Origin: Oleomonas cavernae
GTDB lineage: Bacteria; Pseudomonadota; Alphaproteobacteria; Zavarziniales; Zavarziniaceae
Reading direction: 5' to 3'
NCBI RefSeq assembly: GCF_003590945.1
Contig: NZ_QYUK01000011.1
Coordinates: 2,446,001-2,510,000, forward strand
Length of the DNA: 64,000 nt
Position 1 is the stretch's first letter, and each line of letters begins with the position of its first letter. The notes beneath the pieces are model-generated. The model was not told the DNA's origin and did not search any database. It saw nothing but the letters and a program-made list of their open reading frames with translations. The translations under genes and the position numbers were made by a program. Below are positions 1-64,000 of this stretch, piece by piece.

Positions 1-3000
1 GCTCCGACTGGCTGCTGCCGGTCAGGGTGTTGGCACCGGCGGTGCCGGCGATCTGGGGCAGGCTGAAGCCGGCCGGGCCGCCGTAGATGACATAGGCCTG
101 GCCGGGCGCATCCTCGTCGAAGTTGGATTCGGCCCCGACCATGAGATCGTCGAAGCCGTCGCCGTTGATGTCGCCCCGGAGGTGATGCTGCGGCCGGCAA
201 GGTCGCCGTATTCGCCCTGGATGATGAAGCCTTCGGACGCGGTCAGCGCGGCCAAGTCGATCACCTGGCGGCCGCCGACATCGACGCCGAAACCGTCGGC
301 GGTGCCGAAGATCACATAGGCCTCGCCCGCGATGTTGCCGCCGTCGTCGCCGGCCGGGGCGCCTACGATCAGGTCGCCGTAACCGTCGCCGTTCACGTCG
401 CCGGCCGTGGAGACGGCGCGGCCGGCCCCGTCGAAGTCCGCATCGCCCTGGATGATGAAGCCCTGCGCCGCGCTCAGCGTGGTCAGGTCGATCACTTGGC
501 GGCCGCCGACATCGGTGCCGAAGCCCGCGGTGGTGCCGAAGATCACATAGGCCTCGCCGGCGCCGTTGCCGCCGTCATCGCCGTTGGTGGCGCCGACGAT
601 AAGGTCGGTGATGCCGTCGCCGTTCACGTCGCCGGCCGAGGAGACCCGACGGCCGGTATCGTCGCCCGCCGTGTCGCCCTGGATGACGAAGCCCTGGGCA
701 GCACTCAGCGTGGTCAGGTCGATCACCTGGCGGCCGCCGACATCGGTGCCGAAGGTGCCGGCGCCGCCGAAGAGCACATAGGCCTCGCCCGCATCGGTGC
801 CGCCGTCGTCACCCTTGCGGGCGCCGACGATGAGGTCGTCGAAACCGTCGCCGTTGATGTCGCCGGCCGAGGCGACGCTCTCGCCCGCGTAATCGACCGC
901 GCTGTCACCCTGGATGATGAAGCCCTGGGCCGCGCTCAGGCTGGTGAGGTCCAGCACCTGGCGGCCGCTGACGTTGATGCCGAAGCCCGCGGTGGTGCCG
1001 AAGACCACATAGGCCTCGCCCGCGTTGAAGCCGCCGTCATCGCCCACATGGGCACCGACGATCAGGTCGGTGATGCCGTCACCATTGATGTCGCCGGCCG
1101 AGGCGACGCTGAAGCCGGCCTGGTCGCCCGCCGTATCGCCCTGGACGATGAAGCCCTGGGCCGCCGAGAGCGTGGCGAAGTTGATCACCTGGCGGCCGCC
1201 GACCGCGGTGCCGAAGGTCCCGGCGGTGCCGAAGACGACATAGGCAGCACCCGCGTCGGCGCCGCCGTCATCGACATTGACTCCACCGACGACAAGGTCG
1301 TCCAGGCCGTCGCCATTGATGTCGCCGCCCGACGAGACGCTCCAGCCGGCGCCGTCCGAGGTGGCGGCACCCAGCATGACGAAGCCCTGAGCCGCGGACA
1401 GGGTGGCGGTGTCGACCACCTGGCGGCCGCCCACATCGGTGCCAAAGCCGCTGCCCGAGCCGAACACCACAAAGGCCTCGCCCGCCGAGGGGGCAACGGT
1501 GCTGTTCCTGAAGGCGCCGACGATCATGTCGGTGAAGCCGTCGCCGTTCACGTCGCCCGCGATCGCCGCACTGTAACCGGTGTCATTGTCCGGCCCGTCG
1601 CCGCGGATGACGAAGCCCCGGGCCGCCGACAGCGTGACGACATCAATCACCTGGCGGTCGAAGCCGCCGGCATTCACTGTCGCACCGAAGGTGGGCACGG
1701 TCTGGATGCCCGAGGTGTCGACCTCCGCATCGATCAGCAGGGTGGCGGCGCCGTTGACGAAGCGGTTGACCAATTCGCCTTCCAGCAGGACCTGGCCGGC
1801 CGCCAGCCAGCCGGTATCGCTGGTGGTCACGGCATCGTCGGCATCGCCCTTGATGCGCAGCTCGCCATCGGGCGCTGCGGCGGCTTCGGCCACGTCGACC
1901 TCGAGCGTGCCGGCCCCCCGCCGCTGAGGTCATAGGGATCGGCCGGTGTGACACCGGTCACCGTGAACTCGGTGTCGACCGCCAGGACCACCTTGCCGTC
2001 GATTTCATAAAGATCGTAGTCGATGCCGCCGAAGGAGACGGTGCTGGTCGCGGCGCCGAAGCCGGTCAGGGCCAGGGTATCGTCGGATTCGCCGCGGACG
2101 ATCAGGACATTGTCGTTGGTCGTGCCCAGCACGTTCTGGTTCGACGCCTCGAAGCCCAGCACGTCCAGCGCATCCATGGTCAGGGTGCGGGCGCCGCCGT
2201 TGTTGGTCATCTCGATGACCTCGATGCCCTTGATCATGACATCGTCGAGCTGGGTCAAGTCCAGGTCGGCCAGGGTCTTCAGCGTGTCGCTGCCGGTGCC
2301 GCCGTCGACCCGGAAGAAGCTGCCGATGCCGATATCGATGAAGTCGTTGCCGGCACCGCCCAGGAAGACGTCGGCACCGCCGGTCAGCGTGTCGCCACCG
2401 ATGGCGCTGTCACCCAGGATATCGTCGCCGCCGCCGCCGATGAAGCGCTCGGACGCCGTCGTGCCCGACAGGGAATTGGCGCCGCCGTCACCCACGATCT
2501 GCGGCAGGTCGAAGCCGGCCGGCCCGCCGAAGATCACATAGCCCTCGCCCGCATCCTCGGCGCCGTCATCACCGTCGGGCGCGCCGACGATGATATCGGC
2601 AAAGCCGTCGCCATTGATGTCGCCGGCCGCCGAGACACTGTGCCCGGCATAGTCATAAGCTTCGTCGCCCTGGATGACGAAGCCTTCGGCCGCCGACAGC
2701 GTGGTCAGGTCCACCACCTGGCGGCCGCCCACGTCCACGCCGAAGCCCGCGGTCGTGCCGAACAAGACATAGGCTTCGCCGGCATAGGTGCCGCCGTCTT
2801 CGCCGCGGGCGCTGACGATCAGGTCGCCGATGCCGTCGCCATTGATATCGCCGGCGGCAGAGACGCTGTAGCCCGCATAGTCGAGGGCCGCGTCGCCCTG
2901 GATGATGAACCCTTCAGCCGCGGAGAGCGTGGTCAGATCGAGCACCTGCCGGCCGCCCACGTCCGTGCCGAAGCCGGCGGTCGTGCCGAATACCACATAG

Positions 3001-4361
3001 GCCTCGCCCGCCAGGTCGCCGCCGTCGTCGCCCAGGAGAGCGCCGACGACCAGGTCCGCGAGCCCGTCGCCGTTGATGTCGCCCGCCGACGACACGCTGT
3101 AGCCGGTAGCATCGCCCGCCGCGTCGCCCTGGATGATGAAGCCCTCCGCCGCGCTGAGCGTCGTCAGGCCGAGCACCTGGCGGCCGCCCACGTCGCTGCC
3201 GAAGCCGGCCCCCGTGCCGAACAGCACATAGGCCTCGCCCGAACCGGTGCCGCCGTCGTCGCCGGCGGGGGTACCGATGATGAGGTCATCATAGCCGTCG
3301 CCGTTCACGTCGCCCGCCGACGAGACGCGCTCCCCCGACCGGTCCCCCGCGGCATCGCCTGTGACGATGAAGCCCTGGGCGGCGGACAGCGTGGTCAAGT
3401 CGATCACCTGCCGGCCGCCGACGTCCACGCCGAAGCTGCCGGTGGTGCCGAACAGGACAAAGGTCTGGCCGGGCGCGGAGATCCCGCCGGGCGCCCCGAC
3501 GATCAGGTCCATCAGGCCGTCACCGTTGACGTCGCCGGCGGACGAGACGCTGTAGCCGGTGCTGTCGGCCCCCAGGTCGCCCTGGATGACGAAGCCCTGG
3601 GCGGCCGAGAGGCCGGTCAGGTCGATCACTTGGCGGCCGCCGACATCGCTACCGAAGGTGCCGGCGCCGCCGAATAGCACATAGGCCTCGCCCGCGTCGG
3701 CGCCGCCGTCGTCGCCCCGCGGCGCGCCGACGATCAGGTCGTCGTAGCCGTCGCCGTTGACGTCGCCGGCGGATGAAACGCTCCAACCGGCGAAATCCGT
3801 ATTGGCGTCGCCTTGGATGACGAAGCCCTGGGCGGCCGAGAGGGTATCGAGGTCGATCACCTGGCGCCCGCCCACATCCACGCCAAAGCCGCTGTTCGTC
3901 CCGAACACGACATAGGCGGCACCCGCCAGGTCACCGCCGTCGTCGTTGGCACGCGCGCCGACGATCAGGTCACCGTAGCCGTCGCCGTTGATATCGCCGG
4001 CGGACGAGACGCTGTAGCCGGCCGCGTCATTGGGTGCATCGCCCTGAATAATGAAACCGCGATCCCCGGGCAGGCTGGTGAGGTCGATCACCTGGCGCCC
4101 GGCGACGTCGGCCCCGAAGACGGGCACGGTCTGAATGCCCGAGGTATCCACCACCGCATCGACGAGCAGGGTGGCGGTGCCGTTGACGAAGCGGTTGACC
4201 AGCACGCCGTCCAGCAGCACCTGGCCGCCCGCCACCCAGTTGGCATCGCTGGTGGTCACGGCGTCGTCGGCATCGCCCTGGATGCGCAACTCGCCGTTGG
4301 GCGCAGCGCCGGCCGTCGCCGCGTCGACATCCAGCGCCTCCGCCCCGCCGCCGCGCAGATC
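1..4361 (-). repeat. Tandem 2,430-bp coding duplication inside the RTX/FG-GAP gene
   Basis: A unit made of a YDLxGGG linker, a [17 protein letters not shown] segment, seven FG-GAP repeats and an RTX/LPQI spacer occurs twice. Equivalent points lie 2,430 bp apart (4361 versus 1931) and 2,429 bp apart to the left of the 1915-1920 frameshift (4200 versus 1771). The second unit begins to repeat its LPQI spacer at the window edge, so more copies may follow. The period equals 810 codons. Each unit itself contains repeats of roughly 200 bp. Confidence 0.85.
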
Positions 4362-5849
4362 ATAGTCGACGATTAAAAGCTGGATGCCCGTGGTGTCCAC
4401 GCCGACATCGACCAGCAGGGTGGTGCCGTCCTTCTCGAAGCGGGTGACGTCGACGCCGCCCACCGTCTCGGTGCCCACCAGGATCCAGTCGGCATCGCTG
4501 GAGGCGACACTGTCGCCCGCGTCGCCGCGGATGCGGATCGTCCCGCCGGTGAAGCCGGCGCCGTCAGCGGAATCCAGGGTCAGGGCATTGTTGCCCTGGG
4601 TGCGCAGGTCGACCTGTTCCATCCCGCCGATGGCGGCGAGCGCGCTGAGGTCCAGTGCCTCGCCGTTCTGGGCGACGATCAGGCTGTCGATGCCGATGCC
4701 GCCCTGGGCGGTATCGCCGGCCGCGGCATGGATCAGGTCGTCGCCGCCCGCGCCGGTCAGCACGTTGGCGCCGGCATTGCCCAGGATCGTGTTGGCGATC
4801 TCGTTGCCGGTCAGGTCGATGTCGTCGGTCCCCTGCGCGTTCAGGGTCTCGATCGACGCACCTGCCGCCAGTGTATAGGTGACGGTGCTGGCCAGCGTGT
4901 CGTTGCCCTGGCCCGAAGCCTCGACCACGCTATCGGCTGCATCGTCGACATTATAGAAATCGTCGCCGGCGCCGCCGGTCATGCTGTCGACCCCGGCATC
5001 GCCGTAGAGAATGTCGTTGCCGGTACCGCCCACCAGGGTGTCGTTGCCGTCGCGGCCGAACAGGATGTCGTCGCCCGCGGCACCGTTCAGGGTGTTGGCA
5101 TCGCTGTTGCCGAACAGGCGGTTGTTCAGGGTGTTGCCGGTCAGGTTGATCGCGCCGCCGCCGGTGGCCGCGACCACCCGCTCGACCTCGCTGCCCGAGC
5201 TCAAGGTCCAGTTGGCGGCCGAGACGGTGGCAACGTCATTGGTGCCGCCGCCCACCGCTTCCTTCACCACGTCGCCGGCATCGTCCACGACATAGGCATC
5301 GTCGCCGTCGCCGCCCGTCATGGTGTCGGCGCCCGTGCCGCCGTCCAGCCGGTCGTCGCCCGCATCGCCGGAGAGCCGGTCGCTGTCGGCGCCGCCGAAC
5401 AGGCGATCGTTGCCGTCGCGGCCATAGAGCATGTCCTGGCCGGCCTCGCCCTTCAGCGTATTGACGGCGTCGTTGCCATAGATCGAATTGGCGAATTCGT
5501 TGCCGGTCAGGCTGATCGCGGCCGTGCCGCCCACCACCAGGCGTTCCACCTCGGCACCGGCGGTCAAGATCCAGTTGATGCTGGCGGTGACGCTGTCGGC
5601 GCCTTCGCCGGCCAGTTCGTGGACCGCGTCCACGCTGTGATCGACCGCATAGGTATCGTCGCCGGCCCCGCCGGACATGGCATCGGCACCCGTGCCGCCG
5701 TCGAGGTGATCGGCGCCCAACCCGCCGGTCAGCGTGTCGTTGCCATCCTTGCCATAGAGCTGATCGTTGCCTTCAAGGCCGTCGATCTGATCCGCCGCAG
5801 CGCCACCCACCAGACGGTCGTCGCCCGTCGTGCCCGAAATTACTGTCAC
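1..5849 (-). CDS. Giant RTX / FG-GAP repeat protein (N-terminal part, runs off left edge)
   Basis: Probably a secreted or surface calcium-binding adhesin-like protein. It starts with GTG at 5849 behind a GGAGG six bases upstream. Residues 10-310 hold three blocks of RTX nonapeptides (GGxGxDxLx type, for example GGAGDDTY), the repeats that bind Ca2+ in type I-secreted proteins. Residues about 590-1105 hold seven FG-GAP repeats, each with a GDxNGDGxxDLIVGA calcium loop, as expected for a seven-bladed beta-propeller. A short RTX stretch follows, then a second set of seven. No N-terminal signal peptide is seen, which fits type I secretion. The reading frame breaks twice: near 1915-1920 (G run on the coding strand one base short) and near 173-176 (likewise). 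Adding one base at each restores the repeats, so I read one gene continuing past position 1. The C-terminal secretion signal is not in the window. Confidence 0.85.
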
Positions 5850-6031
5850 GATCGCCTCCGTATGCGGGCGGCCGTGTTATGCGCCACCCCTCAGCCGGCG
5901 AGAAGGTTAACCATGATGCTGCAGCCGATACACCTGAAGAGATTGAGAAATTGCCTCCGGTTTGGAATCAAACCAAACCGCCACCGTCCAAGGAAATTGC
6001 ATCAGGGGGCAATTGTTCTCACGCCATCGGC

Positions 6032-6958
6032 TCACTCGAAATCCTGCCATTCGGCGGGCAGGACGAAGCGCTGGGGCCGCTGCTGCATCTTCTCGAAGCG
6101 CTGGGTCAGGAAGTTGAGCAGGAGCTGGACCTTCAGGGACAGGTTCTGCTTGTGACCATAGACGACCCAGACGTCGCGGTCGTAGAAGGTCCAGTCCTCG
6201 TCCAGCGCGACCAGTTGCCCGGTGCGCAGCTCCTTGCGCACGAAGACCACGGGCAACTGTGCCAGCCCCAGGCCGCAGCGGGCGGCGGCGAGGATGCCGG
6301 AGCCGTCGTCGCACTTCCAGGTGCCGTTGACCCGCACCTTCATGGTGCCGCCGGCCGAGTTGAACTGCCAGTAACCCGTGCGGTTGGTCAGGCAGTTGTG
6401 TTCCTTCAGGTCGGCCAGGTTCTTGGGCCGGCCATGCTTCTTGAAATAGGCGGGGGTCGCACACAGGCAGAAGGACTGGTGGCCGATCGGCCGGGCGTAG
6501 AGGCTCGAATCCTCCTGCTGGCCATAGCGGATGATGACGTCATAGGAATCGCCCACCAGGTCGCTGTCGGTCAGCGAGGTGACGACCTCGACGGTCAGCT
6601 TGTCGTAGGTCGAGGCAAATTCGGCGACCGAGGTCGCCATGAATTCGACGCCGTAGGTATTGTTCAAGGCGATGCGCAGCAGGCCGGTGGGCTTCTCCTG
6701 CATTTCCGAGACCTGGCCCTGGGCCCGGGTGAAGGCGTCGGCCATCTCGCGGCAATGGCGGTAGAACACCTCGCCCTCGGGCGTCAGCGAGACCTGTCTC
6801 GTTGTGCGTTGCAGCAAACGGACGCCCAGGCGATTCTCGAGGTCGGTGACCTGTTTCGAAATGAAGGACTTCGACACGCCCAGCACATCCGCCGCGCGCG
6901 TGAACGAGCCGATTTCGACCACATGCACGAATTCATGCACGCCGTCCCAAGGGGTCAT
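6032..6958 (-). CDS. LysR-family transcriptional regulator
   Basis: A DNA-binding regulator of 308 residues. An N-terminal winged helix-turn-helix (about residues 5-65, with GSFTRAADVLGVSKSFISKQV and the downstream RTTR-x-VxLTPEG signature) is followed by a LysR substrate-binding domain. I place the start at the ATG at 6958, because GGAGG lies nine bases upstream and the protein then begins with MTPWDGVHEF, usual for the family. A longer reading to 7051 adds residues with no family resemblance. The gene is divergent from the toxin-antitoxin pair and points toward the RTX gene. LysR proteins usually regulate a neighbouring gene, but the target here is not evident. It is most like the CrgA/DhcR-type branch that regulates oxidoreductases, a weak guess. 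Confidence 0.88.
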   Translation of the reverse strand: MTPWDGVHEFVHVVEIGSFTRAADVLGVSKSFISKQVTDLENRLGVRLLQRTTRQVSLTPEGEVFYRHCREMADAFTRAQGQVSEMQEKPTGLLRIALNNTYGVEFMATSVAEFASTYDKLTVEVVTSLTDSDLVGDSYDVIIRYGQQEDSSLYARPIGHQSFCLCATPAYFKKHGRPKNLADLKEHNCLTNRTGYWQFNSAGGTMKVRVNGTWKCDDGSGILAAARCGLGLAQLPVVFVRKELRTGQLVALDEDWTFYDRDVWVVYGHKQNLSLKVQLLLNFLTQRFEKMQQRPQRFVLPAEWQDFE

Positions 6959-7057
6959 TGGCGTGTCCTCCCGCCCCCCTGATAGCCGGGACGGATCACG
7001 CGCGCCACATCCAAACGGACGGGCAACCTCTTGCGAGAAGGCAACGGACATACTAGA

Positions 7058-7071
7058 CTGGTCTGGACCAG
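7058..7071. promoter_or_regulatory. 14-bp palindrome, likely antitoxin operator
   Basis: CTGGTC-TG-GACCAG is a perfect 6-2-6 inverted repeat lying 15 bases before the preferred antitoxin start. Phd-type antitoxins repress their own operons by binding palindromes in this position, so this is the likely autoregulatory operator. It could equally be read by the divergent LysR regulator. Confidence 0.5.
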
Positions 7072-7086
7072 ATGAGGAAATGCACG

Positions 7087-7344
7087 ATGTGGTCGGTACA
7101 AGATGCCAAATCCAAGCTGTCGGAAGTGCTTCGGCTGGCTCGGTCCGGCAAGCCGCAGGTCATCGGCACGCAGGATCCGTGCGTGGTAATCTCGGCCGCG
7201 GCCTACAGCCAGGACCTCGAGGGGGTTCATCTAGGGCAATTCCTGGTCGATAGCGCGCCCAAGGGCATCGCCATGGATCTGCCGTCGCGCAAATCGCGCC
7301 GGGGTGATCCTTTCGCCACTGACGACGACACGGCGGCGGCATGA
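7087..7344 (+). CDS. Phd/YefM-type antitoxin
   Basis: A small antitoxin (85 residues) of a type II toxin-antitoxin pair. The beginning MWSVQDAKSKLSEVLRLA followed by GKPQVI is the Phd/YefM N-terminal DNA-binding fold. The charged C-terminal tail would wrap the toxin. An upstream in-frame ATG at 7072 exists, but the ATG at 7087 has GAGGAA at proper spacing and matches the usual family start. It overlaps the toxin gene by four bases (ATGA), so the two are translationally coupled. Confidence 0.85.
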   Translation: MWSVQDAKSKLSEVLRLARSGKPQVIGTQDPCVVISAAAYSQDLEGVHLGQFLVDSAPKGIAMDLPSRKSRRGDPFATDDDTAAA

Positions 7345-7763
7345 CAGGCATGCTGGTCGATACCAATGTGGTATCCGAACTCGTCAGGCCCAGGCCATCG
7401 CCCAGCGTGGTCGCGTATCTGCGCAACCAAACGGATCTGTGGCTCAGCGTCATCAGCCTGCACGAATTGACCTACGGTGCCGAGCGCGCGCCCGACCCGG
7501 TGCAACGTTCGAAACTGCTGGTTTGGACAGCCCAGATCAGCGCCCGCTTCGGCCCGCGCATCATCGATCTCGATCGCCACCTGGCGGAGGCTGCAGGCCG
7601 GTTGCGAGCGGCGGCAGATGCGCAAGGCAGACCGGCCGATCCGCTGGATGCGCTGATCGCCGCCACGGCGATCTCCCGTGGGCTGGCGGTTGCCACTCGC
7701 AACACCAAGGACTTCGAGGTCTTCGGCGTGACGTTGCACAACCCCTGGCAGCCCGGCGCCTGA
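7341..7763 (+). CDS. vapC: VapC-type PIN-domain ribonuclease toxin
   Basis: A 140-residue PIN-domain toxin, expected to cleave RNA with Mg2+. The acidic active-site residues are visible: D7 (MLVDTN), E42 (LHELTYG), D103 (PLDALIAA) and D124 (NTKDFEVFG, the classic C-terminal motif). Length and motif order are normal, so the toxin looks intact. It is coupled by ATGA overlap to the antitoxin just upstream. Pairing of a Phd-like antitoxin with a PIN toxin is common. Confidence 0.9.
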   Translation: MTGMLVDTNVVSELVRPRPSPSVVAYLRNQTDLWLSVISLHELTYGAERAPDPVQRSKLLVWTAQISARFGPRIIDLDRHLAEAAGRLRAAADAQGRPADPLDALIAATAISRGLAVATRNTKDFEVFGVTLHNPWQPGA

Positions 7764-7783
7764 CCTCGGATCAAAGCCCAAGA

Positions 7784-7815
7784 AAAAAGGCCGCCACGGA
7801 AACCGCGGCGGCCTT
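7784..7815 (-). terminator. Rho-independent terminator after the SCP2 gene
   Basis: The inverted repeat AAGGCCGCC / GGCGGCCTT with an 11-base loop is followed, on the minus strand, by a run of six T. It lies 28 bases past the SCP2 stop and so ends the steroid operon. On the plus strand it also sits just past the toxin gene and may act in both directions. Confidence 0.75.
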
Positions 7816-7842
7816 CAATCGGACGCTTCAGGCGTCAGGCGA

Positions 7843-8145
7843 TCACTTGAAGATCGTCTGCAGCTTCATGGCGACGCCCATGTTGCCCTCGACCTTGAGC
7901 TTGCCCATCATGAAGGCGGTGGTCGGGTTGAGCTTGCCATCGCCCAGGGCGACGAAGTCGTCCTTGGCGATCTTGATGGTGCAGTCGGCCGGCTTGTCTT
8001 CGTTCGACACGGTGTTCGGGGTCGACTTGCCATCGACGTAGACGATGCCTTCGCCCTTGAAGTCGAACTTGACGCTCGCGCCGAGGCCCGAGTTGTCGCC
8101 GACGCGGGTCTTCATCTGCTCAGTGATTTCTTCCAAAGTAGCCAT
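7843..8145 (-). CDS. SCP2-type sterol carrier domain protein
   Basis: A 100-residue single-domain SCP2 protein, a cytoplasmic carrier that binds sterols, fatty acyl chains or their CoA esters in a hydrophobic tunnel. The pattern is typical: GLGASVKFDFKGEG near residue 20, then ADCTIKIAKDDFVALGDGKL and the C-terminal FMMGKLKVEGNMGVAMKLQ. It is the last gene of the 33-kb minus-strand steroid cluster and is followed by a terminator. Its position argues for presenting steroid CoA intermediates to the enzymes encoded upstream, which is inference. Confidence 0.9.
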   Translation of the reverse strand: MATLEEITEQMKTRVGDNSGLGASVKFDFKGEGIVYVDGKSTPNTVSNEDKPADCTIKIAKDDFVALGDGKLNPTTAFMMGKLKVEGNMGVAMKLQTIFK

Positions 8146-8199
8146 TGTCTCTCTCCTCCACAGAACGACGCTTGGGGTTATGACGTTTGACGGGCTTCG

Positions 8200-8981
8200 T
8201 CAAGCGCGCTGACTAGAAACTGCCACCACTTCGCCCGTCATGTAAGTGGCGTATTCGCTAGCTAAAAACACGATCACATTGGCTATTTCCCAGGTCTCGG
8301 CCGCTCGACCATAAGCTTCACGCGACGTCAACTGGGTCAGCAACTCGTCGCTGGTGACCCGGTTCAGGAACTCGTGCATCGCCAGACTGGGGAAACCGCA
8401 TTGATGCGAACGCCGTACTCGGCCGCTTCTACCGCAGCGCAGCGTGTGAGCGCCATGACCCCGGCCTTCGCCGCCGCATAGTGTGACTGCAACTTCTGTG
8501 CCCGCCAGCCGAGCACGGAAGCATTGTTGACGATGATGCCGGCCTTGCGCTCCATCATGTGCGGCAGCATCGCGCGCATCATGCGGAAGGTGCCGGTCAA
8601 GGTGACGTCCATGACGATATTCCACTGCTCGTCGGTCATCTCGACCAGGGGGGCGGAGCCGCCCAGCCCGGCATTGTTGACCAGGACATCGACATGGCCC
8701 ATCTGCTCGACCGCGGCGGCGACCAGGGCGCGGACTTGATCCTCCTTGGTGACGTTGCACAGATGCGAGAAGGCTTTGACGCCGGTTTCCGCCTCGATCT
8801 TGGCGACCGCCTCGCCCAGGCGGCGTTCGTGCACGTCTGAAATGAAGATCGCCGCACCTTCCTCGGCGCAGCGCTTGGCGGTGGAAAAGCCGATGCCGGT
8901 GCCCGCGGCAGCCGTGATCAGCACGGTCTTGCCCTTGAGCAGGCCGTGGGCGGGCGGATAGGCGGGAGGTGGCACGGCCAT
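8200..8981 (-). CDS. Short-chain dehydrogenase/reductase (frame break near 8390)
   Basis: An NAD(P)-dependent SDR, about 260 residues once repaired. It shows the TxxxGxGIG cofactor motif (TAAAGTGIGFST), NNAG, and the catalytic S-Y-K (NNASVLG, then SHYAAAKAG). The frame changes at a G run at 8389-8392. Adding one base joins INAVSP to SLAMHEFLNR and the normal SDR end (VIVFLASEYATYMTG). The last 180 bases use more A/T-ending codons than the rest. In mycobacterial steroid (KstR2) regulons SDRs of this kind (Rv3548c/Rv3549c) sit beside echA20 and ACAD genes. The substrate here is unknown. Confidence 0.82.
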
Positions 8982-8995
8982 GATCTCAAATACCT

Positions 8996-10176
8996 TCAGC
9001 CGCGCGCTTCCCGGGGCATCCCCAGGGCGCGTTCGGCGATGATGTTGCGCTGGATTTCATTGGTCCCGGCATAGATCGTGTCGGACCTGGTGAACAGGAA
9101 CAATTGCTGCAGGGGCGTCAGGGCGTAATCCCCCGCGTCCGCGATTTCCGCCTCCGGCCCCAGCACGTCCATGGCGAGCTTGCCCAGATCGCGATGCCAG
9201 GTCGCCCAATAGAGCTTGGAGACATAGGCCTCGCGCGGGAGTTCCGGCTTGTCTGCTTGCGAGAGCATGCGCAGAGCGTTTGCCCGCATGATCTGGAGGC
9301 CGATCCAGGCCTCCGCCAGGCGCTGGCGGATCAGGGGATCGCGCGCCTTGCCGTTGCGCCTGGCGATGGCGATCACCTGCGCCAGTTGATTGTGGAAGGC
9401 CATCTGCTGGCCCAGCGTCGAGGCGCCGCGCTCGAAGGCGAGCGTGCCCATGGCGACCTTCCAGCCTTCGCCAGGCTGGCCGACGATGTTTTCCGCCGCG
9501 GTTTCCGCCCCGTCGAAGAAGACTTCGTTGAATTCGCTGGTGCCCGTCATCTGCTGGATCGGGCGCACGGTGATGCCTTTCTGGCGCATGGGCACCAGCA
9601 GGTAGGAGAGGCCACGATGCTGCTGGCTGCCCTCCTCCGTCCGGGCAATGACGAAGCACCAGTCGGAGACATGGGCCAGCGAGGTCCAGACCTTCTGGCC
9701 GTCGATCACCCAGCGGTCGCCGACCAGGCGCGCACGGGTGCGGACATTGGCCAGGTCGGAACCGGCATTGGGTTCCGAATAGCCCTGGCACCACAGTTCG
9801 TCGCCTTTCAGGATCGGCGGCAGGAACCGCTGCTTCTGTGTCTCCGTCCCGAAGGCGATGATGGTCGGGCCGGCCAGGCCCTCGCCGATATGGCCGACGC
9901 GGCCGGGCCGCCGGCACGGGCATATTCCTCGTAGAAGATCACCTGGTGGGACAGGGGCGCGCCGCGCCCGCCCGCCGCCTGGGGCCAGCCCACGCCGGTC
10001 CAGCCGGCGGCGCCTAAATGCTTTTCCCATTCGCAGCGCAGGTCGAAATAGGCGTGCTCGTCGCCCGGCCCGCCCCGATTTTTCAGGACCTCGAAGCGAC
10101 CGGTGAGGTTATCGGCCATCCAGCCGGCGATCTGCGCGCGGAATTTCTCGTCGTCGGCACTGAAGGCGAGTTTCAT
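8996..10176 (-). CDS. Acyl-CoA dehydrogenase, alpha-type subunit (frame break near 9905)
   Basis: A FAD-dependent acyl-CoA dehydrogenase subunit, 393 residues after repair. It has the WCQGYSEPNAGSDLA substrate/FAD motif and the C-terminal DTIYAGTNEIQRNIIAE motif. The N-terminal frame (MKLAFSADDEKF) changes near 9905 inside a GGCCCGG stretch; one added G gives GGPGRVGHIGEG and the family alignment. It starts four bases inside the preceding ACAD gene (ATGA), a strong sign that the two form a complex. Steroid-degrading actinobacteria use such pairs as alpha2beta2 heterotetramers (FadE26-27, FadE28-29). Which C/D-ring or side-chain CoA ester it oxidises cannot be told from sequence. Confidence 0.85.
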
Positions 10177-11297
10177 TGCGCCGCCTCCGCCAGATCGTCG
10201 AGGCCGATCAGGCGTGCGACCCGTTCGCGGTGATAGGCGGGATCGCCCAGCGCCTGCTCCAGCGCGCGGGCATTCTTGAAATAGAGGTGGACGTCGTATT
10301 CCCAGGTGAAGCCGACGCCGCCGTGAAGCTGGATCGCCATGGCCGCGCACTCGAAATAGGCCCGGCCGCACCAGGCCTTGGCCGCCGAGGCCGCCCGCGA
10401 CAAGGCTTGGCGGTCGCCGTTGTGCCCGGTCTCGTCCGCCACGCAGGCCGCCCAGAAGGCTGCGGAGCGGGATGTCTCGACCGCCACCAGCATGTCGGCC
10501 GCCTGGTGCTTCACCGCCTGGAAGCTGGCGACCGGCCGGCCGAACTGCACCCGGCCCTTGGTATAGTCGACGGTCATCTCCAGGCAGCGTTCCGCCGCCC
10601 CCACCGCCCAGGCCGCCAGCATCGCCGCCGCCCGGTCCAGCGCCAGAGCCAGCGCCGCCGACGCCTCGCCCAGGCAGGCATCGGCGGACAAGCGCAGGTC
10701 GTCGAATTGCAACTCGCCCAGGCGGCGGGTCTGGTCCATGGTCGGCAGGGCGCGGCGGACGAGACCGGCGGCATCACCCTCGACGCCGAACAGGCTGACC
10801 ACGCCGTCGCCCGATGTCGCGGCCACCAGGATCAGATCGGCCCGTGCCCCGTCGGGGACATGGCGCAGGGTGCCGGAGAGGATGTAATCCTCGCCATCGC
10901 GCGTGTATTCGACCTGGCCTTGCGCATTGGGGCCGGCCAGGGTGGCGGTCAATTCACCCGCCGCGATCCGCTCCAGATAGCGGTCCGTCCCCAGCGCCAG
11001 CAGGGCATTGGCCGCCAGCACCACCGTCGCCTCGAAGGGCGAGGGATAGAGTGCGCGGCCCATCTCCTCCATCAGGATCGCCAGTTCGACGAAGCCGAGG
11101 CCCGACCCGCCCTGTTCTTCCGGCACGATCAACCCGGCCCAGCCCATCTCCGCCGCGGCCACGCGCCACAGGCCGGCATCGAAGCCGGTGTCGCTCGCCA
11201 TGTCCCGACGCACCGCCGCCATCGGCACATGCTGGGATAGCCAGCCACGTGCCGCCTCGCGGATCAGAACCTGGTCGTCGGTCGGCGCGAAATTCAC
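10173..11297 (-). CDS. Acyl-CoA dehydrogenase, beta-type subunit
   Basis: A partner-type acyl-CoA dehydrogenase of 374 residues. It starts at GTG 11297 (VNFAPTDDQ), which follows GAGAGG and matches the usual N-terminus; the open frame reaching further upstream is only the GC-rich intergenic repeat. It shows IVPEEQGGSGLGF, QFGRPVASFQAVKH and the C-terminal QLHGGVGFTWEYDVHLYFKNA, but lacks the GTNEIQRN end found in its partner. This is the split of motifs seen in heteromeric steroid ACADs. It is translationally coupled to the alpha-type gene downstream. Confidence 0.87.
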   Translation of the reverse strand: MNFAPTDDQVLIREAARGWLSQHVPMAAVRRDMASDTGFDAGLWRVAAAEMGWAGLIVPEEQGGSGLGFVELAILMEEMGRALYPSPFEATVVLAANALLALGTDRYLERIAAGELTATLAGPNAQGQVEYTRDGEDYILSGTLRHVPDGARADLILVAATSGDGVVSLFGVEGDAAGLVRRALPTMDQTRRLGELQFDDLRLSADACLGEASAALALALDRAAAMLAAWAVGAAERCLEMTVDYTKGRVQFGRPVASFQAVKHQAADMLVAVETSRSAAFWAACVADETGHNGDRQALSRAASAAKAWCGRAYFECAAMAIQLHGGVGFTWEYDVHLYFKNARALEQALGDPAYHRERVARLIGLDDLAEAAQ

Positions 11298-11320
11298 CGT
11301 GTTCCAAGCCTCTCTTGTCA

Positions 11321-11460
11321 AAAGCCCTCTCCTCCCCCGGAGGAGAGGGTTGGGTGAGGAGGTGGCCGGCATAGAGCTCCCCCGGCCCCGCGACCACCTC
11401 ACCCTTCCCATCGCTGCGCGACGGGCCCCTTCCCTCTCCCCCGCCTGCGGCGGAGAGGGA
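11321..11460. repeat. Interspersed hairpin repeat, copy 1
   Basis: About 140 bp between the SDR and ACAD genes. An 11-base perfect hairpin (CCCTCTCCTCC / GGAGGAGAGGG at 11325-11349) is followed by TTGGGTGAGGAGG and then a second unit (GACCACCTCACCCTTCCCATCGC and CCCTCTCCCCCGC...GCGGCGGAGAGGGA). Two more copies lie at 14608-14752 and 34439-34560. Such palindromic units are common intergenic repeats and may trim or stabilise the operon RNA. Confidence 0.8.
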
Positions 11461-11467
11461 TTATCGT

Positions 11468-12367
11468 TTAGGTCCCGTAGACCTTCTGCGCCGGGACTTC
11501 GCGGGCGAGCAGGCCGTCTACCGCCGCGCCCACTTCCGCGGGGTCCCAGCGGGCGCCCTTGTCGACGACCGGGCCTTCGCGCCAGCCGTCGGCGATGGAG
11601 ATCCTGCCGCCGGCGACCTCGAACACCTTACCCGTTACATGGGCCGAGTGCGCCGAGCCCAGCCAGACCACGAGCGGCGCCACGTTTTCAGGCGCGTTCG
11701 CGTCGAAGCCCTGCTCCGGCTTGGCCATCGCCGCGGCGAAGGCTTCCTCCGTCATGCGGGTACGCGCCGCCGGGGCCAGGGCGTTGGCGGTGATGCCGTA
11801 GCGGCGCAGCTCCGCCGCCTGGACCAGGGTGAGCGAGGCGATGCCGCCCTTGGCCGCGGAGTAGACCGATTGTGCGATCGAGCCTTGCAGGCCGGCGCCC
11901 GAGGAGGTGTTGATGATGCGGGCATCGACCGGCGCACCCGCCTTCTGGCGTTCGCGCCAGAACCGGCAGGCATGGTTGGAGACGCAGAAATGGCCGCGCA
12001 GGTGGACGCGGATCACCGCGTCCCATTCCTCCACCGTTGCATTGACGAACATGCGATCGCGCAGGAAGCCGGCGTTGTTTACCACCACGTCCAGGCCGCC
12101 GAAGGCCTCGATCGCGGTGTTGACGATGCGACCGGCACCGTCCCAATCGGCGACATCGTCGTAGTTGGCGACCGCCTGGCCGCCCAGGGCCCGGATCTCG
12201 TCCACCAGGGCATCGGCCGCTTCCGAGCCGCCGCCGGTGCCATCGCGGGAAACCCCCAGGTCGTTGACCACCACCTGGGCACCCTGGCGGGCGAATTCCA
12301 GCGCATATTCACGGCCCAAGCCGCGGGCGCCCCCGGTAACGACGACGATACGGTTTTCGCAGATCAT
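11468..12367 (-). CDS. ipdF: IpdF-like SDR, 5-OH-HIP-CoA dehydrogenase candidate
   Basis: An SDR of 299 residues resembling IpdF (Rv3559c) and the HSD17B4-like SDR group. It has the cofactor motif TGGARGLGREYA near residue 12, the long insertion VVVNDLGVSRDGTGGGS typical of this branch, NNAGFLRDRMF, and the catalytic region NTSSGAGL...YSAAKGG. In the mycobacterial pathway IpdF oxidises the 5-hydroxyl of HIP-derived CoA. It begins one base after the thiolase stop and so is coupled to it. The assignment rests on family resemblance plus the surrounding ipdABC, fadD3 and echA20 homologues. Confidence 0.78.
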   Translation of the reverse strand: MICENRIVVVTGGARGLGREYALEFARQGAQVVVNDLGVSRDGTGGGSEAADALVDEIRALGGQAVANYDDVADWDGAGRIVNTAIEAFGGLDVVVNNAGFLRDRMFVNATVEEWDAVIRVHLRGHFCVSNHACRFWRERQKAGAPVDARIINTSSGAGLQGSIAQSVYSAAKGGIASLTLVQAAELRRYGITANALAPAARTRMTEEAFAAAMAKPEQGFDANAPENVAPLVVWLGSAHSAHVTGKVFEVAGGRISIADGWREGPVVDKGARWDPAEVGAAVDGLLAREVPAQKVYGT

Positions 12368-12368
12368 C

Positions 12369-13523
12369 TCAGTTCAGGCGCTCGATGATGGTGACATTAG
12401 CCTGGCCGCCGCCTTCGCACATGGTCTGCAACCCGTAACGCGCCCCGTTGCGCTCCATGGTGTTGAGCAGGGTGGTCATCAGCCGGCAGCCGGTGGCGCC
12501 CAGGGGATGGCCCAGCGCGATGGCGCCGCCGTGGACGTTCACCTTCTCGTGGGGGCAGCCGGTTTCCTTCATCCAGGCCAGGACGACGCTGGCGAAGGCC
12601 TCGTTGATCTCGACCAGGTCGATATCGCCGATGGTCATGCCGGCCTTTTTCAGGGCATAGGCAGTGGCCGGAATCGGCGCGGTCAACATCCACACCGGAT
12701 CGGCGCCGCGCACGCTCATGTGATGGATGCGGGCGCGGGGCTTGAGGTTGTGTTCCTTCACCGCCCGTTCCGAGGCGATCAGGACCGCGGCGGCGCCGTC
12801 GGAGATCTGCGACGAGACACCGGCGTGGAGCCGGCCGCCGGGCGTCAAGGTCTTCAGGGTCGCCATTTTTTCCAGGCTGGTGTCGGGACGCGCCGTCTCG
12901 TCGCGGGCGAAGTCGCCCACGGGCGCGATCTCGCCGTCGAACAGGCCGGCTGTGATGGCAGCGGCGGCGCGCTGGTGCGAGGTCAGGGCAAAGCGCTCCA
13001 TTTCCTCGCGGCTGCACTGCCACTTCTCGGCGATCATCTCGGCGGCGCGGAACTGGCTGATCTCCTCGCCCGGATAGCGCTTCTGCCAGCCGACGGACGT
13101 CGAGAACGGATCGGTATAGCCATAGCGGTCGGCCACCAGCATGGCGGCGGAAATCGGGATCTGGCTCATGTTCTGGACGCCGGCGGCGACCACCAGGTCC
13201 TGGGTGCCGCTCATCACCCCTTGCGCCGCAAAATGCACCGCCTGCTGGGACGAGCCGCATTGCCGATCCACGGTGGTGCCGGGCACCTCCTCAGGCAGGC
13301 CGGCGGCCAGCCAGCAGGTACGGGCGATGTCGCCTGCCTGGGGCCCGATGGTGTCGAGACAGCCCATGACCACGTCTTCCACGGCCGCCGGGTCGATGCC
13401 GGTGCGGTCCATCAGCGCGCTCAGCACATGGGCGCCAATATCGGCGGGGTGCATCTTGGACAGGCTGCCGTTGCGGCGCCCGACCGGCGTGCGGACGGCA
13501 TCGATGATATAAGCCTCGGCCAT
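12369..13523 (-). CDS. fadA6: FadA6-like acetyl-CoA acyltransferase (thiolase)
   Basis: A thiolase of 384 residues that cleaves 3-oxoacyl-CoA with CoA. The active-site residues are in place: C89 (VDRQCGSSQQA), H339 (GHPLGATG) and C369 (MCEGGGQAN). It starts at ATG 13523 behind GAGGAA. FadA6 of the steroid C/D-ring pathway removes acetyl-CoA from the ring-opened 6-methyl-3,7-dioxodecanedioyl-CoA. The location between ipdF and an ACAD gene supports this role over a general beta-oxidation thiolase. Confidence 0.82.
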   Translation of the reverse strand: MAEAYIIDAVRTPVGRRNGSLSKMHPADIGAHVLSALMDRTGIDPAAVEDVVMGCLDTIGPQAGDIARTCWLAAGLPEEVPGTTVDRQCGSSQQAVHFAAQGVMSGTQDLVVAAGVQNMSQIPISAAMLVADRYGYTDPFSTSVGWQKRYPGEEISQFRAAEMIAEKWQCSREEMERFALTSHQRAAAAITAGLFDGEIAPVGDFARDETARPDTSLEKMATLKTLTPGGRLHAGVSSQISDGAAAVLIASERAVKEHNLKPRARIHHMSVRGADPVWMLTAPIPATAYALKKAGMTIGDIDLVEINEAFASVVLAWMKETGCPHEKVNVHGGAIALGHPLGATGCRLMTTLLNTMERNGARYGLQTMCEGGGQANVTIIERLN

Positions 13524-13540
13524 GGTACGTTTCCTCAGAT

Positions 13541-14578
13541 CTACTTGGGGCCAAAAGTGGCATCGGCACCGGTCGGCGCATCGTCCGAAAGGACCAGATG
13601 CTGAAGGCGGCTAACGTGAAAGTGCCGGTCGCCCCAGACCCCGGCCAGGGCCCAGGCGCGTTTCATGAAGAAGTGCAGGTCGACCTCGTAGGTATAGCCC
13701 ATGGCGCCGAACACCTGGATCGCCGTGCGCGCGGCCGCTGCCGCGGCGTCGATCGCCGCGATCCGGCCGTGGGCGATGTCGCGCGCCGCCCGGGGCAGGC
13801 CCTGGGCGAGCGAAAAGGCCGCCTTGTAGACCGGCGCCTTGGCGAATTCGATCGCCACCTGGACGCTGGCCAGATGATGCTTTACCGCCTGGAACGAGCC
13901 GATCGGCTTGCCGAACTGGCTGCGCGTGCGGGCATAGTCCGCCGCCAGCTCGACCATGGCCTGGGCCAGGCCCAGCGCCTGGGCGGAGGCGCAGAGCGCG
14001 CCATGGTCCAGCAGGTCGTCAAGTCCCTCGCCCAGCAAGGTCGTATTGTCGGGCGCCCACGCGACCGCCGCGATGTGCCGCAGGGGATCGACGCTGACCT
14101 CCTGCGTTAGCGTGACTTTACCGCGCGGCACCAGGTGCAGGGCATCGTCCCGGCCCAGCAGCAGCCAATCGGCATCGGCGGCATCGGCGACGTATGGATC
14201 GGCCGGATGCCCCACCGCCACCGTCACCGTGCCCGCCGCGATGCCCTCCAGGACGGCGGCGACCTCCGGCCGATGGGTAAAGCGCGCCAGCAGGGGCACG
14301 ACGATGCCGATCTGGTCGATCAGCGGTTCGGGCAGCGCGGCCCGCCCCGCTTCCTCGGCGATCAGCACGAGATCAACCAGGGTGAGGCCCAGGCCCCCTT
14401 GGGCTTCCGGCACGGTCAGGCCGGTCAGGCCCAGTTCGGCCAGCTTGCCCCAGCGGGCCGCGGAACGCCCCTCGCCCGCCGCCAGGGTGCGGACATCGGC
14501 GGGGGTGCATTCCGCCGCGAGGAAGTCGCGGACGGTGTCGCGGAACAGCAACTGGTCGGCGGTGAAGGCGAAATTCAT
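13541..14578 (-). CDS. Acyl-CoA dehydrogenase, beta-type subunit (second pair)
   Basis: An acyl-CoA dehydrogenase-family subunit of 345 residues. It starts at ATG 14578 (MNFAFTADQLLFRD). It carries LTVPEAQGGLGLT, SQFGKPIGSFQAVKHHLA and QVFGAMGYTYEVDLHFFMKRAWA but no GTNEIQRN end, like the gene at 10173. With the alpha-type gene at 14781 it forms a second probable alpha2beta2 pair. Comparable genes in the KstR2 regulon are fadE31-fadE33. The extra open frame upstream of 14578 is repeat DNA. Confidence 0.85.
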   Translation of the reverse strand: MNFAFTADQLLFRDTVRDFLAAECTPADVRTLAAGEGRSAARWGKLAELGLTGLTVPEAQGGLGLTLVDLVLIAEEAGRAALPEPLIDQIGIVVPLLARFTHRPEVAAVLEGIAAGTVTVAVGHPADPYVADAADADWLLLGRDDALHLVPRGKVTLTQEVSVDPLRHIAAVAWAPDNTTLLGEGLDDLLDHGALCASAQALGLAQAMVELAADYARTRSQFGKPIGSFQAVKHHLASVQVAIEFAKAPVYKAAFSLAQGLPRAARDIAHGRIAAIDAAAAAARTAIQVFGAMGYTYEVDLHFFMKRAWALAGVWGDRHFHVSRLQHLVLSDDAPTGADATFGPK

Positions 14579-14607
14579 GGCGTACTCCCCGAGCCTCTCA
14601 GCTTGGT

Positions 14608-14752
14608 AGCCCTCTCCGCCCTTCAGGGGGAGAGGGTGGGGTGAGGTGGGTGGACGGCGTAGGGCGAGGCCTGGCCCCGCGACCACCTCACCCTTCCCAT
14701 CGCTGGCGCGATGGGCCCCTTCCCTCTCCCCCGCAAGCGGCGGAGAGGGAGA
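14608..14752. repeat. Interspersed hairpin repeat, copy 2
   Basis: Same architecture as the copy at 11321-11460. A CCCTCTCC...GGAGAGGG hairpin leads to TGGGGTGAGG, then GCGACCACCTCACCCTTCCCATCGCTG, and ends with CCCTCTCCCCCGCAAGCGGCGGAGAGGGA. It lies between the two ACAD genes of the second pair. Confidence 0.8.
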
Positions 14753-14780
14753 GCGGGCAGCGGTGTCGGCGGGGGCTCGA

Positions 14781-15941
14781 TCATCGTGGCAGCTTCAGCA
14801 GGCGTTCGGCGATGACGTTGCGCTGGATCTCGTTGGTGCCGGCATAGATCGGCCCGGCCAGCGAGAACAGGAAGCCTTTCAGCCAGCGCGTCGCCTCGTC
14901 CGGGTCGTCGACACCGTTGGCCAGCAATTCGGCGCGGGCGCCCAGGATCGACAGGGCGGTCTCGTGCATCGAGCGGTCGAGTTCGGACCAGAAGATCTTG
15001 TTGAGGCTCGCTTCCTGGCCGATCTTGCCGCCGGCCATCAGGCGGCTGGCGGTCATGTAGGTGTTGAGGCAATAGGCCTCCGCGTCCATCCAGGCCTTCA
15101 GCACCGCCTCGCCCACCGCGGGCGAGACTTTCGCCTGGTGCCGGCGATAGAGCGTGACCAGGCGCTTCGCCGTTTCCTGGAACCGCGCGGGCGAGCGCAG
15201 CATCAGGCCGCGCTCGAAGCCGGCCGTCGCCATGGCGATATTCCAGCCTTCGCCCTCGCCGCCTAAGCGATTTTCCACCGGCACGCGGACATCGTCGAAG
15301 AACAGTTCGGCAAAGCCCGGCTCGCCGTCGAGCTGCGGGATCGGGCGCCTTGTGATGCCCGGCGTATCGAGCGGCAGCAGGATGAAGCTCATGCCGTGAT
15401 GGCGCTCGGAATTGGGATCGGTGCGGAACAGGCCGAAGCACCAGTCGGCGAAAGCCGCCCTGGTCGACCAGGTTTTCTGGCCGTTGATGACGTAATGATC
15501 GCCGTCGCGCACCGCCTTGGTGCGGATCGCCGCCATGTCGCTGCCCGCACCCGGTTCCGACCAGCCCTGCGCCCAGATATCCTCGCCCGCCGCCATGCGC
15601 GGCAGGAAGCGCGCCTTCTGCTCCGGCGTGCCGTATTCCATCAGGGTCGGGCCCAGCAGGAAGATGCCGTTCTGGTTCACCCGGCCGGGCGCGCCGGCGC
15701 GGTAGTATTCCTCCTCGAAGATCAGCCATTCGATCAGGTTGGCGCCGCGCCCGCCCAGGATCTCCGGCCAGGTGATCATGGCATAGCGGCCCTCGTTCAA
15801 GGTCCGCTCCCAGGCCCGATGCTCCTCGAAGCCTTCGCGCGTGTCGTAGGATTTGAGCTTGTGCGCCGGCACGTTCGCCGCCATCCAGGCCCGGACGTCC
15901 GCCCGGAAGGCCTGCTGGCCCGGCGTATAGGTCAGGTCCAT
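14781..15941 (-). CDS. FadE30-like acyl-CoA dehydrogenase, alpha-type
   Basis: An acyl-CoA dehydrogenase of 386 residues with complete motifs: WAQGWSEPGAGSDMAA near residue 135, GQKTWSTRAAFADW, and the C-terminal IYAGTNEIQRNVIAERLL. It starts at ATG 15941 with GGGTAAGG just upstream, four bases after the enoyl-CoA hydratase stop. The sequence resembles FadE30 (Rv3560c), which dehydrogenates the HIP-CoA derivative early in C/D-ring degradation, but the pairing with the 13541 gene would also fit a FadE31-33-type enzyme. Confidence 0.85.
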   Translation of the reverse strand: MDLTYTPGQQAFRADVRAWMAANVPAHKLKSYDTREGFEEHRAWERTLNEGRYAMITWPEILGGRGANLIEWLIFEEEYYRAGAPGRVNQNGIFLLGPTLMEYGTPEQKARFLPRMAAGEDIWAQGWSEPGAGSDMAAIRTKAVRDGDHYVINGQKTWSTRAAFADWCFGLFRTDPNSERHHGMSFILLPLDTPGITRRPIPQLDGEPGFAELFFDDVRVPVENRLGGEGEGWNIAMATAGFERGLMLRSPARFQETAKRLVTLYRRHQAKVSPAVGEAVLKAWMDAEAYCLNTYMTASRLMAGGKIGQEASLNKIFWSELDRSMHETALSILGARAELLANGVDDPDEATRWLKGFLFSLAGPIYAGTNEIQRNVIAERLLKLPR

Positions 15942-15945
15942 GGCC

Positions 15946-16695
15946 TTACCCGAACTTGGCGTCGCGCTTCTCGACGAAAGCGTCGCGCGCTTCCTGGCTG
16001 TCGGGCGACGTATAGAGTTCCAGGGTGAAGCCCTGCTCGAAGCGGTAGTTGCGCTCGATATCCACGGGCTCGATGCCGTTCAGGGCTTCCTTGGCCAGGC
16101 GCAGGGCCTTGGGGCTCTTGCCCGCGATCTTGGCGGCGAGCGCCCAGGCGGCCTCGACCAGCTTGTCGCGCGGCACCACCTCCTCGATCGCGCCCCATTT
16201 CGCCATCTCGGCCGCGGTGATCGATTCGCCGGTGTAGAACAGGCGGCGCACCTTCTGCAGCGGCAGCATGCGCAGGAAATGGGAGGCGCCGCCCATGGCG
16301 CCGCGGTCGATCTCAGGCAGGCCGAAATAGCTGTCTTCCGACGCGATGATGATATCGGCCGCGCCCGACAGGCCGATGCCACCGCCCAGCACGAAGCCGT
16401 GGGTTGCCGCGATCACCGGCACCTTGCAGCGGTGCACCGCCTCGAAGCTCTCGTAGCAGCCCTTGTTGACGGCGACGATCTTGCTGCCATCCTTGGCCAG
16501 TTCCTTGATGTCGACGCCGGCGCAGAAACCGCGGCCTTCGGCCCGCAGGATGAGGACGCTGACGCCTGCATCCTCGCCGGCGGCGCGGATGGTCCGGGCC
16601 AGATTGAACCAGCCGGTCGAGTTGAAGGCGTTGACCGGCGGCTGGTTCATCACGATCTCGGCGACGCGGTTCGTGACGGTGTAGGTGAATTCCAT
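15946..16695 (-). CDS. Enoyl-CoA hydratase/isomerase family protein
   Basis: A crotonase-fold enzyme of 249 residues. It shows MNQPPVNAFNS near residue 17, the oxyanion-hole segment GRGFCAGVDIKEL, and GGGIGLSGAADIIIAS with EDSYFGLPEIDRGAMGGAS. It starts at ATG 16695 behind GAGGT. It lies between ipdC and the FadE30-like gene in the same operon, so a hydration or retro-Claisen step in C/D-ring degradation is likely. The exact substrate cannot be given. Confidence 0.85.
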   Translation of the reverse strand: MEFTYTVTNRVAEIVMNQPPVNAFNSTGWFNLARTIRAAGEDAGVSVLILRAEGRGFCAGVDIKELAKDGSKIVAVNKGCYESFEAVHRCKVPVIAATHGFVLGGGIGLSGAADIIIASEDSYFGLPEIDRGAMGGASHFLRMLPLQKVRRLFYTGESITAAEMAKWGAIEEVVPRDKLVEAAWALAAKIAGKSPKALRLAKEALNGIEPVDIERNYRFEQGFTLELYTSPDSQEARDAFVEKRDAKFG

Positions 16696-16704
16696 GGGGT
16701 TACC

Positions 16705-17790
16705 TCACTGGGCCGCGGCGACGGCGCGCGCGCCTGGATTCAATGCCGCCAGGCGGGCTTCGGCCTGGGCGATGATGCTGTCGATCACTTCCGCTGCGCT
16801 GGGCAGGTCGCGGATCAGGCCGGCGACCTGGCCCGAGGGCAGCACGCCCTCGCTAGGGTGGCCCTCGACCATGGAGCGCTGGATCAGCATGGGCGAATTG
16901 GCCGCCATCATGGTCTCGGTCAGGGTCAGCTTGTTGGCGCGGGCATTGGCCAGCGCCGATTTCAGCATCTCGACGATCCCCAGGCCCGCATGCTTGCGGA
17001 AGGCGAGGCCTGATTTCAGCGCGGTGATCAGGCGCGAGAGCGGCCCGGCCTGTTCCAGCCGCCCCAGGGTCTCGTTCAGGATCATGCGCATGGGCGCGCC
17101 GTCGACCCGGGTCGAGACGATGATATTGGTGACCTCGCTGGTGAGGTATCGCTCCAGCGTGGCACGGGGCACCGGGCTGTCGCTGGTCATCAGGAAACGG
17201 GTGCCCATGGCGATGCCCGCCGCCCCATAGGCCAGGGCCGCGACCAGGCCGCGCCCATCGCGGAAGCCGCCGGCGGCCACCACCGGCACCTTCACCGCGT
17301 CCAGCACCTGGGGCACCAGCAGGGAGGTGGGGACCGAGCCGGTGTGCCCGCCGCCCTCGCCACCCTGCACGGTGACCATGTCGGCGCCCATTTTCACCGC
17401 CGCCACGGCATGTTTCACCGCACCGACGGTCGGGATGCAGACGAGGCCCGCATCCTTGAGCTTGGAGACCAGCGCCGCCGAGGGCGAGCGGGAATAAGAG
17501 ACGGCCCGCAGGCCGTGCTTGATCGCCATGTCCAGCATGTGGTCGGCGCCGGGCAGGAACATGTGCAGGTTCAGGCCGAAGGGCTTGTCGGTCAGCGCCT
17601 TGACCTTGAGGATTTCCTCTTCGATCTGCTCGGCCGGGATCACCGCCCCGGCCAGGAAGCCGAAACCGCCCGCGTTGCAGGTCGCGGCGACCAGCTTCGG
17701 CGTCGCGACCCAGCCCATGGCGGTTTGCAGGATCGGGTAGGTGCAGCCGAGGCGCTCGGTGAGCGGGGTGGAGAGCGCGGGATGGGTCAT
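16705..17790 (-). CDS. ipdC: IpdC-like flavin-dependent oxidoreductase (nitronate monooxygenase family)
   Basis: A 361-residue FMN-binding TIM-barrel protein of the nitronate monooxygenase/2-nitropropane dioxygenase family. It opens with TERLGCTYPILQTAMGWVATPKL, followed by GADMVTVQGGEGGGHTGSVPT and VVAAGGFRDGRGLVAALAYGAAGIAMGTRF (phosphate-binding end of the barrel). IpdC of steroid degraders belongs to this family and acts on the 5-OH-HIC-CoA intermediate before EchA20 opens ring D. Adjacency to echA20, ipdB and ipdA reproduces the mycobacterial gene set and makes this the best assignment. Confidence 0.82.
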   Translation of the reverse strand: MTHPALSTPLTERLGCTYPILQTAMGWVATPKLVAATCNAGGFGFLAGAVIPAEQIEEEILKVKALTDKPFGLNLHMFLPGADHMLDMAIKHGLRAVSYSRSPSAALVSKLKDAGLVCIPTVGAVKHAVAAVKMGADMVTVQGGEGGGHTGSVPTSLLVPQVLDAVKVPVVAAGGFRDGRGLVAALAYGAAGIAMGTRFLMTSDSPVPRATLERYLTSEVTNIIVSTRVDGAPMRMILNETLGRLEQAGPLSRLITALKSGLAFRKHAGLGIVEMLKSALANARANKLTLTETMMAANSPMLIQRSMVEGHPSEGVLPSGQVAGLIRDLPSAAEVIDSIIAQAEARLAALNPGARAVAAAQ

Positions 17791-17800
17791 GCGCGTCTCC

Positions 17801-17886
17801 CCCTGTCGTCATCCCGGCGAAGGCCGGGATCCATTGCGACATCGCGCGCTGGCCCAGAATGGATCCCGGCCTGCGCCGGGATGACG
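17801..17886. repeat. Inverted intergenic repeat GTCATCCCGGCGAAGGCCGGGATCCA, copy 1
   Basis: Between ipdC and echA20. The left arm at about 17806-17833 is mirrored by ATGGATCCCGGCCTGCGCCGGGATGACGA at about 17859-17885. The first 33 bases (17801-17833) are identical to 25041-25073. This is a widespread bacterial intergenic palindrome and can fold into a long hairpin in the operon RNA. Confidence 0.85.
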
Positions 17887-17896
17887 AGGGAGCTTG

Positions 17897-18802
17897 TCAT
17901 TCCGCCCCCTCCGCCGCTTTCTTCTGCGACTTGGCCATGGCCTTGCCGTCGTAGCCGGCCAGCGTGTCGCCCTGGACGAGCTGGTTGTGGGCGTGGGCGA
18001 AGTGGTGATAGCCGAAGGCGTTGTCCATGCCGGCGCGCTTGCCCTGGAGATCCTCGATGTGGTTGACCACCTGCTTGGCCAGGGCCAGGCCCATGCGCGG
18101 CATCGCCGCGATGCGCTTGGCGATGCCATAGGTCTCCTCTTCGAGCGAGGCGCGGGGCACCACGCGGTTGACCATGCCCATCTGATAGGCGCGCTCGGCC
18201 GACATGCGCTCGCCCAGGAACAGAAACTCCTTGGCGATGCGGGCGTTCAGTTCGTGGACATGGGCGAAGTATTCGACGCCGGGGATGCCCATGCGCACCA
18301 CCGGATCGGCGAAGAAGGCATCGTCGGCGGCGACGATCAGGTCGCAGACCCAGGCCAGCATCAGGCCGCCGGCGACGCAGGCGCCCTGGACCATCGCGAT
18401 GGTCGGCTTGGGGATGTCGCGCCAGCGCCGGCACATGCCGAGATACACTTCCTGCTCGCGCACGAACAGTTTCTCGCCGCCCTCGCGCTCGACATGGTCC
18501 CACCACAGATGCACGCGGTCGAACGTCTTGTTGATGTCGCGGCCGGGCGTGCCGATGTCGTGGCCGGCGGAGAAATGCTTGCCCGCCCCGGCCAGCACGA
18601 TGACCTTCACCGCGTCGTCGTCCGCCGCCTTGCGGAAGGCGGCGTCGAGCGCGTAGGTCATCTGGCTGTTCTGGACATTGTTGAAGCGCACCCGGTCCAT
18701 GGTCAGGGTGGCGACGCCATCCTCGACCTTGTAATGCACCGGTTCTTGCGTTTCGTAGACGATCTCGACCGGGTCGCGGCCGCTGGCTGCCTTGTCGCTC
18801 AT
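17897..18802 (-). CDS. echA20: EchA20-like ring-opening enoyl-CoA hydratase family hydrolase
   Basis: A crotonase-fold protein of 301 residues, longer than normal hydratases, as for EchA20. It shows LTMDRVRFNNVQNSQM, AGAGKHFSAGHDIGTPGRD near residue 75, and QGACVAGGLMLAWVCDLIVA. EchA20 (Rv3550) hydrolyses HIEC-CoA, opening steroid ring D to give COCHEA-CoA, the substrate of IpdAB. Consistent with consecutive steps, the gene overlaps ipdB by four bases (ATGA). GGAGGG lies just upstream of the start. Confidence 0.82.
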   Translation of the reverse strand: MSDKAASGRDPVEIVYETQEPVHYKVEDGVATLTMDRVRFNNVQNSQMTYALDAAFRKAADDDAVKVIVLAGAGKHFSAGHDIGTPGRDINKTFDRVHLWWDHVEREGGEKLFVREQEVYLGMCRRWRDIPKPTIAMVQGACVAGGLMLAWVCDLIVAADDAFFADPVVRMGIPGVEYFAHVHELNARIAKEFLFLGERMSAERAYQMGMVNRVVPRASLEEETYGIAKRIAAMPRMGLALAKQVVNHIEDLQGKRAGMDNAFGYHHFAHAHNQLVQGDTLAGYDGKAMAKSQKKAAEGAE

Positions 18803-19596
18803 GCCGCTTCCCTCCGGTCGCCGGGCGGGTCGTCCTTGAAGGCCGTCGCGCGGATATTATGGGGATCCAGGACCGTGCGGATCACCTCGAGCTGTTCTGC
18901 CGTGGGTGCCGGGGTCTGGGTCGCCGTCGCCTTGCCTTCGAGCGGGAAGCCGGTGGCGGCCTGGACCTGCTCGAAGCTGATGCCGGGATGCAGGTGGCGA
19001 ACCCGGATCGCCTTGTTTGTCCCTAGGAAGTCTAGCACGGCCAGGTCGGTCACGATCAGGCGCAGATCGAGGAAACGGTCGGAACGGCCGTCCGTGAAGC
19101 GGGCGGCGTTGTGGCCGACCCCCGACACCATGTCGACCTCGCCCTCGACGAAGACGCGGGTCGAATGATTGGGCACGAACATCGAATTGATGTGGTTGGC
19201 GGTGTTGCCGGGAATGCCGCGCACGCCCAGCAGCATGGCCTTGGGCTTTTTCGCGTCCTTGCCGACGAAGCTGATGTTCTGCTGGCCATAGCGGTCGATC
19301 TGCACCGGCCCGGTCATGGCATGGCGGTGGCCGCGGTAGACGACGTCGAAGACGCGGGCATAGGGCATCCAGCCTTCGGCCTTGGGTACGTAGCCACCAC
19401 GCTTGCCCACCGGCACCGGCTCCTCGACCAGGTAGGCCTCGCCATCAGTCATCATCAATTCGGGCGCGAAGGTCGCCTTGGCGAGGCTTGCACCCAAGCG
19501 CGGGATCAGGCCGATGCCGGACGCCAGCACTTCGCCATTGCCGCGCCAGGCCTCGGCCGCAGCGGTGATGCACAGTTCTGCGAGGGTATAGGTCAT
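18799..19596 (-). CDS. ipdB: IpdB, beta subunit of the ring-C-opening CoA-transferase-fold hydrolase
   Basis: A 265-residue protein of the class I CoA-transferase beta-subunit fold. It has MTYTLAELCITAAAEAWRGNGEVLASGIGLIPRLGA at the start and GVRGIPGNTANHINSMFVPNHS and MVSGVGHN further on. IpdAB, despite the fold, acts as a COCHEA-CoA hydrolase that opens ring C. It follows ipdA directly and overlaps echA20 at its 3' end. Confidence 0.85.
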   Translation of the reverse strand: MTYTLAELCITAAAEAWRGNGEVLASGIGLIPRLGASLAKATFAPELMMTDGEAYLVEEPVPVGKRGGYVPKAEGWMPYARVFDVVYRGHRHAMTGPVQIDRYGQQNISFVGKDAKKPKAMLLGVRGIPGNTANHINSMFVPNHSTRVFVEGEVDMVSGVGHNAARFTDGRSDRFLDLRLIVTDLAVLDFLGTNKAIRVRHLHPGISFEQVQAATGFPLEGKATATQTPAPTAEQLEVIRTVLDPHNIRATAFKDDPPGDRREAA

Positions 19597-19608
19597 GTCC
19601 GTTCTCCC

Positions 19609-20489
19609 TCAGAACACCGGCAGGGGCAGCGTGGCCAGCTTCTCAGCGCCACCGGCCGCGGCCAGGTAGTCGTCGTGGCTGATGCCGTCGATGAAGCGGG
19701 CGCGCCAGGCGGCGAAACCGCCTTCGACATTGGCGGCCTCGTTGTAATCCTTCAGGTGCTTCAGGTCGAAGCCGTAGTCCGGGCCGCTCGACGTCGGGTG
19801 GGCGCCGAAGGGTACGTGGGCGACGCCGGTGATGCAGCTCCGCTCGACCAGGGAATGGCGCAAGGGGCTCAGGCCGCCCAACGCGGCCGTGCTGACCAGC
19901 CGGTCAGTGGTGACATAGGCCTTGTCGGCGGCGCGGCAGAACCATTCGTCGAAGAAGGGATCGGGGCCGTCACGATGGTGTTGCCCAGCTTGTCGGCGGC
20001 GTTCACGTGGACGATGGCGGCGTCGAGGGTCAGGGCCGGCACGGCGATCAGCAGTTCACCGTCGTCATAGGGGGAGCGGACGGTCTTCAAGTCCGGATGC
20101 AGGCGCTCGACATCGCTGCCGATGCCCGCCCGGCTGGGCAGGAAGGGCAGGCGCATAGCGGCGGCGCGCAGGCCCCATTGCAGCATGCCCTCGTCGATTT
20201 CGAAGGTCTCGAACGCACCCGCCTGGCGGGCGCTGCGGAAATGATTGTCGAGCGGGATCGAGTCGAGCGTGACGAAGCCGAAGACCAGCTTCCTGATCTT
20301 GCCCGCCGCGGCCAGCAGGCCGACATCGGGGCCGCCGTAGGAGACCACGGTCAGGTCCGTGATGTCGGTGCGCAGGATCTCGCGCACCACGGCCATGGGC
20401 TTGCGCCGGGCGCCCCAGCCGCCGACGCCTAAGGTCATGCCGCTGCGCAGGTTCGCGACGATGTCGGCAACGCTCAACCGCTTGTCCAT
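19609..20489 (-). CDS. ipdA: IpdA, alpha subunit of the ring-C-opening hydrolase (frame break near 19970)
   Basis: CoA-transferase alpha-subunit fold, 293 residues after repair, matching IpdA length. The N-terminal part MDKRLSVADIVANLRSGMTLGVGGWGARRKPMA carries the glycine-rich CoA loop. The frame changes near 19970, in the stretch read on the coding strand as GTGACGGCCCCGATCCC; one added G gives TGPDPFFDEWFCRAADKAYV and continues to the stop at 19609. The start at ATG 20489 follows GGGAGC. It sits just upstream of ipdB. As encoded here the protein would be truncated at about 230 residues, so this site needs checking first. Confidence 0.82.
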
Positions 20490-20526
20490 ACCTTGCTCCC
20501 ACACCCTGCCGGTTGAACGGCCAAGG

Positions 20527-22068
20527 TTACCGCAACATGAATTTCTGGACCTTGCCGCTGGCATTCAGCGGCAGGCTGTCCCGCACCTCGACGAAGCGCG
20601 GCGCCTTGTAGTTCGCCATGTTCGCCCGGCACCAGGTGATGAATTCCGCCGCGTCGATCGCCGCCCCCTTGGCCGGCACCAGGATCGCCTTGGCAACCTC
20701 GCCCATGCGGGCGTCGGGCACGCCGATGACGGCGGCCTGGGCGACATCGCGCCGGCTGAGGATGATGTTCTCGATCTCGGCGGGATAGCAGTTGAAGCCG
20801 CCGACGATGAACATGTCCTTCTTGCGATCGGTGATCTTGAGGTAGCCGCGTTCGTCGACCACGCCGACATCGCCGGTGTGCAGCCAACCTTGCGAATCGA
20901 TCGCCTCGCGCGTGGCCGCTTCGTTCTCGAAGTAACCGGCCATGACATTGAAGCCGCGCACCACCACCTCGCCCGCGGTGCCGGCGGGAACCGGATGGCC
21001 CGCCTCGTCGATACAGGCCAGCTCGATCCCGGGGATCGGCCGGCCGCAGGTATTGGCAATGGTCTGCGGGCTGTCATCGCGCACGCACATGGTCACCACC
21101 GGCGCCTCGGTCAGGCCATAGGCGGTCAGCACGGTCTCGAACTTCAGCTCGCTGAACATCCGCTCGATCAGCTCGACCGGCACTACCGCAGCCCCAGTCA
21201 CGGCCAGGCGCAGGGACGAGAGATCGCGGGTGCGGAAGCTGCCCTCGCCCAGGATCGACTGGTAGAGGGTGGGGGCGCCGGGCAGCACACTGACCCTGTC
21301 GATCTCGATCCGGGTGAGAATCCGGCCGACCTCGAACACCGGTTCGGGCAGGCAGGTGCAGCCGGCGATCAGGCAGGCCAGCCAGCCGGCCTTGTAACCG
21401 AAGGAGTGGAAGAAGGGATTGACCACCAGGTAGCGGTCGTCGGGTGCCAGGCCGACCACGCCGGCCCAGGTCTCGACCGTCGCCACGTTCTGGGCATGGG
21501 TGGAGACCACGCCCTTGGGCAGGCCCGTGGTGCCCGAGGTGAAGAGCATGTCGGACGGGTCTTGCGGCCGCACCGCCTCGTAGCGGGCCTCGGCCGTGCC
21601 CTCGTCCACCATCTCGGCCCCGCCCAGGAAATCGGCCCAGGAGAGATCGGCGCCGACCTCCCCGCGCAGGATGACGATGCGCTCCAGGTCCGGCACATCC
21701 TCGCCCGCCAGCATCGCGGGGTAGTCGAAATCGAGGAAGCCGCGCACGGCGAACAGCAGGCGGGCGCGGCTGGCGCGCAGGATCTGCGCCGCTTCCTTGC
21801 CCTTGAAGCGGGTGTTCAGCGGCACCATCACCCCGCCGACCGATTGCAGGCCGACGGTAGCGACGATCCATTCCGCCATGTTGGGCGCCCAGATGGCGAC
21901 CCGGTCGCCCGGCTCGATCCCAGCAGCGATGAAGGCACGCGCGGCGGTGCGGCGGGCCGTCTCGAGCGCCGCGAAGCTCAAGACTGCGCCGCCGTCCTCG
22001 ATCGCCGCGCGCTCGGGCCAGCGAGCCGCCGCGGCGATGACGCAGCCGGGTATGGTTGTGCCGGCCAT
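20527..22068 (-). CDS. fadD3: FadD3-like acyl-CoA synthetase, HIP-CoA ligase candidate
   Basis: An ATP-dependent acyl-CoA ligase (ANL superfamily), 513 residues. It has the P-loop FTSGTTGLPKGVVSTH near residue 170, the A5 motif TAYGLTEAP, GWLHTGDVG and the C-terminal catalytic lysine region NASGKVQKFMLR. FadD3 activates HIP, the propionate side product of ring A/B cleavage, and starts C/D-ring degradation. I prefer ATG 22068 (MAGTTIPGC), since GAGGG lies eight bases before it; an in-frame GTG at 22077 has no usable spacing. The position next to ipdA supports the role over a generic fatty-acid ligase. Confidence 0.82.
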   Translation of the reverse strand: MAGTTIPGCVIAAAARWPERAAIEDGGAVLSFAALETARRTAARAFIAAGIEPGDRVAIWAPNMAEWIVATVGLQSVGGVMVPLNTRFKGKEAAQILRASRARLLFAVRGFLDFDYPAMLAGEDVPDLERIVILRGEVGADLSWADFLGGAEMVDEGTAEARYEAVRPQDPSDMLFTSGTTGLPKGVVSTHAQNVATVETWAGVVGLAPDDRYLVVNPFFHSFGYKAGWLACLIAGCTCLPEPVFEVGRILTRIEIDRVSVLPGAPTLYQSILGEGSFRTRDLSSLRLAVTGAAVVPVELIERMFSELKFETVLTAYGLTEAPVVTMCVRDDSPQTIANTCGRPIPGIELACIDEAGHPVPAGTAGEVVVRGFNVMAGYFENEAATREAIDSQGWLHTGDVGVVDERGYLKITDRKKDMFIVGGFNCYPAEIENIILSRRDVAQAAVIGVPDARMGEVAKAILVPAKGAAIDAAEFITWCRANMANYKAPRFVEVRDSLPLNASGKVQKFMLR

Positions 22069-22092
22069 GGCCGTCACCCTCTCACGCGCACC

Positions 22093-23283
22093 TCATTCCG
22101 CCGCTTGCCGGGTGGCCAGCCACTGCTTCTGCGGGCCGATCTTGGCAGCGATCTTGTTGAGCGCGGGCAGGTCCAGATCGTAGACGTCGGCTGCCGACTT
22201 CCAGAAGATCTGCTCCAGATCCGCTTCCGGCAAGCCGCCTAAGCTGTCCAGCATCTTGGCCTGGGTCTTGGGCCAGCAGCCTTCCGGATGCGGGTAGTCC
22301 GAGCCCCAGATGACCCGGCTAAGGCCCAGTTCCTGGCAGGCGATGGTGGTGTCGCGGTCGGCCAGGGCCGAGGCCACGACCCACATATTGCGGTTGAAAT
22401 AGCCCGACGGCGGCATGGTCAGCTTGGCGCGGAAATCGCCCAGCTTGCCGCTCGTATGTTTCACGCTGGCCCGGATGTCCATCATCTTGATCATCCAGGT
22501 AAACCAGAACTCGCTGCCTTCGGTGTAGATGACCTTGAGCCTGGGGAAGCGCTCGAACACTTCGCCGAAGATCATCTGCCACATCGAGCGGGTCATCCAG
22601 AACGGGTATTCCATCAGGAAGGTCCCAATCGCGCCCGGCACCGGCGCCATCGGCGGGGCAGCACCCGAATGGAAGTGGATGCCCATGTTCAGGTCCTCGC
22701 AGACCGCCCACACCGGATCGTACTTGGGGTGGTTGTAGGGATCGAAGCCATCGGTCATGCAGGGGAACATGACGCCCTTCAAGCCGCTCTTGTGCGCCCA
22801 CTTGATCTCGGCAACCGCCTTGTCGATGTCGAAGACGACCGGGATCACGGCCAGGCCGATGCGGCGCAGCGGCGACATGGCGACGAAATCGACCATCCAG
22901 CGGTTGTGGGCATGGGCGCCCGCCCACAGCAGTTCGGGGTCGGCGCCCAGGCAGCGCAGGCCGACATCGGCGCCGAAGGGCGGGGCATTGCGCTCGGTGA
23001 TGCCGTCGGGGAACAGGACCTCGGCGGCGACGCCGTCACCGTCCAGCACCTTGTCGCGGATCACGCTGTCCCAGACGCCGTAGATGTCGTTGCCGCAGGC
23101 GGCGCGCCAGTTTTCGTTGAATTCCCTGACCAGCAGCTTTTCTTCCATCATCGCCCGGAAGGCGATTTCCTTGGGCAGACGCTCGTCGAATTCGGCGTGG
23201 TACTTGGCTTCGAGATAATCCCGATACCCTTCCGGCGGCAGACCCGCATGGCCATCGCCCGAAATCACCAGATACCGGTCCAT
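22093..23283 (-). CDS. Amidohydrolase-family (TIM-barrel) hydrolase or decarboxylase
   Basis: An Amidohydrolase_2-type protein of 396 residues. It begins MDRYLVISGDGHAG (metal-binding-like DxH near residue 11), then HFHSGAAPP near residue 215 and a C-terminal VIWGSDYPHPEGCWP with the conserved aspartate. This family includes metal-dependent hydrolases and non-oxidative decarboxylases. ATG 23283 has GGAGG five bases upstream, better than the earlier start codons. It lies between an SDR and fadD3 in the steroid operon but is not part of the known mycobacterial C/D-ring set. I cannot name its substrate. Confidence 0.8.
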   Translation of the reverse strand: MDRYLVISGDGHAGLPPEGYRDYLEAKYHAEFDERLPKEIAFRAMMEEKLLVREFNENWRAACGNDIYGVWDSVIRDKVLDGDGVAAEVLFPDGITERNAPPFGADVGLRCLGADPELLWAGAHAHNRWMVDFVAMSPLRRIGLAVIPVVFDIDKAVAEIKWAHKSGLKGVMFPCMTDGFDPYNHPKYDPVWAVCEDLNMGIHFHSGAAPPMAPVPGAIGTFLMEYPFWMTRSMWQMIFGEVFERFPRLKVIYTEGSEFWFTWMIKMMDIRASVKHTSGKLGDFRAKLTMPPSGYFNRNMWVVASALADRDTTIACQELGLSRVIWGSDYPHPEGCWPKTQAKMLDSLGGLPEADLEQIFWKSAADVYDLDLPALNKIAAKIGPQKQWLATRQAAE

Positions 23284-23426
23284 CTCGTCCTCCATATCGT
23301 TGCACCGCCGCACTTCGGCGGCTTGCTCATGCCCTAGACCCTAAGCCCTTGGCCGGCCATGCAGAAGGCCCGGGGCACGAATTCTCCGTTCACGCTCGCG
23401 AACAATCCGGAAAGGGAAATCCGCAG

Positions 23427-24224
23427 TTACATCGCCTGGGCATAGGTGATGTGCATCGGCACCGTCAGGCCGCCGTCTACCACGATTTCCGTGCCCGTGA
23501 TCATGGCGGCCCGCTCCGAGGCCAGGAACAGGATCGCCTCGGCGATCTCCCGCGCTTCGATCAGCCTGCCCAGGGGCACGTCCCTGGACATGCCGGCGAC
23601 CAGCGCCTCGCGCCCGCCGAACATTTCCGCCACCGGGTCCAGGATCGGCGTGTCGACATAGCCGGGGATGACCGTGTTGCAGCGGATGGACGGCCGGAAC
23701 AGGGCCCCCGACAGGGCCACGGACTTGGAGATCATGCGCACCGCGGCCTTGGTCGTGTTGTAGACCAGGCTGGCCGCGTGGGCGTGAACCCCCTGGACCG
23801 ACGAGATGTTGACGATGGCGCCGCCCCGCCCGGTCTCGGCGATCGCCAGCATCCCGTGCTTGCAGCCGAGGAAGGTGCCGGTCTGGTTGATGCCGACGAC
23901 GCGGTTCCAATCTTCGAGATCGGTGATGGCGACGCTGGAGGTGTGAGCGACGCCGGCGGCATTCACCACCACGTCCAGCCCGCCGAAGGCGCCCTTCGTC
24001 GCCTCGATCGCGGCGACCCAGCCGGGCTCGCTCGCCACGTCGAGCACGACCGCTATGGTCCGTTCCCCCAAGGCGTCGGCCCGGCGCTTTGCGAGGGATT
24101 CGTTGATGTCGGCGATGACGGCCGCACCGCCGCGGGCAACGAAGGCCTGCGCTGTCGCAAAGCCGATGCCGGAGGCCCCGCCGGTGACGAGCGCGACCCG
24201 GCCGGCGAAATCCTGCTCGCTCAT
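23427..24224 (-). CDS. Short-chain dehydrogenase/reductase, hydroxysteroid-type candidate
   Basis: An SDR of 265 residues with complete motifs: VTGGASGIGFATA near residue 13, NAAG, NISSV, and YNTTKAA (catalytic Tyr/Lys). The C-terminal end FLASERAAMITGTEIVVDGGLTVP is typical of the classical family, to which bacterial 3- and 17-hydroxysteroid dehydrogenases belong. It starts ten bases after the hsaE stop. A 143-base gap without recognised features separates it from the amidohydrolase gene. Confidence 0.85.
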   Translation of the reverse strand: MSEQDFAGRVALVTGGASGIGFATAQAFVARGGAAVIADINESLAKRRADALGERTIAVVLDVASEPGWVAAIEATKGAFGGLDVVVNAAGVAHTSSVAITDLEDWNRVVGINQTGTFLGCKHGMLAIAETGRGGAIVNISSVQGVHAHAASLVYNTTKAAVRMISKSVALSGALFRPSIRCNTVIPGYVDTPILDPVAEMFGGREALVAGMSRDVPLGRLIEAREIAEAILFLASERAAMITGTEIVVDGGLTVPMHITYAQAM

Positions 24225-24233
24225 CGTTCTTCC

Positions 24234-25019
24234 TCAGGCCACGAAATTGCAGTGGCAGGTGCCGATGCCCTGGATCGTCACGCCGATCGCATCCCCGGCC
24301 ACGACCGGGATCAGGGCGGCGAGCGAGCCCGAGAGGATGACCTCGCCGGCCTTCAGCGGGATGCCCTTGGCGCCCAGGGTGTTGGCCAGCCAGGCCACGG
24401 CATTGACCGGCGAATCGAGCGTCGCCGCCCCGGCCCCGGTGCCGACGATGCGGCCGTTCCTGGTGATCACCATGCCGGCCAGGGCCAGATCGAGACTTTC
24501 GGGCGAGACCAAGCGGTCGCCCAGCACGAAGACCCCGCACGAGGCATTGTCGGCCACCGTGTCCTCGATCTTGATCTTCCAGTCAGTGATGCGGGAATCG
24601 ACGATCTCCAGGCAGGCCATCACGCCTTCGGTCGCTTGGAGGACCTGGGCATTGGTGATTCCGGGACCGATCAGGTCACGCTTCAGCACGAAGGCGATCT
24701 CGCCCTCGGCCCGGGGCTGGATCATGGCCGACATGGGAATGTCGCCACGCTCGGGCACGATCATGTCGGCCAGGAGGATGCCGAAATCGGGCTGGGTCAC
24801 GCCCAGCATCGACTGCACCGGGCGCGAGGTGACGCCGATCTTCTTGCCCACGATCTTGTTCGCCCCGACCAGGCGGCGGCCGACGAATTCGGTCTGGATG
24901 GCGTAGGCATCGTCGACCGTCAGGCCCAGGCCGCGATCGGTCAGCGGCGACAAGGTCCGGCGCCCGATCAGCGCCGTGTAAAGTTCCAGCCCCAGCTCTT
25001 CAATCTTGCTCTGGTCCAT
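24234..25019 (-). CDS. hsaE: HsaE-like 2-hydroxyhexa-2,4-dienoate hydratase
   Basis: A 261-residue hydratase of the 2-oxopent-4-enoate hydratase / fumarylacetoacetase-like family. It shows GKKIGVTSRPVQSMLGV, PRAEGEIAFVLKRDL (metal-binding glutamates near 105-110) and DSRITDWKIKIEDTVADNASCG. In steroid degradation HsaE hydrates the C6 dienol acid released from ring A by HsaD. The aldolase and aldehyde dehydrogenase (hsaF, hsaG) that would follow are not in this window. Confidence 0.85.
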   Translation of the reverse strand: MDQSKIEELGLELYTALIGRRTLSPLTDRGLGLTVDDAYAIQTEFVGRRLVGANKIVGKKIGVTSRPVQSMLGVTQPDFGILLADMIVPERGDIPMSAMIQPRAEGEIAFVLKRDLIGPGITNAQVLQATEGVMACLEIVDSRITDWKIKIEDTVADNASCGVFVLGDRLVSPESLDLALAGMVITRNGRIVGTGAGAATLDSPVNAVAWLANTLGAKGIPLKAGEVILSGSLAALIPVVAGDAIGVTIQGIGTCHCNFVA

Positions 25020-25040
25020 CGCGCCTACTCTCTACAGGGA

Positions 25041-25187
25041 CCCTGTCGTCATCCCGGCGAAGGCCGGGATCCACGGCTATGGCAATACGGGTCTGCCCCA
25101 GTGCTCCACGACAGTGGATCCCGGCCTTCGCCGGGATGACGATGCGAGTTGTGTCTGCACCCGGGATCCCGAAGCCGGGATCCCGGG
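25041..25187. repeat. Inverted intergenic repeat, copy 2, plus a second palindrome
   Basis: The arm at 25046-25073 (CGTCATCCCGGCGAAGGCCG...) is mirrored at 25114-25142. The first 33 bases match 17801-17833 exactly. A further perfect palindrome, CCCGGGATCCCG / CGGGATCCCGGG, follows at 25160-25187. It fills most of the 181-base gap between hsaE and the DUF1329 gene. Confidence 0.85.
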
Positions 25188-25200
25188 AAGATCTATGTGA

Positions 25201-26580
25201 TTAAACGCCCTTGCGCTTCAGCTCCTCGGCCGTGTAATCGGAGAGCTTGCGGCCGCCCTGGTTGAACTTGGGTTTGTCCGACACCTCGTTGGTGAGGCGG
25301 TCGGCCATGTAGGCGCCCGAGATCAGGTCGTGATAGCAGGTGATGCGGGTGACGAAGACCTGCGCCGCATAGTCGTAGGACACGGTGTTGAGCGCAAAGC
25401 GGTAGAGCTGCTGACGCGCGTCGTACATGTCGGCCATCAGGGGCTGGCCCGAATCCTCCTCGACATAGAGGGTGCGGGCGGCATAGATGTGGCGGATGCC
25501 GGGTTTCAGCTTGGCCTTCAGCACCCAGACGCGGTGCAGTTCCCAGCGCACGAATTCCGGGTTGAGGTGCGACTTGCCCAGCAGGTCCTTGTACTTGATA
25601 TCCGGGCTGTCGACCTCGTAGTTGTTGTAGGGGACATAGAATTCCTTCTTGCCCACCAGTTCCCAGTCATAGCGCCGGGGCGACTGGGTCCAAAGGCGGG
25701 TGTCGTCCACGGTGTGGAAGCCGCCCGGCCCGAGCGGATAGTCGCCGGCCACTTCCGGCACCTGCTTCACCCGGCGGGTGCCCGGGATGTACTGATAGGA
25801 CTGGGTGGGGCTCTTCTCGAAGTCCCACCATTCGCGTACCAGGGTAATGGTGCCGCGCTCGCGTTCGGGCTTGGTGGTCGAGCGGAACAGGAAGGCGGAT
25901 TCGATGACCCCGGTGGAGCGCTGCACATTCGGGTCGAAAGGCGGCGCATAGATGTCCCACTGCTGGCCGCCCCAGGCGATGTTGCCGTCGGGGTAGACCA
26001 CCGCCTCGTCATAGGTGCCGCGCTCGGTGAAAGCCTTGGGCGCCGTGATCGAGGACCAGATCGACTCCAGGCCCGACTTGGGGAACGGGAAGGCGCAGCC
26101 GCCCAACACGTTGGTCACCCCCTCGCCGCTGGGGGTGAGTTCCGCGTTCTGGGCGTTCAGCTTGTACTGTTCGTGCGTCCAGTCCGAGAAGCGGAAATCG
26201 CGATGGCACGGGTAGACGTTCATCTTGAACGTCGCCCCGTATTTCTCGAACATCGCCTGCTGGCCGGCCGACAGCTTGTCGGCATACTGCTTGTAGTTCT
26301 GCGCGGTGATGGTGAACAGGGGCTTGTCGCCGGCATAGGGGCTGACCAGCGGCTTGCCCGTGCCGGCGAAGGAAACGCCGTCCGGCGTGCCCAGCCACTT
26401 GCCGGCCCAGGGCACGATGGAACCGTCGGCATTGCCTTCCTTGACGGCGCCGACCGGGGTCAGCGACGTGCCGAGCTTGGCGATCTCGTCGGCTGTCGCC
26501 TTGGCCCAGCCAAGGCGGGGGCCGGCGGCGGCGACGAGCGCGGCGGCACCGACACCCTTGACGAAAGTCCTGCGATCCAT
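25201..26580 (-). CDS. DUF1329 periplasmic protein with Tat signal
   Basis: A DUF1329-family protein of 459 residues. The N-terminus MDRRTFVKGVGAAALVAAAG has the RRxFxK pattern of a twin-arginine signal, with likely cleavage after AKA, so the protein is folded before export to the periplasm. ATG 26580 follows AGGAGG at good spacing. DUF1329 genes regularly accompany DUF1302, YCF48-like and MMPL genes in proteobacteria that grow on hydrophobic substrates; the family is, to my memory, related to the LolA/LolB lipid-carrier fold. A carrier between outer and inner membrane is a reasonable hypothesis, not shown here. Confidence 0.85.
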   Translation of the reverse strand: MDRRTFVKGVGAAALVAAAGPRLGWAKATADEIAKLGTSLTPVGAVKEGNADGSIVPWAGKWLGTPDGVSFAGTGKPLVSPYAGDKPLFTITAQNYKQYADKLSAGQQAMFEKYGATFKMNVYPCHRDFRFSDWTHEQYKLNAQNAELTPSGEGVTNVLGGCAFPFPKSGLESIWSSITAPKAFTERGTYDEAVVYPDGNIAWGGQQWDIYAPPFDPNVQRSTGVIESAFLFRSTTKPERERGTITLVREWWDFEKSPTQSYQYIPGTRRVKQVPEVAGDYPLGPGGFHTVDDTRLWTQSPRRYDWELVGKKEFYVPYNNYEVDSPDIKYKDLLGKSHLNPEFVRWELHRVWVLKAKLKPGIRHIYAARTLYVEEDSGQPLMADMYDARQQLYRFALNTVSYDYAAQVFVTRITCYHDLISGAYMADRLTNEVSDKPKFNQGGRKLSDYTAEELKRKGV

Positions 26581-26608
26581 CGCTATCCTCCTTGTATGTT
26601 TTCTGTTC

Positions 26609-28642
26609 TCAGAACGTGTATTTGACGGTGGCGACGACATAGTCGCGGTCGGCCAGGGGCCGCTCGGTGCGGTGATAGGAACCGAGAAAGGCGCTGTACA
26701 TGACCGACAGTTCCAGATTGTTCAGGTAGCGGAACTTGACTCCGCTGGCGAGGCGCACATCGCCGTTGCCGGTCAAGGCGCCCAGCGAGCCGTTGTAGGC
26801 CGGCGTACCGATCGCCTGGCCGAAGATGATGGGAACCGACATGTCCCAGCCGCCCGGGAAGATGTCGGTATAGCCGAGCTCGACGATGCCCTGATAGCCC
26901 CAGGAACTGGTGTCGTTGGTCAGCTCGTCGAACTTGTTGATGTTGTTGCCCTGGCCGTCCTTCAGGGGCTGACCGTTGACGTCGTAGAGATAGAGCGTCT
27001 CGTGGTCGATCACCCGGTTGTAGCTGACCTCGAAGACCACGGTGATCGAATCCCAGAAATCCGAGGCGCCGCCGACGTAGAGGCCGTTGAGATTGGCCTG
27101 GATCACGTCGCCCAGTACCGGCTGGGGCGCGGTAATGCCGGAAATATTGCCGTCGACCAGCATGGGGGCATCCTGGCGATAGGCGAAGTCGAAGCCGAAA
27201 TTGATCGGCCCGATCGAGGTCGAGGCGCTGGCGCCATAGAGCTTTACGTCCTCGAAATATTTGGCGACGTAGTTGTAGGGCAGATAAAGGGGCGCCATGA
27301 CAGCGACCACGGCGTCGGCGCCATCGGCTATCTGCTGTTCCAGGTTGCCGCAGATGCCCAGCACACCGCAGGCCTGGATGAGAGCGCTGCCGACCGTGCT
27401 CGCCCGCGTCGGATCGGTCTGGACATGGGAGATATCAAAGACCGGCAGCGGATTCTTCTCGTGATATTTCAGGAAGTAGAAGCCGGTGTTGAGGCCGTCG
27501 GTCACCGCATAAGTGAAGCCGACGCCGAACTGCCCCGTGTTGTTGGGCTTCTTCTCGCCCATGTAGTTGATGTCGAAACGGCCGGTCGCGGGATCGCCGA
27601 TGCCGGCCAGATTGTTGCTGATGATATCGGACAGGATCTGCGAGACCTGCGCCGGCAGGCCGAGTTGGGTACACTCCGGGATCGAGGCGCTGAGCGTGCA
27701 GGCATTGGCGTAGTGGCCGATGATGTCGGGGAAGGGATTGGTCGAGCCATAGGCGAATTCCGACCCCGGCCCGATCAGGTCGGCGCGGCTGAAATAGCTC
27801 CCCACCCCGTCGAGCTGGTTGTAATCCCAGTCGGGCTGATAATAGGCGACCACGCTGAGCCGGTCGGTCAAGCCCCAGTTGACCGACGCCTGGGGTATGG
27901 GCAGGAGGATGTCCTTCACCTCGGCACCCGGGGTATTGGCCCTCGTGGTATCCACCACCGCCTGGGACAGCGAGATATTGCCGAAGAACAGGCTTTCGCC
28001 CCAGGCCACCACCTGGTTGCCGACGCGAACGCTGAGCGAGGTATCGAAGACGTCGAAGGTGCCATAGGCGAAGGCGTCGAGCAGGCGGAAGCGGCCGCCG
28101 TTGGCATAACGCGTCTGGCCGGGGAAATGATCGGCGGCGCCGCCCCTCTTGTTGATGCCGTCGGGATAGTCGACCTCGTTCGAGTTCGCCATGTGATAGA
28201 CGAAATCGTAGTAGCCGTTGCCGCTCAGCTTGAAGCCGTAGTCTTCGTATTTGAAGTTCGCCTCGGCCAGGGCGCTGAAGCCGTTGGTGAAGAAGTCGCC
28301 CTTCTCGAAGTTCCGGTTGGGATCGTCGAAATTGTAACTGCGCGGCGTGTTGGTCGACTGATAGTAGGGCTGGAGGAACGGCACTTGCGGCACCAGGACG
28401 ATATAGGCCGCATCGGTGTCGGGCGAGAACGAGCGCGGGCTCGCATCCTCGGCCCGGATACCGGCCTGGTAGGTCGTGGTCACATTGACCGACAGTTGCG
28501 CGCCGCTGTCGAAATCATAGACCTCCGACAGGGCCGAGGTGGTGCCGGCCAGGACGCCGGCGATGACGCTGGCGCGCAGCGCGACCTGGCTCACCGATTG
28601 CCGCAACCGCCTGTCGCCTAAGCGATACCCCTTGCTTGCCAT
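26609..28642 (-). CDS. DUF1302 outer-membrane beta-barrel protein
   Basis: A 677-residue protein of the DUF1302 family. A basic N-terminus and hydrophobic stretch (residues 20-38, ending TTSALS) form a signal peptide. Many alternating aromatic/hydrophobic strands follow, and the chain ends in VKYTF, with the terminal phenylalanine expected for BAM-dependent outer-membrane proteins. It precedes DUF1329 by 28 bases in the same operon. The likely role is passage or binding of a hydrophobic substrate, here presumably steroid, at the outer membrane. Two palindromes lie in its upstream region. Confidence 0.85.
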   Translation of the reverse strand: MASKGYRLGDRRLRQSVSQVALRASVIAGVLAGTTSALSEVYDFDSGAQLSVNVTTTYQAGIRAEDASPRSFSPDTDAAYIVLVPQVPFLQPYYQSTNTPRSYNFDDPNRNFEKGDFFTNGFSALAEANFKYEDYGFKLSGNGYYDFVYHMANSNEVDYPDGINKRGGAADHFPGQTRYANGGRFRLLDAFAYGTFDVFDTSLSVRVGNQVVAWGESLFFGNISLSQAVVDTTRANTPGAEVKDILLPIPQASVNWGLTDRLSVVAYYQPDWDYNQLDGVGSYFSRADLIGPGSEFAYGSTNPFPDIIGHYANACTLSASIPECTQLGLPAQVSQILSDIISNNLAGIGDPATGRFDINYMGEKKPNNTGQFGVGFTYAVTDGLNTGFYFLKYHEKNPLPVFDISHVQTDPTRASTVGSALIQACGVLGICGNLEQQIADGADAVVAVMAPLYLPYNYVAKYFEDVKLYGASASTSIGPINFGFDFAYRQDAPMLVDGNISGITAPQPVLGDVIQANLNGLYVGGASDFWDSITVVFEVSYNRVIDHETLYLYDVNGQPLKDGQGNNINKFDELTNDTSSWGYQGIVELGYTDIFPGGWDMSVPIIFGQAIGTPAYNGSLGALTGNGDVRLASGVKFRYLNNLELSVMYSAFLGSYHRTERPLADRDYVVATVKYTF

Positions 28643-28738
28643 GTGACCTTCGCCCCCGATTTGTGCCGCACCTTTGGCGGCGTCAGGCGCGCCGCTGTGC
28701 CGGCGCTGCCCCTTTATCGCTCGATCAAGTCGCCGTTG

Positions 28739-28789
28739 GTCTCTTCTGCCAAGAGACTTTTTGCACCATGGTGGCGAATATCCGCCACC
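28739..28789. promoter_or_regulatory. Two adjacent palindromes upstream of the DUF1302 gene
   Basis: GTCTCTT-CTGCC-AAGAGAC (28739-28757) is followed by five T on the plus strand. Next to it, GGTGGCG-AATATC-CGCCACC occupies 28770-28789. They lie 97-147 bases before the DUF1302 start and 27 bases past the hsaD stop. No plus-strand gene needs a terminator here, so operator sites for a regulator of DUF1302-DUF1329 are the better reading. An mRNA-processing hairpin is the alternative. Confidence 0.45.
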
Positions 28790-28815
28790 CCGGCACGGCT
28801 CCGACGGGTACGCGC

Positions 28816-29664
28816 TTAAGCCACATCCCTGGCCAGGAACGCCAGGATCTCACTGTTGAAGTAGTCACGGTCCTCGATCATCACCCAGTGGCCGCACTGG
28901 TTGGAGATGATCACCTTGGCCTGCGGGACACGCTCCAGCAGGATCTGGGCATGGGCCACCGGCAGGAACTTGTCGTGGCTGCCCCAAAAGGCCAGCACCG
29001 GGCACTTGATCTCGCCCAGGCGATCGGCATAGACGCCGACCTTCATGGTGGCGTAGACGCCCATGGGCTGCTCCAACGCCACCGGCCAGCGCTCGGCGAC
29101 CGCCTCGTCGGTAACGTGGCGCGGGTCATGCACGAGATGGGCGAGGAGATCCTTGAAGCCGTCGAGCTCGTAGGGCCGGGTCGAGATGAACTGCATCATC
29201 CGCAGCACGCCGGCCATGGTGAAGGCGTATTCCTGGGGTTCCTGCAGGCCGCCCGGCGCCATCAGCACCAGCTTGGGCACCATGTCGGGATAGGTCAGGG
29301 TGAACTGCAGGGCGATTGCGCCGCCCAGCGAATTGCCCACCGGCACGACCTTGGTGATGCCGAGGCTGTCGAGCAGCGCCTTGATGGCGGCGACATGCAG
29401 GTCGGTCGAATATTCCAGGTCCTCGGGCTTGGACGACAGGCCGTAGCCCAGGTAGTCGGGCACCAGGGCATGGAAGCCGGCGCCGGCCACCGCGGGCATG
29501 TTGCCCTTGAAATTGGAGTAACCGCTCGCACCGGGGCCTGAGCCATGCAGGAAGAGGATGGTCGGCTTGGCCGCGCTGCGCGTGCCGGCCTCGTGGTAGT
29601 GCAGCTTGCGCCCCGCCTCGAGTTCCAGGTACTTGCCGACCGGTATCGCCGTCTTCTCGCTCAC
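28816..29664 (-). CDS. hsaD: HsaD-like meta-cleavage product hydrolase
   Basis: An alpha/beta hydrolase of 282 residues. The catalytic triad is visible: S112 (VGNSLGGA), D231 (GSHDKFLP) and H259 (QCGHWVMIE), with the oxyanion segment LHGSGPGASG near residue 40. This pattern is that of C-C bond hydrolases (HsaD, BphD, TesD). HsaD splits the ring-A meta-cleavage product (DSHA) into HIP and a hydroxyhexadienoate. I choose GTG 29664, behind GGAGGG. It is followed by the DUF1302 operon. Confidence 0.85.
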   Translation of the reverse strand: MSEKTAIPVGKYLELEAGRKLHYHEAGTRSAAKPTILFLHGSGPGASGYSNFKGNMPAVAGAGFHALVPDYLGYGLSSKPEDLEYSTDLHVAAIKALLDSLGITKVVPVGNSLGGAIALQFTLTYPDMVPKLVLMAPGGLQEPQEYAFTMAGVLRMMQFISTRPYELDGFKDLLAHLVHDPRHVTDEAVAERWPVALEQPMGVYATMKVGVYADRLGEIKCPVLAFWGSHDKFLPVAHAQILLERVPQAKVIISNQCGHWVMIEDRDYFNSEILAFLARDVA

Positions 29665-29792
29665 GCCTTCCCTCCACTGGATTTCGGGTTGTCCCCGACT
29701 TGGGTTGAACATCGCCCGAGGGGCGACGGCCCGCATGGTCCGTACAGACTAGGCAGCCCAAACCCGTGGAAATCCGCCGTTCCTATTCATGG

Positions 29793-32207
29793 TTAACGGC
29801 CCGACACGATGGCCGCATCGGCCGCCGCCGCACCCGCTTTTTCCTTGGCGAAGCCCTTTTCCGGCAGCAGCCAGGCGGCCAGGGCGGGGAGCAGGAAAAT
29901 CGCCCCCAGCACATTCACCAGGAACATGAAGGACAGCAGCAAGCCCATGTCGGCCTGGAACTTCAGCGCCGAGAAAGCCCAGGTGCCGACGCCCACCGCC
30001 ATGGTGACGGCGGTGAACAGGGCGCAGGTGCCGCGCTGCTTCATGGCCTCGTAGAAGGCCTGGCGCACGCCCTGCCCCTCGTGGCGCATCTGGTGGATCA
30101 TCCGCTCGTAGATGTAGATGCCGTAGTCGACGCCCACGCCCACGCCGAGCGCGATCACCGGCAGGGTCGAGACCTTGAGCCCGATGCCGAGCTTGGCCAT
30201 CAGCGCGTTGCAGAAGATCGAGACGATGGTCAGCGGCACGATGATGCAGACCACCGCCTCCCACGACCGGAAGGTCAGGAAGCACAGCAGCGAGATCGCG
30301 CCGAAGATCGACAGCAGCATTTCCAGCTCGGCCTCCTCGACCGCCTGGTTGGTGGCCGCGATCACGCCGATATTGCCGCTGGCCATGCGGAAGGCGACGT
30401 TGGGCGTCTGGTCGCCGGCGATGAACTTCTGGATCTCCTCGACCACATGGGCGACCAGGGCGCCGTCGTGGTTCTTCAGGAAGATATCGACCTTCATGGC
30501 CTTGCAGCCTTCGGTGTTCAGGCCGATGTCGGGATTGTAGCCATAGCCGCCGACCGCGAGCCCATTGGAATCGCGCGGCAGGTTGGCCCAGCGCGGGTTG
30601 CCCTCGTTCATGCCGGCGATGACCATCTTGCCGATGGCCGGCACGGTCAGCACCGACTGCACGCCCGAGATGCCCCGGGCGAACAGGTCGAAGCGATCGA
30701 CCGCCGTCATCACCGAATGGTCGAGGCAGGCCTCGTTGAAGCCCGTGGTCTCGACGATCACGGTCAGGATGTCGGTGCCGATGTCGTAACGCGACAGGAT
30801 CGCGCCGTTGTCGACATTGTAGCGGTCGCCCGGCCACAGCTCGGGCGCACCCTGGCCGACGTCGCCGGTCTTCAGGCCGCGGGCATCGATGGCGGCGAAG
30901 ACCGACAGCACGGCGGCGATGGCGAAGGCGATGGCGGCGGGCTTGCGCAGGGCAAGGCGCGAGAGCATCCACCACGAGCGCCGCACGTCTTCGCCGTCGT
31001 CGACCGTGTGGGCACCCCGCTTTGCCGATTTCTCGAGGCTGGTATAGGACAGCAGCACAGGCAGGATCAGCTTGTTGGTCGCGATCATCAGCATCACGCC
31101 CATCGAGGCGGTCATGCCCAGTTCGCGCACGATGTCGATCTGGATGCGCATGATCACCAGGAAGCCCAGGCCGTTGGTGATCAGGGCCAGGGCGCCGGGC
31201 ACGAACAGTTGCTGGAAGGCCTGGCGCGAGGCCTCGACCGGTTCGGCCCCAGCCAGCGACGCCTGCTTCCAGGCATTGGTCATCTGCACGGCATGGCTGA
31301 CGCCGATCGAGAAGATCAGGAACGGCACCAGGATCGAGATCGGATCGATGCCGGCGCCGACCATGGGCAGCAGGCCGCCCAGCCAGATCACCGGCAGCAG
31401 GGCGACCGCCAGCGACAGGAAGGTGAGCTTCACCGAGCGGCAGTAGAGGTACAGCAGCAGGCCGGTGATCGCGAACGAGATCAGGAAGAAGGCCATGACG
31501 CCCAGCAGGCCGTCGACGATCGAGCCGACGATCATGACGAAGCCGATGACGTTGACCTCGATGTTCTGGTTCTCGTACTTGGCGCGCATCTCGTCGAGCT
31601 TGTGCGCCAGCTCGTAGTAATTGACCTGGATACGCTCGCCCGCGACGTTCTCCTGGATCTCGAACATGATCATGGCGTCGCGGCCGTCGTTGCCGACCAG
31701 GCGGCCGATGATGCCGGCGTCGCCCACGTTGCGGCGGACCTGGTCGAGTTCGGCCGGCGTCGCGTTGAAGGTCTCGGGGATGATCGGAGCGCCGACGAAG
31801 CCTTCCTCGGTGATCTTGGTATAGCGCTGGCTGGGCGAGAAGATCGAGGTTACACGGGTGCGATCGACATGGGGAATGAAGTAGACCTCGTTGGCGAGGT
31901 TGCCCATCGCGGTCATGAATTCCTTGTTGTAGAGATCGCCCTCACCCTTCCAGTGAATGTTCAGCACCACCCGGTTATGGCCGGGGAAGATCAGGGCGTA
32001 TTTGGCGAAGGCCTGCATGAAGGGGTGATCGAACGGGATCAGCTTGATGAAGCCCGGGTCGAGCTGGACGTTGCGCGCCTCGTAGCCCAGGAAGCCGGTG
32101 ATCGCGATCGCCAGGGCCACCACCAGAACGCGGAAGCGCAGCAGCAGGTTCGAACAGGTCTCGACCAGGCGTTGCGAGAGGGATGCGCTGTGGGTCGTGG
32201 TCGCCAT
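29793..32207 (-). CDS. MMPL/RND-family inner-membrane transporter
   Basis: An 804-residue efflux-pump-like protein of the RND superfamily, HAE3/MMPL-like branch, with the two-fold layout: TM1 at residues 28-45, a large periplasmic loop, a cluster of five helices at about 230-390, then TM7 near 420, a second loop and a last cluster at about 625-790. It shows VGVGVDYGIYIYERM and FSIGVSHAVQMTNAW in the two halves. The gene begins one base after the YCF48-like stop and is coupled to it. The same gene pair recurs next to DUF1302/DUF1329 in proteobacterial lipid- and steroid-degradation loci, which points to inner-membrane transfer of the substrate. Confidence 0.85.
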   Translation of the reverse strand: MATTTHSASLSQRLVETCSNLLLRFRVLVVALAIAITGFLGYEARNVQLDPGFIKLIPFDHPFMQAFAKYALIFPGHNRVVLNIHWKGEGDLYNKEFMTAMGNLANEVYFIPHVDRTRVTSIFSPSQRYTKITEEGFVGAPIIPETFNATPAELDQVRRNVGDAGIIGRLVGNDGRDAMIMFEIQENVAGERIQVNYYELAHKLDEMRAKYENQNIEVNVIGFVMIVGSIVDGLLGVMAFFLISFAITGLLLYLYCRSVKLTFLSLAVALLPVIWLGGLLPMVGAGIDPISILVPFLIFSIGVSHAVQMTNAWKQASLAGAEPVEASRQAFQQLFVPGALALITNGLGFLVIMRIQIDIVRELGMTASMGVMLMIATNKLILPVLLSYTSLEKSAKRGAHTVDDGEDVRRSWWMLSRLALRKPAAIAFAIAAVLSVFAAIDARGLKTGDVGQGAPELWPGDRYNVDNGAILSRYDIGTDILTVIVETTGFNEACLDHSVMTAVDRFDLFARGISGVQSVLTVPAIGKMVIAGMNEGNPRWANLPRDSNGLAVGGYGYNPDIGLNTEGCKAMKVDIFLKNHDGALVAHVVEEIQKFIAGDQTPNVAFRMASGNIGVIAATNQAVEEAELEMLLSIFGAISLLCFLTFRSWEAVVCIIVPLTIVSIFCNALMAKLGIGLKVSTLPVIALGVGVGVDYGIYIYERMIHQMRHEGQGVRQAFYEAMKQRGTCALFTAVTMAVGVGTWAFSALKFQADMGLLLSFMFLVNVLGAIFLLPALAAWLLPEKGFAKEKAGAAAADAAIVSGR

Positions 32208-32208
32208 C

Positions 32209-33213
32209 TTACTGCCCCCCTGCCAAGGCGGCCACCGGCCGGCCCAGGGTAATCTCGGAAATGCCTTTTTCGCCGCCGGTCAGGAGGCGCCCCGGCGCCA
32301 GTTCGACACCGGCCACGAAGGCCTCGCGCCCGCCCGAACGTTCAATGCGGAAGGTGGCCCCGCCGTCGGCCGACACCATCACCGTGCCGCCCTGGCCCAG
32401 CAGGACCAGCTTGCCGTCGGCCAGCAGGACATGGCCGAAGAACGATGCCTCGGTCCCGGTCGCAACCTCGCCCCAGGTGGCGCCGAAATCCTCGCTGCGG
32501 AAAACATGGCCCAGCATGCCGTAGATGACCCAGCGGGCATCCGACAGGCGCACCACGCCGTAGAGCGAGCCGTTGTAGTCGATCTTCATCGGCGTCCAGG
32601 TCTGGCCGCCGTCCGGCGAGCGCTGGGCCTGCGCCATCTCGCCCGCCGCCATCATGCGCCCGTCCTGGGACGAACAGGAGACCGCGTTCAGGTGCGGCCC
32701 GTCGGGCAGGTCGATCGGCACGGCCTCGAAGCTCTTGCCGGCATCGCGCGACACCAGCAGGCGGCCGAAACTGCCCGAGACGAAGACCTGGCCGTTCTGG
32801 CCGGCGCAGATCGAAAACAGCGGATCGGAATATTCCTTCTCGAAGCGCACCGGCGCCCAGGTGTCGCCGCGATCCTCGCTGCGCAGGATCAGGCCGTCGT
32901 GGCCGACCGCCAGGGCGATCCGATCGTCGACGAAGGCGACCTGGGTCAGGGTCTGCTCGACCCGAGCCACCTCGGCATTGCCGTTGACCTTGGCATCGCG
33001 CCAGCTGGCCGCGCGATCGTCGCTGACCAGGATATGGCCGCTTTCGCCGACGGCGACGATCCGCTGGCCGGCCATGGCCAGGCCGTTGATGCGCAGCCGG
33101 TCGGCCTGGGTCGCGGTGGCCGGGAATTCAGGCAGAGACCGGGGATAGAAGGCATAGGCAGCGACGACGGCCACAAAGACCGCCATCAAGATTCCGAGCG
33201 CGCGATTGGCCAT
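32209..33213 (-). CDS. YCF48/BNR-type beta-propeller, membrane-anchored
   Basis: A 334-residue protein with one N-terminal transmembrane segment (residues 5-22) and a periplasmic domain of repeated W/F-GxDGGxTW-type blades (DDRAASWRDAK, EDRGDTWAPV, DAGKSFEAV, DGGQTWTPM, EDFGATWGEV, DGGATFRIE). The family is named for the photosystem II assembly factor YCF48, but in proteobacteria it accompanies MMPL transporters. Here it is coupled to the MMPL gene. A scaffold or adaptor for that transporter is likely. There is nothing photosynthetic nearby. Confidence 0.83.
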   Translation of the reverse strand: MANRALGILMAVFVAVVAAYAFYPRSLPEFPATATQADRLRINGLAMAGQRIVAVGESGHILVSDDRAASWRDAKVNGNAEVARVEQTLTQVAFVDDRIALAVGHDGLILRSEDRGDTWAPVRFEKEYSDPLFSICAGQNGQVFVSGSFGRLLVSRDAGKSFEAVPIDLPDGPHLNAVSCSSQDGRMMAAGEMAQAQRSPDGGQTWTPMKIDYNGSLYGVVRLSDARWVIYGMLGHVFRSEDFGATWGEVATGTEASFFGHVLLADGKLVLLGQGGTVMVSADGGATFRIERSGGREAFVAGVELAPGRLLTGGEKGISEITLGRPVAALAGGQ

Positions 33214-33457
33214 CTACCCTAAGTCCTCTCCCCGTGTGGGCTGCGGCTTTGCGCTGGCCCCGCCGGTGCGCCTGCGCGCCCGGCTTTTGCTAATGCTTAT
33301 CGCCTTGACCGGCCCAACCCAAGCAGCGTTCGTACAAAACTGGCGGTAATGGATGGAACGGGAAGCGTGGACGCCGCCGGCCGAGGCTCGAATGACCGGT
33401 GCGTGCCGCCACTTCCCGTCCACCGTGCCGGCCCAAAGGCCGGCATGGCCCGAGCTT

Positions 33458-34336
33458 TCAACCGCCCAGGCGGTGGCCCCAATGGCTGGGCAAGGTGGTT
33501 TCGAAGGCCTGGTGATTGGTCCAGTCCTTGACCACCCCGCCCCAGCCGTATTCCAGGGCAAAGCCGCCGGGCGTGAAGATGTAGAACGACACCATGTCGT
33601 CGTTCACATGCCGTCCCAGGCCCATCAATACCGGCACCTGGTGTGCAGAAACCCGGTCGAGCGCACGGCCGACCTCGTCGAGGCTGTTGACCTCGATCAT
33701 GACGTGGATGCAGCCGGCGGGGCTGGGCATTTCGGCCAGGGCCAACGAATGCTGGCGCGGGTTGCAGTGATAGAACTGGATGCGCATGGGCGGCATGCCC
33801 GGCGCCATCGAGATCTTCAGAATGTCGGACAGGCCGAAGCCACCGACCTGCGTCCAGAACTGGTGCGCGGCATCGAATTCGCCCATGGCCGGCAGCACGA
33901 CATGGCCCAGGCCCATGCCCTCGGTCACGAAGCCCGAGACGCCGATGGGCGAGATGAAGCGGCCGAAATCGGAAATCGGGCCCCAGTAGACCTCGTGGCG
34001 GTTGCCGACCGGATCCTGGAAGCTGAAAAAGGCCTGGACATGGCGGATGGCGGCGTCCTCGGCGCTGCCATCCTCGACCGCCACGCCGGCAGCGACCAGG
34101 TGGTCCCGGGCCGCCGTGAAGGCCGGCTCGTCCTGCAATTCCCAGCCCGAGGCGATCAGGCCGTCCTGCTCGGCGGGCAGGATCAGGAAGCGGAACTGAC
34201 GGCTGTCCATCTTCAGGTGCAGGCGGCCATCGGGCGCATCGATCGCCATGAGGCCCAGCACTTCAGTCGCGAACTGCCGCCATTTTTCCTTGTCGGTCGA
34301 CCCGACGACGACGTAACCCAACTCACGGATGTGCAC
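33458..34336 (-). CDS. hsaC: HsaC-like extradiol ring-cleavage dioxygenase
   Basis: A type I extradiol dioxygenase of 292 residues with two glyoxalase-fold modules. The Fe(II) ligands are at H145 (GLGHVVLP), H211 (CIHVMIEV) and E262 (ALEYGWGG), followed by the C-terminal extension. HsaC cleaves the catechol 3,4-DHSA between C4 and C5 of ring A. It starts at GTG 34336 behind GGGAGGG. The 244 bases between its stop and the YCF48-like start hold no gene that I can see. Confidence 0.87.
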   Translation of the reverse strand: MHIRELGYVVVGSTDKEKWRQFATEVLGLMAIDAPDGRLHLKMDSRQFRFLILPAEQDGLIASGWELQDEPAFTAARDHLVAAGVAVEDGSAEDAAIRHVQAFFSFQDPVGNRHEVYWGPISDFGRFISPIGVSGFVTEGMGLGHVVLPAMGEFDAAHQFWTQVGGFGLSDILKISMAPGMPPMRIQFYHCNPRQHSLALAEMPSPAGCIHVMIEVNSLDEVGRALDRVSAHQVPVLMGLGRHVNDDMVSFYIFTPGGFALEYGWGGVVKDWTNHQAFETTLPSHWGHRLGG

Positions 34337-34380
34337 GCTGCCCTCCCGGACATTACTCGGGGCTCGTTACCCCTCTCGTC

Positions 34381-34394
34381 TCTAGGACCCTAGA
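34381..34394. promoter_or_regulatory. 14-bp palindrome upstream of hsaC
   Basis: TCTAGG-AC-CCTAGA is a perfect 6-2-6 inverted repeat, 45 bases before the hsaC start. CTAG is rare in such GC-rich DNA, which makes a chance match less likely. A regulator-binding site is possible. Confidence 0.35.
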
Positions 34395-34438
34395 CGAAAG
34401 GTCAAAACGATCATCGTCCACTTGGATTACGGGGAAAT

Positions 34439-34560
34439 AAGCCCTCTCCTCCGAGGGAGGAGAGGGTTGGGTGAGGAGGTCGCCGGGCAGGGCGTCGACA
34501 GCGCGAAGCGGCCCGACCCACCTCCCCCAACCCCTCCCCCCGCAAGCGGGCGGAGGGGAG
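34439..34560. repeat. Interspersed hairpin repeat, copy 3
   Basis: AAGCCCTCTCCTCCGAGGGAGGAGAGGGTTGGGTGAGGAGG resembles the left unit at 11321, then a more diverged right unit ends with CCCCTCCCCCCGCAAGCGGGCGGAGGGGAG. It lies between kshB and hsaC and ends two bases before the kshB stop codon. Confidence 0.75.
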
Positions 34561-34562
34561 AT

Positions 34563-35615
34563 TTATTCCGGGAAGCTGACCTTGACCTTGGGCGTCAGCG
34601 GCAGCGACTGGCAGGCCAGGATCCAGCCTTCGGCCAGGTCGTTCTTGTCCAGGATGCTGTTCTTGGACATGCGGATGTCGCCCTCTTCGAGCTTGCACAT
34701 GCAGGCACTGCAACTGCCCATCCGGCAGGAATAGGGCGCATCGACGCCGGCCTCGAGCAGCACGTCGAGCAGGTGGCGTGAGGCCGGCCAGTCGACCGTG
34801 TGGGTGGCGCCGTCCAGCAGGACTTCGACCGCGGTGTGCGGCTGGCCCTCGGGCGACGCGGCCGCTTCCGCCTCGATCGCGGCGACGATGGCGACCGGAT
34901 CGCCGTCGAGCGAGATGAACTTCTCCAGATGGATGCGCGAACGCTCGACCTTCAGGCTTTGCAGGGCCGCCACGACACCGTCCATGAACGGTGCCGGGCC
35001 GCAGATGAAGGCTTCGTGCGTCGCCGCATAAGGCTTCACCAGCCCGGCGAGCTGCTCGACCGTCGGCAGGCCCTGCACGCTTTCCAGCCAGTGCAGCACG
35101 GTGAGACGGTCGGCGTGGCGCGCCGCCAGATCGCGCAGCTCCTGCGCGAAAATAACCGAACGCTCGTCGCGGTTGGCATAGACGAAGGCGATCTTGGCCC
35201 TGCCCTTGAGCAGGGCGGATTTCAGGATCGACATGACCGGGGTGACGCCGCTGCCGCCGGCGAACAGCATCAGGTCGCGATCGAGGTTCTTGGGCACAAA
35301 CACGCCGGCCGGGGGCAGCACCTCGACCGTGTCGCCGACATTCAGGTGGTCGCAGATCCAGTTGGAACCGATGCCGCCGTTCACCCGCTTGACCGAAACC
35401 TTGGGCGCCTCGCCGGTGAAGGGCGAGGAGGCCAGGGAGTAGCAGCGCGCGACATGGCCTTCCGCGTCGCCGATGCGCAGGGTCAGGAACTGCCCGGGCT
35501 TGTAGGCGAAACGCTCGTGCAGGTCGGCCGGCACCGCGAAGACGATCGACTTCGCATCCGGGGTCTCGGTGATGACCTCGGCGACCTTGAGGGAGTGATA
35601 CTGCATCGGCTGCAT
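34563..35615 (-). CDS. kshB: KshB-like ferredoxin-NAD(P)H reductase (3-ketosteroid 9-alpha-hydroxylase reductase)
   Basis: A class IA reductase of 350 residues in the order FAD domain, NAD domain, plant-type [2Fe-2S] domain. It shows RCYSLASSPF (FAD), LFAGGSGVTPVMSILKSAL (NAD), and near the C-terminus CRMGSCSACMCKLEEG with a distant fourth cysteine in ILACQSL. KshB passes electrons to the Rieske oxygenase KshA, which opens ring B. KshA itself is not in the window, so a different partner, for example a phenylacetyl-CoA- or alkane-type oxygenase, cannot be excluded. The start at 35615 is chosen from the protein end; the ribosome site is weak, and ATG 35606 is possible. Confidence 0.78.
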   Translation of the reverse strand: MQPMQYHSLKVAEVITETPDAKSIVFAVPADLHERFAYKPGQFLTLRIGDAEGHVARCYSLASSPFTGEAPKVSVKRVNGGIGSNWICDHLNVGDTVEVLPPAGVFVPKNLDRDLMLFAGGSGVTPVMSILKSALLKGRAKIAFVYANRDERSVIFAQELRDLAARHADRLTVLHWLESVQGLPTVEQLAGLVKPYAATHEAFICGPAPFMDGVVAALQSLKVERSRIHLEKFISLDGDPVAIVAAIEAEAAASPEGQPHTAVEVLLDGATHTVDWPASRHLLDVLLEAGVDAPYSCRMGSCSACMCKLEEGDIRMSKNSILDKNDLAEGWILACQSLPLTPKVKVSFPE

Positions 35616-35682
35616 TAAAGGCCCGCTATCCGGGGCCGCACCTTGCGGGCGGCCCATCACATGGTTCGAACAGGGGCGAGGA

Positions 35683-36882
35683 TCAGATGAAGAAGTCGGT
35701 GTTGTCGAGCCCCAACATCACCCCACCCCAGTTGCGGCCGATCGAGTCCATCTGGTTGGCCGCATGGGCCCGCGCGGTGGAAATGTCGGCGAAAATTCGC
35801 GCGAAGGGCTTGCTGTGGAACACCGCGGCGCCGCCGCCGGCCTTGAACAGGCGCTGAGCCAGGTTCGAGCAGCGCTCGGGCACTTCGGCCGACTGGAAGC
35901 GATACATCATGCGCTGCGGGATTTCGGTGAATTCGCCGCGTGCCGCCTGGTCGTACATCACGTCCATGTTGCGGCGCAGAACCAGCTTCATCTCGTCGAT
36001 CGCGGCCACCGTCTCGGCACAGACGAGCTGGGCCGAACCGTCTTCCGCGGTCTTGGCACCGGTCACCGTGGTGCGCTTGGCACCATATTCCAGGAAGGCG
36101 TCCAGCATCGCCTGCAGGGCGCCGATCGCCGCGGTCGAGACCGAGCGGATGAAGATCTGGGCAAACGGCATGCGGAACAACGAGGCCGTGTTGATCGCAT
36201 TGCCCGGGCTGTTGCACATCAGCCCGTCGGCCATCTTGTGGGTGCGATATTCCGGCACGAAGACGTTCTTCACCACGATGTCGTGGCTGCCGGTGCCGCG
36301 CAGGCCATGAGTGTCCCAGGTATCGACGATCTCGTAGTCCTTGCGCGGCAACAGGAAGGTGCGGGCGTCCAGGTTGCCCGACTCAGGGTCGACCAGGCCC
36401 CCTAAGAAAATCCAGTCGCAATGCTCGCAACCGCTCGAAAAGCGCCAGCGGCCGTTGAAGGTGTAACCACCTTCGACCGGCATGGCCTTGCCCGTCATCA
36501 TGTAGGTGGACGAGATCAGGACAGAGGTATCCTTGCCCCAGACATCCTGCCCCGCCTGATCGTCGAACAGCGCCATCTGCCAGTTGTGGCAGCCGATCAC
36601 GCCGTAGCACCAGGCGGCCGACATGTCGCCCTCGGCCAGCGCCATCAGCACGTCGTAGAAGACATTGGGATGCATCTCGTAGCCGCCCCAGCGCTTGGGC
36701 TGAAGCACCCGGAACAGGCCGGCGGCCTGCATTTCGGCGATGGTTTCCGCCGGGAGACGGCGCTGCCGGCCGGATTCCTCGGCGCGCGCCTTAAGGGCCG
36801 GGATCAACGCCCGCGCCCGCCGCAGGATTTCCTCCGCCGTCGGCACGATTGCGATGATTTCAGCTTCGCTGCTACCGTCCAT
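35683..36882 (-). CDS. hsaA: HsaA-like flavin-dependent monooxygenase (3-HSA hydroxylase)
   Basis: A 399-residue group D flavin monooxygenase with the acyl-CoA dehydrogenase fold. It shows LQPKRWGGYEMHP, GRWRFSSGCEHCDWIFLGG, and DTWDTHGLRGTGSHDIVVKNVFVP. HsaA hydroxylates the phenolic seco-steroid 3-HSA to the catechol that HsaC cleaves, using reduced flavin from HsaB. ATG 36882 follows GAGG at eight bases. It lies upstream of kshB and hsaC in one operon. The matching reductase gene is found at 41027 on the other strand. Confidence 0.85.
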   Translation of the reverse strand: MDGSSEAEIIAIVPTAEEILRRARALIPALKARAEESGRQRRLPAETIAEMQAAGLFRVLQPKRWGGYEMHPNVFYDVLMALAEGDMSAAWCYGVIGCHNWQMALFDDQAGQDVWGKDTSVLISSTYMMTGKAMPVEGGYTFNGRWRFSSGCEHCDWIFLGGLVDPESGNLDARTFLLPRKDYEIVDTWDTHGLRGTGSHDIVVKNVFVPEYRTHKMADGLMCNSPGNAINTASLFRMPFAQIFIRSVSTAAIGALQAMLDAFLEYGAKRTTVTGAKTAEDGSAQLVCAETVAAIDEMKLVLRRNMDVMYDQAARGEFTEIPQRMMYRFQSAEVPERCSNLAQRLFKAGGGAAVFHSKPFARIFADISTARAHAANQMDSIGRNWGGVMLGLDNTDFFI

Positions 36883-37021
36883 AGCCAGTCCTCGATCTTT
36901 CCGGTCCCCTGCCGACGCCAACACCGCCGGCCTTTAACTGTTGTGGCGGATGATGGTCGCCGGGGTCGGGGGCTACATCGTCTAACCGGACTAACCGAGG
37001 ATTCCCGCGCCAATGGGGCTG

Positions 37022-37845
37022 TCAGGGCCGGGACAGGAACGCTTCGATGACCGCGGCGGTCTCCTGCGGCCGCGAAACGATGAACATGTGCCCGTCCTCG
37101 ATCATCTCCAGGTGCGCCCGGGGGATGAGCGAGGCCAGGATCCGGCCGTTGATGGGCCGCACCAGTTGATCGTCGCTGCCCATCAGCACCAGCGTCGGCT
37201 GCCTGATCAGGGGCAGCCAGGGCAGGCTGGTCCAGCCGCTCATGGCCAGCAATTGCAAGGCATAGCCGAGCCCGCCGGTGCCGGTCATCCCCTGAAAATG
37301 CTGGTCGACCAGGCCCAGATCCCGGCCAAAGGCGCCGCCATAGATCTTGGCGGCATTGCGGCGCAGGTAATCCCTGTCGTAGTAGCGCCGCGGCGTGACG
37401 AGCTTGAGCATCGTCGAGAGCGACCCCGGCACCATCAGGACGCCGGGCGAGGTTGCCGCCAGCACCAGCCGGCGGCACAACCGGGCATGGTTGAAGGCGA
37501 ATTCCTGGGCCACCCCCCGCCCCAGGACACGCCGGCGGCATCGACCCGGTCAAATCCCAGCCTTTGGACGATCCGCGCGCCCAGGCTGGCGATGCTGCAC
37601 GGGCGATAGGGCAAAAGGGGCAGCGGCGATTTGCCGATGCCGGGGACATCGAAGATGATCGCCGTCCGCCCGGTCAGGGCATTCAGGAACGGCCGGGCCA
37701 ATTCCCAATTGGCGCCGATGCCGTTGAACAGCAGCAGAGGGGGCTGGCCGGATGCCCCCTCCTTGACGGCGACACACAGCTTCTGGCCGCCCACGTCGAT
37801 TTCGCGAACCTCGATTTCGCTTTCACCCGCTGCTACATCGTCCAC
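37022..37845 (-). CDS. phaZ: PhaZ-like intracellular PHA depolymerase (frame break near 37515)
   Basis: An alpha/beta hydrolase, 274 residues after repair, close to the medium-chain-length PHA depolymerase family of pseudomonads: LLLFNGIGANWELA near residue 37, IIFDVPGIGKSPLP, the nucleophile box GVSWGGGVAQ, LVLAATSPGVLMVPG, KIYGGAFGRD, GSDDQLV and EDGHMFIVSR. The frame breaks in a run of six C at about 37513-37518; one added base joins the two parts. GTG 37845 is the start. It is 47 bases after phaC, reproducing the phaC-phaZ order of Pseudomonas. Confidence 0.8.
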
Positions 37846-37892
37846 GCCGCCCCGCCTTTCCTTTATCGTGCCCGCGCCATCGGCAGCACAGG

Positions 37893-39647
37893 CTATTTCT
37901 CGTAGACATAGGTCCCCGGTGCCGGTGTCGTGGCCGGGTGTGCGTCACTGCCCAGCCGCGACGGCGCCGCGACCGTCTCGCGCGACCTGGTCTCGAGCCA
38001 TTCCCGCCAGTGCAGCCACCAGCTTCCGCCACGGCGCTCGGCATCGGCCAGGAACTGGTCGGCATCCTTGTGCGCGATCGTGCCGGTCGAGAACGAGGCC
38101 TTGGGGTTGGTCGGCGGGTTCAGCAGGCTTTGCAGATGGCCGCTGTTCGAGAGGATGAAGGTGGTCTTCTCGCCCAGGATCTTGGCAGTCTGGAACACGG
38201 ATTTCCACGGCGTAATGTGATCCGTTACGCCGGCGACGACATAGCTGTCGGCCTCGACCTTGCCCATGTCGACGGCCGCGCCGTTCAGCGTCAGCGCACC
38301 GGCATTGACGAAGGGGTTGGAGAAATAGAAATCCAGATAGTCGGCATGCAGCCGGGCCGGCAGCCTGGTGGTGTCGGCATTCCAGTACAGGATGTCGAAG
38401 GCCGGCGGCTTGTTACCCATCAGGTAATTGTTCACCCAGTAGTTCCAGATGAGGTCGTTGGGCCGCATCCAGGCGAACATCCGCGCCAGGTCATGGCCGT
38501 CCAGCACGCCGCGCAGGCTCGAGGCCTTCTTGGCGGCCGCGACCGTCTGCGGCGTGATCAGCACGCCCAGGGTCGAATCGCCCATCGTCTGGTAGTTCAG
38601 CACGCAGACCGCCAGCACGATGTTCTTCACCTTTGCCTGCCGGCGCGCCGCGAGGGTGGCCGCGTAGGAGGCCGCGGTGATCCCGCCCGAGCACGAGCCC
38701 ATCAAGGTTACATCAGGGCTGCCGGTGATCTCGCACACCGCGTCGATCGCCTCGTCGAGGGCGGCGACGTAGGTATCCAGTCCCCAGTCGCGCTCGGCCG
38801 CGGTGGGATTGCGCCACGAGACGCAGAAGGTCTGGATGCCGCTGGAGAGCAGGTAGCGCACCATGCTCTTATCGGGCGAGAGGTCGACGGCATAATATTT
38901 GTTGATCTGCGGCGGCACGATCACCAGCGGGCGCTGTTTGACCGTCTCGCTCAGCGAGCCGTACTGGATCACCTCGATCAACTGGTTCTTGAACACCACG
39001 GCGCCGGGGGTATTGGCCAGGTTTTCGCCGACCTTGAAGGCGGTCAGGTCGACCTGCGAGGGCAGGCCGCGATTCTTGGCCAGGTCGCGGGCGAAATTCT
39101 TGGCGCCTTCCCACACGCTGACGCCGCCCGTGTCCAGGGCCTGCCGCAGGGCGGCGGGATTGGTCAGCAGGCCGTTGGTCGGGGCGACGGCATCGATCAG
39201 CATGGTCGTGACGAGTTGCGCCCGGCTCTTGTCGAGATCGGAGAGGCTGGTCTGTTCGACAAAACCGCCGACGGCGTCGCCCATGGCGAAATAGCCCTGC
39301 ATCAGGCGGCGATGCAGCGGGCTGGCGGTCCAGGTCTTGTCGGCGAAGCGCTTGTCGCCCGAGGCGGGCGCCTTGTCCGACTTCCCGCCGATGACCTTGC
39401 GCAAGTCACCGGCAAAGCGCCCGGCCTGGCGGCCGGCGATCGCCGGGTTGGCGGCGACTGCCTTGAGGATCGCCTTGGCGCCCTGGACGAAATCCTCGGG
39501 GCGCAGGTTGATGAGCGGGTTGAGCGCCAGGGTGTGGCGCGATGCCCGCTCCGGCGTGTCGTCGTCGGGCGCGGGGGCTGGGCGTTTCCGTTTGATCATG
39601 GTCGTTGCCGTTTCTTTTGGTGTTGAAGGGCGAGGCTTGCCGGCCAT
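37893..39647 (-). CDS. phaC: Class II-like PHA synthase (PhaC)
   Basis: A poly(3-hydroxyalkanoate) synthase of 584 residues. The catalytic triad is C319 in a lipase-like box GSCSGG, D476 (GVTDHITPW) and H504 (SNSGHLQSLLNPP). PPQINKYYAVDLSPDKS and FCVSWRNPTAAERDWGLDTYV are hallmarks of PhaC, and the GSCSGG box is nearer to class II (medium-chain) enzymes than to the GYCxGG box of class I. The neighbouring mcl-type phaZ agrees. The start could also be ATG 39599. The location between the regulator and hsaA suggests storage of carbon from steroid breakdown. Confidence 0.88.
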   Translation of the reverse strand: MAGKPRPSTPKETATTMIKRKRPAPAPDDDTPERASRHTLALNPLINLRPEDFVQGAKAILKAVAANPAIAGRQAGRFAGDLRKVIGGKSDKAPASGDKRFADKTWTASPLHRRLMQGYFAMGDAVGGFVEQTSLSDLDKSRAQLVTTMLIDAVAPTNGLLTNPAALRQALDTGGVSVWEGAKNFARDLAKNRGLPSQVDLTAFKVGENLANTPGAVVFKNQLIEVIQYGSLSETVKQRPLVIVPPQINKYYAVDLSPDKSMVRYLLSSGIQTFCVSWRNPTAAERDWGLDTYVAALDEAIDAVCEITGSPDVTLMGSCSGGITAASYAATLAARRQAKVKNIVLAVCVLNYQTMGDSTLGVLITPQTVAAAKKASSLRGVLDGHDLARMFAWMRPNDLIWNYWVNNYLMGNKPPAFDILYWNADTTRLPARLHADYLDFYFSNPFVNAGALTLNGAAVDMGKVEADSYVVAGVTDHITPWKSVFQTAKILGEKTTFILSNSGHLQSLLNPPTNPKASFSTGTIAHKDADQFLADAERRGGSWWLHWREWLETRSRETVAAPSRLGSDAHPATTPAPGTYVYEK

Positions 39648-39709
39648 CGCTTACCTGACGCCAAATTGCCGGTTTCGGGCGGGCCCAGAAAGGTGCCGAC
39701 CGGCGTCTT

Positions 39710-40806
39710 TTAGGGTTGTATCTGGCCAGCGGCGCCCTGGAGGTGCGGGACGGCCGCCATGTCGGGGGTGGCGCGGAAGTCGCGCGGCGACCGGCTGGTC
39801 CAGCGGCGGAACGCTTGGCGGAAATTGGCGGCATCGCTGAAGCCCAGCGCGGCGGCGATATCCTCGACCGTCATGGCGGTGGTGCGCAGGTATTTGGCGG
39901 CGATCTGGGAGCGCGCTTCGTCCAGCACTTTCTGGAACGTCGTGCCTTGAAGGCCGAGCTGCCGGCGCATCGAGCGCGCCGGCATCTTCAGCGCCCCTGC
40001 CGTTGCCTCGAGGCCGGGCGGGTTGCTGAGATCCTGGAGCAGGATCGACCGCACCTTGCCGGCGATGCCCTGGCGCTGCATCAGATCCGCCAGCAGGTCG
40101 TCGCACAGCGGGATCAGGGTGGCATAGGTCTGCCGGTTGCCCAGCGGCGGCGGCACGTCCAGCCAGCTTGCATCATAGGCCAGGGTATTCGTCGGCTGGC
40201 CGTAGCGCACCAGGCACCCCACCGCTGTCGAGAGCGTTGGGGGTCCCGCCGGCGCGGGGCAGGCAAGGCCGATGTCGCGGGGGTGAATTGCTCGCCGATG
40301 ATGTCGCGGTGGAGCGACAGATGGATGCCCATCTGCAGCTCGGCCACGAAGGCATAGAGCGGCGGGTCGAGCCGGGGGTGGGGCACCGGCTCGATCGTCC
40401 ACAGCGCCGTCCCGTCACGCTCGGCAAACGAGATGCTGGTCGCCGGTGTCGCCAGCAGGTGATACCGGGCGGCGAATTCCATGGTGCGCCGGGTGTTGGT
40501 GCTGCACAGCATGGCGTAGCCATACATGCCATAGGCCGAAATATGGATCTTCGAGCCGATGCGGAAGGCCAGCAGCGGATCGTGGGACAGGCGCATGGCA
40601 TTGCCGTAACAGGACATCAACTGGCTGAGGGAAATCCGTGTCGACGGCGACGCCAGGTCGTCAACGGCGATGCCGGTGCCGCGCAGAACCTCCTGCGCCG
40701 GGATTCCCGCAGCCGTCAGGAGATCCAGGGTCACCGCCACCTTGGCCGGCGGGTGGACGCGATCTTCGAAACCTGCCCCGAGCAGATCGTACCCGATTTC
40801 TGCCAA
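39710..40806 (-). CDS. AraC-family regulator with arabinose-binding-like domain (frame break near 40280)
   Basis: A regulator of 365 residues after repair. Residues about 25-200 form the Arabinose_bd-type sensor domain (VHPPAKVAVTLDLLTAAGIP, FRIGSKIHISAYGMYGYAML). The C-terminal 110 residues hold the AraC double helix-turn-helix (LQDLSNPPGLEATAGALKMPARSMRRQL, IAAALGFSDAANFRQAFRRW). The frame changes in a C run (five where six are expected) near 40279-40283. It is divergent from hsaB across a 220-base region with a strong palindrome and heads the minus-strand run into phaC, phaZ and hsaA, so it is the best candidate for local control of steroid genes. Confidence 0.82.
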
Positions 40807-40906
40807 GTTCCTTCCCCCGGCGGTCTGGGCCAGGCTTCCAGATCATGGCGCCTCGCTCTCCTGGAAAGCTATCACACCCCTGCGGATAGAAGATGGCAAG
40901 GGACAG

Positions 40907-40932
40907 TGCATCCCCTGCAAGCAGACGATGCA
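40907..40932. promoter_or_regulatory. 26-bp nested palindrome between araC-type gene and hsaB
   Basis: TGCATC-CC-CTGC-AA-GCAG-AC-GATGCA is symmetric around 40919/40920 in both its inner (CTGC/GCAG) and outer (TGCATC/GATGCA) arms. It sits 101 bases before the regulator start and 95 before hsaB, in the only divergent promoter region of the steroid cluster. This is a likely operator for the AraC-type or another regulator. Confidence 0.55.
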
Positions 40933-41026
40933 CACTTGCCCAGATGGCCCAAGATCGGCTCTATTTCGCTCCAGGTGCGGCTCGCGCAAGGTTTTGGCGC
41001 CGCATCAGTTCGAGGATTTGCCTGCG

Positions 41027-41556
41027 ATGACCGACACCTGCGCCCTGCCCGCCACCCCGGCCCTGGAAGAGACGGTTCCCGCCGAACTTGCCGCTGCCTT
41101 CAAGGCCGCGATGCGGCGCCTGGCGGCCACGGTCACCGTGGTCACCACAGGCAATGCGGACGAGCGTCACGGCATGACCGCCACCGCCGTGACCTCGGTC
41201 ACCACCAACCCGCCGGCGCTGCTCGTGTGCGTCAACCAATCGGCCAGCCTGCACCCGGTGATGGCGACGGGCACCCGCTTCTGCATCAACCTGCTGCACA
41301 GCGGCCACGCCGACGTGGCCAGCGCCTTCGGCGGCAAGCTGACCGGCGCGGCGCGCTTCAGCGCCGGCGAGTGGGCGCAGAACGACCAGGGCGTGCCCTA
41401 TCTGGTCGATGCCCAGGCCAACCTGTTCTGCCGGGTCGACGCCCTCATGCTCTACGGCACCCACACGATCTTCGTCGGCCGGGTGGACGAGGTTCGCCTG
41501 CATGGCGAAATCGCCCCCTGATCTACCAGGACGGTCGCTACGTCATGGCGAGTTGA
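41027..41556 (+). CDS. hsaB: HsaB-like flavin reductase (frame break near 41520)
   Basis: A flavin reductase-domain protein, 176 residues after repair. It shows RRLAATVTVVTTGNADERHGMTATAVTSVTTNPPALLVCVNQSAS near the start and RFCINLLHSGHADVASAFGG. As written the frame stops after GEIAP at 41521; one more C in the run at 41515-41519 continues it to LIYQDGRYVMAS, the usual flavin-reductase end. HsaB supplies reduced FMN/FAD to HsaA. It stands alone on the plus strand, divergent from the AraC-type regulator, and the metal exporter gene starts one base after its stop. Confidence 0.8.
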
Positions 41557-41557
41557 G

Positions 41558-42544
41558 ATGGCCGACGGTCACCATGATCACGCGCATCACGGCCATGATC
41601 ACCACGATCATGACCATGGGCACGATCATCACGACCATAGCCACGGTGGCCATGGCCACAGCCATGCTCCGGCGGACTTCGGCCGGGCTTTCGCCATCGG
41701 CATTTCGCTCAACCTGGGCTTCGTCATCGTCGAGGCCGCCTACGGCCTGATCGCGGGCTCGCTCGCCCTGGTTGCCGACGCCGGCCACAACCTGTCGGAC
41801 GTGTTGGGCCTGGTCATCGCCTGGATCGCCGCGACGCTGGCCAGGCGCCGCCCTTCGGCGCGGCGGACCTACGGCATGAAGCGCAGTTCGATCCTGGCCT
41901 CGCTGACCAATGCCGTGCTGCTGCTGATCGCCGTCGGCGCCATCGTGTTCGAGGCCGTGCGCCGGCTGGACAACCCGGCCCCGGTGGCCGAGACGACGGT
42001 GATCGTGGTCGCCGCCATCGGCATCGCCATCAACCTGGGCACGGCCCTGCTCTTTGCCCGCGGCCGCAAGGGTGACATCAACATCCGCGGCGCCTATCTG
42101 CACATGGCAGCCGATGCCGCCGTCTCCCTGGGCGTGGTCGTCGCTGGCTTCGCCATGATGGCGACCGGCTGGCTGTGGCTCGACCCGCTGGTCAGCTTAG
42201 GGATAGCCCTGGTGATCGTGCTGGGCACCTGGGGCCTGCTCAGGGAATCGATCGACCTCGCCCTCGACGCGGTACCAGCCGGCATCGACGAGCAGGCGGT
42301 CAAAGCCCATCTCGCCGCCCTGCCCGGCGTCACCGCCGTCCACGACCTGCACATCTGGGCCATGAGCACCACTGAAACCGCCCTGACCGCCCACCTGGTG
42401 CGGCCCGGCCACGCTGTCGACGACCTCTTTCTGGGCAAGGTCGCCGACGAACTCCATGGCCGTTTCCGCATCGGCCATGTCACCATTCAGATCGAGGCAG
42501 GAAACGGTGACCCTTGCCGGCTGGAGCCGGCCGAGGTGGTGTGA
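41558..42544 (+). CDS. Cation diffusion facilitator (CzcD/ZitB-type) metal exporter
   Basis: A 328-residue CDF transporter. The N-terminal 38 residues are extremely rich in His and Asp (a metal-binding tail). Six transmembrane helices follow, with the metal-site motifs HNLSD (ADAGHNLSD, near residue 77) and HMAAD (LHMAADA, near 187). The C-terminal cytoplasmic ferredoxin-like domain contains VHDLHIWAMS. It is expected to export Zn2+ or a similar divalent ion by H+ exchange. It begins one base after hsaB, so the two may be cotranscribed although no functional link is obvious. Its last 120 bases recur, diverged, at 43570-43698. Confidence 0.9.
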   Translation: MADGHHDHAHHGHDHHDHDHGHDHHDHSHGGHGHSHAPADFGRAFAIGISLNLGFVIVEAAYGLIAGSLALVADAGHNLSDVLGLVIAWIAATLARRRPSARRTYGMKRSSILASLTNAVLLLIAVGAIVFEAVRRLDNPAPVAETTVIVVAAIGIAINLGTALLFARGRKGDINIRGAYLHMAADAAVSLGVVVAGFAMMATGWLWLDPLVSLGIALVIVLGTWGLLRESIDLALDAVPAGIDEQAVKAHLAALPGVTAVHDLHIWAMSTTETALTAHLVRPGHAVDDLFLGKVADELHGRFRIGHVTIQIEAGNGDPCRLEPAEVV

Positions 42545-42662
42545 GGCCCGCACCGATGATCGGGTTTCACGATACCTGGCTGCCGCAGATCATTGCGGAC
42601 CACCGCCGCAAGATTGAAGCGGCGGGGCCCAGAATGGGCTGAGGCGCAAACGTTGCCGCATG

Positions 42663-42686
42663 AAAAAGGCCGCCCGGAGGCGGCCT
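42663..42686. terminator. Bidirectional hairpin terminator
   Basis: AGGCCGCC-CGGA-GGCGGCCT at 42667-42686 with a run of five T on the minus strand (42663-42667) terminates the gene at 42716. On the plus strand it lies 120 bases past the metal exporter and is followed by CGTTCTTCT, so it may also end that transcript. Confidence 0.65.
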
Positions 42687-42715
42687 CGTTCTTCTCGATC
42701 TCCCACACGCAGCTC

Positions 42716-42910
42716 TTATTCAGCGGCCTTCTTGTGCAGGATGCTATCAAGCTCCTGCCGTGCCGCTAGCCGGTCATCATAGAATTTGGACTTCCCGCGC
42801 ACCTTAGCCACGATGCGCGGATCCACGCTTCGCTTCCCTGCAAACACAAGCTTGCTGTCGTGTTTGCGGGGGTCGAACGTCGCCTTCTTCGCGCTCACCG
42901 TCACCTCCAT
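42716..42910 (-). CDS. Small basic hypothetical protein
   Basis: A protein of 64 residues, rich in Lys and Arg, which I do not recognise (MEVTVSAKKATFDPRKHDSK, then a predicted helix DDRLAARQELDSILHKKAAE). It begins two bases after the stop of the 42913 gene, so the two form an operon ended by the hairpin at 42663. Base composition is lower in GC than the surroundings. The arrangement resembles a small acquired cassette. A toxin-antitoxin-like or accessory pair is possible, but nothing in the sequence shows it. Confidence 0.6.
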   Translation of the reverse strand: MEVTVSAKKATFDPRKHDSKLVFAGKRSVDPRIVAKVRGKSKFYDDRLAARQELDSILHKKAAE

Positions 42911-42912
42911 CG

Positions 42913-43500
42913 CTACGCTTCATCATCCGAATGGAGCGTATGATACCACGTTTTGCGGCCCAATTTGTCAACGAAGGTTTCTTCAACGGGGTAATCCATT
43001 CCCGTCAACACTTCACTTATAAGATTGTGCTTTCCGTCAGTTTTTGGAGGCCCGTTATTGATCTTTCGAACGCGAATGATGTGCTGTGGTCTAAATCGCC
43101 GCACCATATAAACCAGATCCAAGAGTACAAGATCCATAACCTTGGACCGGATTTCGTCCGGCAAATATGGACGGCTCATAAGCGGATCCTGGGTTTCGAA
43201 CGTCTCCATCGTGTCGTCGTCCGAGATGACGACAATGCCAAATGAGAATTCAAAGACTCGATCCGTCTCGTCAATGCATAGCAGGGTCGTATGGAGCATG
43301 ACCGTTTGCTGGGTCTCGACACTGCGCGCGACCGGCCGCTGGATATCGCATCCAATGCGGGGGTCGTCCGCCATGAGCACCTCTGGCTCAATATCGAATA
43401 AGGGAAAGAACATATTCTGCGCGACCACGTGTTGAGTCGGAGCCAATATAGCAGTCAATTTGACGAATTTTTTTGGAAAGATACCGCTGCTGATCGTCAT
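42913..43500 (-). CDS. Hypothetical protein of a low-GC insert
   Basis: A soluble protein of 195 residues with no family that I can name. Visible features are a hydrophobic-alternating N-terminal half (KKFVKLTAILAPTQHVVAQNMFFPLFDIEPEV), an acidic stretch ISDDDTMETFETQD, and a helical part LPDEIRSKVMDLVLLDLVYMVRRFRPQHIIRVRKI. I choose ATG 43500 because it has GGGGCGGAA just upstream. The longer frame to 43632 would be antisense to the metal-exporter remnant. Codon use is markedly less GC-rich than in the neighbours, which suggests acquisition by transfer. Confidence 0.6.
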   Translation of the reverse strand: MTISSGIFPKKFVKLTAILAPTQHVVAQNMFFPLFDIEPEVLMADDPRIGCDIQRPVARSVETQQTVMLHTTLLCIDETDRVFEFSFGIVVISDDDTMETFETQDPLMSRPYLPDEIRSKVMDLVLLDLVYMVRRFRPQHIIRVRKINNGPPKTDGKHNLISEVLTGMDYPVEETFVDKLGRKTWYHTLHSDDEA

Positions 43501-43569
43501 TTCCGCCCCAGCGGCCGTGCTGCGCATAGCAGCTGGCCGACCGTCCATCTGATCAGGCGGGCTATTCCC

Positions 43570-43698
43570 ATGGACGATCAATTTCTGGGGCAAATTGCCG
43601 ATGATTTGGCGCGCCTGTTCCGTATCGGTCATGTCACAATTCAGGTCGAACAGGGCAATGGCACCCCTTGCCGCCTCGAGCCGGCGGAAGTGGTGTAA
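43570..43698 (+). pseudogene. Remnant of a CDF metal-exporter 3' end
   Basis: The last 42 codons read MDDQFLGQIADDLARLFRIGHVTIQVEQ and end CRLEPAEVV, almost the same as the C-terminus of the intact exporter (DDLFLGKVADELHGRFRIGHVTIQIEAGNGDPCRLEPAEVV region). DNA identity with 42416-42544 is about 75 percent by eye. No upstream exporter sequence is present, so this is a fragment of a diverged second copy on the far side of the low-GC insert. Confidence 0.75.
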
Positions 43699-43791
43699 CC
43701 AGACCGTGGCCTGATCTCAGGCTGCGCAAGACCCGGTCGATCACAGGAAACAATCCCAGGTCCGGGCAGGCACCGCTTTCCGGAGGACCGC

Positions 43792-46022
43792 GTGATCGAC
43801 AAATTATGGGGCACCCTGGTCGCCTTGGGGGTTGTGGGACGCACCATGCTGCGAAAGCCGCCCCGGCCTGTGTCGATGCCGGAGCGGCTGGCGGCCATGC
43901 CGGCGGATGCCCCGCTCGCAGCCCCCCTGACCATCCACTGGGACGAGCACCAGATCCCCTTCATCGAGGCGCAGTCCGATCGCGACCTGGCCGTGGGCCT
44001 GGGCCTTGTCCACGCCCACCTGCGCCTGGGCCAGATCGAGATCATGCGCCGGGTCGCCCTGGGCCGGGTTGCGGAGATGATCGCCCCCTGGGCATCGAGA
44101 TGGACCGCAGCCTCCGCCTGCTGGAGTTGGGCCGCGCGGTGCCGGCAATCATCGACACCCTGCCGCAGGCGACCCGCGACTGGGCCGAAGGCTTCGTCGC
44201 GGGTTACAATCATTACCTCGCCAAGGTCGCCGAACTGCCGCCCGAATTCGCCATCCTGGGCCTCGCGCGCGAGCCCTGGAGCCTGGTCGACCTGTTCACC
44301 CATGCCCGGCTGATGGCCGTGGATGCCAGTTGGGTTGCCTGGGGCCGCCTGCTGCGCGCCAGGGCGTCCATGCCCCCCGCCGCCTGGGCCGCGCTGTGGC
44401 AACGCCTGGTCGCCGGCGGGGCGGCAGCGGGGTTGAGCAACCAGCCGGCCAGCCTGACCGAGCAGGCACTGGCAGCGCTCGCCCGCGGCGGCAGCAATTC
44501 GGTCGCCGTCGCCGCGGGTCGCAGCGGCGGCGCCGGCGCCCTGATCGCCAGCGACCCGCACCTGGCCATCGGCCTGCCCAATCCGTGCCTGATCGCCGGG
44601 CTGCATTCGCCGCAGACCCAGGCCGTCGGCCTGATGATGCCCGGCATCCCGTTCATGCCGGTCGGCCGCAACCGCTGGATCGCCTGGGGCGGCACCAATC
44701 TCTATGCCCAGACCAGCGACCTGTTCGATCTCGCCGGCCTGCCCGCCGGGCAGATCTCGACCCGGCACGAGACGATCAAGGTGCGCGGCGGCGGCACCAG
44801 GACGCTGCGCCTGCGCCGCTGCCCGCTGGGGCCGATCGTCTCGGACGGCCGAATGCTGCGGCATGACCGGCCGCTGGCCCTGCGCTGGATCGGCCATCAG
44901 CCGACTGACGAACTCAGCGCCATGCTAGGCGTCGCCCGGGCGCGTAACTTTGACGAGTTCAGCCGGGCCGTCGAGGGCATCGCCGTGCCCGGCCTGAACC
45001 TGACCTTCGCCGGTGTCGACGGCCGGGTGGGCCAGTTGCTGGCCACCCACGTGCCGCGGCAGCGCCGCAGCCTCGGGCACGACCTGGTTGTGCCCTGGCG
45101 ACAGCCCTGGGACCCGGCGGACCGGCTGACCAGCGCCGACCTGCCGGTGCGATGCGACCCGGCGGCGGGCTACGTCGCCTCCGCCAACGACCGGCCGCCG
45201 GCCGGCGCCGAGGGGGTGGGCCTGTTCTATGCGCCCGACGACCGGATTGCGCGCCTGCGCCTGCTGCTGGGCGGCGGGGGACCGATCACGCCGGGCGATC
45301 TGGCTGCCTTGCAGCAGGACGTCGATCATGCGCCGGCCCTGCCCCTGCGCGACCTGTTGCTGGCCGGCCTGGGCAAGGCGCCAAGGCCGGCGCCGCAACA
45401 GCGGATCGTCGCCCTGCTGGCCCAATGGGACGGTTGCTATGGCGCAGAATCGGCGGGCGCCACGGCCTTCGAATTCCTTCTGGCGCGGACCGTGTTCACC
45501 CTGTGGAAGCGATCGGCGCTCAGTCCCTACGACGCGGTTCGCCGCGCCCGCCCGCTGATCCAGGCCGACCTCGAAGCCCTGCCGCCGGAAATTCTGGCAC
45601 GGGCCTTGGACAAGGCCCTGGCGCGCCTGGCACGCCGCTGGCCCCGGGATCCGCGCTGGGGCCAGGTGCACCGCCTGCGCTTGCGCCATGCCCTGGGGGC
45701 CCTGCCCCGGATCGGCAAATATTTCGGCGCGCCCGACATCCCCGCCGCCGGCTGCAACGACACCGTGAACAAGGCGGCCCACGGCCTCTCCGACAAGGCG
45801 CACTGGGCCGGCTTCGGTGCCGCCGCGCGCCATATCTCCGACCTGGGCGACCCGGATGCCAACCAGTTCCTGCTGCTGGGCGGCCAGGACGGCTGGTTCG
45901 GCAGCGCCAATTTCGCCGACCAGGTCGCACGCTGGGCCGGCGGGACCTATATCACCGTGCCGCTGCGCCTGGAGGCGGCACAGGCGGGGTTCGGGCACAA
46001 GACGACGTTCCGCCCGGCATAG
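43792..46022 (+). CDS. Penicillin acylase-family Ntn hydrolase (frame break near 44090)
   Basis: An Ntn-type amidohydrolase precursor, 743 residues after repair, the usual length of the family. The autocatalytic site is RGG-S235-NSVAVAAGRS; the new N-terminal serine is the nucleophile, splitting an alpha chain of about 234 residues from the beta chain. WDEHQIPFIEAQSDRDLAVGLGLVHA and IPFMPVGRNRWIAWGGTN are typical. GTG 43792 has CGGAGG upstream. The frame changes in a C run near 44087-44091; one added base joins AEMIAP to LGIEMDRSL. No export signal is convincing. Substrates of relatives include beta-lactams, acyl-homoserine lactones and other amides. Confidence 0.82.
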
Positions 46023-46026
46023 CCGC

Positions 46027-46470
46027 CTAATGCAGCAGCGTGCTGGGCGGCGTGTCTTCCTCGTCGTCCGCCTCGATCTCGGGGCCGCCGGCCTCCAGCG
46101 TGCCGGCCAGGGGGCTGGCCTGGTGGTGGACCAGGCGCCAGTCGCCGTCTTCGCGCACGAAGACATTGGTCGCCGCCAGGGCCTGGTCGTCGATCACCTC
46201 GACCAGGATCACCATGGCGGTGGAAGGCCCCAGGATCATGGCCTGTTCGCCGCGCGGCTGGATCTTGGGCGAGGCCGGGTTGCGCAGGATGTCGGCCCAG
46301 GATTTCAGCACCATCTCGCGGTCGGTCAGCGGCGGCCAGCCGGGGTGGATGCAGGCAACCGGCGCTCGCACCGCCCACAAGGCCGCCATGGCGCGGGCAT
46401 CGCGCCGGTGAAAGGCGGCATAGAAGGCGCGATTGGCCGCCAAGACTTGTGCTTCGGTCCCTTCGCTCAT
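46027..46470 (-). CDS. SnoaL/NTF2-like fold protein
   Basis: A protein of 147 residues with the NTF2-like cone fold pattern: an N-terminal helix VLAANRAFYAAFHRRDARAMAALW, then VACIHPGWPPLTDREMVLKSWADIL and the strand pair NVFVREDGDWRLVHHQASPLAG. This fold is used by ketosteroid isomerase-like and polyketide cyclase-like enzymes and by many non-enzymatic proteins. The C-terminal tail is very acidic. It converges on the penicillin acylase gene with four bases between the stops. I cannot assign a substrate. Confidence 0.75.
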   Translation of the reverse strand: MSEGTEAQVLAANRAFYAAFHRRDARAMAALWAVRAPVACIHPGWPPLTDREMVLKSWADILRNPASPKIQPRGEQAMILGPSTAMVILVEVIDDQALAATNVFVREDGDWRLVHHQASPLAGTLEAGGPEIEADDEEDTPPSTLLH

Positions 46471-46536
46471 GACTTTACCTTTCTGCTGGCGCCAAGCCTG
46501 CGCGAAAACCGATGCAAGGGAAACAGCCCGTCGCGG

Positions 46537-46932
46537 TCATGGGCCGGCCCCGCAAGGCGACAGCACCAGCGGAACGTCATCGGCGACATTACCGGCCACG
46601 GTGCCGAGCGGCCGGCACTCGCCGGCAATGCACAGGAGATGATCGGGAACCATGCCCGAGCGGGCCAGCGTCAGCCGGGCCACCGGGGCCAGATGCGGAT
46701 CGTACTGCCACCAGCCGTCGATCGCTGCGGCATCGGCCGGCGGGTCCATGCCGGCGCCCGAGCCGCGAACCCTGGCCCGGACCAGCTCGAGGCCGGCGGG
46801 GTCCAGGTGCCAATCCTCCTGCCATTCGATCTTTTCGATCGAATGGCGCCAGCTCAGGGTGAAATCAGCAACCTCCAGCCGGGCCATCACCGTGCCGCTG
46901 AGCAGGGCGATGCACAGGACGGCGGCCATCAC
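46537..46932 (-). CDS. DUF1850 protein of a TRAP-TAXI operon
   Basis: A 131-residue protein beginning with a hydrophobic segment (MMAAVLCIALLSGTVM), followed by FTLSWRHSIEKIEWQEDWHL, the signature region of DUF1850. This family is regularly encoded with fused TRAP permeases and TAXI binding proteins, and is probably a periplasmic accessory factor. It overlaps the preceding Gre-family gene by four bases (GTGA) and is the last gene of the operon. Confidence 0.78.
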   Translation of the reverse strand: MMAAVLCIALLSGTVMARLEVADFTLSWRHSIEKIEWQEDWHLDPAGLELVRARVRGSGAGMDPPADAAAIDGWWQYDPHLAPVARLTLARSGMVPDHLLCIAGECRPLGTVAGNVADDVPLVLSPCGAGP

Positions 46933-47378
46933 GCCGACGGCAGGGTCAGGTCGATGATTTCCAGGCCGCGGGCTCCGGCCGGGCGCTGCCAGATCACCGT
47001 GTCGCCGATCGCGGCCCCGATCAGGGCCCGGCCCAGGGGCGACAGATAGTTGATCTTGCCCGCCGCCGGATCCGCCTCGTGCTCGCCGACCAGGGTCACG
47101 GCCAGTTCCTCGTCATCCTCGTCGACCGCGACCACGCGAGCACCGAAACGCGCCGTCTCGGGCGGCACGGTCAGGGCGGGAACGACGTCGGCCACCTGAA
47201 TCAGGGCATCGAGGCGGGATCGCTCGTTCTCCGCCTCCATCCCCTCGGCGCCTTCCAATGCCAGCCGGCGGGCTTGTAACGCCTGAAGGCCGGATGGGGT
47301 GATGCGATGGGGCGCGACCGGCGGACGCTCGGCATCGCCCGTGGCGGTGTCGTCCTCGCGGACGAAGGCCCGGCTCAT
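46929..47378 (-). CDS. GreA/GreB-family transcription factor-like protein
   Basis: A 149-residue protein with the Gre layout: a helical N-terminal coiled coil (SGLQALQARRLALEGAEGMEAENERSRLDALIQVADVV) and a C-terminal FKBP-like domain ending in INYLSPLGRALIGAAIGDTVIWQRPAG, the conserved Gre C-terminal motif. Gre factors bind in the RNA polymerase secondary channel. The acidic coiled-coil tip that triggers RNA cleavage in GreA is not evident, so an Rnk- or Gfh1-like modulator is also possible. It overlaps the TRAP permease (ATGA) upstream and DUF1850 (GTGA) downstream, an odd place for a Gre gene. Confidence 0.75.
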   Translation of the reverse strand: MSRAFVREDDTATGDAERPPVAPHRITPSGLQALQARRLALEGAEGMEAENERSRLDALIQVADVVPALTVPPETARFGARVVAVDEDDEELAVTLVGEHEADPAAGKINYLSPLGRALIGAAIGDTVIWQRPAGARGLEIIDLTLPSA

Positions 47379-49485
47379 GCCCGCGCCATCGGCGGCGCGG
47401 CCCGCCGTGCCGCCATGACCTGCAGCACGATGAACACAGCCGCCAGGGCAAAGCCGATCTCGTCGGTCAGCGGGCTGGACAGGATCAGGCCCAGGGCGCC
47501 GCCGATGGCGATCGGCATCTGCCACACCGGCACACGCGTGAAGAAGTAACCGATGGCAACGCCGCCCCACAGGCCGATGGCCACCAGCGCCCGCACGCTG
47601 GCATAGGCGATGGCGACCGGGTCCGTGGTCTGCAGCAGCAGGGCGGTGTCATAGACCGCCATGAAGGGCACGACATAGCCGGCCAGGGCGATACGCGTGG
47701 CGATCCAGCCGATCTCCATATGTCCCGCCTTGGCGATCGAGGATGCCGCCAGGGCGGCGAGCGCCACCGGCGGCGTCAGGTCGGCCATGATGCCGAAATA
47801 GAAGCAGAACATGTGCGAGGCGATCGGCGGCACGCCCATCTGCAGCAGGGCGGGGGCGGCGATCGACGAGGTGATGATGTAGTTGGGGATGGTCGGCAGG
47901 CCGGTGCCCAGCACCAGGCAGGCGATCATGGTCAGCACCAGGGCGAAGAACAGGTTGCCGCCCGACAGCGCCACGATGCTGCCCGCCAGGCTCGACGCGA
48001 TGCCGGTCAGGGTGGTGACGCCGATCAGCACGCCCACCAGGGCGCAGGCGACGCCCACGCCCAGGGCATTGCGCGCACCATCGGCCAGGCTGCTGAGGAT
48101 CAGCGCCAAGGTCGCCCGGCCGTCGCGCAGGGCAAAGGCGGCAAGGCCCAGAACCAGAATGGCGATGCCGCCGACCGCCTCCGCCGCCACCCCCTGTTCC
48201 ACCGCCCAGCCGGCCAGCAGGCCCAGGCTGATCCAGAACGCGACGCGCTGGATCATGTTGCCCAGCGCCCCCTTGGCCACCGACTGCCCCAGGATCAGGG
48301 CCACCGTGGCGAACAGGCCGATGACGCCGGCAAACAGCGGCGTGTAACCGGAAAAGAGCAAGGTGACCAGGGCCGCCAGCGGCAGCAGCAGGTACCAGCC
48401 CTTGCGCAGGGCGGCCAGCACGCTGGGGATCTCGGCCCCGCTCAAGCCCCGCAGGTTCTGCTTGCCCGCCTCCAGGTGCACCATCCAGAAGGCGGAAGCA
48501 TAGTAGAGGATCGCCGGGATGATCGCCGCGGTGGCGATTTCGGCATAGGCCACCCCCAAGGTCTCGGCCATGATGAAGGCGACGGCCCCCATCACCGGCG
48601 GCATGATCTGCCCGCCCATCGACGCCGTGGCCTCCACGGCGCCGGCAAAGGCCGGGCGATAGCCGAAGCGGGTCATCAACGGGATGGTGAACTGCCCCAC
48701 CGTCAGCACATTGGCGACGCCCGAGCCGTTGATCGTGCCCATCAGCCCCGAGGAGATCACCGCCACCTTGGCCGGCCCGCCCTTGGCCCGCCCGACCAGG
48801 CCCATGGAGACGTCGTTGAACAGCTTGATCATGCCGGCATGTTCGAGGAAGGCACCGAACAGCACGAACAGGAAGATATAGGTCGCCGACACGAAGGTCG
48901 GCGTGCCGTAGATGCCTTCGGTGCCCAGGTAGAGCTGATCGACCACCTGCTCGAAGGTGAAGCCGCGATGGGCGAGGCCGAAGGGCAGGTGCGGGCCCAG
49001 CAGGGCATAGGGGATGAACACGCCGCACATGATCGGCAGGGCCAGCCCCATGATCCGCCGCGAGGCCTCGAAGATCAGCACGAGGGTCAGGCAGCCGGCG
49101 ACGATGTCGGCCGGGATCGGATCGCCCGAGCGGATGATCAGGTCATGCTCGAACACCAGGTGATAGAACCCCAGGGCGAAGCCCAGGATGCCGAAACCCC
49201 AGTCGTACCACGGCACCTTGCGCTCGCCGCCGGCCTGCGGCGTCCAGCCGAACAGCAGGAACACCAGCAGCAGCAGGAAGCCGACATGGATGGAACGCAG
49301 GGCGAGGCTGGAGATCGGGCTGAGCGCCGCGGTCCAGATCTGGAACAAGGAGAAGGCGACACCGATGGCAGCCGCCGCCAGTGCCGCCTTCCCCCGAGCG
49401 TGCCGTGCCCCGCTGCCGGGTTCTCGCGATCGACGATGTGGAGGTCGCCGCCGCCCTTATCCCGTTCAGCCGATGCCTCGGTCAC
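47375..49485 (-). CDS. TRAP transporter fused permease (frame break near 49394)
   Basis: A TRAP permease in which the small (4TM) and large (12TM) subunits are fused, 703 residues after repair. Many hydrophobic helices, the motif MGTINGSGVANVLTVGQFTIPLM, and GQIMPPVMGAVAFIMAE are typical of TAXI-type permeases. The ribosome site and start GTG 49485 (MTEASAERDKGG) lie in a different frame from the main body; adding one base in the G run at 49392-49396 gives GTLGGKAALAAAAIGVAFSLFQIW. It overlaps the TAXI gene by four bases (GTGA). It uses an ion gradient to import a solute, probably an organic acid. Confidence 0.85.
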
Positions 49486-50453
49486 GCGAACCCCTTCTCC
49501 TTGAAGAACTTCAGGGCGCCCGGATGCAGCGGCAGCGGGCCCTTGGCGGCATTGGCGTCGAGCTTGATGCCCTTGGCCGCGGCATGGGCGGCCGCCAGCA
49601 TCTCAAGGTTGCCGTAGAGCGCCGAGGTCATGCCGTAGGCGAGGTCTTCCGAGACGCCGTCGTGGCTCACCAGCAGGTTCTGGATCGACGCCGTGGGCAC
49701 GGCCGCGTCCTGCCCGGTATAGGTGCCGGCCGGAATCTCCGCCGCCTGATAGGCCGGGTCACCGACCTTGGCCACGATATCGGCCGGCACCGGCACCACC
49801 ACGATCGCGATCGAGGCGGCAAGATCCTTGATCGAGCCGACACCCAGGCCGGCCGATTGCAGGGTGACGTCGATCTGGCGGTTCTTCATCAGGTCGACCG
49901 ATTCCGCGAAAGCGAGATATTCGACCTTGGCGAAATCCTCGTATGTGAGCCCGGCCGCCTTCAGGATGGCGCGGGCGTTCAACTCCGTGCCCGACTTGGG
50001 CGCGCCGACCGAAATCCGCTTGCCCTTCAGGTCGGCCAGAGTCTTGACCCCGCTCTCGGCGCTGGCGACGATCTGGACATAGTTGGAATAGATGGCGGCG
50101 ATCAGGCGCAGCTTGTCGAGCTTGGCCTTGAACCCCGCCTCCTCATTGCCGGCAAAGGCCTGGCTCGCGGAATCGGCCAGGGTGAAGCCGATTTCCCCCT
50201 GGCCCTTCTGCAGCAGATTAAGGTTCTCGACCGAGGCCTTGGTCGCCTGGACGCTGCTCTTGGCGCCGGCGACGGTCTTGTCGATCGCCCCGGCCAGGGC
50301 GACGCCGATCGGGTAATAGGCGCCCGATGTGCCCCCGGTGAGGATGTTCACGAAGGTCTCGGCCCGGGCACCGCGCAGGCCCAGCACGCCAAGGGTGACA
50401 AGGCCGGCCCCGGCGCCGAGCAGGATACGCCGATCGATTACACTGCGTTCCAT
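49482..50453 (-). CDS. TAXI-family TRAP solute-binding protein
   Basis: A periplasmic binding protein of 323 residues. The N-terminus MERSVIDRRILLGAGAGLVTLGVLGLRGARA is a signal peptide, possibly Tat, with cleavage after ARA. The mature part begins TFVNILTGGTSGAYYPIG, the TAXI signature, and contains GKRISVGAPKSGTELNARAIL. It captures the solute for the fused permease encoded next. The ligand cannot be read from sequence; relatives bind glutamate or other carboxylates. It is the first gene of the four-gene operon. Confidence 0.9.
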   Translation of the reverse strand: MERSVIDRRILLGAGAGLVTLGVLGLRGARAETFVNILTGGTSGAYYPIGVALAGAIDKTVAGAKSSVQATKASVENLNLLQKGQGEIGFTLADSASQAFAGNEEAGFKAKLDKLRLIAAIYSNYVQIVASAESGVKTLADLKGKRISVGAPKSGTELNARAILKAAGLTYEDFAKVEYLAFAESVDLMKNRQIDVTLQSAGLGVGSIKDLAASIAIVVVPVPADIVAKVGDPAYQAAEIPAGTYTGQDAAVPTASIQNLLVSHDGVSEDLAYGMTSALYGNLEMLAAAHAAAKGIKLDANAAKGPLPLHPGALKFFKEKGFA

Positions 50454-50610
50454 GGGCTTTTCCCCTTATGTCATGGCGCATCTGGTGGCGCCGTTGAAGG
50501 GTTGATCTTGGGGACTAGGCTCCTGCGCCGCAAGCCCTTGGGTGTGGCGGCGATCATAGACGGCACATGCCGCCCATGATTTTCTGATTGCGTCACGCGG
50601 ATTGAGGTCC

Positions 50611-51465
50611 ATGCGCGCTCGGTCGACTTCCCTGGCACTGATCCTGGTTCTTGGCCTGATGGCACCGGTCCAGGCCGATGAACGCGGGTCCCGCGGGGCC
50701 GGCTGGGGGGCGGCGCCGGCAATCGACCAGGCACCGCTGCCGAAGTTTCCCGGGCGCGGCGCCCCGCCGGCCGGCCGGCCCGACCAGCGCGCCCGGCCCC
50801 AGCCCGAAGGCCAGGTCGACGCCGTCCCCCTGCCGCTGGCCGCCATCGGCGTGGTCGACTCGCCCGACAGTTTCTGCACCGGCACGGTCATCGGCCGGCG
50901 CGCCGTCCTGACCGCGGCGCACTGCGTCTTCGACCATTACGGCAACGTCCGCACGCCCGACAGCTTCATGGCCGGCCATGGCGACAACGGCGACGTGATC
51001 GAGGCCGAAATCGTCGAGGCTTTCGTCCCGCCCAGCTTCAACCTCGACCGCTTCAACGACACCAACGAGATCGACGGCCTCGACTGGGCGATCCTGGAAC
51101 TGGACCGGGATGTCGGCGATGTCACCGGCATCGTGCCGGTGGCCGGCTTCGACCGCTCGGCGCTGAAAGCCTATAGCGGCGGGACCCGCGTCTTCGTCCA
51201 GATCGGCTATGGCGAGGAGGACGGCGACCGGGTCACCATCCGCCGCGGCTGCACCGTGATCGAGGCCTGGGACGACAATACCTTCGGCCACGATTGCGGC
51301 AGCGTGCAGGGCGACTCGGGCGGCCCTGACCTGGCGCTGATCGACGGCCGATGGGCGATCATCGGCATCGAATCGGCCGAGATCGACACCGACCAGACCA
51401 AGGGCATGGACATGGCCGTGGGCGCCCGCGCCTTCGCCCGCGAAGCGGCAAAGCACGCGAACTGA
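50611..51465 (+). CDS. Secreted trypsin-like serine protease
   Basis: A protein of 284 residues with a signal peptide (residues 1-22, ending VQA) and a proline-rich linker to about residue 65. A chymotrypsin-fold domain follows, with the catalytic triad in place: His in LTAAHCVFD, Asp in GLDWAILEL and Ser in QGDSGGPDLAL. The acidic residues near the substrate pocket (GHDCGSVQ) suggest, but do not prove, trypsin-like specificity. It starts at ATG 50611 with GAGG close by; TTG 50602 is a weaker choice. It is divergent from the TRAP operon across 157 bases in which I see no clear site. Confidence 0.85.
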   Translation: MRARSTSLALILVLGLMAPVQADERGSRGAGWGAAPAIDQAPLPKFPGRGAPPAGRPDQRARPQPEGQVDAVPLPLAAIGVVDSPDSFCTGTVIGRRAVLTAAHCVFDHYGNVRTPDSFMAGHGDNGDVIEAEIVEAFVPPSFNLDRFNDTNEIDGLDWAILELDRDVGDVTGIVPVAGFDRSALKAYSGGTRVFVQIGYGEEDGDRVTIRRGCTVIEAWDDNTFGHDCGSVQGDSGGPDLALIDGRWAIIGIESAEIDTDQTKGMDMAVGARAFAREAAKHAN

Positions 51466-51469
51466 ACCC

Positions 51470-52039
51470 CTATTGGCGCGCCAGAATGACCGTGGTGCAG
51501 CCCGGGGCACCGGTGATCCGGCCGCCCATGGCCTTGCCGTCGGTCGTCACCTCGAGATCGACGCCCACCATGACATAGCCCGGCGGCCGCTCGATCCAGG
51601 CCTCCGGGTACAGCGACAGATAGCGGTCGCCCGGCTGTGGGGCCGCACCCGACACGCTGAAGCTGCCCGAGGGCACGCCCGGATTGCCGCGCATGGCATA
51701 GAAATGGACGATCCCGCCGATCGTCCCGCCCGAGGGCGGCGTGATATCGAGATCGACACCGGTCTTGCCCTGGGCGCAGGTATAGACGCCCCGCCACGAG
51801 CCGACGAAACCCGTCGAGCGATCGGGCTTGATGGGGGTGGTGGCCGGCGGGGGGCCGGCCGACGGGGGAGCAGCCGGCGGCGGCGGCGCCGGTTCGGGGG
51901 CCGGCTCAACCTCGGGCGCCGGGGCCGGCTTGGCCCCGCTTCCCGACATGCCGCCCAGAAACCCGCCCTGGGCCCAGGCCAGCGGTGCTGCCGCGAGGAC
52001 CGCCGTCAGCGCCAGGGGGCCGGTGATTCTCTGTAACAT
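51470..52039 (-). CDS. Secreted Pro/Ala-rich hypothetical protein
   Basis: A protein of 189 residues: a signal peptide (MLQRITGPLALTAVLAAAPLAWA), a glycine stretch, a Pro/Ala linker at about 25-65, and a C-terminal globular domain starting FVGSWRGVYTCAQGKTGVDLDI and ending ITGAPGCTTVILARQ with two cysteines that may pair. Similar GxWxGxYxCxQG domains occur in uncharacterised alphaproteobacterial secreted proteins. ATG 52066 is an alternative start; both have poor ribosome sites. It converges on the protease gene with a five-base gap. Confidence 0.6.
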   Translation of the reverse strand: MLQRITGPLALTAVLAAAPLAWAQGGFLGGMSGSGAKPAPAPEVEPAPEPAPPPPAAPPSAGPPPATTPIKPDRSTGFVGSWRGVYTCAQGKTGVDLDITPPSGGTIGGIVHFYAMRGNPGVPSGSFSVSGAAPQPGDRYLSLYPEAWIERPPGYVMVGVDLEVTTDGKAMGGRITGAPGCTTVILARQ

Positions 52040-52279
52040 TCGTCGCGACAAGGTTCCACACCCCATGGTTGACGCTTACACACCCTGCTATGTGCCCGAT
52101 CCAGCAACGAATTTCCATGATCATGGCATGCTCGGGCAATATTGTCCCGGCCGACCAGCGACGGCCGCTTGACGGCAAATATCGACGGTCCATAAGCTGA
52201 CGCATGGCCCGCTCGGACGCGGCGATTGTGCCGTGGTGTGTCGCCGATCATATCTGGGGAATGGGGCAGTGTGGTCTAC

Positions 52280-52302
52280 TGACGTTCATCCCATGAACGT
52301 CA
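52280..52302. promoter_or_regulatory. Perfect 23-bp palindrome in the leader of the DUF1036 gene
   Basis: TGACGTTCAT-CCC-ATGAACGTCA, ten-base perfect arms around three bases, ends 18 bases before the ATG and just before the GGGGGAGAG ribosome site. It is either an operator or an mRNA hairpin controlling translation. The remaining 240 bases upstream hold no gene that I can support. Confidence 0.55.
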
Positions 52303-52320
52303 ATGAGGGGGAGAGCAAGA

Positions 52321-52755
52321 ATGCGCATCGGAGCGGTCGCGATTGCGACACTGATGGCCACGGGCGTGGCACTGGCGGCGGCGCCCGCCTTCGCCGAATA
52401 CAAGGTTTGCAACAAGACCAAGCTGACCACCTCGGTCGCGGTCGGTTATTACGACGACAAGACCGCTAACGGCGTCGAGGACGGCGTCTGGGTCTCCGAG
52501 GGTTGGTGGAATGTCGAGGCCGGCAAGTGCGCGGACCTGATCAAGGGGCCGCTGAAGGTCCGCTACGTCTATGTCTATGCCGAGCATCCCGACGGCAGCG
52601 GCTGGAGCGGCGACTCGAATTTCTGCGTCAAGCAGGCCGAGTTCACCATCCGCGGCAACGAGAATTGCGAGCGCCGCGGCTTCGAGACCAAGGGGTTCTC
52701 GGAGGTCGACACGGGCGCGGACGGCAAGTCCTACACCACCAACCTGACCGACTGA
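52321..52755 (+). CDS. DUF1036 secreted protein
   Basis: A 144-residue protein with a signal peptide (MRIGAVAIATLMATGVALAAAPAFA) and a DUF1036 domain: YKVCNKTKLTTSVAVGYYDD, SEGWWNVEAGKCADL and VYAEHPDGSGWSGDSNFCVKQAEF, with four to five cysteines likely forming disulfides. The function of the family is unknown; it is common in alphaproteobacteria as small periplasmic or secreted proteins. ATG 52321 has a strong GGGGGAGAG site and is preferred over an upstream ATG at 52303. Confidence 0.83.
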   Translation: MRIGAVAIATLMATGVALAAAPAFAEYKVCNKTKLTTSVAVGYYDDKTANGVEDGVWVSEGWWNVEAGKCADLIKGPLKVRYVYVYAEHPDGSGWSGDSNFCVKQAEFTIRGNENCERRGFETKGFSEVDTGADGKSYTTNLTD

Positions 52756-52760
52756 GCCCT

Positions 52761-52792
52761 TGCCCTCCCATCCCGCCCGGGGTGGGAGGGCA
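52761..52792. terminator. Strong hairpin between convergent genes
   Basis: TGCCCTCCCA / TGGGAGGGCA are perfect ten-base arms around TCCCGCCCGGGG. The hairpin fills the space between the DUF1036 and hrpB stops. A T run is lacking on both sides, so factor-independent termination is not certain. Confidence 0.5.
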
Positions 52793-55288
52793 TCAGGCCG
52801 GCGGCAGGTGGCGCTTGGTCTTGGCGGTGGCCACGGCGGTCAGGGGATCTTCCGGCCACGGATGCTTGGGGTAGCGCCCGCGCAGGTCCGAGCGGACCGC
52901 GCCATAGCCGTTGGCCCAGAAGCTGACCAGGTCCTGCGTCACCTGCACCGGCCGCCCGGCCGGCGACAGCAGGTGCAGGGTGACGGGCACCCGCCCCCTG
53001 GCCACGGTGGGTGTCACCTGCGCCCCGAACATTTCCTGCAGCTTGACCGCCAGCACCGGGGCGGTGCCGTCGCCGTAGTCCAGCGCATGGCGGTTGCCCG
53101 ACGGCACGGTGAGGTGGCTGGGGGCTTCGGCTTCCAGGGCCTGGCGCTGCGGCCAGTCGAGGCTGCCGCTTAAGATCGCCTCGAGATCCAGCCGGCGCAC
53201 CGCGTCGAGCCTGGTCACCCCGTCCAGATAGGGGCCTGCCCAGGTCTCCAGGCCCGCCAGCAAGGCAGCCGCCGACCAGTCCGGCCAGCGCGCCGCGTCC
53301 TGGGCGTGGAGGAAGCGGACGCGCGCCAGCAGGGAGCGCGCGGCCGGCGACCAATCCAGGCAATCGAGGCCCCGGGCCCGGATAGCCTCGACCAGGGCCG
53401 CGGCAACGGCGTCGCGCGGCGGGTCGGGCCAGAGCGTGTCATCCAGGACGATGGCCCCCAGCAGGCGGCGACGGCGAGCCCGCACGCCGCCCACCGTGGC
53501 ATCGAAGGCGACCGCCGCCTCGGTCGCAATATCATCGGCGAAGATTTCCTCGACCAGCGCGTGGTCCAGCACGGCGGCGAGATAGACGCGGCCGTCGCGA
53601 CGGGCACCGTCCAGGCTGGCGATCGCCAGCCATTCCTGGGCTGCCAAGGGCTCGCCGGGGTCGAGCTTCGCCCCCTGGCCCGAGGCCATCAGGTAGAGCC
53701 CGCCGCCACCCGGCCGCCGGCGCGCCACCCGCTCAGGATAGGCCAGCGCCACCAGCCGGCCCAGTGCCGCCCGGTCGTCGGGCGCCCTGGCATCGATCTT
53801 GAGGCGCCGGCACCATTGCGCCGCGGCCTGGGCCAGCTGACGGACCAGGCCGCGATCGACGTCATTGCCGCCCCGCCCCGAGAGCGCGTCCAAGCGCAGC
53901 ACAAGGTCGCCGTCCCGCTGGTCACGCCCGCGTTTCACCGGATCGCGCCCTTCGATCAGGGCGGCGAGCCTTGCCGCCATGGCGCCCAGCCCCAGGCGGC
54001 GGCCCTCGATCATCAGGTGGCCCAGGCGCGGATGGGCGCCCAGGCGGGCGATGGCGCGGCCGTGATCGGTCACGCGGCCCTGCGCGTCGAGCGCGCCCAG
54101 GCCCTGCAACAGGCCGCGTGCCTGGGCAAAGGCGCCGGCGTTGGGCATATCGAGCAGGCGCAGGTCGCCTGGACGCTCGACGCCCCACAGGGCCAGGTCG
54201 AGGGCGACCGGCGCCATGTCGGCGCGGGCGATCTCGGGCGGCGTGTGGGGCAGCAGGGCGCGGTGTTCCGCCTGCGTCCACAGGCGCAGGCACAGGCCGG
54301 GGCTGAGCCGCCCGGCGCGGCCGCGCCGCTGTTCGGCCGAGGCTTGCGAGATGCGGGTGGTGACAAGCCTGCCCATGCCGGTGCCGGGATCGAAGGCGCC
54401 GATCCGGGCGATACCGGAATCGACGACCACGGTCACACCCTCGATGGTCAGGCTGGTCTCGGCGATATTGGTCGCCAGCACCACCTTGCGCGTGCCCGCC
54501 GGCGCCCGCGCCAGGGCACGGTCCTGCACCGCCAGATCCAGGTCGCCGTGCAGCCGGTGCAGGACGACGCCGGGCGGCAGGCCGTCCTCGATCAGGGCCG
54601 CGCTGCGCTCGATCTCGGCCTTGCCCGGCAGGAAGGCCAGGATGTCGCCTTGCGCCTTGGCCAGGGCCTGCCGCACGGCGCGGGCGACCAGGGGTTCGAC
54701 CGGTCCCTCCTCCCGCCGTTCCAGCCATTCGACCGTCACCGGATAGGCCCGGCCTTGCGAGCGGATCACCGGCGCGCCGCCCAGCAGGGCCGCAACCGCG
54801 TCGCCGTCCAGGGTCGCCGACATCACCAGCAGTTTCAGGTCCGGCCGCAGCGCCTCCTGGGCTTCGAGGGCGAAGGCCAGGCCTAAATCGGCATCGAGGC
54901 TGCGCTCGTGGAATTCGTCGAACAGGACGGCCACGACCCCCTCAAGGCCGGGGTCGTCGGCGATCAGGCGGGTGAACAGGCCGTCGGTGACGACCTCGAT
55001 CCGGGTCTTGGGGCCAACCTGGGTATCGAAGCGCACGCGGTAGCCGACCGTCTCGCCGACATTTTCGCCCAGTTGCTGGGCCATCCGCCGCGCGGCGGCC
55101 CGGGCCGCCAGGCGCCGCGGCTCCAGCATGATGATGCGCTGGCCCTTGGCCCAGCCGGCCTCCAGCAGCGCCAAGGGTACGCGCGTGGTCTTGCCGGCGC
55201 CCGTGGGCGCCTCGAGCACCACCGCCCGCTCGCGCGCCAGGGCGTCGAGCAGCGAGGGCAGGACATCGTCGATGGGCAGAAGGTCCAT
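52793..55288 (-). CDS. hrpB: ATP-dependent RNA helicase HrpB
   Basis: A DEAH-box helicase of 831 residues, the normal length of HrpB. It starts at ATG 55288 (MDLLPIDDVLPSLLDAL). Visible motifs are Walker A EAPTGAGKTTRVP near residue 35, motif II FDEFHERSLDADLG, motif III SATLDGDAV, ATNIAETSLTIEGV and the arginine-finger region QRRGRAGRLSPG, followed by the HrpB-specific C-terminal domain ending YPKHPWPEDP. Its cellular RNA target is poorly known. It is transcribed alone, separated from the T6SS genes by an inverted repeat. Confidence 0.92.
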   Translation of the reverse strand: MDLLPIDDVLPSLLDALARERAVVLEAPTGAGKTTRVPLALLEAGWAKGQRIIMLEPRRLAARAAARRMAQQLGENVGETVGYRVRFDTQVGPKTRIEVVTDGLFTRLIADDPGLEGVVAVLFDEFHERSLDADLGLAFALEAQEALRPDLKLLVMSATLDGDAVAALLGGAPVIRSQGRAYPVTVEWLERREEGPVEPLVARAVRQALAKAQGDILAFLPGKAEIERSAALIEDGLPPGVVLHRLHGDLDLAVQDRALARAPAGTRKVVLATNIAETSLTIEGVTVVVDSGIARIGAFDPGTGMGRLVTTRISQASAEQRRGRAGRLSPGLCLRLWTQAEHRALLPHTPPEIARADMAPVALDLALWGVERPGDLRLLDMPNAGAFAQARGLLQGLGALDAQGRVTDHGRAIARLGAHPRLGHLMIEGRRLGLGAMAARLAALIEGRDPVKRGRDQRDGDLVLRLDALSGRGGNDVDRGLVRQLAQAAAQWCRRLKIDARAPDDRAALGRLVALAYPERVARRRPGGGGLYLMASGQGAKLDPGEPLAAQEWLAIASLDGARRDGRVYLAAVLDHALVEEIFADDIATEAAVAFDATVGGVRARRRRLLGAIVLDDTLWPDPPRDAVAAALVEAIRARGLDCLDWSPAARSLLARVRFLHAQDAARWPDWSAAALLAGLETWAGPYLDGVTRLDAVRRLDLEAILSGSLDWPQRQALEAEAPSHLTVPSGNRHALDYGDGTAPVLAVKLQEMFGAQVTPTVARGRVPVTLHLLSPAGRPVQVTQDLVSFWANGYGAVRSDLRGRYPKHPWPEDPLTAVATAKTKRHLPPA

Positions 55289-55333
55289 GGGCCGACGACC
55301 ATACAAGAGGCCGTGGGTAGCCGCACGCCTATC

Positions 55334-55446
55334 GTGCGTCCTTCGAGACGGCCCTGCGGGCCTCCTCAGGATGAGGAAAATTGTTATGGCAAAAAGACTG
55401 TCCTCATCCTGAGGAGGGCGCATAGCGCCCGTCTCGAAGGACGCAC
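55334..55446. repeat. 113-bp inverted repeat
   Basis: GTGCGTCCTTCGAGACG and CTCCTCAGGATGAGGA in the left arm (55334-55377) are mirrored by TCCTCATCCTGAGGAG and CGTCTCGAAGGACGCAC in the right arm (55401-55446). The parts between are imperfectly complementary. This type of GTCCTTCGAGAC...CTCAGGATGAGGA element is a widespread intergenic repeat in GC-rich proteobacteria. It fills the gap between hrpB and the last T6SS gene. Confidence 0.85.
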
Positions 55447-55468
55447 CACGCCGGTGCCATGCCCCGTC

Positions 55469-56224
55469 TCAGGCGGCCGAGGCCGGCCGGATCGTCTCTT
55501 CGGTGCTGGCATCGCGGAAGGTCACGGCGACCACGGTGACATTGTCCGGGGCGCCGGCCTCCAGGGCCAGGTCGATCAGCTTGTTGACCGCGACATCGAC
55601 CGGGTGTTCGGCCAGGGCGGCGACGATGTGCGCCGCCTCCACCACCTTGCTGAGCCCGTCCGAGCACAGCAGGAAGATGTCGCCGGGCTGGATGCGGTCG
55701 TTCACCTTGTCCAGCATCACCCGGTCGGCGGCGCCCACCGCCCGCGTCACCACATTGCCGCGCGGGTGGTGTTCGGCCTGCTCGGGCGTGATCATGCCCT
55801 TGTCGACCATCTCCTGGACCAGGCTGTGGTCGCGCGACACCTGTTCGAGTTGGTCGCCGCGCAGGCGGTAGACCCGGGAATCGCCCGCCCACAGGCAGGC
55901 GAAATGATCGCCGAAGGCGAGCAGGACGGCGGCAGTCGAGGCGATGGTGCGGTCCGGCCCGGCCTTGTAGCGCAATTGCGAATTCACCCGGGTGACCGCG
56001 GCGCGCACCTCGGCCAGCAGGGCGCTGGCGCTGGGCGGCGGGGTCAGGGCGGCGAGGGAGGCGACGATGCTGCTGCTGGCGACCTCGCCCGCGTCATGGC
56101 CGCCGACCCCGTCGCACACCGCCCACATGCCCGCTTCCGGACGCACCAGATAGGCGTCCTCGTTCAGCTTGCGCCGGCAGCCGACGTGGCTGGCCCCGGC
56201 CGAAACAGTGACCAGCCCCGTCAT
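55469..56224 (-). CDS. pppA: PP2C-type protein phosphatase of T6SS (PppA-like)
   Basis: A Ser/Thr phosphatase of 251 residues. The metal-binding motifs are present: NEDA near residue 21, VCDGVGGHDAGEVAS, GDSRVYRLR, CSDGLSKVV and the terminal DNVTVVAV. In type VI secretion loci PppA reverses phosphorylation of the FHA protein by the kinase PpkA and lowers secretion activity. The FHA-type gene is at the right edge; the kinase is not in the window. It overlaps tagF by four bases (ATGA) and is the last gene of the block. Confidence 0.85.
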   Translation of the reverse strand: MTGLVTVSAGASHVGCRRKLNEDAYLVRPEAGMWAVCDGVGGHDAGEVASSSIVASLAALTPPPSASALLAEVRAAVTRVNSQLRYKAGPDRTIASTAAVLLAFGDHFACLWAGDSRVYRLRGDQLEQVSRDHSLVQEMVDKGMITPEQAEHHPRGNVVTRAVGAADRVMLDKVNDRIQPGDIFLLCSDGLSKVVEAAHIVAALAEHPVDVAVNKLIDLALEAGAPDNVTVVAVTFRDASTEETIRPASAA

Positions 56225-56960
56225 GACGTGCCCTCCCAGGCGCCATCGAGAAAGGCGGCAAAACGCGCCGCCGCCGGCAAATCGCCGAAGGTTATCATGC
56301 CGGGGGACATGGTGGCGGACCCCAGGGTCCAGAACAGCGCCGCGACGGGGGGCAGCGGCAGCAGAACCGCCAGGGCCTGCGACAGGCTGACGGCGGGAAT
56401 GAAATGATTACTCGGCGCCGGCGGGGGCGGTTCCGTAACCGCCAGGGCCGCCACGCCCTCATCCAGCGCCTCGAAGCTGCCCTCGGGGCCCAGGGCATCG
56501 AAGATCAGCGCCTCGGCCCCGGGCAGCCAGGATTCGGCGGCGGCCAGGGCGGCCAGCGGGCTGGTCTGCGCCGGCAGTTCGGTGGCGATGGTCAGGGGGA
56601 AATAGCGCCCGACCCGGTCGACGCTGGGGCGAAGACGCCGACCACCGTGCCATCCCCGGCGACCCCTGCGCCCAAGGCAAAGCGCCAGAACGGGCTGACC
56701 AGATAAAGATCGGTAAAGCGTTCCCCCAGAACCCCCGACGCGGCAACCATGCCTTCGTTGAGGAAGCGGTCCCAGCGATCGATGAATTGGCTCGACAACC
56801 GGCGTTCCACGAAATCCCCGCGCGCCGGCAGCTTGCCATAAAGGCCTGCGATGGGCGGCGGCCGGCCCTCCTCGGCCGGCACGACGTCAGACGTTACGGC
56901 CGGCGCGGCGGGCGCCGGTTCGACCTGGGAACCTGGGACGATCACAGGCTCGAGGGGCAC
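56221..56960 (-). CDS. tagF: TagF, T6SS-associated protein (frame break near 56628)
   Basis: TagF/ImpM family, 246 residues after repair. GLYGKLPARGDFVERRLSSQFIDRWDRFLNEGM and LYLVSPFWRFAL are the family signature (KxPxxGDF). The frame changes in a C run near 56627-56630; one more base joins GVFAP to SVDRVGRYFPLTIATELP and runs to the stop at 56221. TagF represses T6SS post-translationally in Pseudomonas. GTG 56960 has AGGAG six bases upstream and lies within the end of tssM (19-base overlap); GTG 56945 would give a four-base overlap instead. Confidence 0.8.
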
Positions 56961-59900
56961 TTGAAGCTCCTGATATCGGGAAGCTTGAAGGGATAAAGGC
57001 TGCCGCTCGCGGTAATTCGGTAGCTGACGAAACGCCCGCCGACGGTGAAGCGCAAGGTCCGGGTCGGGTTGTCGCCCGATCCCGACATGGACGCCTTGTC
57101 GAACAGGCGGAAGGCGGCCCACGATCCTTGCGCACTGATCGTCTCCGGGATCGCCGGCAGGGCCGGATCCAGGCTGGCCGGGGTCAGGGTCAATTGGGCG
57201 AAACCACCACCCATCGCCGCCGGCCAGGTCAGGATCGTCGGCCGCCCCGCGCTGCCGTTATAGGTCATGGCCACGCCGTCGATCTCCAGCTTGGCCTCGG
57301 CGACCGATGGGTCGAGCGCGATCGGCTCAACGGTGTACTGGAACTGCAAGCCCTGGCCCGCGGGCGAGAAGGCATCACGGATCCTTGCGGCCGAACGGAA
57401 CTGAGCCAATGTGGTGGCGGCAATGCCTAAGTTTTGCGCCGCCCCCTGCTTCAGGGCCCAGGTCGACCCGGCGGTATCGACGTAACCGGCCAGGTTCTGC
57501 TTGAAGAAACCGTCGATCAGGCCGTTGGGCGCGAACAGGGCCTGGAAATCGCTGACCGGGACATCGGTCGAGGCGCCGGGCGTGAACGGATACTTGTTCT
57601 TGAGCGCGGTGGTGCAGCGGTTGACGACCGTGGCGCTCCAGCTTTCGTTGATCTGGGCCCTGGTGGTCGAGACCTGGGCCGCCTGGCCGCCGGCCGCCGC
57701 CGCCGACAGCCAGTTCGACAGGGGCGGGCCCAGGCGATCGGCCAGGATCTGCACCTGCTGGGCGGCGGCGGCACCGCCCGACGCACTGCCGCCGCCGGCC
57801 CGCAACTGGTTGAGCTGGTCGAACAGTTCCTTGAGGCCGGCAATGGCTTCGTCCACCGGCGCAACACCACCGGGGCCGGCCTTGACCTGGTCGCGCAGGA
57901 AGCGGAAATGATCGCTGACCCGTTCGCCGGGCTTGGGCCCGTCGGCCGGGCCGACCGTCGGCGTGCCCAGCAGGCCGCCCACGGCGCCGGCCGCCTGGCC
58001 TGCCACGCCCTCGGTCGGCAGGGCGGAAGCGTCGGGCAGCGGCGGGGCGCCGGGGATGCCGCCGGCGGGTGCCGCGGCCGGCGCCGGCGGCACCAACCCC
58101 AGGTCGGTTTCCTTGGCAACCGCCGCGGTCACCAGCTTCATCGGGCTGTCGGGCGCCGACATCTTGGCCAGGATCGGCACCACCGCGTCGCTGCCGCCGT
58201 CCAGCGGCTTCAGCCGCAGGCCGCGCAGCAGCTCGTCCCACTTGGCGATGAACTCGTCCTCGTACTGGGCGACGACTTCGCCCTCGAGCTTGGCCAGTGC
58301 GGCCGGCGATTGCGCGGTTTCCACCGGCAGGCCGATCACCCAGCTATCGGCCGTCGCCTCGCGGACATATTTGGGCACCAGGGTGAGGAAGACCTTGTAG
58401 AAGCCGTCATAGGTGTAGAAGCCGGGCATGGTCACCTTGGACGGCGGGTTGCCGGCAAAGGTGTCGTAGACATCGTCGAGCAGCCGCCCGCCCTTGTCGC
58501 CCAGCTTCCAGAACGGCAGTTGGGTGACGGCGCTGGCCTGCTTGATGCGGAAATAGATGCGCTTGGCCAGGGGCTCGCGCGTCAGCACGTCGCCCGCCTG
58601 CTGGGTCAGGTCGGTGTTCTCCGTGACGGCGCCCAAGGGCCGTTCCATCAGCGAATCGGCATGGGCAACGAGACGGGTTACCGCGTCCTGGTACTGCGCC
58701 CCGGCATAGGTCTTCTTCCAATAGGCATCGAAGGTGTCGTGGATCAGCTTGGGATCGGACGGGCCGGTGCCGGCCAATACCCGGTAGGCTTTCAGCACGG
58801 CATAGAGCGCTTCCGGGTCGTTCATCGACTCGCGCAGGCGCTTCTCCAGGATCAGCAGCAGGCGCGGCCGGAACGCGCCTTCCAGGGCACGGTGATAGGC
58901 CTCGTTGGCCTGCTCGCGCAGGGCCTCGCCCTGGTAGAGGCCGAAGCCATAGGTGATCGGCGTCGCCTGGCCCGCCACGTCGAGACCCGACAGCGCGCGC
59001 AGCCGGTTCAGCAGGTCGAGGAGACGGCTCATGTTCTGTTCGGCCGTCGGCTCGTCGACCACAGTGAGGTCGACGCTTTTTGACGTTTCATTATAGGCCG
59101 CGATCGCGGCGTCATATTCGGCGACCAGCTTGCGGTTGTTCATGTAGGAGAGCGCCCAGGCCCCCAGCAGGGTGACCGTGACGAGGCCGGTCAGGCCATA
59201 GACGATGCGCGCCGTCCATTTGCGCCGGCGTTCCGACTTGGCGTCCTGGCCCACCAGGCCCGCCTCGTTGAACATGACCACCCGCATCAGGCGGTTGAGG
59301 AAGTAGCTGCGGCCCGGGCCGGTGAAGGCCGGCAGGCGCTGGCGGTCGACGCCGAACTGGGCGGCCATGGCGGCGGCCAGCCGGTCGAACGGCGTGCCGC
59401 TTTGCGTGCCCGAGGTGAAATAGACGCCGCGCAGCAGCGGGCGCTCCTCGAACCTGGTGGGCAGGAAGATCGATTCCAGGAATTCCCGGCAGGTGTCCTT
59501 CATCGAGGCGAGCTGGCTGGGGAAACCATAGGCCAGGGTGCGGCGTTCGATGTCACGCTCGGCCTGGAGGCGGTCGACCATGCGCTCGTTGAGGCGCGCC
59601 ACAAGCAAGTCGAGTTCGCCCGAGAAGCCGGTCACCGCCGCCTCGCCCTTGCCGGTATCGAGCGGCAGCGTGAAGCCCAGCACCTGTTCGCGCTCGGTCT
59701 TGCCCAACTCGTCGAAATATTCGACGAAGCCGGCCAGCAGGTCGGCCTTGGTGAACAGGACATAGACCGGCATGCGCGTGTTCAGCCGGTCGTGCAGTTC
59801 GGCGATGCGGGCGCGGACGGCGGCGGCATGGGCCAGGCGTTCGTCATGGGTGGCCGACAGCAGGTCGAGGATGCCGATGGCGACGATCACGCCGTTGATC

Positions 59901-60595
59901 GGCTGGCGTGGGCGGTTCTTTTTAAGGAGGTCGAGGAAGCCGCTCCAGGCCTTGGCATCGGCGGCGCTGTCGCTGTCCTGGGTGGTGTAACGCCCGGCGG
60001 TATCGATCAGCACCGCTTCGTCGGTGAACCACCAGTCGCAGGCGCGGGTCCCGCCGATGCCCGCGACCGCGCCCGGCCGGCCATCCTGCAGCTTGTCGGC
60101 CAGCGGGAAGCGCAGGCCGGAATTCACCAGGGCCGTGGTCTTGCCCGAGCCGGGCGGCCCGATGATCGCGTACCAGGGCAATTCGTAGAGATAGTGGCGT
60201 CCCCGCCCCTCGGCCGCAGCCGATTTCTTCAGCAGGGCCAGGGCTTCCTCGAAACGGCCCTTGAGCATCTGCACTTCGGCGTTCGAGGCGGCGCCCTTGG
60301 TCTTGCCCTTGCCCTTGGCGGAGGCACCATCGGCCGCGGCGGCCTCGCCCCCCTCCTCGGTCAGGCCCTTCTCGAGCTTTTTCTCGGCGATCAGAAAGGC
60401 CCGGTACTGGATGCCGTAGTAGGCACCCCAGATCAGGGTCAGGGCGAAGGACATGGCGAGAATATTGATCTCGCTGCCCAGCGGGCGCACGCCGCCGATA
60501 TCGATATAGGGGCCCAGCACCCAGGCGAAGATCGACAGCAGGATGATGCCGAACAGGGTCCACAGCCAGGTCGAGGTGAGGATGCGCTTCAACAC
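56942..60595 (-). CDS. tssM: T6SS membrane component TssM (IcmF)
   Basis: A 1217-residue inner-membrane protein. Two N-terminal helices (LWTLFGIILLSIFAWVLG and INILAMSFALTLIWGAYYG), a cytoplasmic NTPase-like domain with Walker A GPPGSGKTTALVNSG near residue 145, a third helix (IVYGLTGLVTVTLLGAWALSYMN, about 455) and a long periplasmic part containing a Pro/Ala-rich insert near 840-900. The C-terminal domain ends SFKCPSSL. TssM forms the trans-envelope channel with TssJ and TssL. It starts at GTG 60595 behind AGGAG, six bases after tssL. Confidence 0.92.
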   Translation of the reverse strand: MLKRILTSTWLWTLFGIILLSIFAWVLGPYIDIGGVRPLGSEINILAMSFALTLIWGAYYGIQYRAFLIAEKKLEKGLTEEGGEAAAADGASAKGKGKTKGAASNAEVQMLKGRFEEALALLKKSAAAEGRGRHYLYELPWYAIIGPPGSGKTTALVNSGLRFPLADKLQDGRPGAVAGIGGTRACDWWFTDEAVLIDTAGRYTTQDSDSAADAKAWSGFLDLLKKNRPRQPINGVIVAIGILDLLSATHDERLAHAAAVRARIAELHDRLNTRMPVYVLFTKADLLAGFVEYFDELGKTEREQVLGFTLPLDTGKGEAAVTGFSGELDLLVARLNERMVDRLQAERDIERRTLAYGFPSQLASMKDTCREFLESIFLPTRFEERPLLRGVYFTSGTQSGTPFDRLAAAMAAQFGVDRQRLPAFTGPGRSYFLNRLMRVVMFNEAGLVGQDAKSERRRKWTARIVYGLTGLVTVTLLGAWALSYMNNRKLVAEYDAAIAAYNETSKSVDLTVVDEPTAEQNMSRLLDLLNRLRALSGLDVAGQATPITYGFGLYQGEALREQANEAYHRALEGAFRPRLLLILEKRLRESMNDPEALYAVLKAYRVLAGTGPSDPKLIHDTFDAYWKKTYAGAQYQDAVTRLVAHADSLMERPLGAVTENTDLTQQAGDVLTREPLAKRIYFRIKQASAVTQLPFWKLGDKGGRLLDDVYDTFAGNPPSKVTMPGFYTYDGFYKVFLTLVPKYVREATADSWVIGLPVETAQSPAALAKLEGEVVAQYEDEFIAKWDELLRGLRLKPLDGGSDAVVPILAKMSAPDSPMKLVTAAVAKETDLGLVPPAPAAAPAGGIPGAPPLPDASALPTEGVAGQAAGAVGGLLGTPTVGPADGPKPGERVSDHFRFLRDQVKAGPGGVAPVDEAIAGLKELFDQLNQLRAGGGSASGGAAAAQQVQILADRLGPPLSNWLSAAAAGGQAAQVSTTRAQINESWSATVVNRCTTALKNKYPFTPGASTDVPVSDFQALFAPNGLIDGFFKQNLAGYVDTAGSTWALKQGAAQNLGIAATTLAQFRSAARIRDAFSPAGQGLQFQYTVEPIALDPSVAEAKLEIDGVAMTYNGSAGRPTILTWPAAMGGGFAQLTLTPASLDPALPAIPETISAQGSWAAFRLFDKASMSGSGDNPTRTLRFTVGGRFVSYRITASGSLYPFKLPDIRSFKCPSSL

Positions 60596-60601
60596 GGCCC
60601 G

Positions 60602-62107
60602 CTACTCCTGCTGGACTTTTTTGAGGATGATCTCGATGCGGCGGTTGCGTTCCTTGTTCTCCGGCGTGTCGTTGGGCGCGACCGGCTGGTCCGGCCCCTT
60701 GCCGATGATGGTGATGCGCGCGGCATCGACGCCGTGGCCCACCAGGATGTCGCGCACCCCCTCGGCCCTGGCCCGTGAGAGGTTATAGTTGTTGTTGTAG
60801 GGCGGCCGGGTCAGGCGGTCGGCGTCGGTGTGGCCTTCGATGATGATGTCGCCGGGCTCGGTCGCCAGGGCCTTGGCGACCCGGTCGACGATCGGCACAT
60901 AGGCTTCCAGCAGGTCGGCCTTGGCCGAGGCGAACATGCCCCGCGCCTTGGCCGAGCGCAGGGTGACGCGGATCGCCTGGGCGGTCTCCACCACCTCGAC
61001 GATGCCTTCCCTGATCTCGGGCTCGAGAAAGCGGGCGATGACCTCGGCCCGGCTTTCCACGTTCGCCGGCGGCGGCGGGGGTGGCGGGGGCGGCGGCCGG
61101 ACCGGCTCGGGCCGCACGATGCGGGTGGGCGCGGTCGGCGACATCTCGGCAATCGAGGCCAGGGCACGATCGGTCTGGCCGTTCAGCACGAAGGACAGGC
61201 CGAAATAGGAAAGCCCTAGGAACAGCAGCGCGCCGGCGGCGATTACCCAGGGCGGAATCGCGCCGCGGATGGTGGCATCCGACGCGTCCAGGCCCTTCCA
61301 ATGGGGCGAGACTTCCGGCTCGACCTCGCCGCGGATGCGGCGGATCAGGGCATAGAGGCCCTCACGGATCTTGGCATGTTCCGAGGCGCCGCGCGGCAGC
61401 ACCCGCATCTCGCCCTCGAAGCCCAAGGACAGGCAGACATACATCAGTTCCAGCACGTCGATGAAACGGCCCGGATCACGCTCGCAGCGGCGCAGGATGT
61501 CGTAGAAGCGCTCGCCGCCCGTCACCTCGTTGTGGAAGATCGAGATCATCGAGCGGCGCGCCCAGGCCCCGTGCCCGCCCCAGGGCGTCGACAGCACCAG
61601 GTCGTCGATCGTCGCGCACAGGGCGTAATGCGCGGCCGACAGGGCATCGGGCTGCAACCCGGTCTGACGGGCGCCGACCTCGAACTGCCGGATCGCGTCG
61701 ATGGTGCGGGCGTGCAGGCCGTCGACGTCCGATTGCCGGGCGGCACCGCGCACCCTGGTGCACAGGCCCAGCACCGGCGAGGCGGCGGCGACCAGCGGAT
61801 TCATGCCCGTCGCCACCACCTCGCGCGGGGCATCGGGATCGGCCGGCGGCGGCGCCCCCGGCGCACCCGCCATGGGACCGCCGGCGAGCGGTGCCCCGCG
61901 GCCGGCCAGCGGCGCGCCGCCGCCCGGCATCGGGCGGCCGCCGGGCTGGGGCGGATAGGGCTGCTGCTGATAGGGCTGCTGGGGCGGCACGCCGGGGCGC
62001 GGGGTTTGCGGCGCGACCGTATCGGGCTGCCGGCCGCCGGGCATCGGCTGAATCTGGGTGCGTTCTTCGTCGCCCGGTTCAGCGAAGGGATTGTCCTTGT
62101 CGGCCAT
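60602..62107 (-). CDS. tssL: T6SS TssL (DotU) with C-terminal OmpA-like domain
   Basis: A 501-residue evolved TssL. Residues 1-95 are Pro/Gly/Gln-rich and probably disordered. The DotU domain spans about 100-275 (PWGGHGAWARRSMISIFHNEV, LYVCLSLGFEGEMRV-like segment). One membrane helix lies at about 285-308 (WVIAAGALLFLGLSYFGLSF), followed by a polyproline hinge of about ten prolines. A peptidoglycan-binding OmpA-like domain fills about 410-497 (IIIEGHTDADRLT, NLSRARAEGVRDIL, NRRIEIILKK). The fused domain anchors the complex to the wall without a separate TagL. GGGGGGAGG lies upstream of the ATG. Confidence 0.92.
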   Translation of the reverse strand: MADKDNPFAEPGDEERTQIQPMPGGRQPDTVAPQTPRPGVPPQQPYQQQPYPPQPGGRPMPGGGAPLAGRGAPLAGGPMAGAPGAPPPADPDAPREVVATGMNPLVAAASPVLGLCTRVRGAARQSDVDGLHARTIDAIRQFEVGARQTGLQPDALSAAHYALCATIDDLVLSTPWGGHGAWARRSMISIFHNEVTGGERFYDILRRCERDPGRFIDVLELMYVCLSLGFEGEMRVLPRGASEHAKIREGLYALIRRIRGEVEPEVSPHWKGLDASDATIRGAIPPWVIAAGALLFLGLSYFGLSFVLNGQTDRALASIAEMSPTAPTRIVRPEPVRPPPPPPPPPPANVESRAEVIARFLEPEIREGIVEVVETAQAIRVTLRSAKARGMFASAKADLLEAYVPIVDRVAKALATEPGDIIIEGHTDADRLTRPPYNNNYNLSRARAEGVRDILVGHGVDAARITIIGKGPDQPVAPNDTPENKERNRRIEIILKKVQQE

Positions 62108-62130
62108 GGCGGCGCCTCCCCCCTACCGGC

Positions 62131-63468
62131 TCACGCCTTGATCGCCCAGAGTTCCATCGCCACCTGCGGGAAATCGCCGGCGAGATGGATGGCGATGCCA
62201 CCCGAGGTGGCGAGCTGGCCGAAGTACGGGCTGGAACGATCGAGCTCGAAATAGCTGGCACCGGCATGATACGGCACTTCGCGCGGGGCGACCGGCAGGG
62301 GCCGGGCACCGATGCCGCCCAACTGCACGTTCACCAGCTCGCGGATCTGTTCGACCGGGCCGATCTTCACCTGGCTGGGGAAGTTGCGGCGCAGCACCTC
62401 GGGCGGCATGTCGGCCTTCACGCTCAGGCAGAAGGTCGCGGTCTTGAGCAGGCTCTTGTCGGCGATGACGCCGACCCGCATGCCCCATTTGCGCTCCTGC
62501 AGCGGGATGTTGATCGCGGTCTGTTCCAGCACCGCCGACAGCGACTGGCGCAACTCGGTCATCAGGGCGTGGAAGGTGCGCTGCAGATCCTCGTGGCGAT
62601 AGGTCGGGAAGGTCGGCGGGCGCTTGGCCGCCGCGGTGAAGGTCGCCAGTTCGCCGGCCAGCTCCAGCCCGGTCATGTAGAAGGTCTCGGGGTGCATCAG
62701 GTTGCCGGCGCCATAATGGGCAAACAGCGGCTCGTAACGATTGACGATCTGCAGCAGCAGGAAATCCGACAACTGCCCGACGCCGGCCCGGGTGCCGGAA
62801 GCCGAGGCACGGGCCGCCAGGGCCTCACCCCTCGTGTGCAGCAGGCCTAAAATCTCTGTAACGAAGCCGATCAGTTGCGGCGAGGCGGCACAGGCCAGCA
62901 CCGGCGGGATGAAGCGCTCGTCGATGACGATGCGCTTGTCGGCCTGGACCTCGACGATGCGGGTGAGGCCGATGCAGGCGTAACCCGCACGGTCATCGGA
63001 TTCGAGCAGGTAGCGCAGGCGTGGCCGGCCGACGTTCAGGCCGGCGATGCCCGGCGCCCCGTGGATGGCATCGGTCGCCTCGAATTCATGGGCGGCATAG
63101 CGTGCCGGGGTCTCGGCCTTGGGATCGAGGGTGAATTCCGGGGCGCCCGGCTGGCGCAGCGGGATGGCCAGGAATACCGCCTGGTTGCGCACGCTCTCGG
63201 TCACTTCCAGCGGGGCCGGGTGATCGGCCTCGTCGGGGATGGCGAAGGGCGTGCCGTCCTCGAACACGCCGGCGGCATTGATCAGCGCCAGCCGCCCGGT
63301 CTTCAGCATGTCGCGGTTCAGTGCGAACTCGGTCAGGCCCCAGGCATGGGGCCGCAAGCCGTCGACCCGGCCACGCACCAGCCGTTCGACATAGCGATCG
63401 AACTGCTGGAAATGCTGGGTCCGGAGGAACATCCCCTCCGACCAGACGACCTTGTCGTTCCACCCCAT
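62131..63468 (-). CDS. tssK: T6SS baseplate component TssK
   Basis: A 445-residue protein with the TssK start KVVWSEGMFLRTQHFQQFDRY and conserved segments GLTEFALNRDML, RLRYLLESDDR and the C-terminal HLAGDFPQVAMELWAI. TssK links the cytoplasmic baseplate to the TssLM membrane complex. ATG 63468 has GGGAGTGG upstream. tssJ, usually a neighbour, is not between tssK and tssL and must lie elsewhere. Confidence 0.93.
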   Translation of the reverse strand: MGWNDKVVWSEGMFLRTQHFQQFDRYVERLVRGRVDGLRPHAWGLTEFALNRDMLKTGRLALINAAGVFEDGTPFAIPDEADHPAPLEVTESVRNQAVFLAIPLRQPGAPEFTLDPKAETPARYAAHEFEATDAIHGAPGIAGLNVGRPRLRYLLESDDRAGYACIGLTRIVEVQADKRIVIDERFIPPVLACAASPQLIGFVTEILGLLHTRGEALAARASASGTRAGVGQLSDFLLLQIVNRYEPLFAHYGAGNLMHPETFYMTGLELAGELATFTAAAKRPPTFPTYRHEDLQRTFHALMTELRQSLSAVLEQTAINIPLQERKWGMRVGVIADKSLLKTATFCLSVKADMPPEVLRRNFPSQVKIGPVEQIRELVNVQLGGIGARPLPVAPREVPYHAGASYFELDRSSPYFGQLATSGGIAIHLAGDFPQVAMELWAIKA

Positions 63469-63505
63469 CTATCCACTCCCGCGAGGCGCCCCCCGATTAC
63501 GAGAA

Positions 63506-64000
63506 TCAGAGCCGCCGGATCTGGTCTTCATAGGCCGCAGCAAAAGCGCGCCCGAATATCTTATCAAAATCCTCGTCGAGGCCACCGACGACCTCGCCGA
63601 ACAGGACCTCGTAGAGTTCCCAGTATTTGTTCTTCTTGCCCCCGCCAATCGAGAAGCCGCCGCCCTCGCCATCGACCTTGGTCTTGATCGTGGCCGGGTC
63701 CAGGCGCTTGAGGACCGATTTCATCGCCGTCTGCAAGGCCACCATGACCGCGATCTCGTGGGCTTGCAGGTCGGCGAAGACCTCGCGCGCCGCCTCGACC
63801 GGCCCCAGATAGCCCTGGCGCGGCGGCTGCAGCATGGCCGCCAGCGCCTCCTCCAAGGTCACCGCGAACTTCAGCGGGTTGTTGTTGGCCTGGCCGATCA
63901 TCGTCTGCTCGATGCGGAATTCGTTCTTGAGCTTGGCCCTGGTCTGGATCAGGTCGCGGGCGCCCTCGACCAGCACGCGGAAAATCTGCCCGGCAAGCTG
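63506..64000 (-). CDS. tagH: TagH-like T6SS FHA protein, C-terminal part (runs off right edge)
   Basis: The last 164 residues of a protein whose C-terminal region matches TagH/Fha: LVEGARDLIQTRAKLKNEFRIEQTMIGQANNNPLKF, then DLQAHEIAVMVALQTAMKSVLKRLDP and the closing AFAAAYEDQIRRL. The N-terminal FHA domain lies outside the window. Phosphorylated FHA proteins activate T6SS assembly and are the target of the phosphatase encoded at the other end of this block. It is 37 bases upstream of tssK. Confidence 0.85.
   Translation of the reverse strand, partial: QLAGQIFRVLVEGARDLIQTRAKLKNEFRIEQTMIGQANNNPLKFAVTLEEALAAMLQPPRQGYLGPVEAAREVFADLQAHEIAVMVALQTAMKSVLKRLDPATIKTKVDGEGGGFSIGGGKKNKYWELYEVLFGEVVGGLDEDFDKIFGRAFAAAYEDQIRRL

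Follow-up and report, generated by a model that had tools for sequence, protein, structure and literature searches.

A steroid-linked variant of the AmeABCD kind of trans-envelope gene set in a steroid catabolism locus of Oleomonas cavernae

Actinobacteria rely on Mce4 for dedicated steroid import, and its genes lie next to those for steroid catabolism. No counterpart of Mce4 has been identified in other taxa (PMC4810484), and the uptake of steroids across the envelope of proteobacteria is largely unknown (PMC4810484, PMC8399759). The closest described relative of the genes analysed here is AmeABCD of Castellaniella defragrans, described as one tetrapartite system that unites a DUF1302 barrel, a DUF1329 protein of the LolA superfamily, a YCF48-like periplasmic protein and an HAE3-type RND protein within a catabolic island for a hydrophobic substrate; the contiguous order of the four genes is conserved in this kind of system, and deletion mutants grew less well on monoterpene hydrocarbons and accumulated more Nile Red, findings that its authors took as the mark of an exporter (PMC6394551). 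Likewise, Pseudomonas putida needs all four families on Tween 20 (PP_0765, PP_0766, PP_2018 and PP_2019, with co-fitness), and AlphaFold contacts between DUF1302 and DUF1329, DUF1329 and MMPL, and YCF48 and MMPL were reported in 2024 for this 'novel hypothesized substrate transport system' (PMC10866462).

More distant likenesses come from loci for other hydrophobic compounds. DUF1302, DUF1329 and YCF48 genes lie beside hydrocarbon catabolism genes in Delftia (nanopod/phn genes; PMC3110197, PMC3958437) and, together with an MMPL gene, in the 'Nanopod' cluster of the benzene-degrading ORM2a (PMC13101534). In Delftia a DUF1329 gene is needed for growth on phenanthrene (as cited in PMC13101534), vesicle formation in response to phenanthrene fell sharply when the YCF48 gene phnL was disrupted (PMC3958437), and nanopods contained DUF1302 and DUF1329 proteins (PMC3110197); these sets, however, concern PAH or benzene rather than steroids and have been read as serving vesicle formation or benzene transport. 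BstABC of Methylococcus is a bacterial sterol-linked MMPL/RND protein with periplasmic and outer-membrane partners, but BstB and BstC have other folds and the proposed role is delivery of self-made sterols to the outer membrane (PMC10942540). Finally, the steroid cluster of P. stutzeri Chol1 holds an RND gene proposed to act in bile-acid efflux; the sentence on this gene (PMC8399759) was the only steroid link that we found in the searchable literature of open-access journals, which yielded no paper linking DUF1302, DUF1329 or YCF48 to steroids.

The window (the whole stretch of DNA analysed, 64,000 nucleotides) carries all four AmeABCD-type families on its minus strand within a catabolic locus (Table 1). 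In the direction of transcription the genes run HsaA-like, ferredoxin reductase, HsaC-like, YCF48, MMPL, HsaD-like, DUF1302, DUF1329 and HsaE-like, followed on the same strand by an SDR, an amidohydrolase and an acyl-CoA ligase gene and then by IpdA/IpdB/EchA20/IpdC-like and beta-oxidation genes and an SCP2 gene. Pfam searches confirmed the families DUF1302, DUF1329, YCF48, MMPL and SCP2 named in an earlier note on this DNA, whose coordinates are also right and which had pointed out that the transport genes interleave with hsaC, hsaD and hsaE; the four transport reading frames are all intact, and the same interleaved order was found in a sister species (G032). The hsaC, hsaD and hsaE labels are reasonable and rest partly on context, as the corresponding models score below their cut-offs, and it is the IpdA/IpdB/IpdC/EchA20-like genes that identify the pathway as one for steroids. 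The extradiol dioxygenase gene upstream of YCF48 scores higher with a biphenyl-2,3-diol dioxygenase model (TIGR03213) than with the HsaC model. Three neighbouring enzyme genes are split over two frames (SDR at ~8390, acyl-CoA dehydrogenase at ~9905 and IpdA at ~19970), which looks more like sequencing or assembly error than decay.

Table 1. Transport and catabolic features of the window, in order of transcription, with supporting model matches
Feature	Position	Strand	Evidence
HsaA-like monooxygenase	35683-36924	-	Pfam
Ferredoxin reductase	34563-35660	-	Pfam
HsaC-like extradiol dioxygenase, upstream of YCF48	33458-34336	-	TIGR03213 301 bits, HsaC NF045631 277 bits; both below cut-off
YCF48-like (BNR/Asp-box) propeller, MMPL partner	32209-33213	-	PSII_BNR/YCF48 PF14870 3.4e-14; PF15902
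MMPL/RND (HAE3-like) inner-membrane transporter	29793-32207	-	PF03176 1.2e-18
HsaD-like meta-cleavage hydrolase, between MMPL and DUF1302	28816-29736	-	Best model HsaD NF045632, 186 bits vs cut-off 400
DUF1302 outer-membrane beta-barrel, C-terminal Phe	26609-28642	-	PF06980 1.4e-135
DUF1329 periplasmic protein	25201-26640	-	PF07044 2.6e-107; also LolA_like PF17131
HsaE-like 2-hydroxypentadienoate hydratase, downstream of DUF1329	24234-25019	-	TIGR03220 (2-oxopent-4-enoate hydratase) 404.8 vs cut-off 408.8 bits
IpdC, EchA20, IpdB, IpdA-like C/D-ring genes	16705-20564	-	Pfam
SCP2 domain protein	7843-8145	-	PF02036 4.7e-21

The window set thus shares its four families with AmeABCD and with the P. 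putida set, but differs from both in arrangement and linkage. AmeABCD is a compact four-gene cassette for monoterpenes, whereas the window genes are split by hsaD, stand in another order and belong to steroid-linked branches; the P. putida set is divided between two separate loci, acts on a fatty-acid ester and has no steroid linkage (PMC10866462). Unlike the window set, Mce4 is ABC-driven and built from unrelated proteins. The cassette order, with DUF1329 directly upstream of YCF48, was found at 0/33 external steroid-clade loci versus 38/47 others, and since the contiguous order is not kept we class the window set as a variant of AmeABCD and not as AmeABCD itself. YCF48 lies immediately upstream of MMPL in 72/80 related loci. 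A chance arrangement is excluded because the sister species keeps the order YCF48-MMPL-HsaD-DUF1302-DUF1329-HsaE together with an MMPL that is 82% identical. The DUF1329-HsaE adjacency was seen again in G255 (L126) and at the sister-species locus (L125), and the reductase/HsaA pair flanks YCF48-MMPL divergently at six loci (L045, L046, L051, L052, L059 and L134).

The steroid linkage extends well beyond this genus. We searched named genomes with an alignment of the window MMPL and its nearest paralogue, regardless of context, and annotated the neighbourhoods of the resulting 80 loci using the window's genes. In the MMPL tree the window protein falls within a 34-row clade (SH-aLRT 100) with representatives in Cupriavidus, Pandoraea, Collimonas, Thauera, Azoarcus, Solimonas, Marinobacter, Pseudomonas, Shewanella and Endozoicomonas. 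At least two steroid genes of the window set adjoin 25 of the 33 other members of the clade versus 0 of the 47 loci outside it (Fisher p 4e-14), and beside these 47 not a single steroid gene passed the threshold. The YCF48 tree contains a 29-row steroid-only clade (SH-aLRT 98) whose membership matches that of the MMPL clade, and steroid clades were also recovered for DUF1329 (10 rows, SH-aLRT 100) and DUF1302 (13 rows, SH-aLRT 100). The only sequences that group with the window copies of the latter two come from steroid-clade loci or are paralogues within the source genome; one such pair of paralogues (L012) adjoins a second HsaA-like gene. Pairwise protein distances over 37 loci correlate for all six protein pairs (r 0.70-0.90, Mantel p 0.001), with a contribution from shared species ancestry. 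Among the 33 external loci of the steroid clade, 25 show no DUF1329 within the fetched flanks, so that the outer parts may be encoded elsewhere.

In these trees each of the four proteins has its place in a steroid-linked clade, and the four-protein lineage tracks the steroid pathway over proteobacterial classes. The earlier concern that the four genes might occur mostly without any hydrophobic-substrate pathway does not apply to the steroid-type copies, since each of the four sits in such a clade. That the genes are generic hydrophobe transporters sitting by accident in a catabolic operon might be suggested by the wide distribution of DUF1302 and DUF1329 and by their strong amplification in the source genome; this is nevertheless very improbable in view of steroid-only clades for four proteins in several proteobacterial lineages and of the gene order kept in the sister species. 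The SCP2 protein, encoded 16 kb downstream of the transport genes on the same strand, is a different matter: it had been proposed to form the cytosolic terminus of the relay, yet no homologue was present in any other steroid or non-steroid locus examined, and we rejected it as a conserved part of the set. What is supported of the proposed relay is a DUF1302-DUF1329-YCF48/MMPL set for a hydrophobic substrate, in this locus presumably a steroid as judged from the steroid-linked clades.

A survey of 397 complete genomes of the phylum, with IpdB counted at at least 54% identity and MMPL at at least 50% identity, points in the same direction. IpdB was found in 10/397 genomes (the source genome and nine others, 54-86% identical) and MMPL in 7/397. 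Five MMPLs new to the analysis, from other genomes, place in the steroid clade and all five genomes have IpdB, so that the steroid-type MMPL occurs in 6/397 genomes including the source genome, 6/6 with IpdB (p 3e-10, even with G078 scored as a miss). The MMPL of G078 (51% identical) was considered as a steroid-type exception and rejected, as it groups with L068-L071 in the sister clade and IpdB finds no match in its genome. Conversely, the steroid-type MMPL is missing from 4/10 IpdB genomes, and the set is therefore not required for steroid catabolism generally: G361 and G062 carry generic MMPL and DUF1329 copies, and neither DUF1329 nor this MMPL lineage was found in G116 and G232. An alternative route exists in sphingomonads, for which TonB-dependent receptors have been reported (PMC8399759). 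Through a plasmid collection we also located, on plasmid pVa1 of Vibrio alfacsensis, a contiguous DUF1329-DUF1302-YCF48-MMPL set that adjoins genes annotated as hsaE (hydratase), aldolase, acetaldehyde dehydrogenase, FadD3-family ligase and Rieske protein; all four of its proteins are closest to steroid-clade members (MMPL 77% identical, versus 50% for the best other). Moreover, full-length DUF1329 and this MMPL lineage (counted at E <= 1e-60, with the two samples matched by shared genome handles) occur in an identical 46 of 299 genomes.

Structural models are compatible with a trans-envelope arrangement. The AF2 model of DUF1329 (pLDDT 86.8, pTM 0.86) contains at residues 186-479 a LolA-type domain shaped as an open half-barrel, with Z scores in structural comparison of 21.0 against Porphyromonas gingivalis LolA3 (9tp6), 19.6 against a solved DUF1329 structure (4z48) and 8.4 against P. 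aeruginosa LolA; its N-terminal ~140 residues lie outside the LolA-type matches. DUF1302, described earlier as a barrel with a terminal Phe, does end in Phe and adopts a barrel fold in its AF2 model (pLDDT 76.7), which is nearest to OprD/Occ channels and a BenF-like porin. The match to OprD/Occ-type monomeric barrels (Z 22.7, 3.5 A over 309-315 residues, ~10% identity) is one of fold only: Pfam at E<=0.001 gave DUF1302 alone and no sequence membership of the OprD family. FadL-type channels were absent among the fifty best structural matches and are accordingly left out of the argument. Both models support the predicted outer-membrane and periplasmic placement, while a common fold alone is no proof of function. 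The Tat export claimed earlier for DUF1329 needs amendment. A twin-Arg motif (MDRRTFVKG) is present at a Met that lies 20 codons after the called start, at about 26580; this Met is most likely the true start as judged from the sequence, so that no overlap with DUF1302 is required. The Tat signal is, however, a feature of the source genus; most steroid-clade relatives have Sec-type signals, and we rejected the idea that Tat export belongs to the mechanism.

On the inner-membrane side, YCF48 has a single N-terminal membrane/signal segment. The best NCBIfam match of MMPL is HAE3 (TIGR00921, E 2.3e-42, 145 bits, below the cut-off of 351.9), accompanied by a weak Sterol-sensing match (PF12349, 27.1 bits, over the cut-off of 22.3), by a match to the BstA model at E 4e-5 only and, in the PDB, by weak sequence matches such as HpnN at 3e-6. 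RND lipid transporters of the HpnN/MmpL type have acidic proton-relay residues in TM4 and TM10; in the present lineage the position presumed from sequence to be that of TM4 is Ser-His in 89/89 sequences and Asp-Tyr is retained in TM10, a combination that appears to be a signature of this MMPL lineage.

We propose, with a probability of about 0.6, that the products of the four genes form an AmeABCD-type trans-envelope system dedicated to steroids, which operates as a relay. After crossing the outer membrane via the DUF1302 barrel, the steroid would pass into the LolA-like pocket of DUF1329; this protein would shuttle it through the periplasm and dock onto the YCF48-MMPL complex. Driven by the proton gradient, the complex would either insert the steroid into the inner membrane or carry it across, and ring-opening enzymes of the membrane and the cytosol would then take over. 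Here we infer the steroid ligand, the protein contacts and the direction of transport, and the contacts within the steroid set would be those predicted for the P. putida homologues (PMC10866462). The relay idea itself is partly anticipated by these contacts and by AmeABCD (PMC6394551); we found no steroid form of it in the searchable literature, and steroid specificity is what is added here. With direction left aside, a steroid-linked trans-envelope transport system is very probable.

As to direction, inward transport is moderately favoured over export. Characterised bacterial RND pumps usually move their substrate outward. Together with published interpretations in favour of efflux, this makes export of the steroid, or of toxic ring-opened intermediates, from the membrane or periplasm a serious reading, one in which the set would protect the degrading cell. 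Membership of the RND superfamily and HAE3 similarity of MMPL fit export, as do the exporter reading and Nile Red data of AmeABCD (PMC6394551) and the proposal of the Chol1 RND gene as an efflux candidate (PMC8399759), and interleaving with hsaC/hsaD/hsaE would suit the expulsion of meta-cleavage intermediates. We nonetheless regard export as the less likely direction: the set comes without an adaptor or TolC-type channel, the DUF1302 barrel resembles uptake channels, many front ends occur per engine, and the main defect of homologue mutants is a failure to grow on the substrate, the homologues being, by the accounts cited, needed for growth on Tween 20 (PMC10866462), phenanthrene (PMC13101534) and monoterpenes (PMC6394551). 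It is also conceivable that the proteins move lipids or drive outer-membrane vesicles in response to a hydrophobic substrate, with only an indirect part in steroid uptake. The LolA-type fold of DUF1329 and the Delftia observations, the strong drop in phenanthrene-induced vesicles upon phnL disruption (PMC3958437) and DUF1302 and DUF1329 proteins in nanopods (PMC3110197), accord with such remodelling, which we nevertheless consider improbable, as it leaves the tracking of the steroid pathway by distinct protein lineages unexplained and a lipid role would need no substrate-specific barrel.

Returning to the relay, copy numbers hint at a division of labour. The ratio of DUF1329 to MMPL genes in seven genomes is 11:3, 11:3, 17:4, 7:3, 6:1, 5:3 and 1:1. 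In the source genome we counted about 26 genes for DUF1329 and about 30 for DUF1302, and six divergent cassettes carry their own MMPL; among close-type copies, about 17 DUF1329 genes are matched by two MMPL genes, that of the steroid operon and a solitary copy (L014, C11:790064) whose YCF48 relative lies far off at C11:4097908. P. putida likewise separates the DUF1302/DUF1329 pair from the YCF48-MMPL pair (PMC10866462). Since DUF1302/DUF1329 copies outnumber MMPL copies, several front ends may share one engine; the counts suggest that one YCF48-MMPL pair serves several of them, and the surplus would be the pattern expected of many nutrient receptors sharing one engine. Tentatively, this can be carried to a TonB-like scheme built on an RND protein, which we consider possible rather than probable: one or a few proton-driven inner-membrane YCF48-MMPL engines would work inward and power many DUF1302/DUF1329 front ends that can replace one another and are each specialised for their own hydrophobic nutrient, the steroid operon having its own dedicated engine. 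If true, bacteria would possess an importer system of the RND type, and sharing of one engine by many front ends would offer a common explanation for a large class of hydrocarbon-degradation loci.

In sum, the window set is a real, conserved, steroid-linked variant of the known, poorly understood AmeABCD kind, and its four proteins are strong candidates for steroid-moving machinery of the Gram-negative envelope. The steroid-tracking four-protein lineage provides a short, specific list of candidate genes for steroid transport, and its clades supply markers by which steroid-linked copies can be told apart from generic DUF1302/DUF1329 genes, which are numerous. The steroid set would also be a clean system for settling the disputed direction of transport by the AmeABCD kind.

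The Oleomonas cavernae genome (5.6 Mb) was found to hold about 30 DUF1302 and about 26 DUF1329 genes (loci L009-L037), a very large expansion of these outer-membrane barrel and periplasmic families. Among the genes next to its unlinked DUF1302/DUF1329 pairs are those for P450s, for hydrolases, for AraC regulators and for a protein resembling mpaB/rubber oxygenase. At L015:5058-8168, a steroid-type DUF1302 paralogue with 76% identity to the window DUF1302 directly adjoins an SBF-like gene, whose product belongs to the bile-acid symporter superfamily. Identical DUF1302 sequences occur at L009 and L028, identical YCF48 sequences at L026 and L030, and truncated MMPL genes lie at contig ends (contig C10); these copies and truncations are recent duplications or assembly breaks. 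Three enzyme genes of the window are split between frames (see table). The splits are likely errors of sequencing or assembly; unbroken counterparts are present in relatives.

Features of the window discussed here
Feature	Window position	Remark
SDR gene	8200-8981	broken across two frames at ~8390
Acyl-CoA dehydrogenase gene	8996-10176	broken across two frames at ~9905
IpdA-like gene	19609-20564	broken across two frames at ~19970
DUF1329 gene	25201-26640	
MMPL gene	29793-32207	
PhaC-type polyhydroxyalkanoate synthase	37893-39647	on the operon's strand, immediately upstream of the steroid operon

In this genus DUF1329 carries a Tat signal (in the window, at L012 and, in the sister species, at L125), as it does, separately, in the divergent cassettes (L011, L027, L032); the DUF1329 proteins of steroid-clade relatives have mostly Sec-type signals. 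Where the TM4 proton-relay site is presumed to lie, the window MMPL has Ser-His instead of an acidic residue, a substitution that is invariant among 89 MMPLs of the lineage, in which the TM10 Asp-Tyr is retained.

Elsewhere, front ends (DUF1302/DUF1329) and the YCF48-MMPL engine occur in unequal numbers. Genome G082 (L118-L121, L124) encodes six steroid-clade DUF1329 genes versus a single steroid-type MMPL, and five of the six are solitary, with no DUF1302 detected beside them; their neighbours include genes for an alkyl-sulfatase-like protein and for TauD. Several front ends adjoin one engine within a single locus in the tandem array L129 (G078:C3:9000-28000), which reads DUF1302-DUF1329-DUF1329-DUF1302-DUF1329-YCF48-MMPL. 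Finally, all four genes of the steroid-type unit are present on the Vibrio alfacsensis plasmid pVa1 (L138, NZ_CP032095.1:1-34010), accompanied by steroid genes and a START-domain protein: pVa1 is a steroid kit carried on a plasmid.
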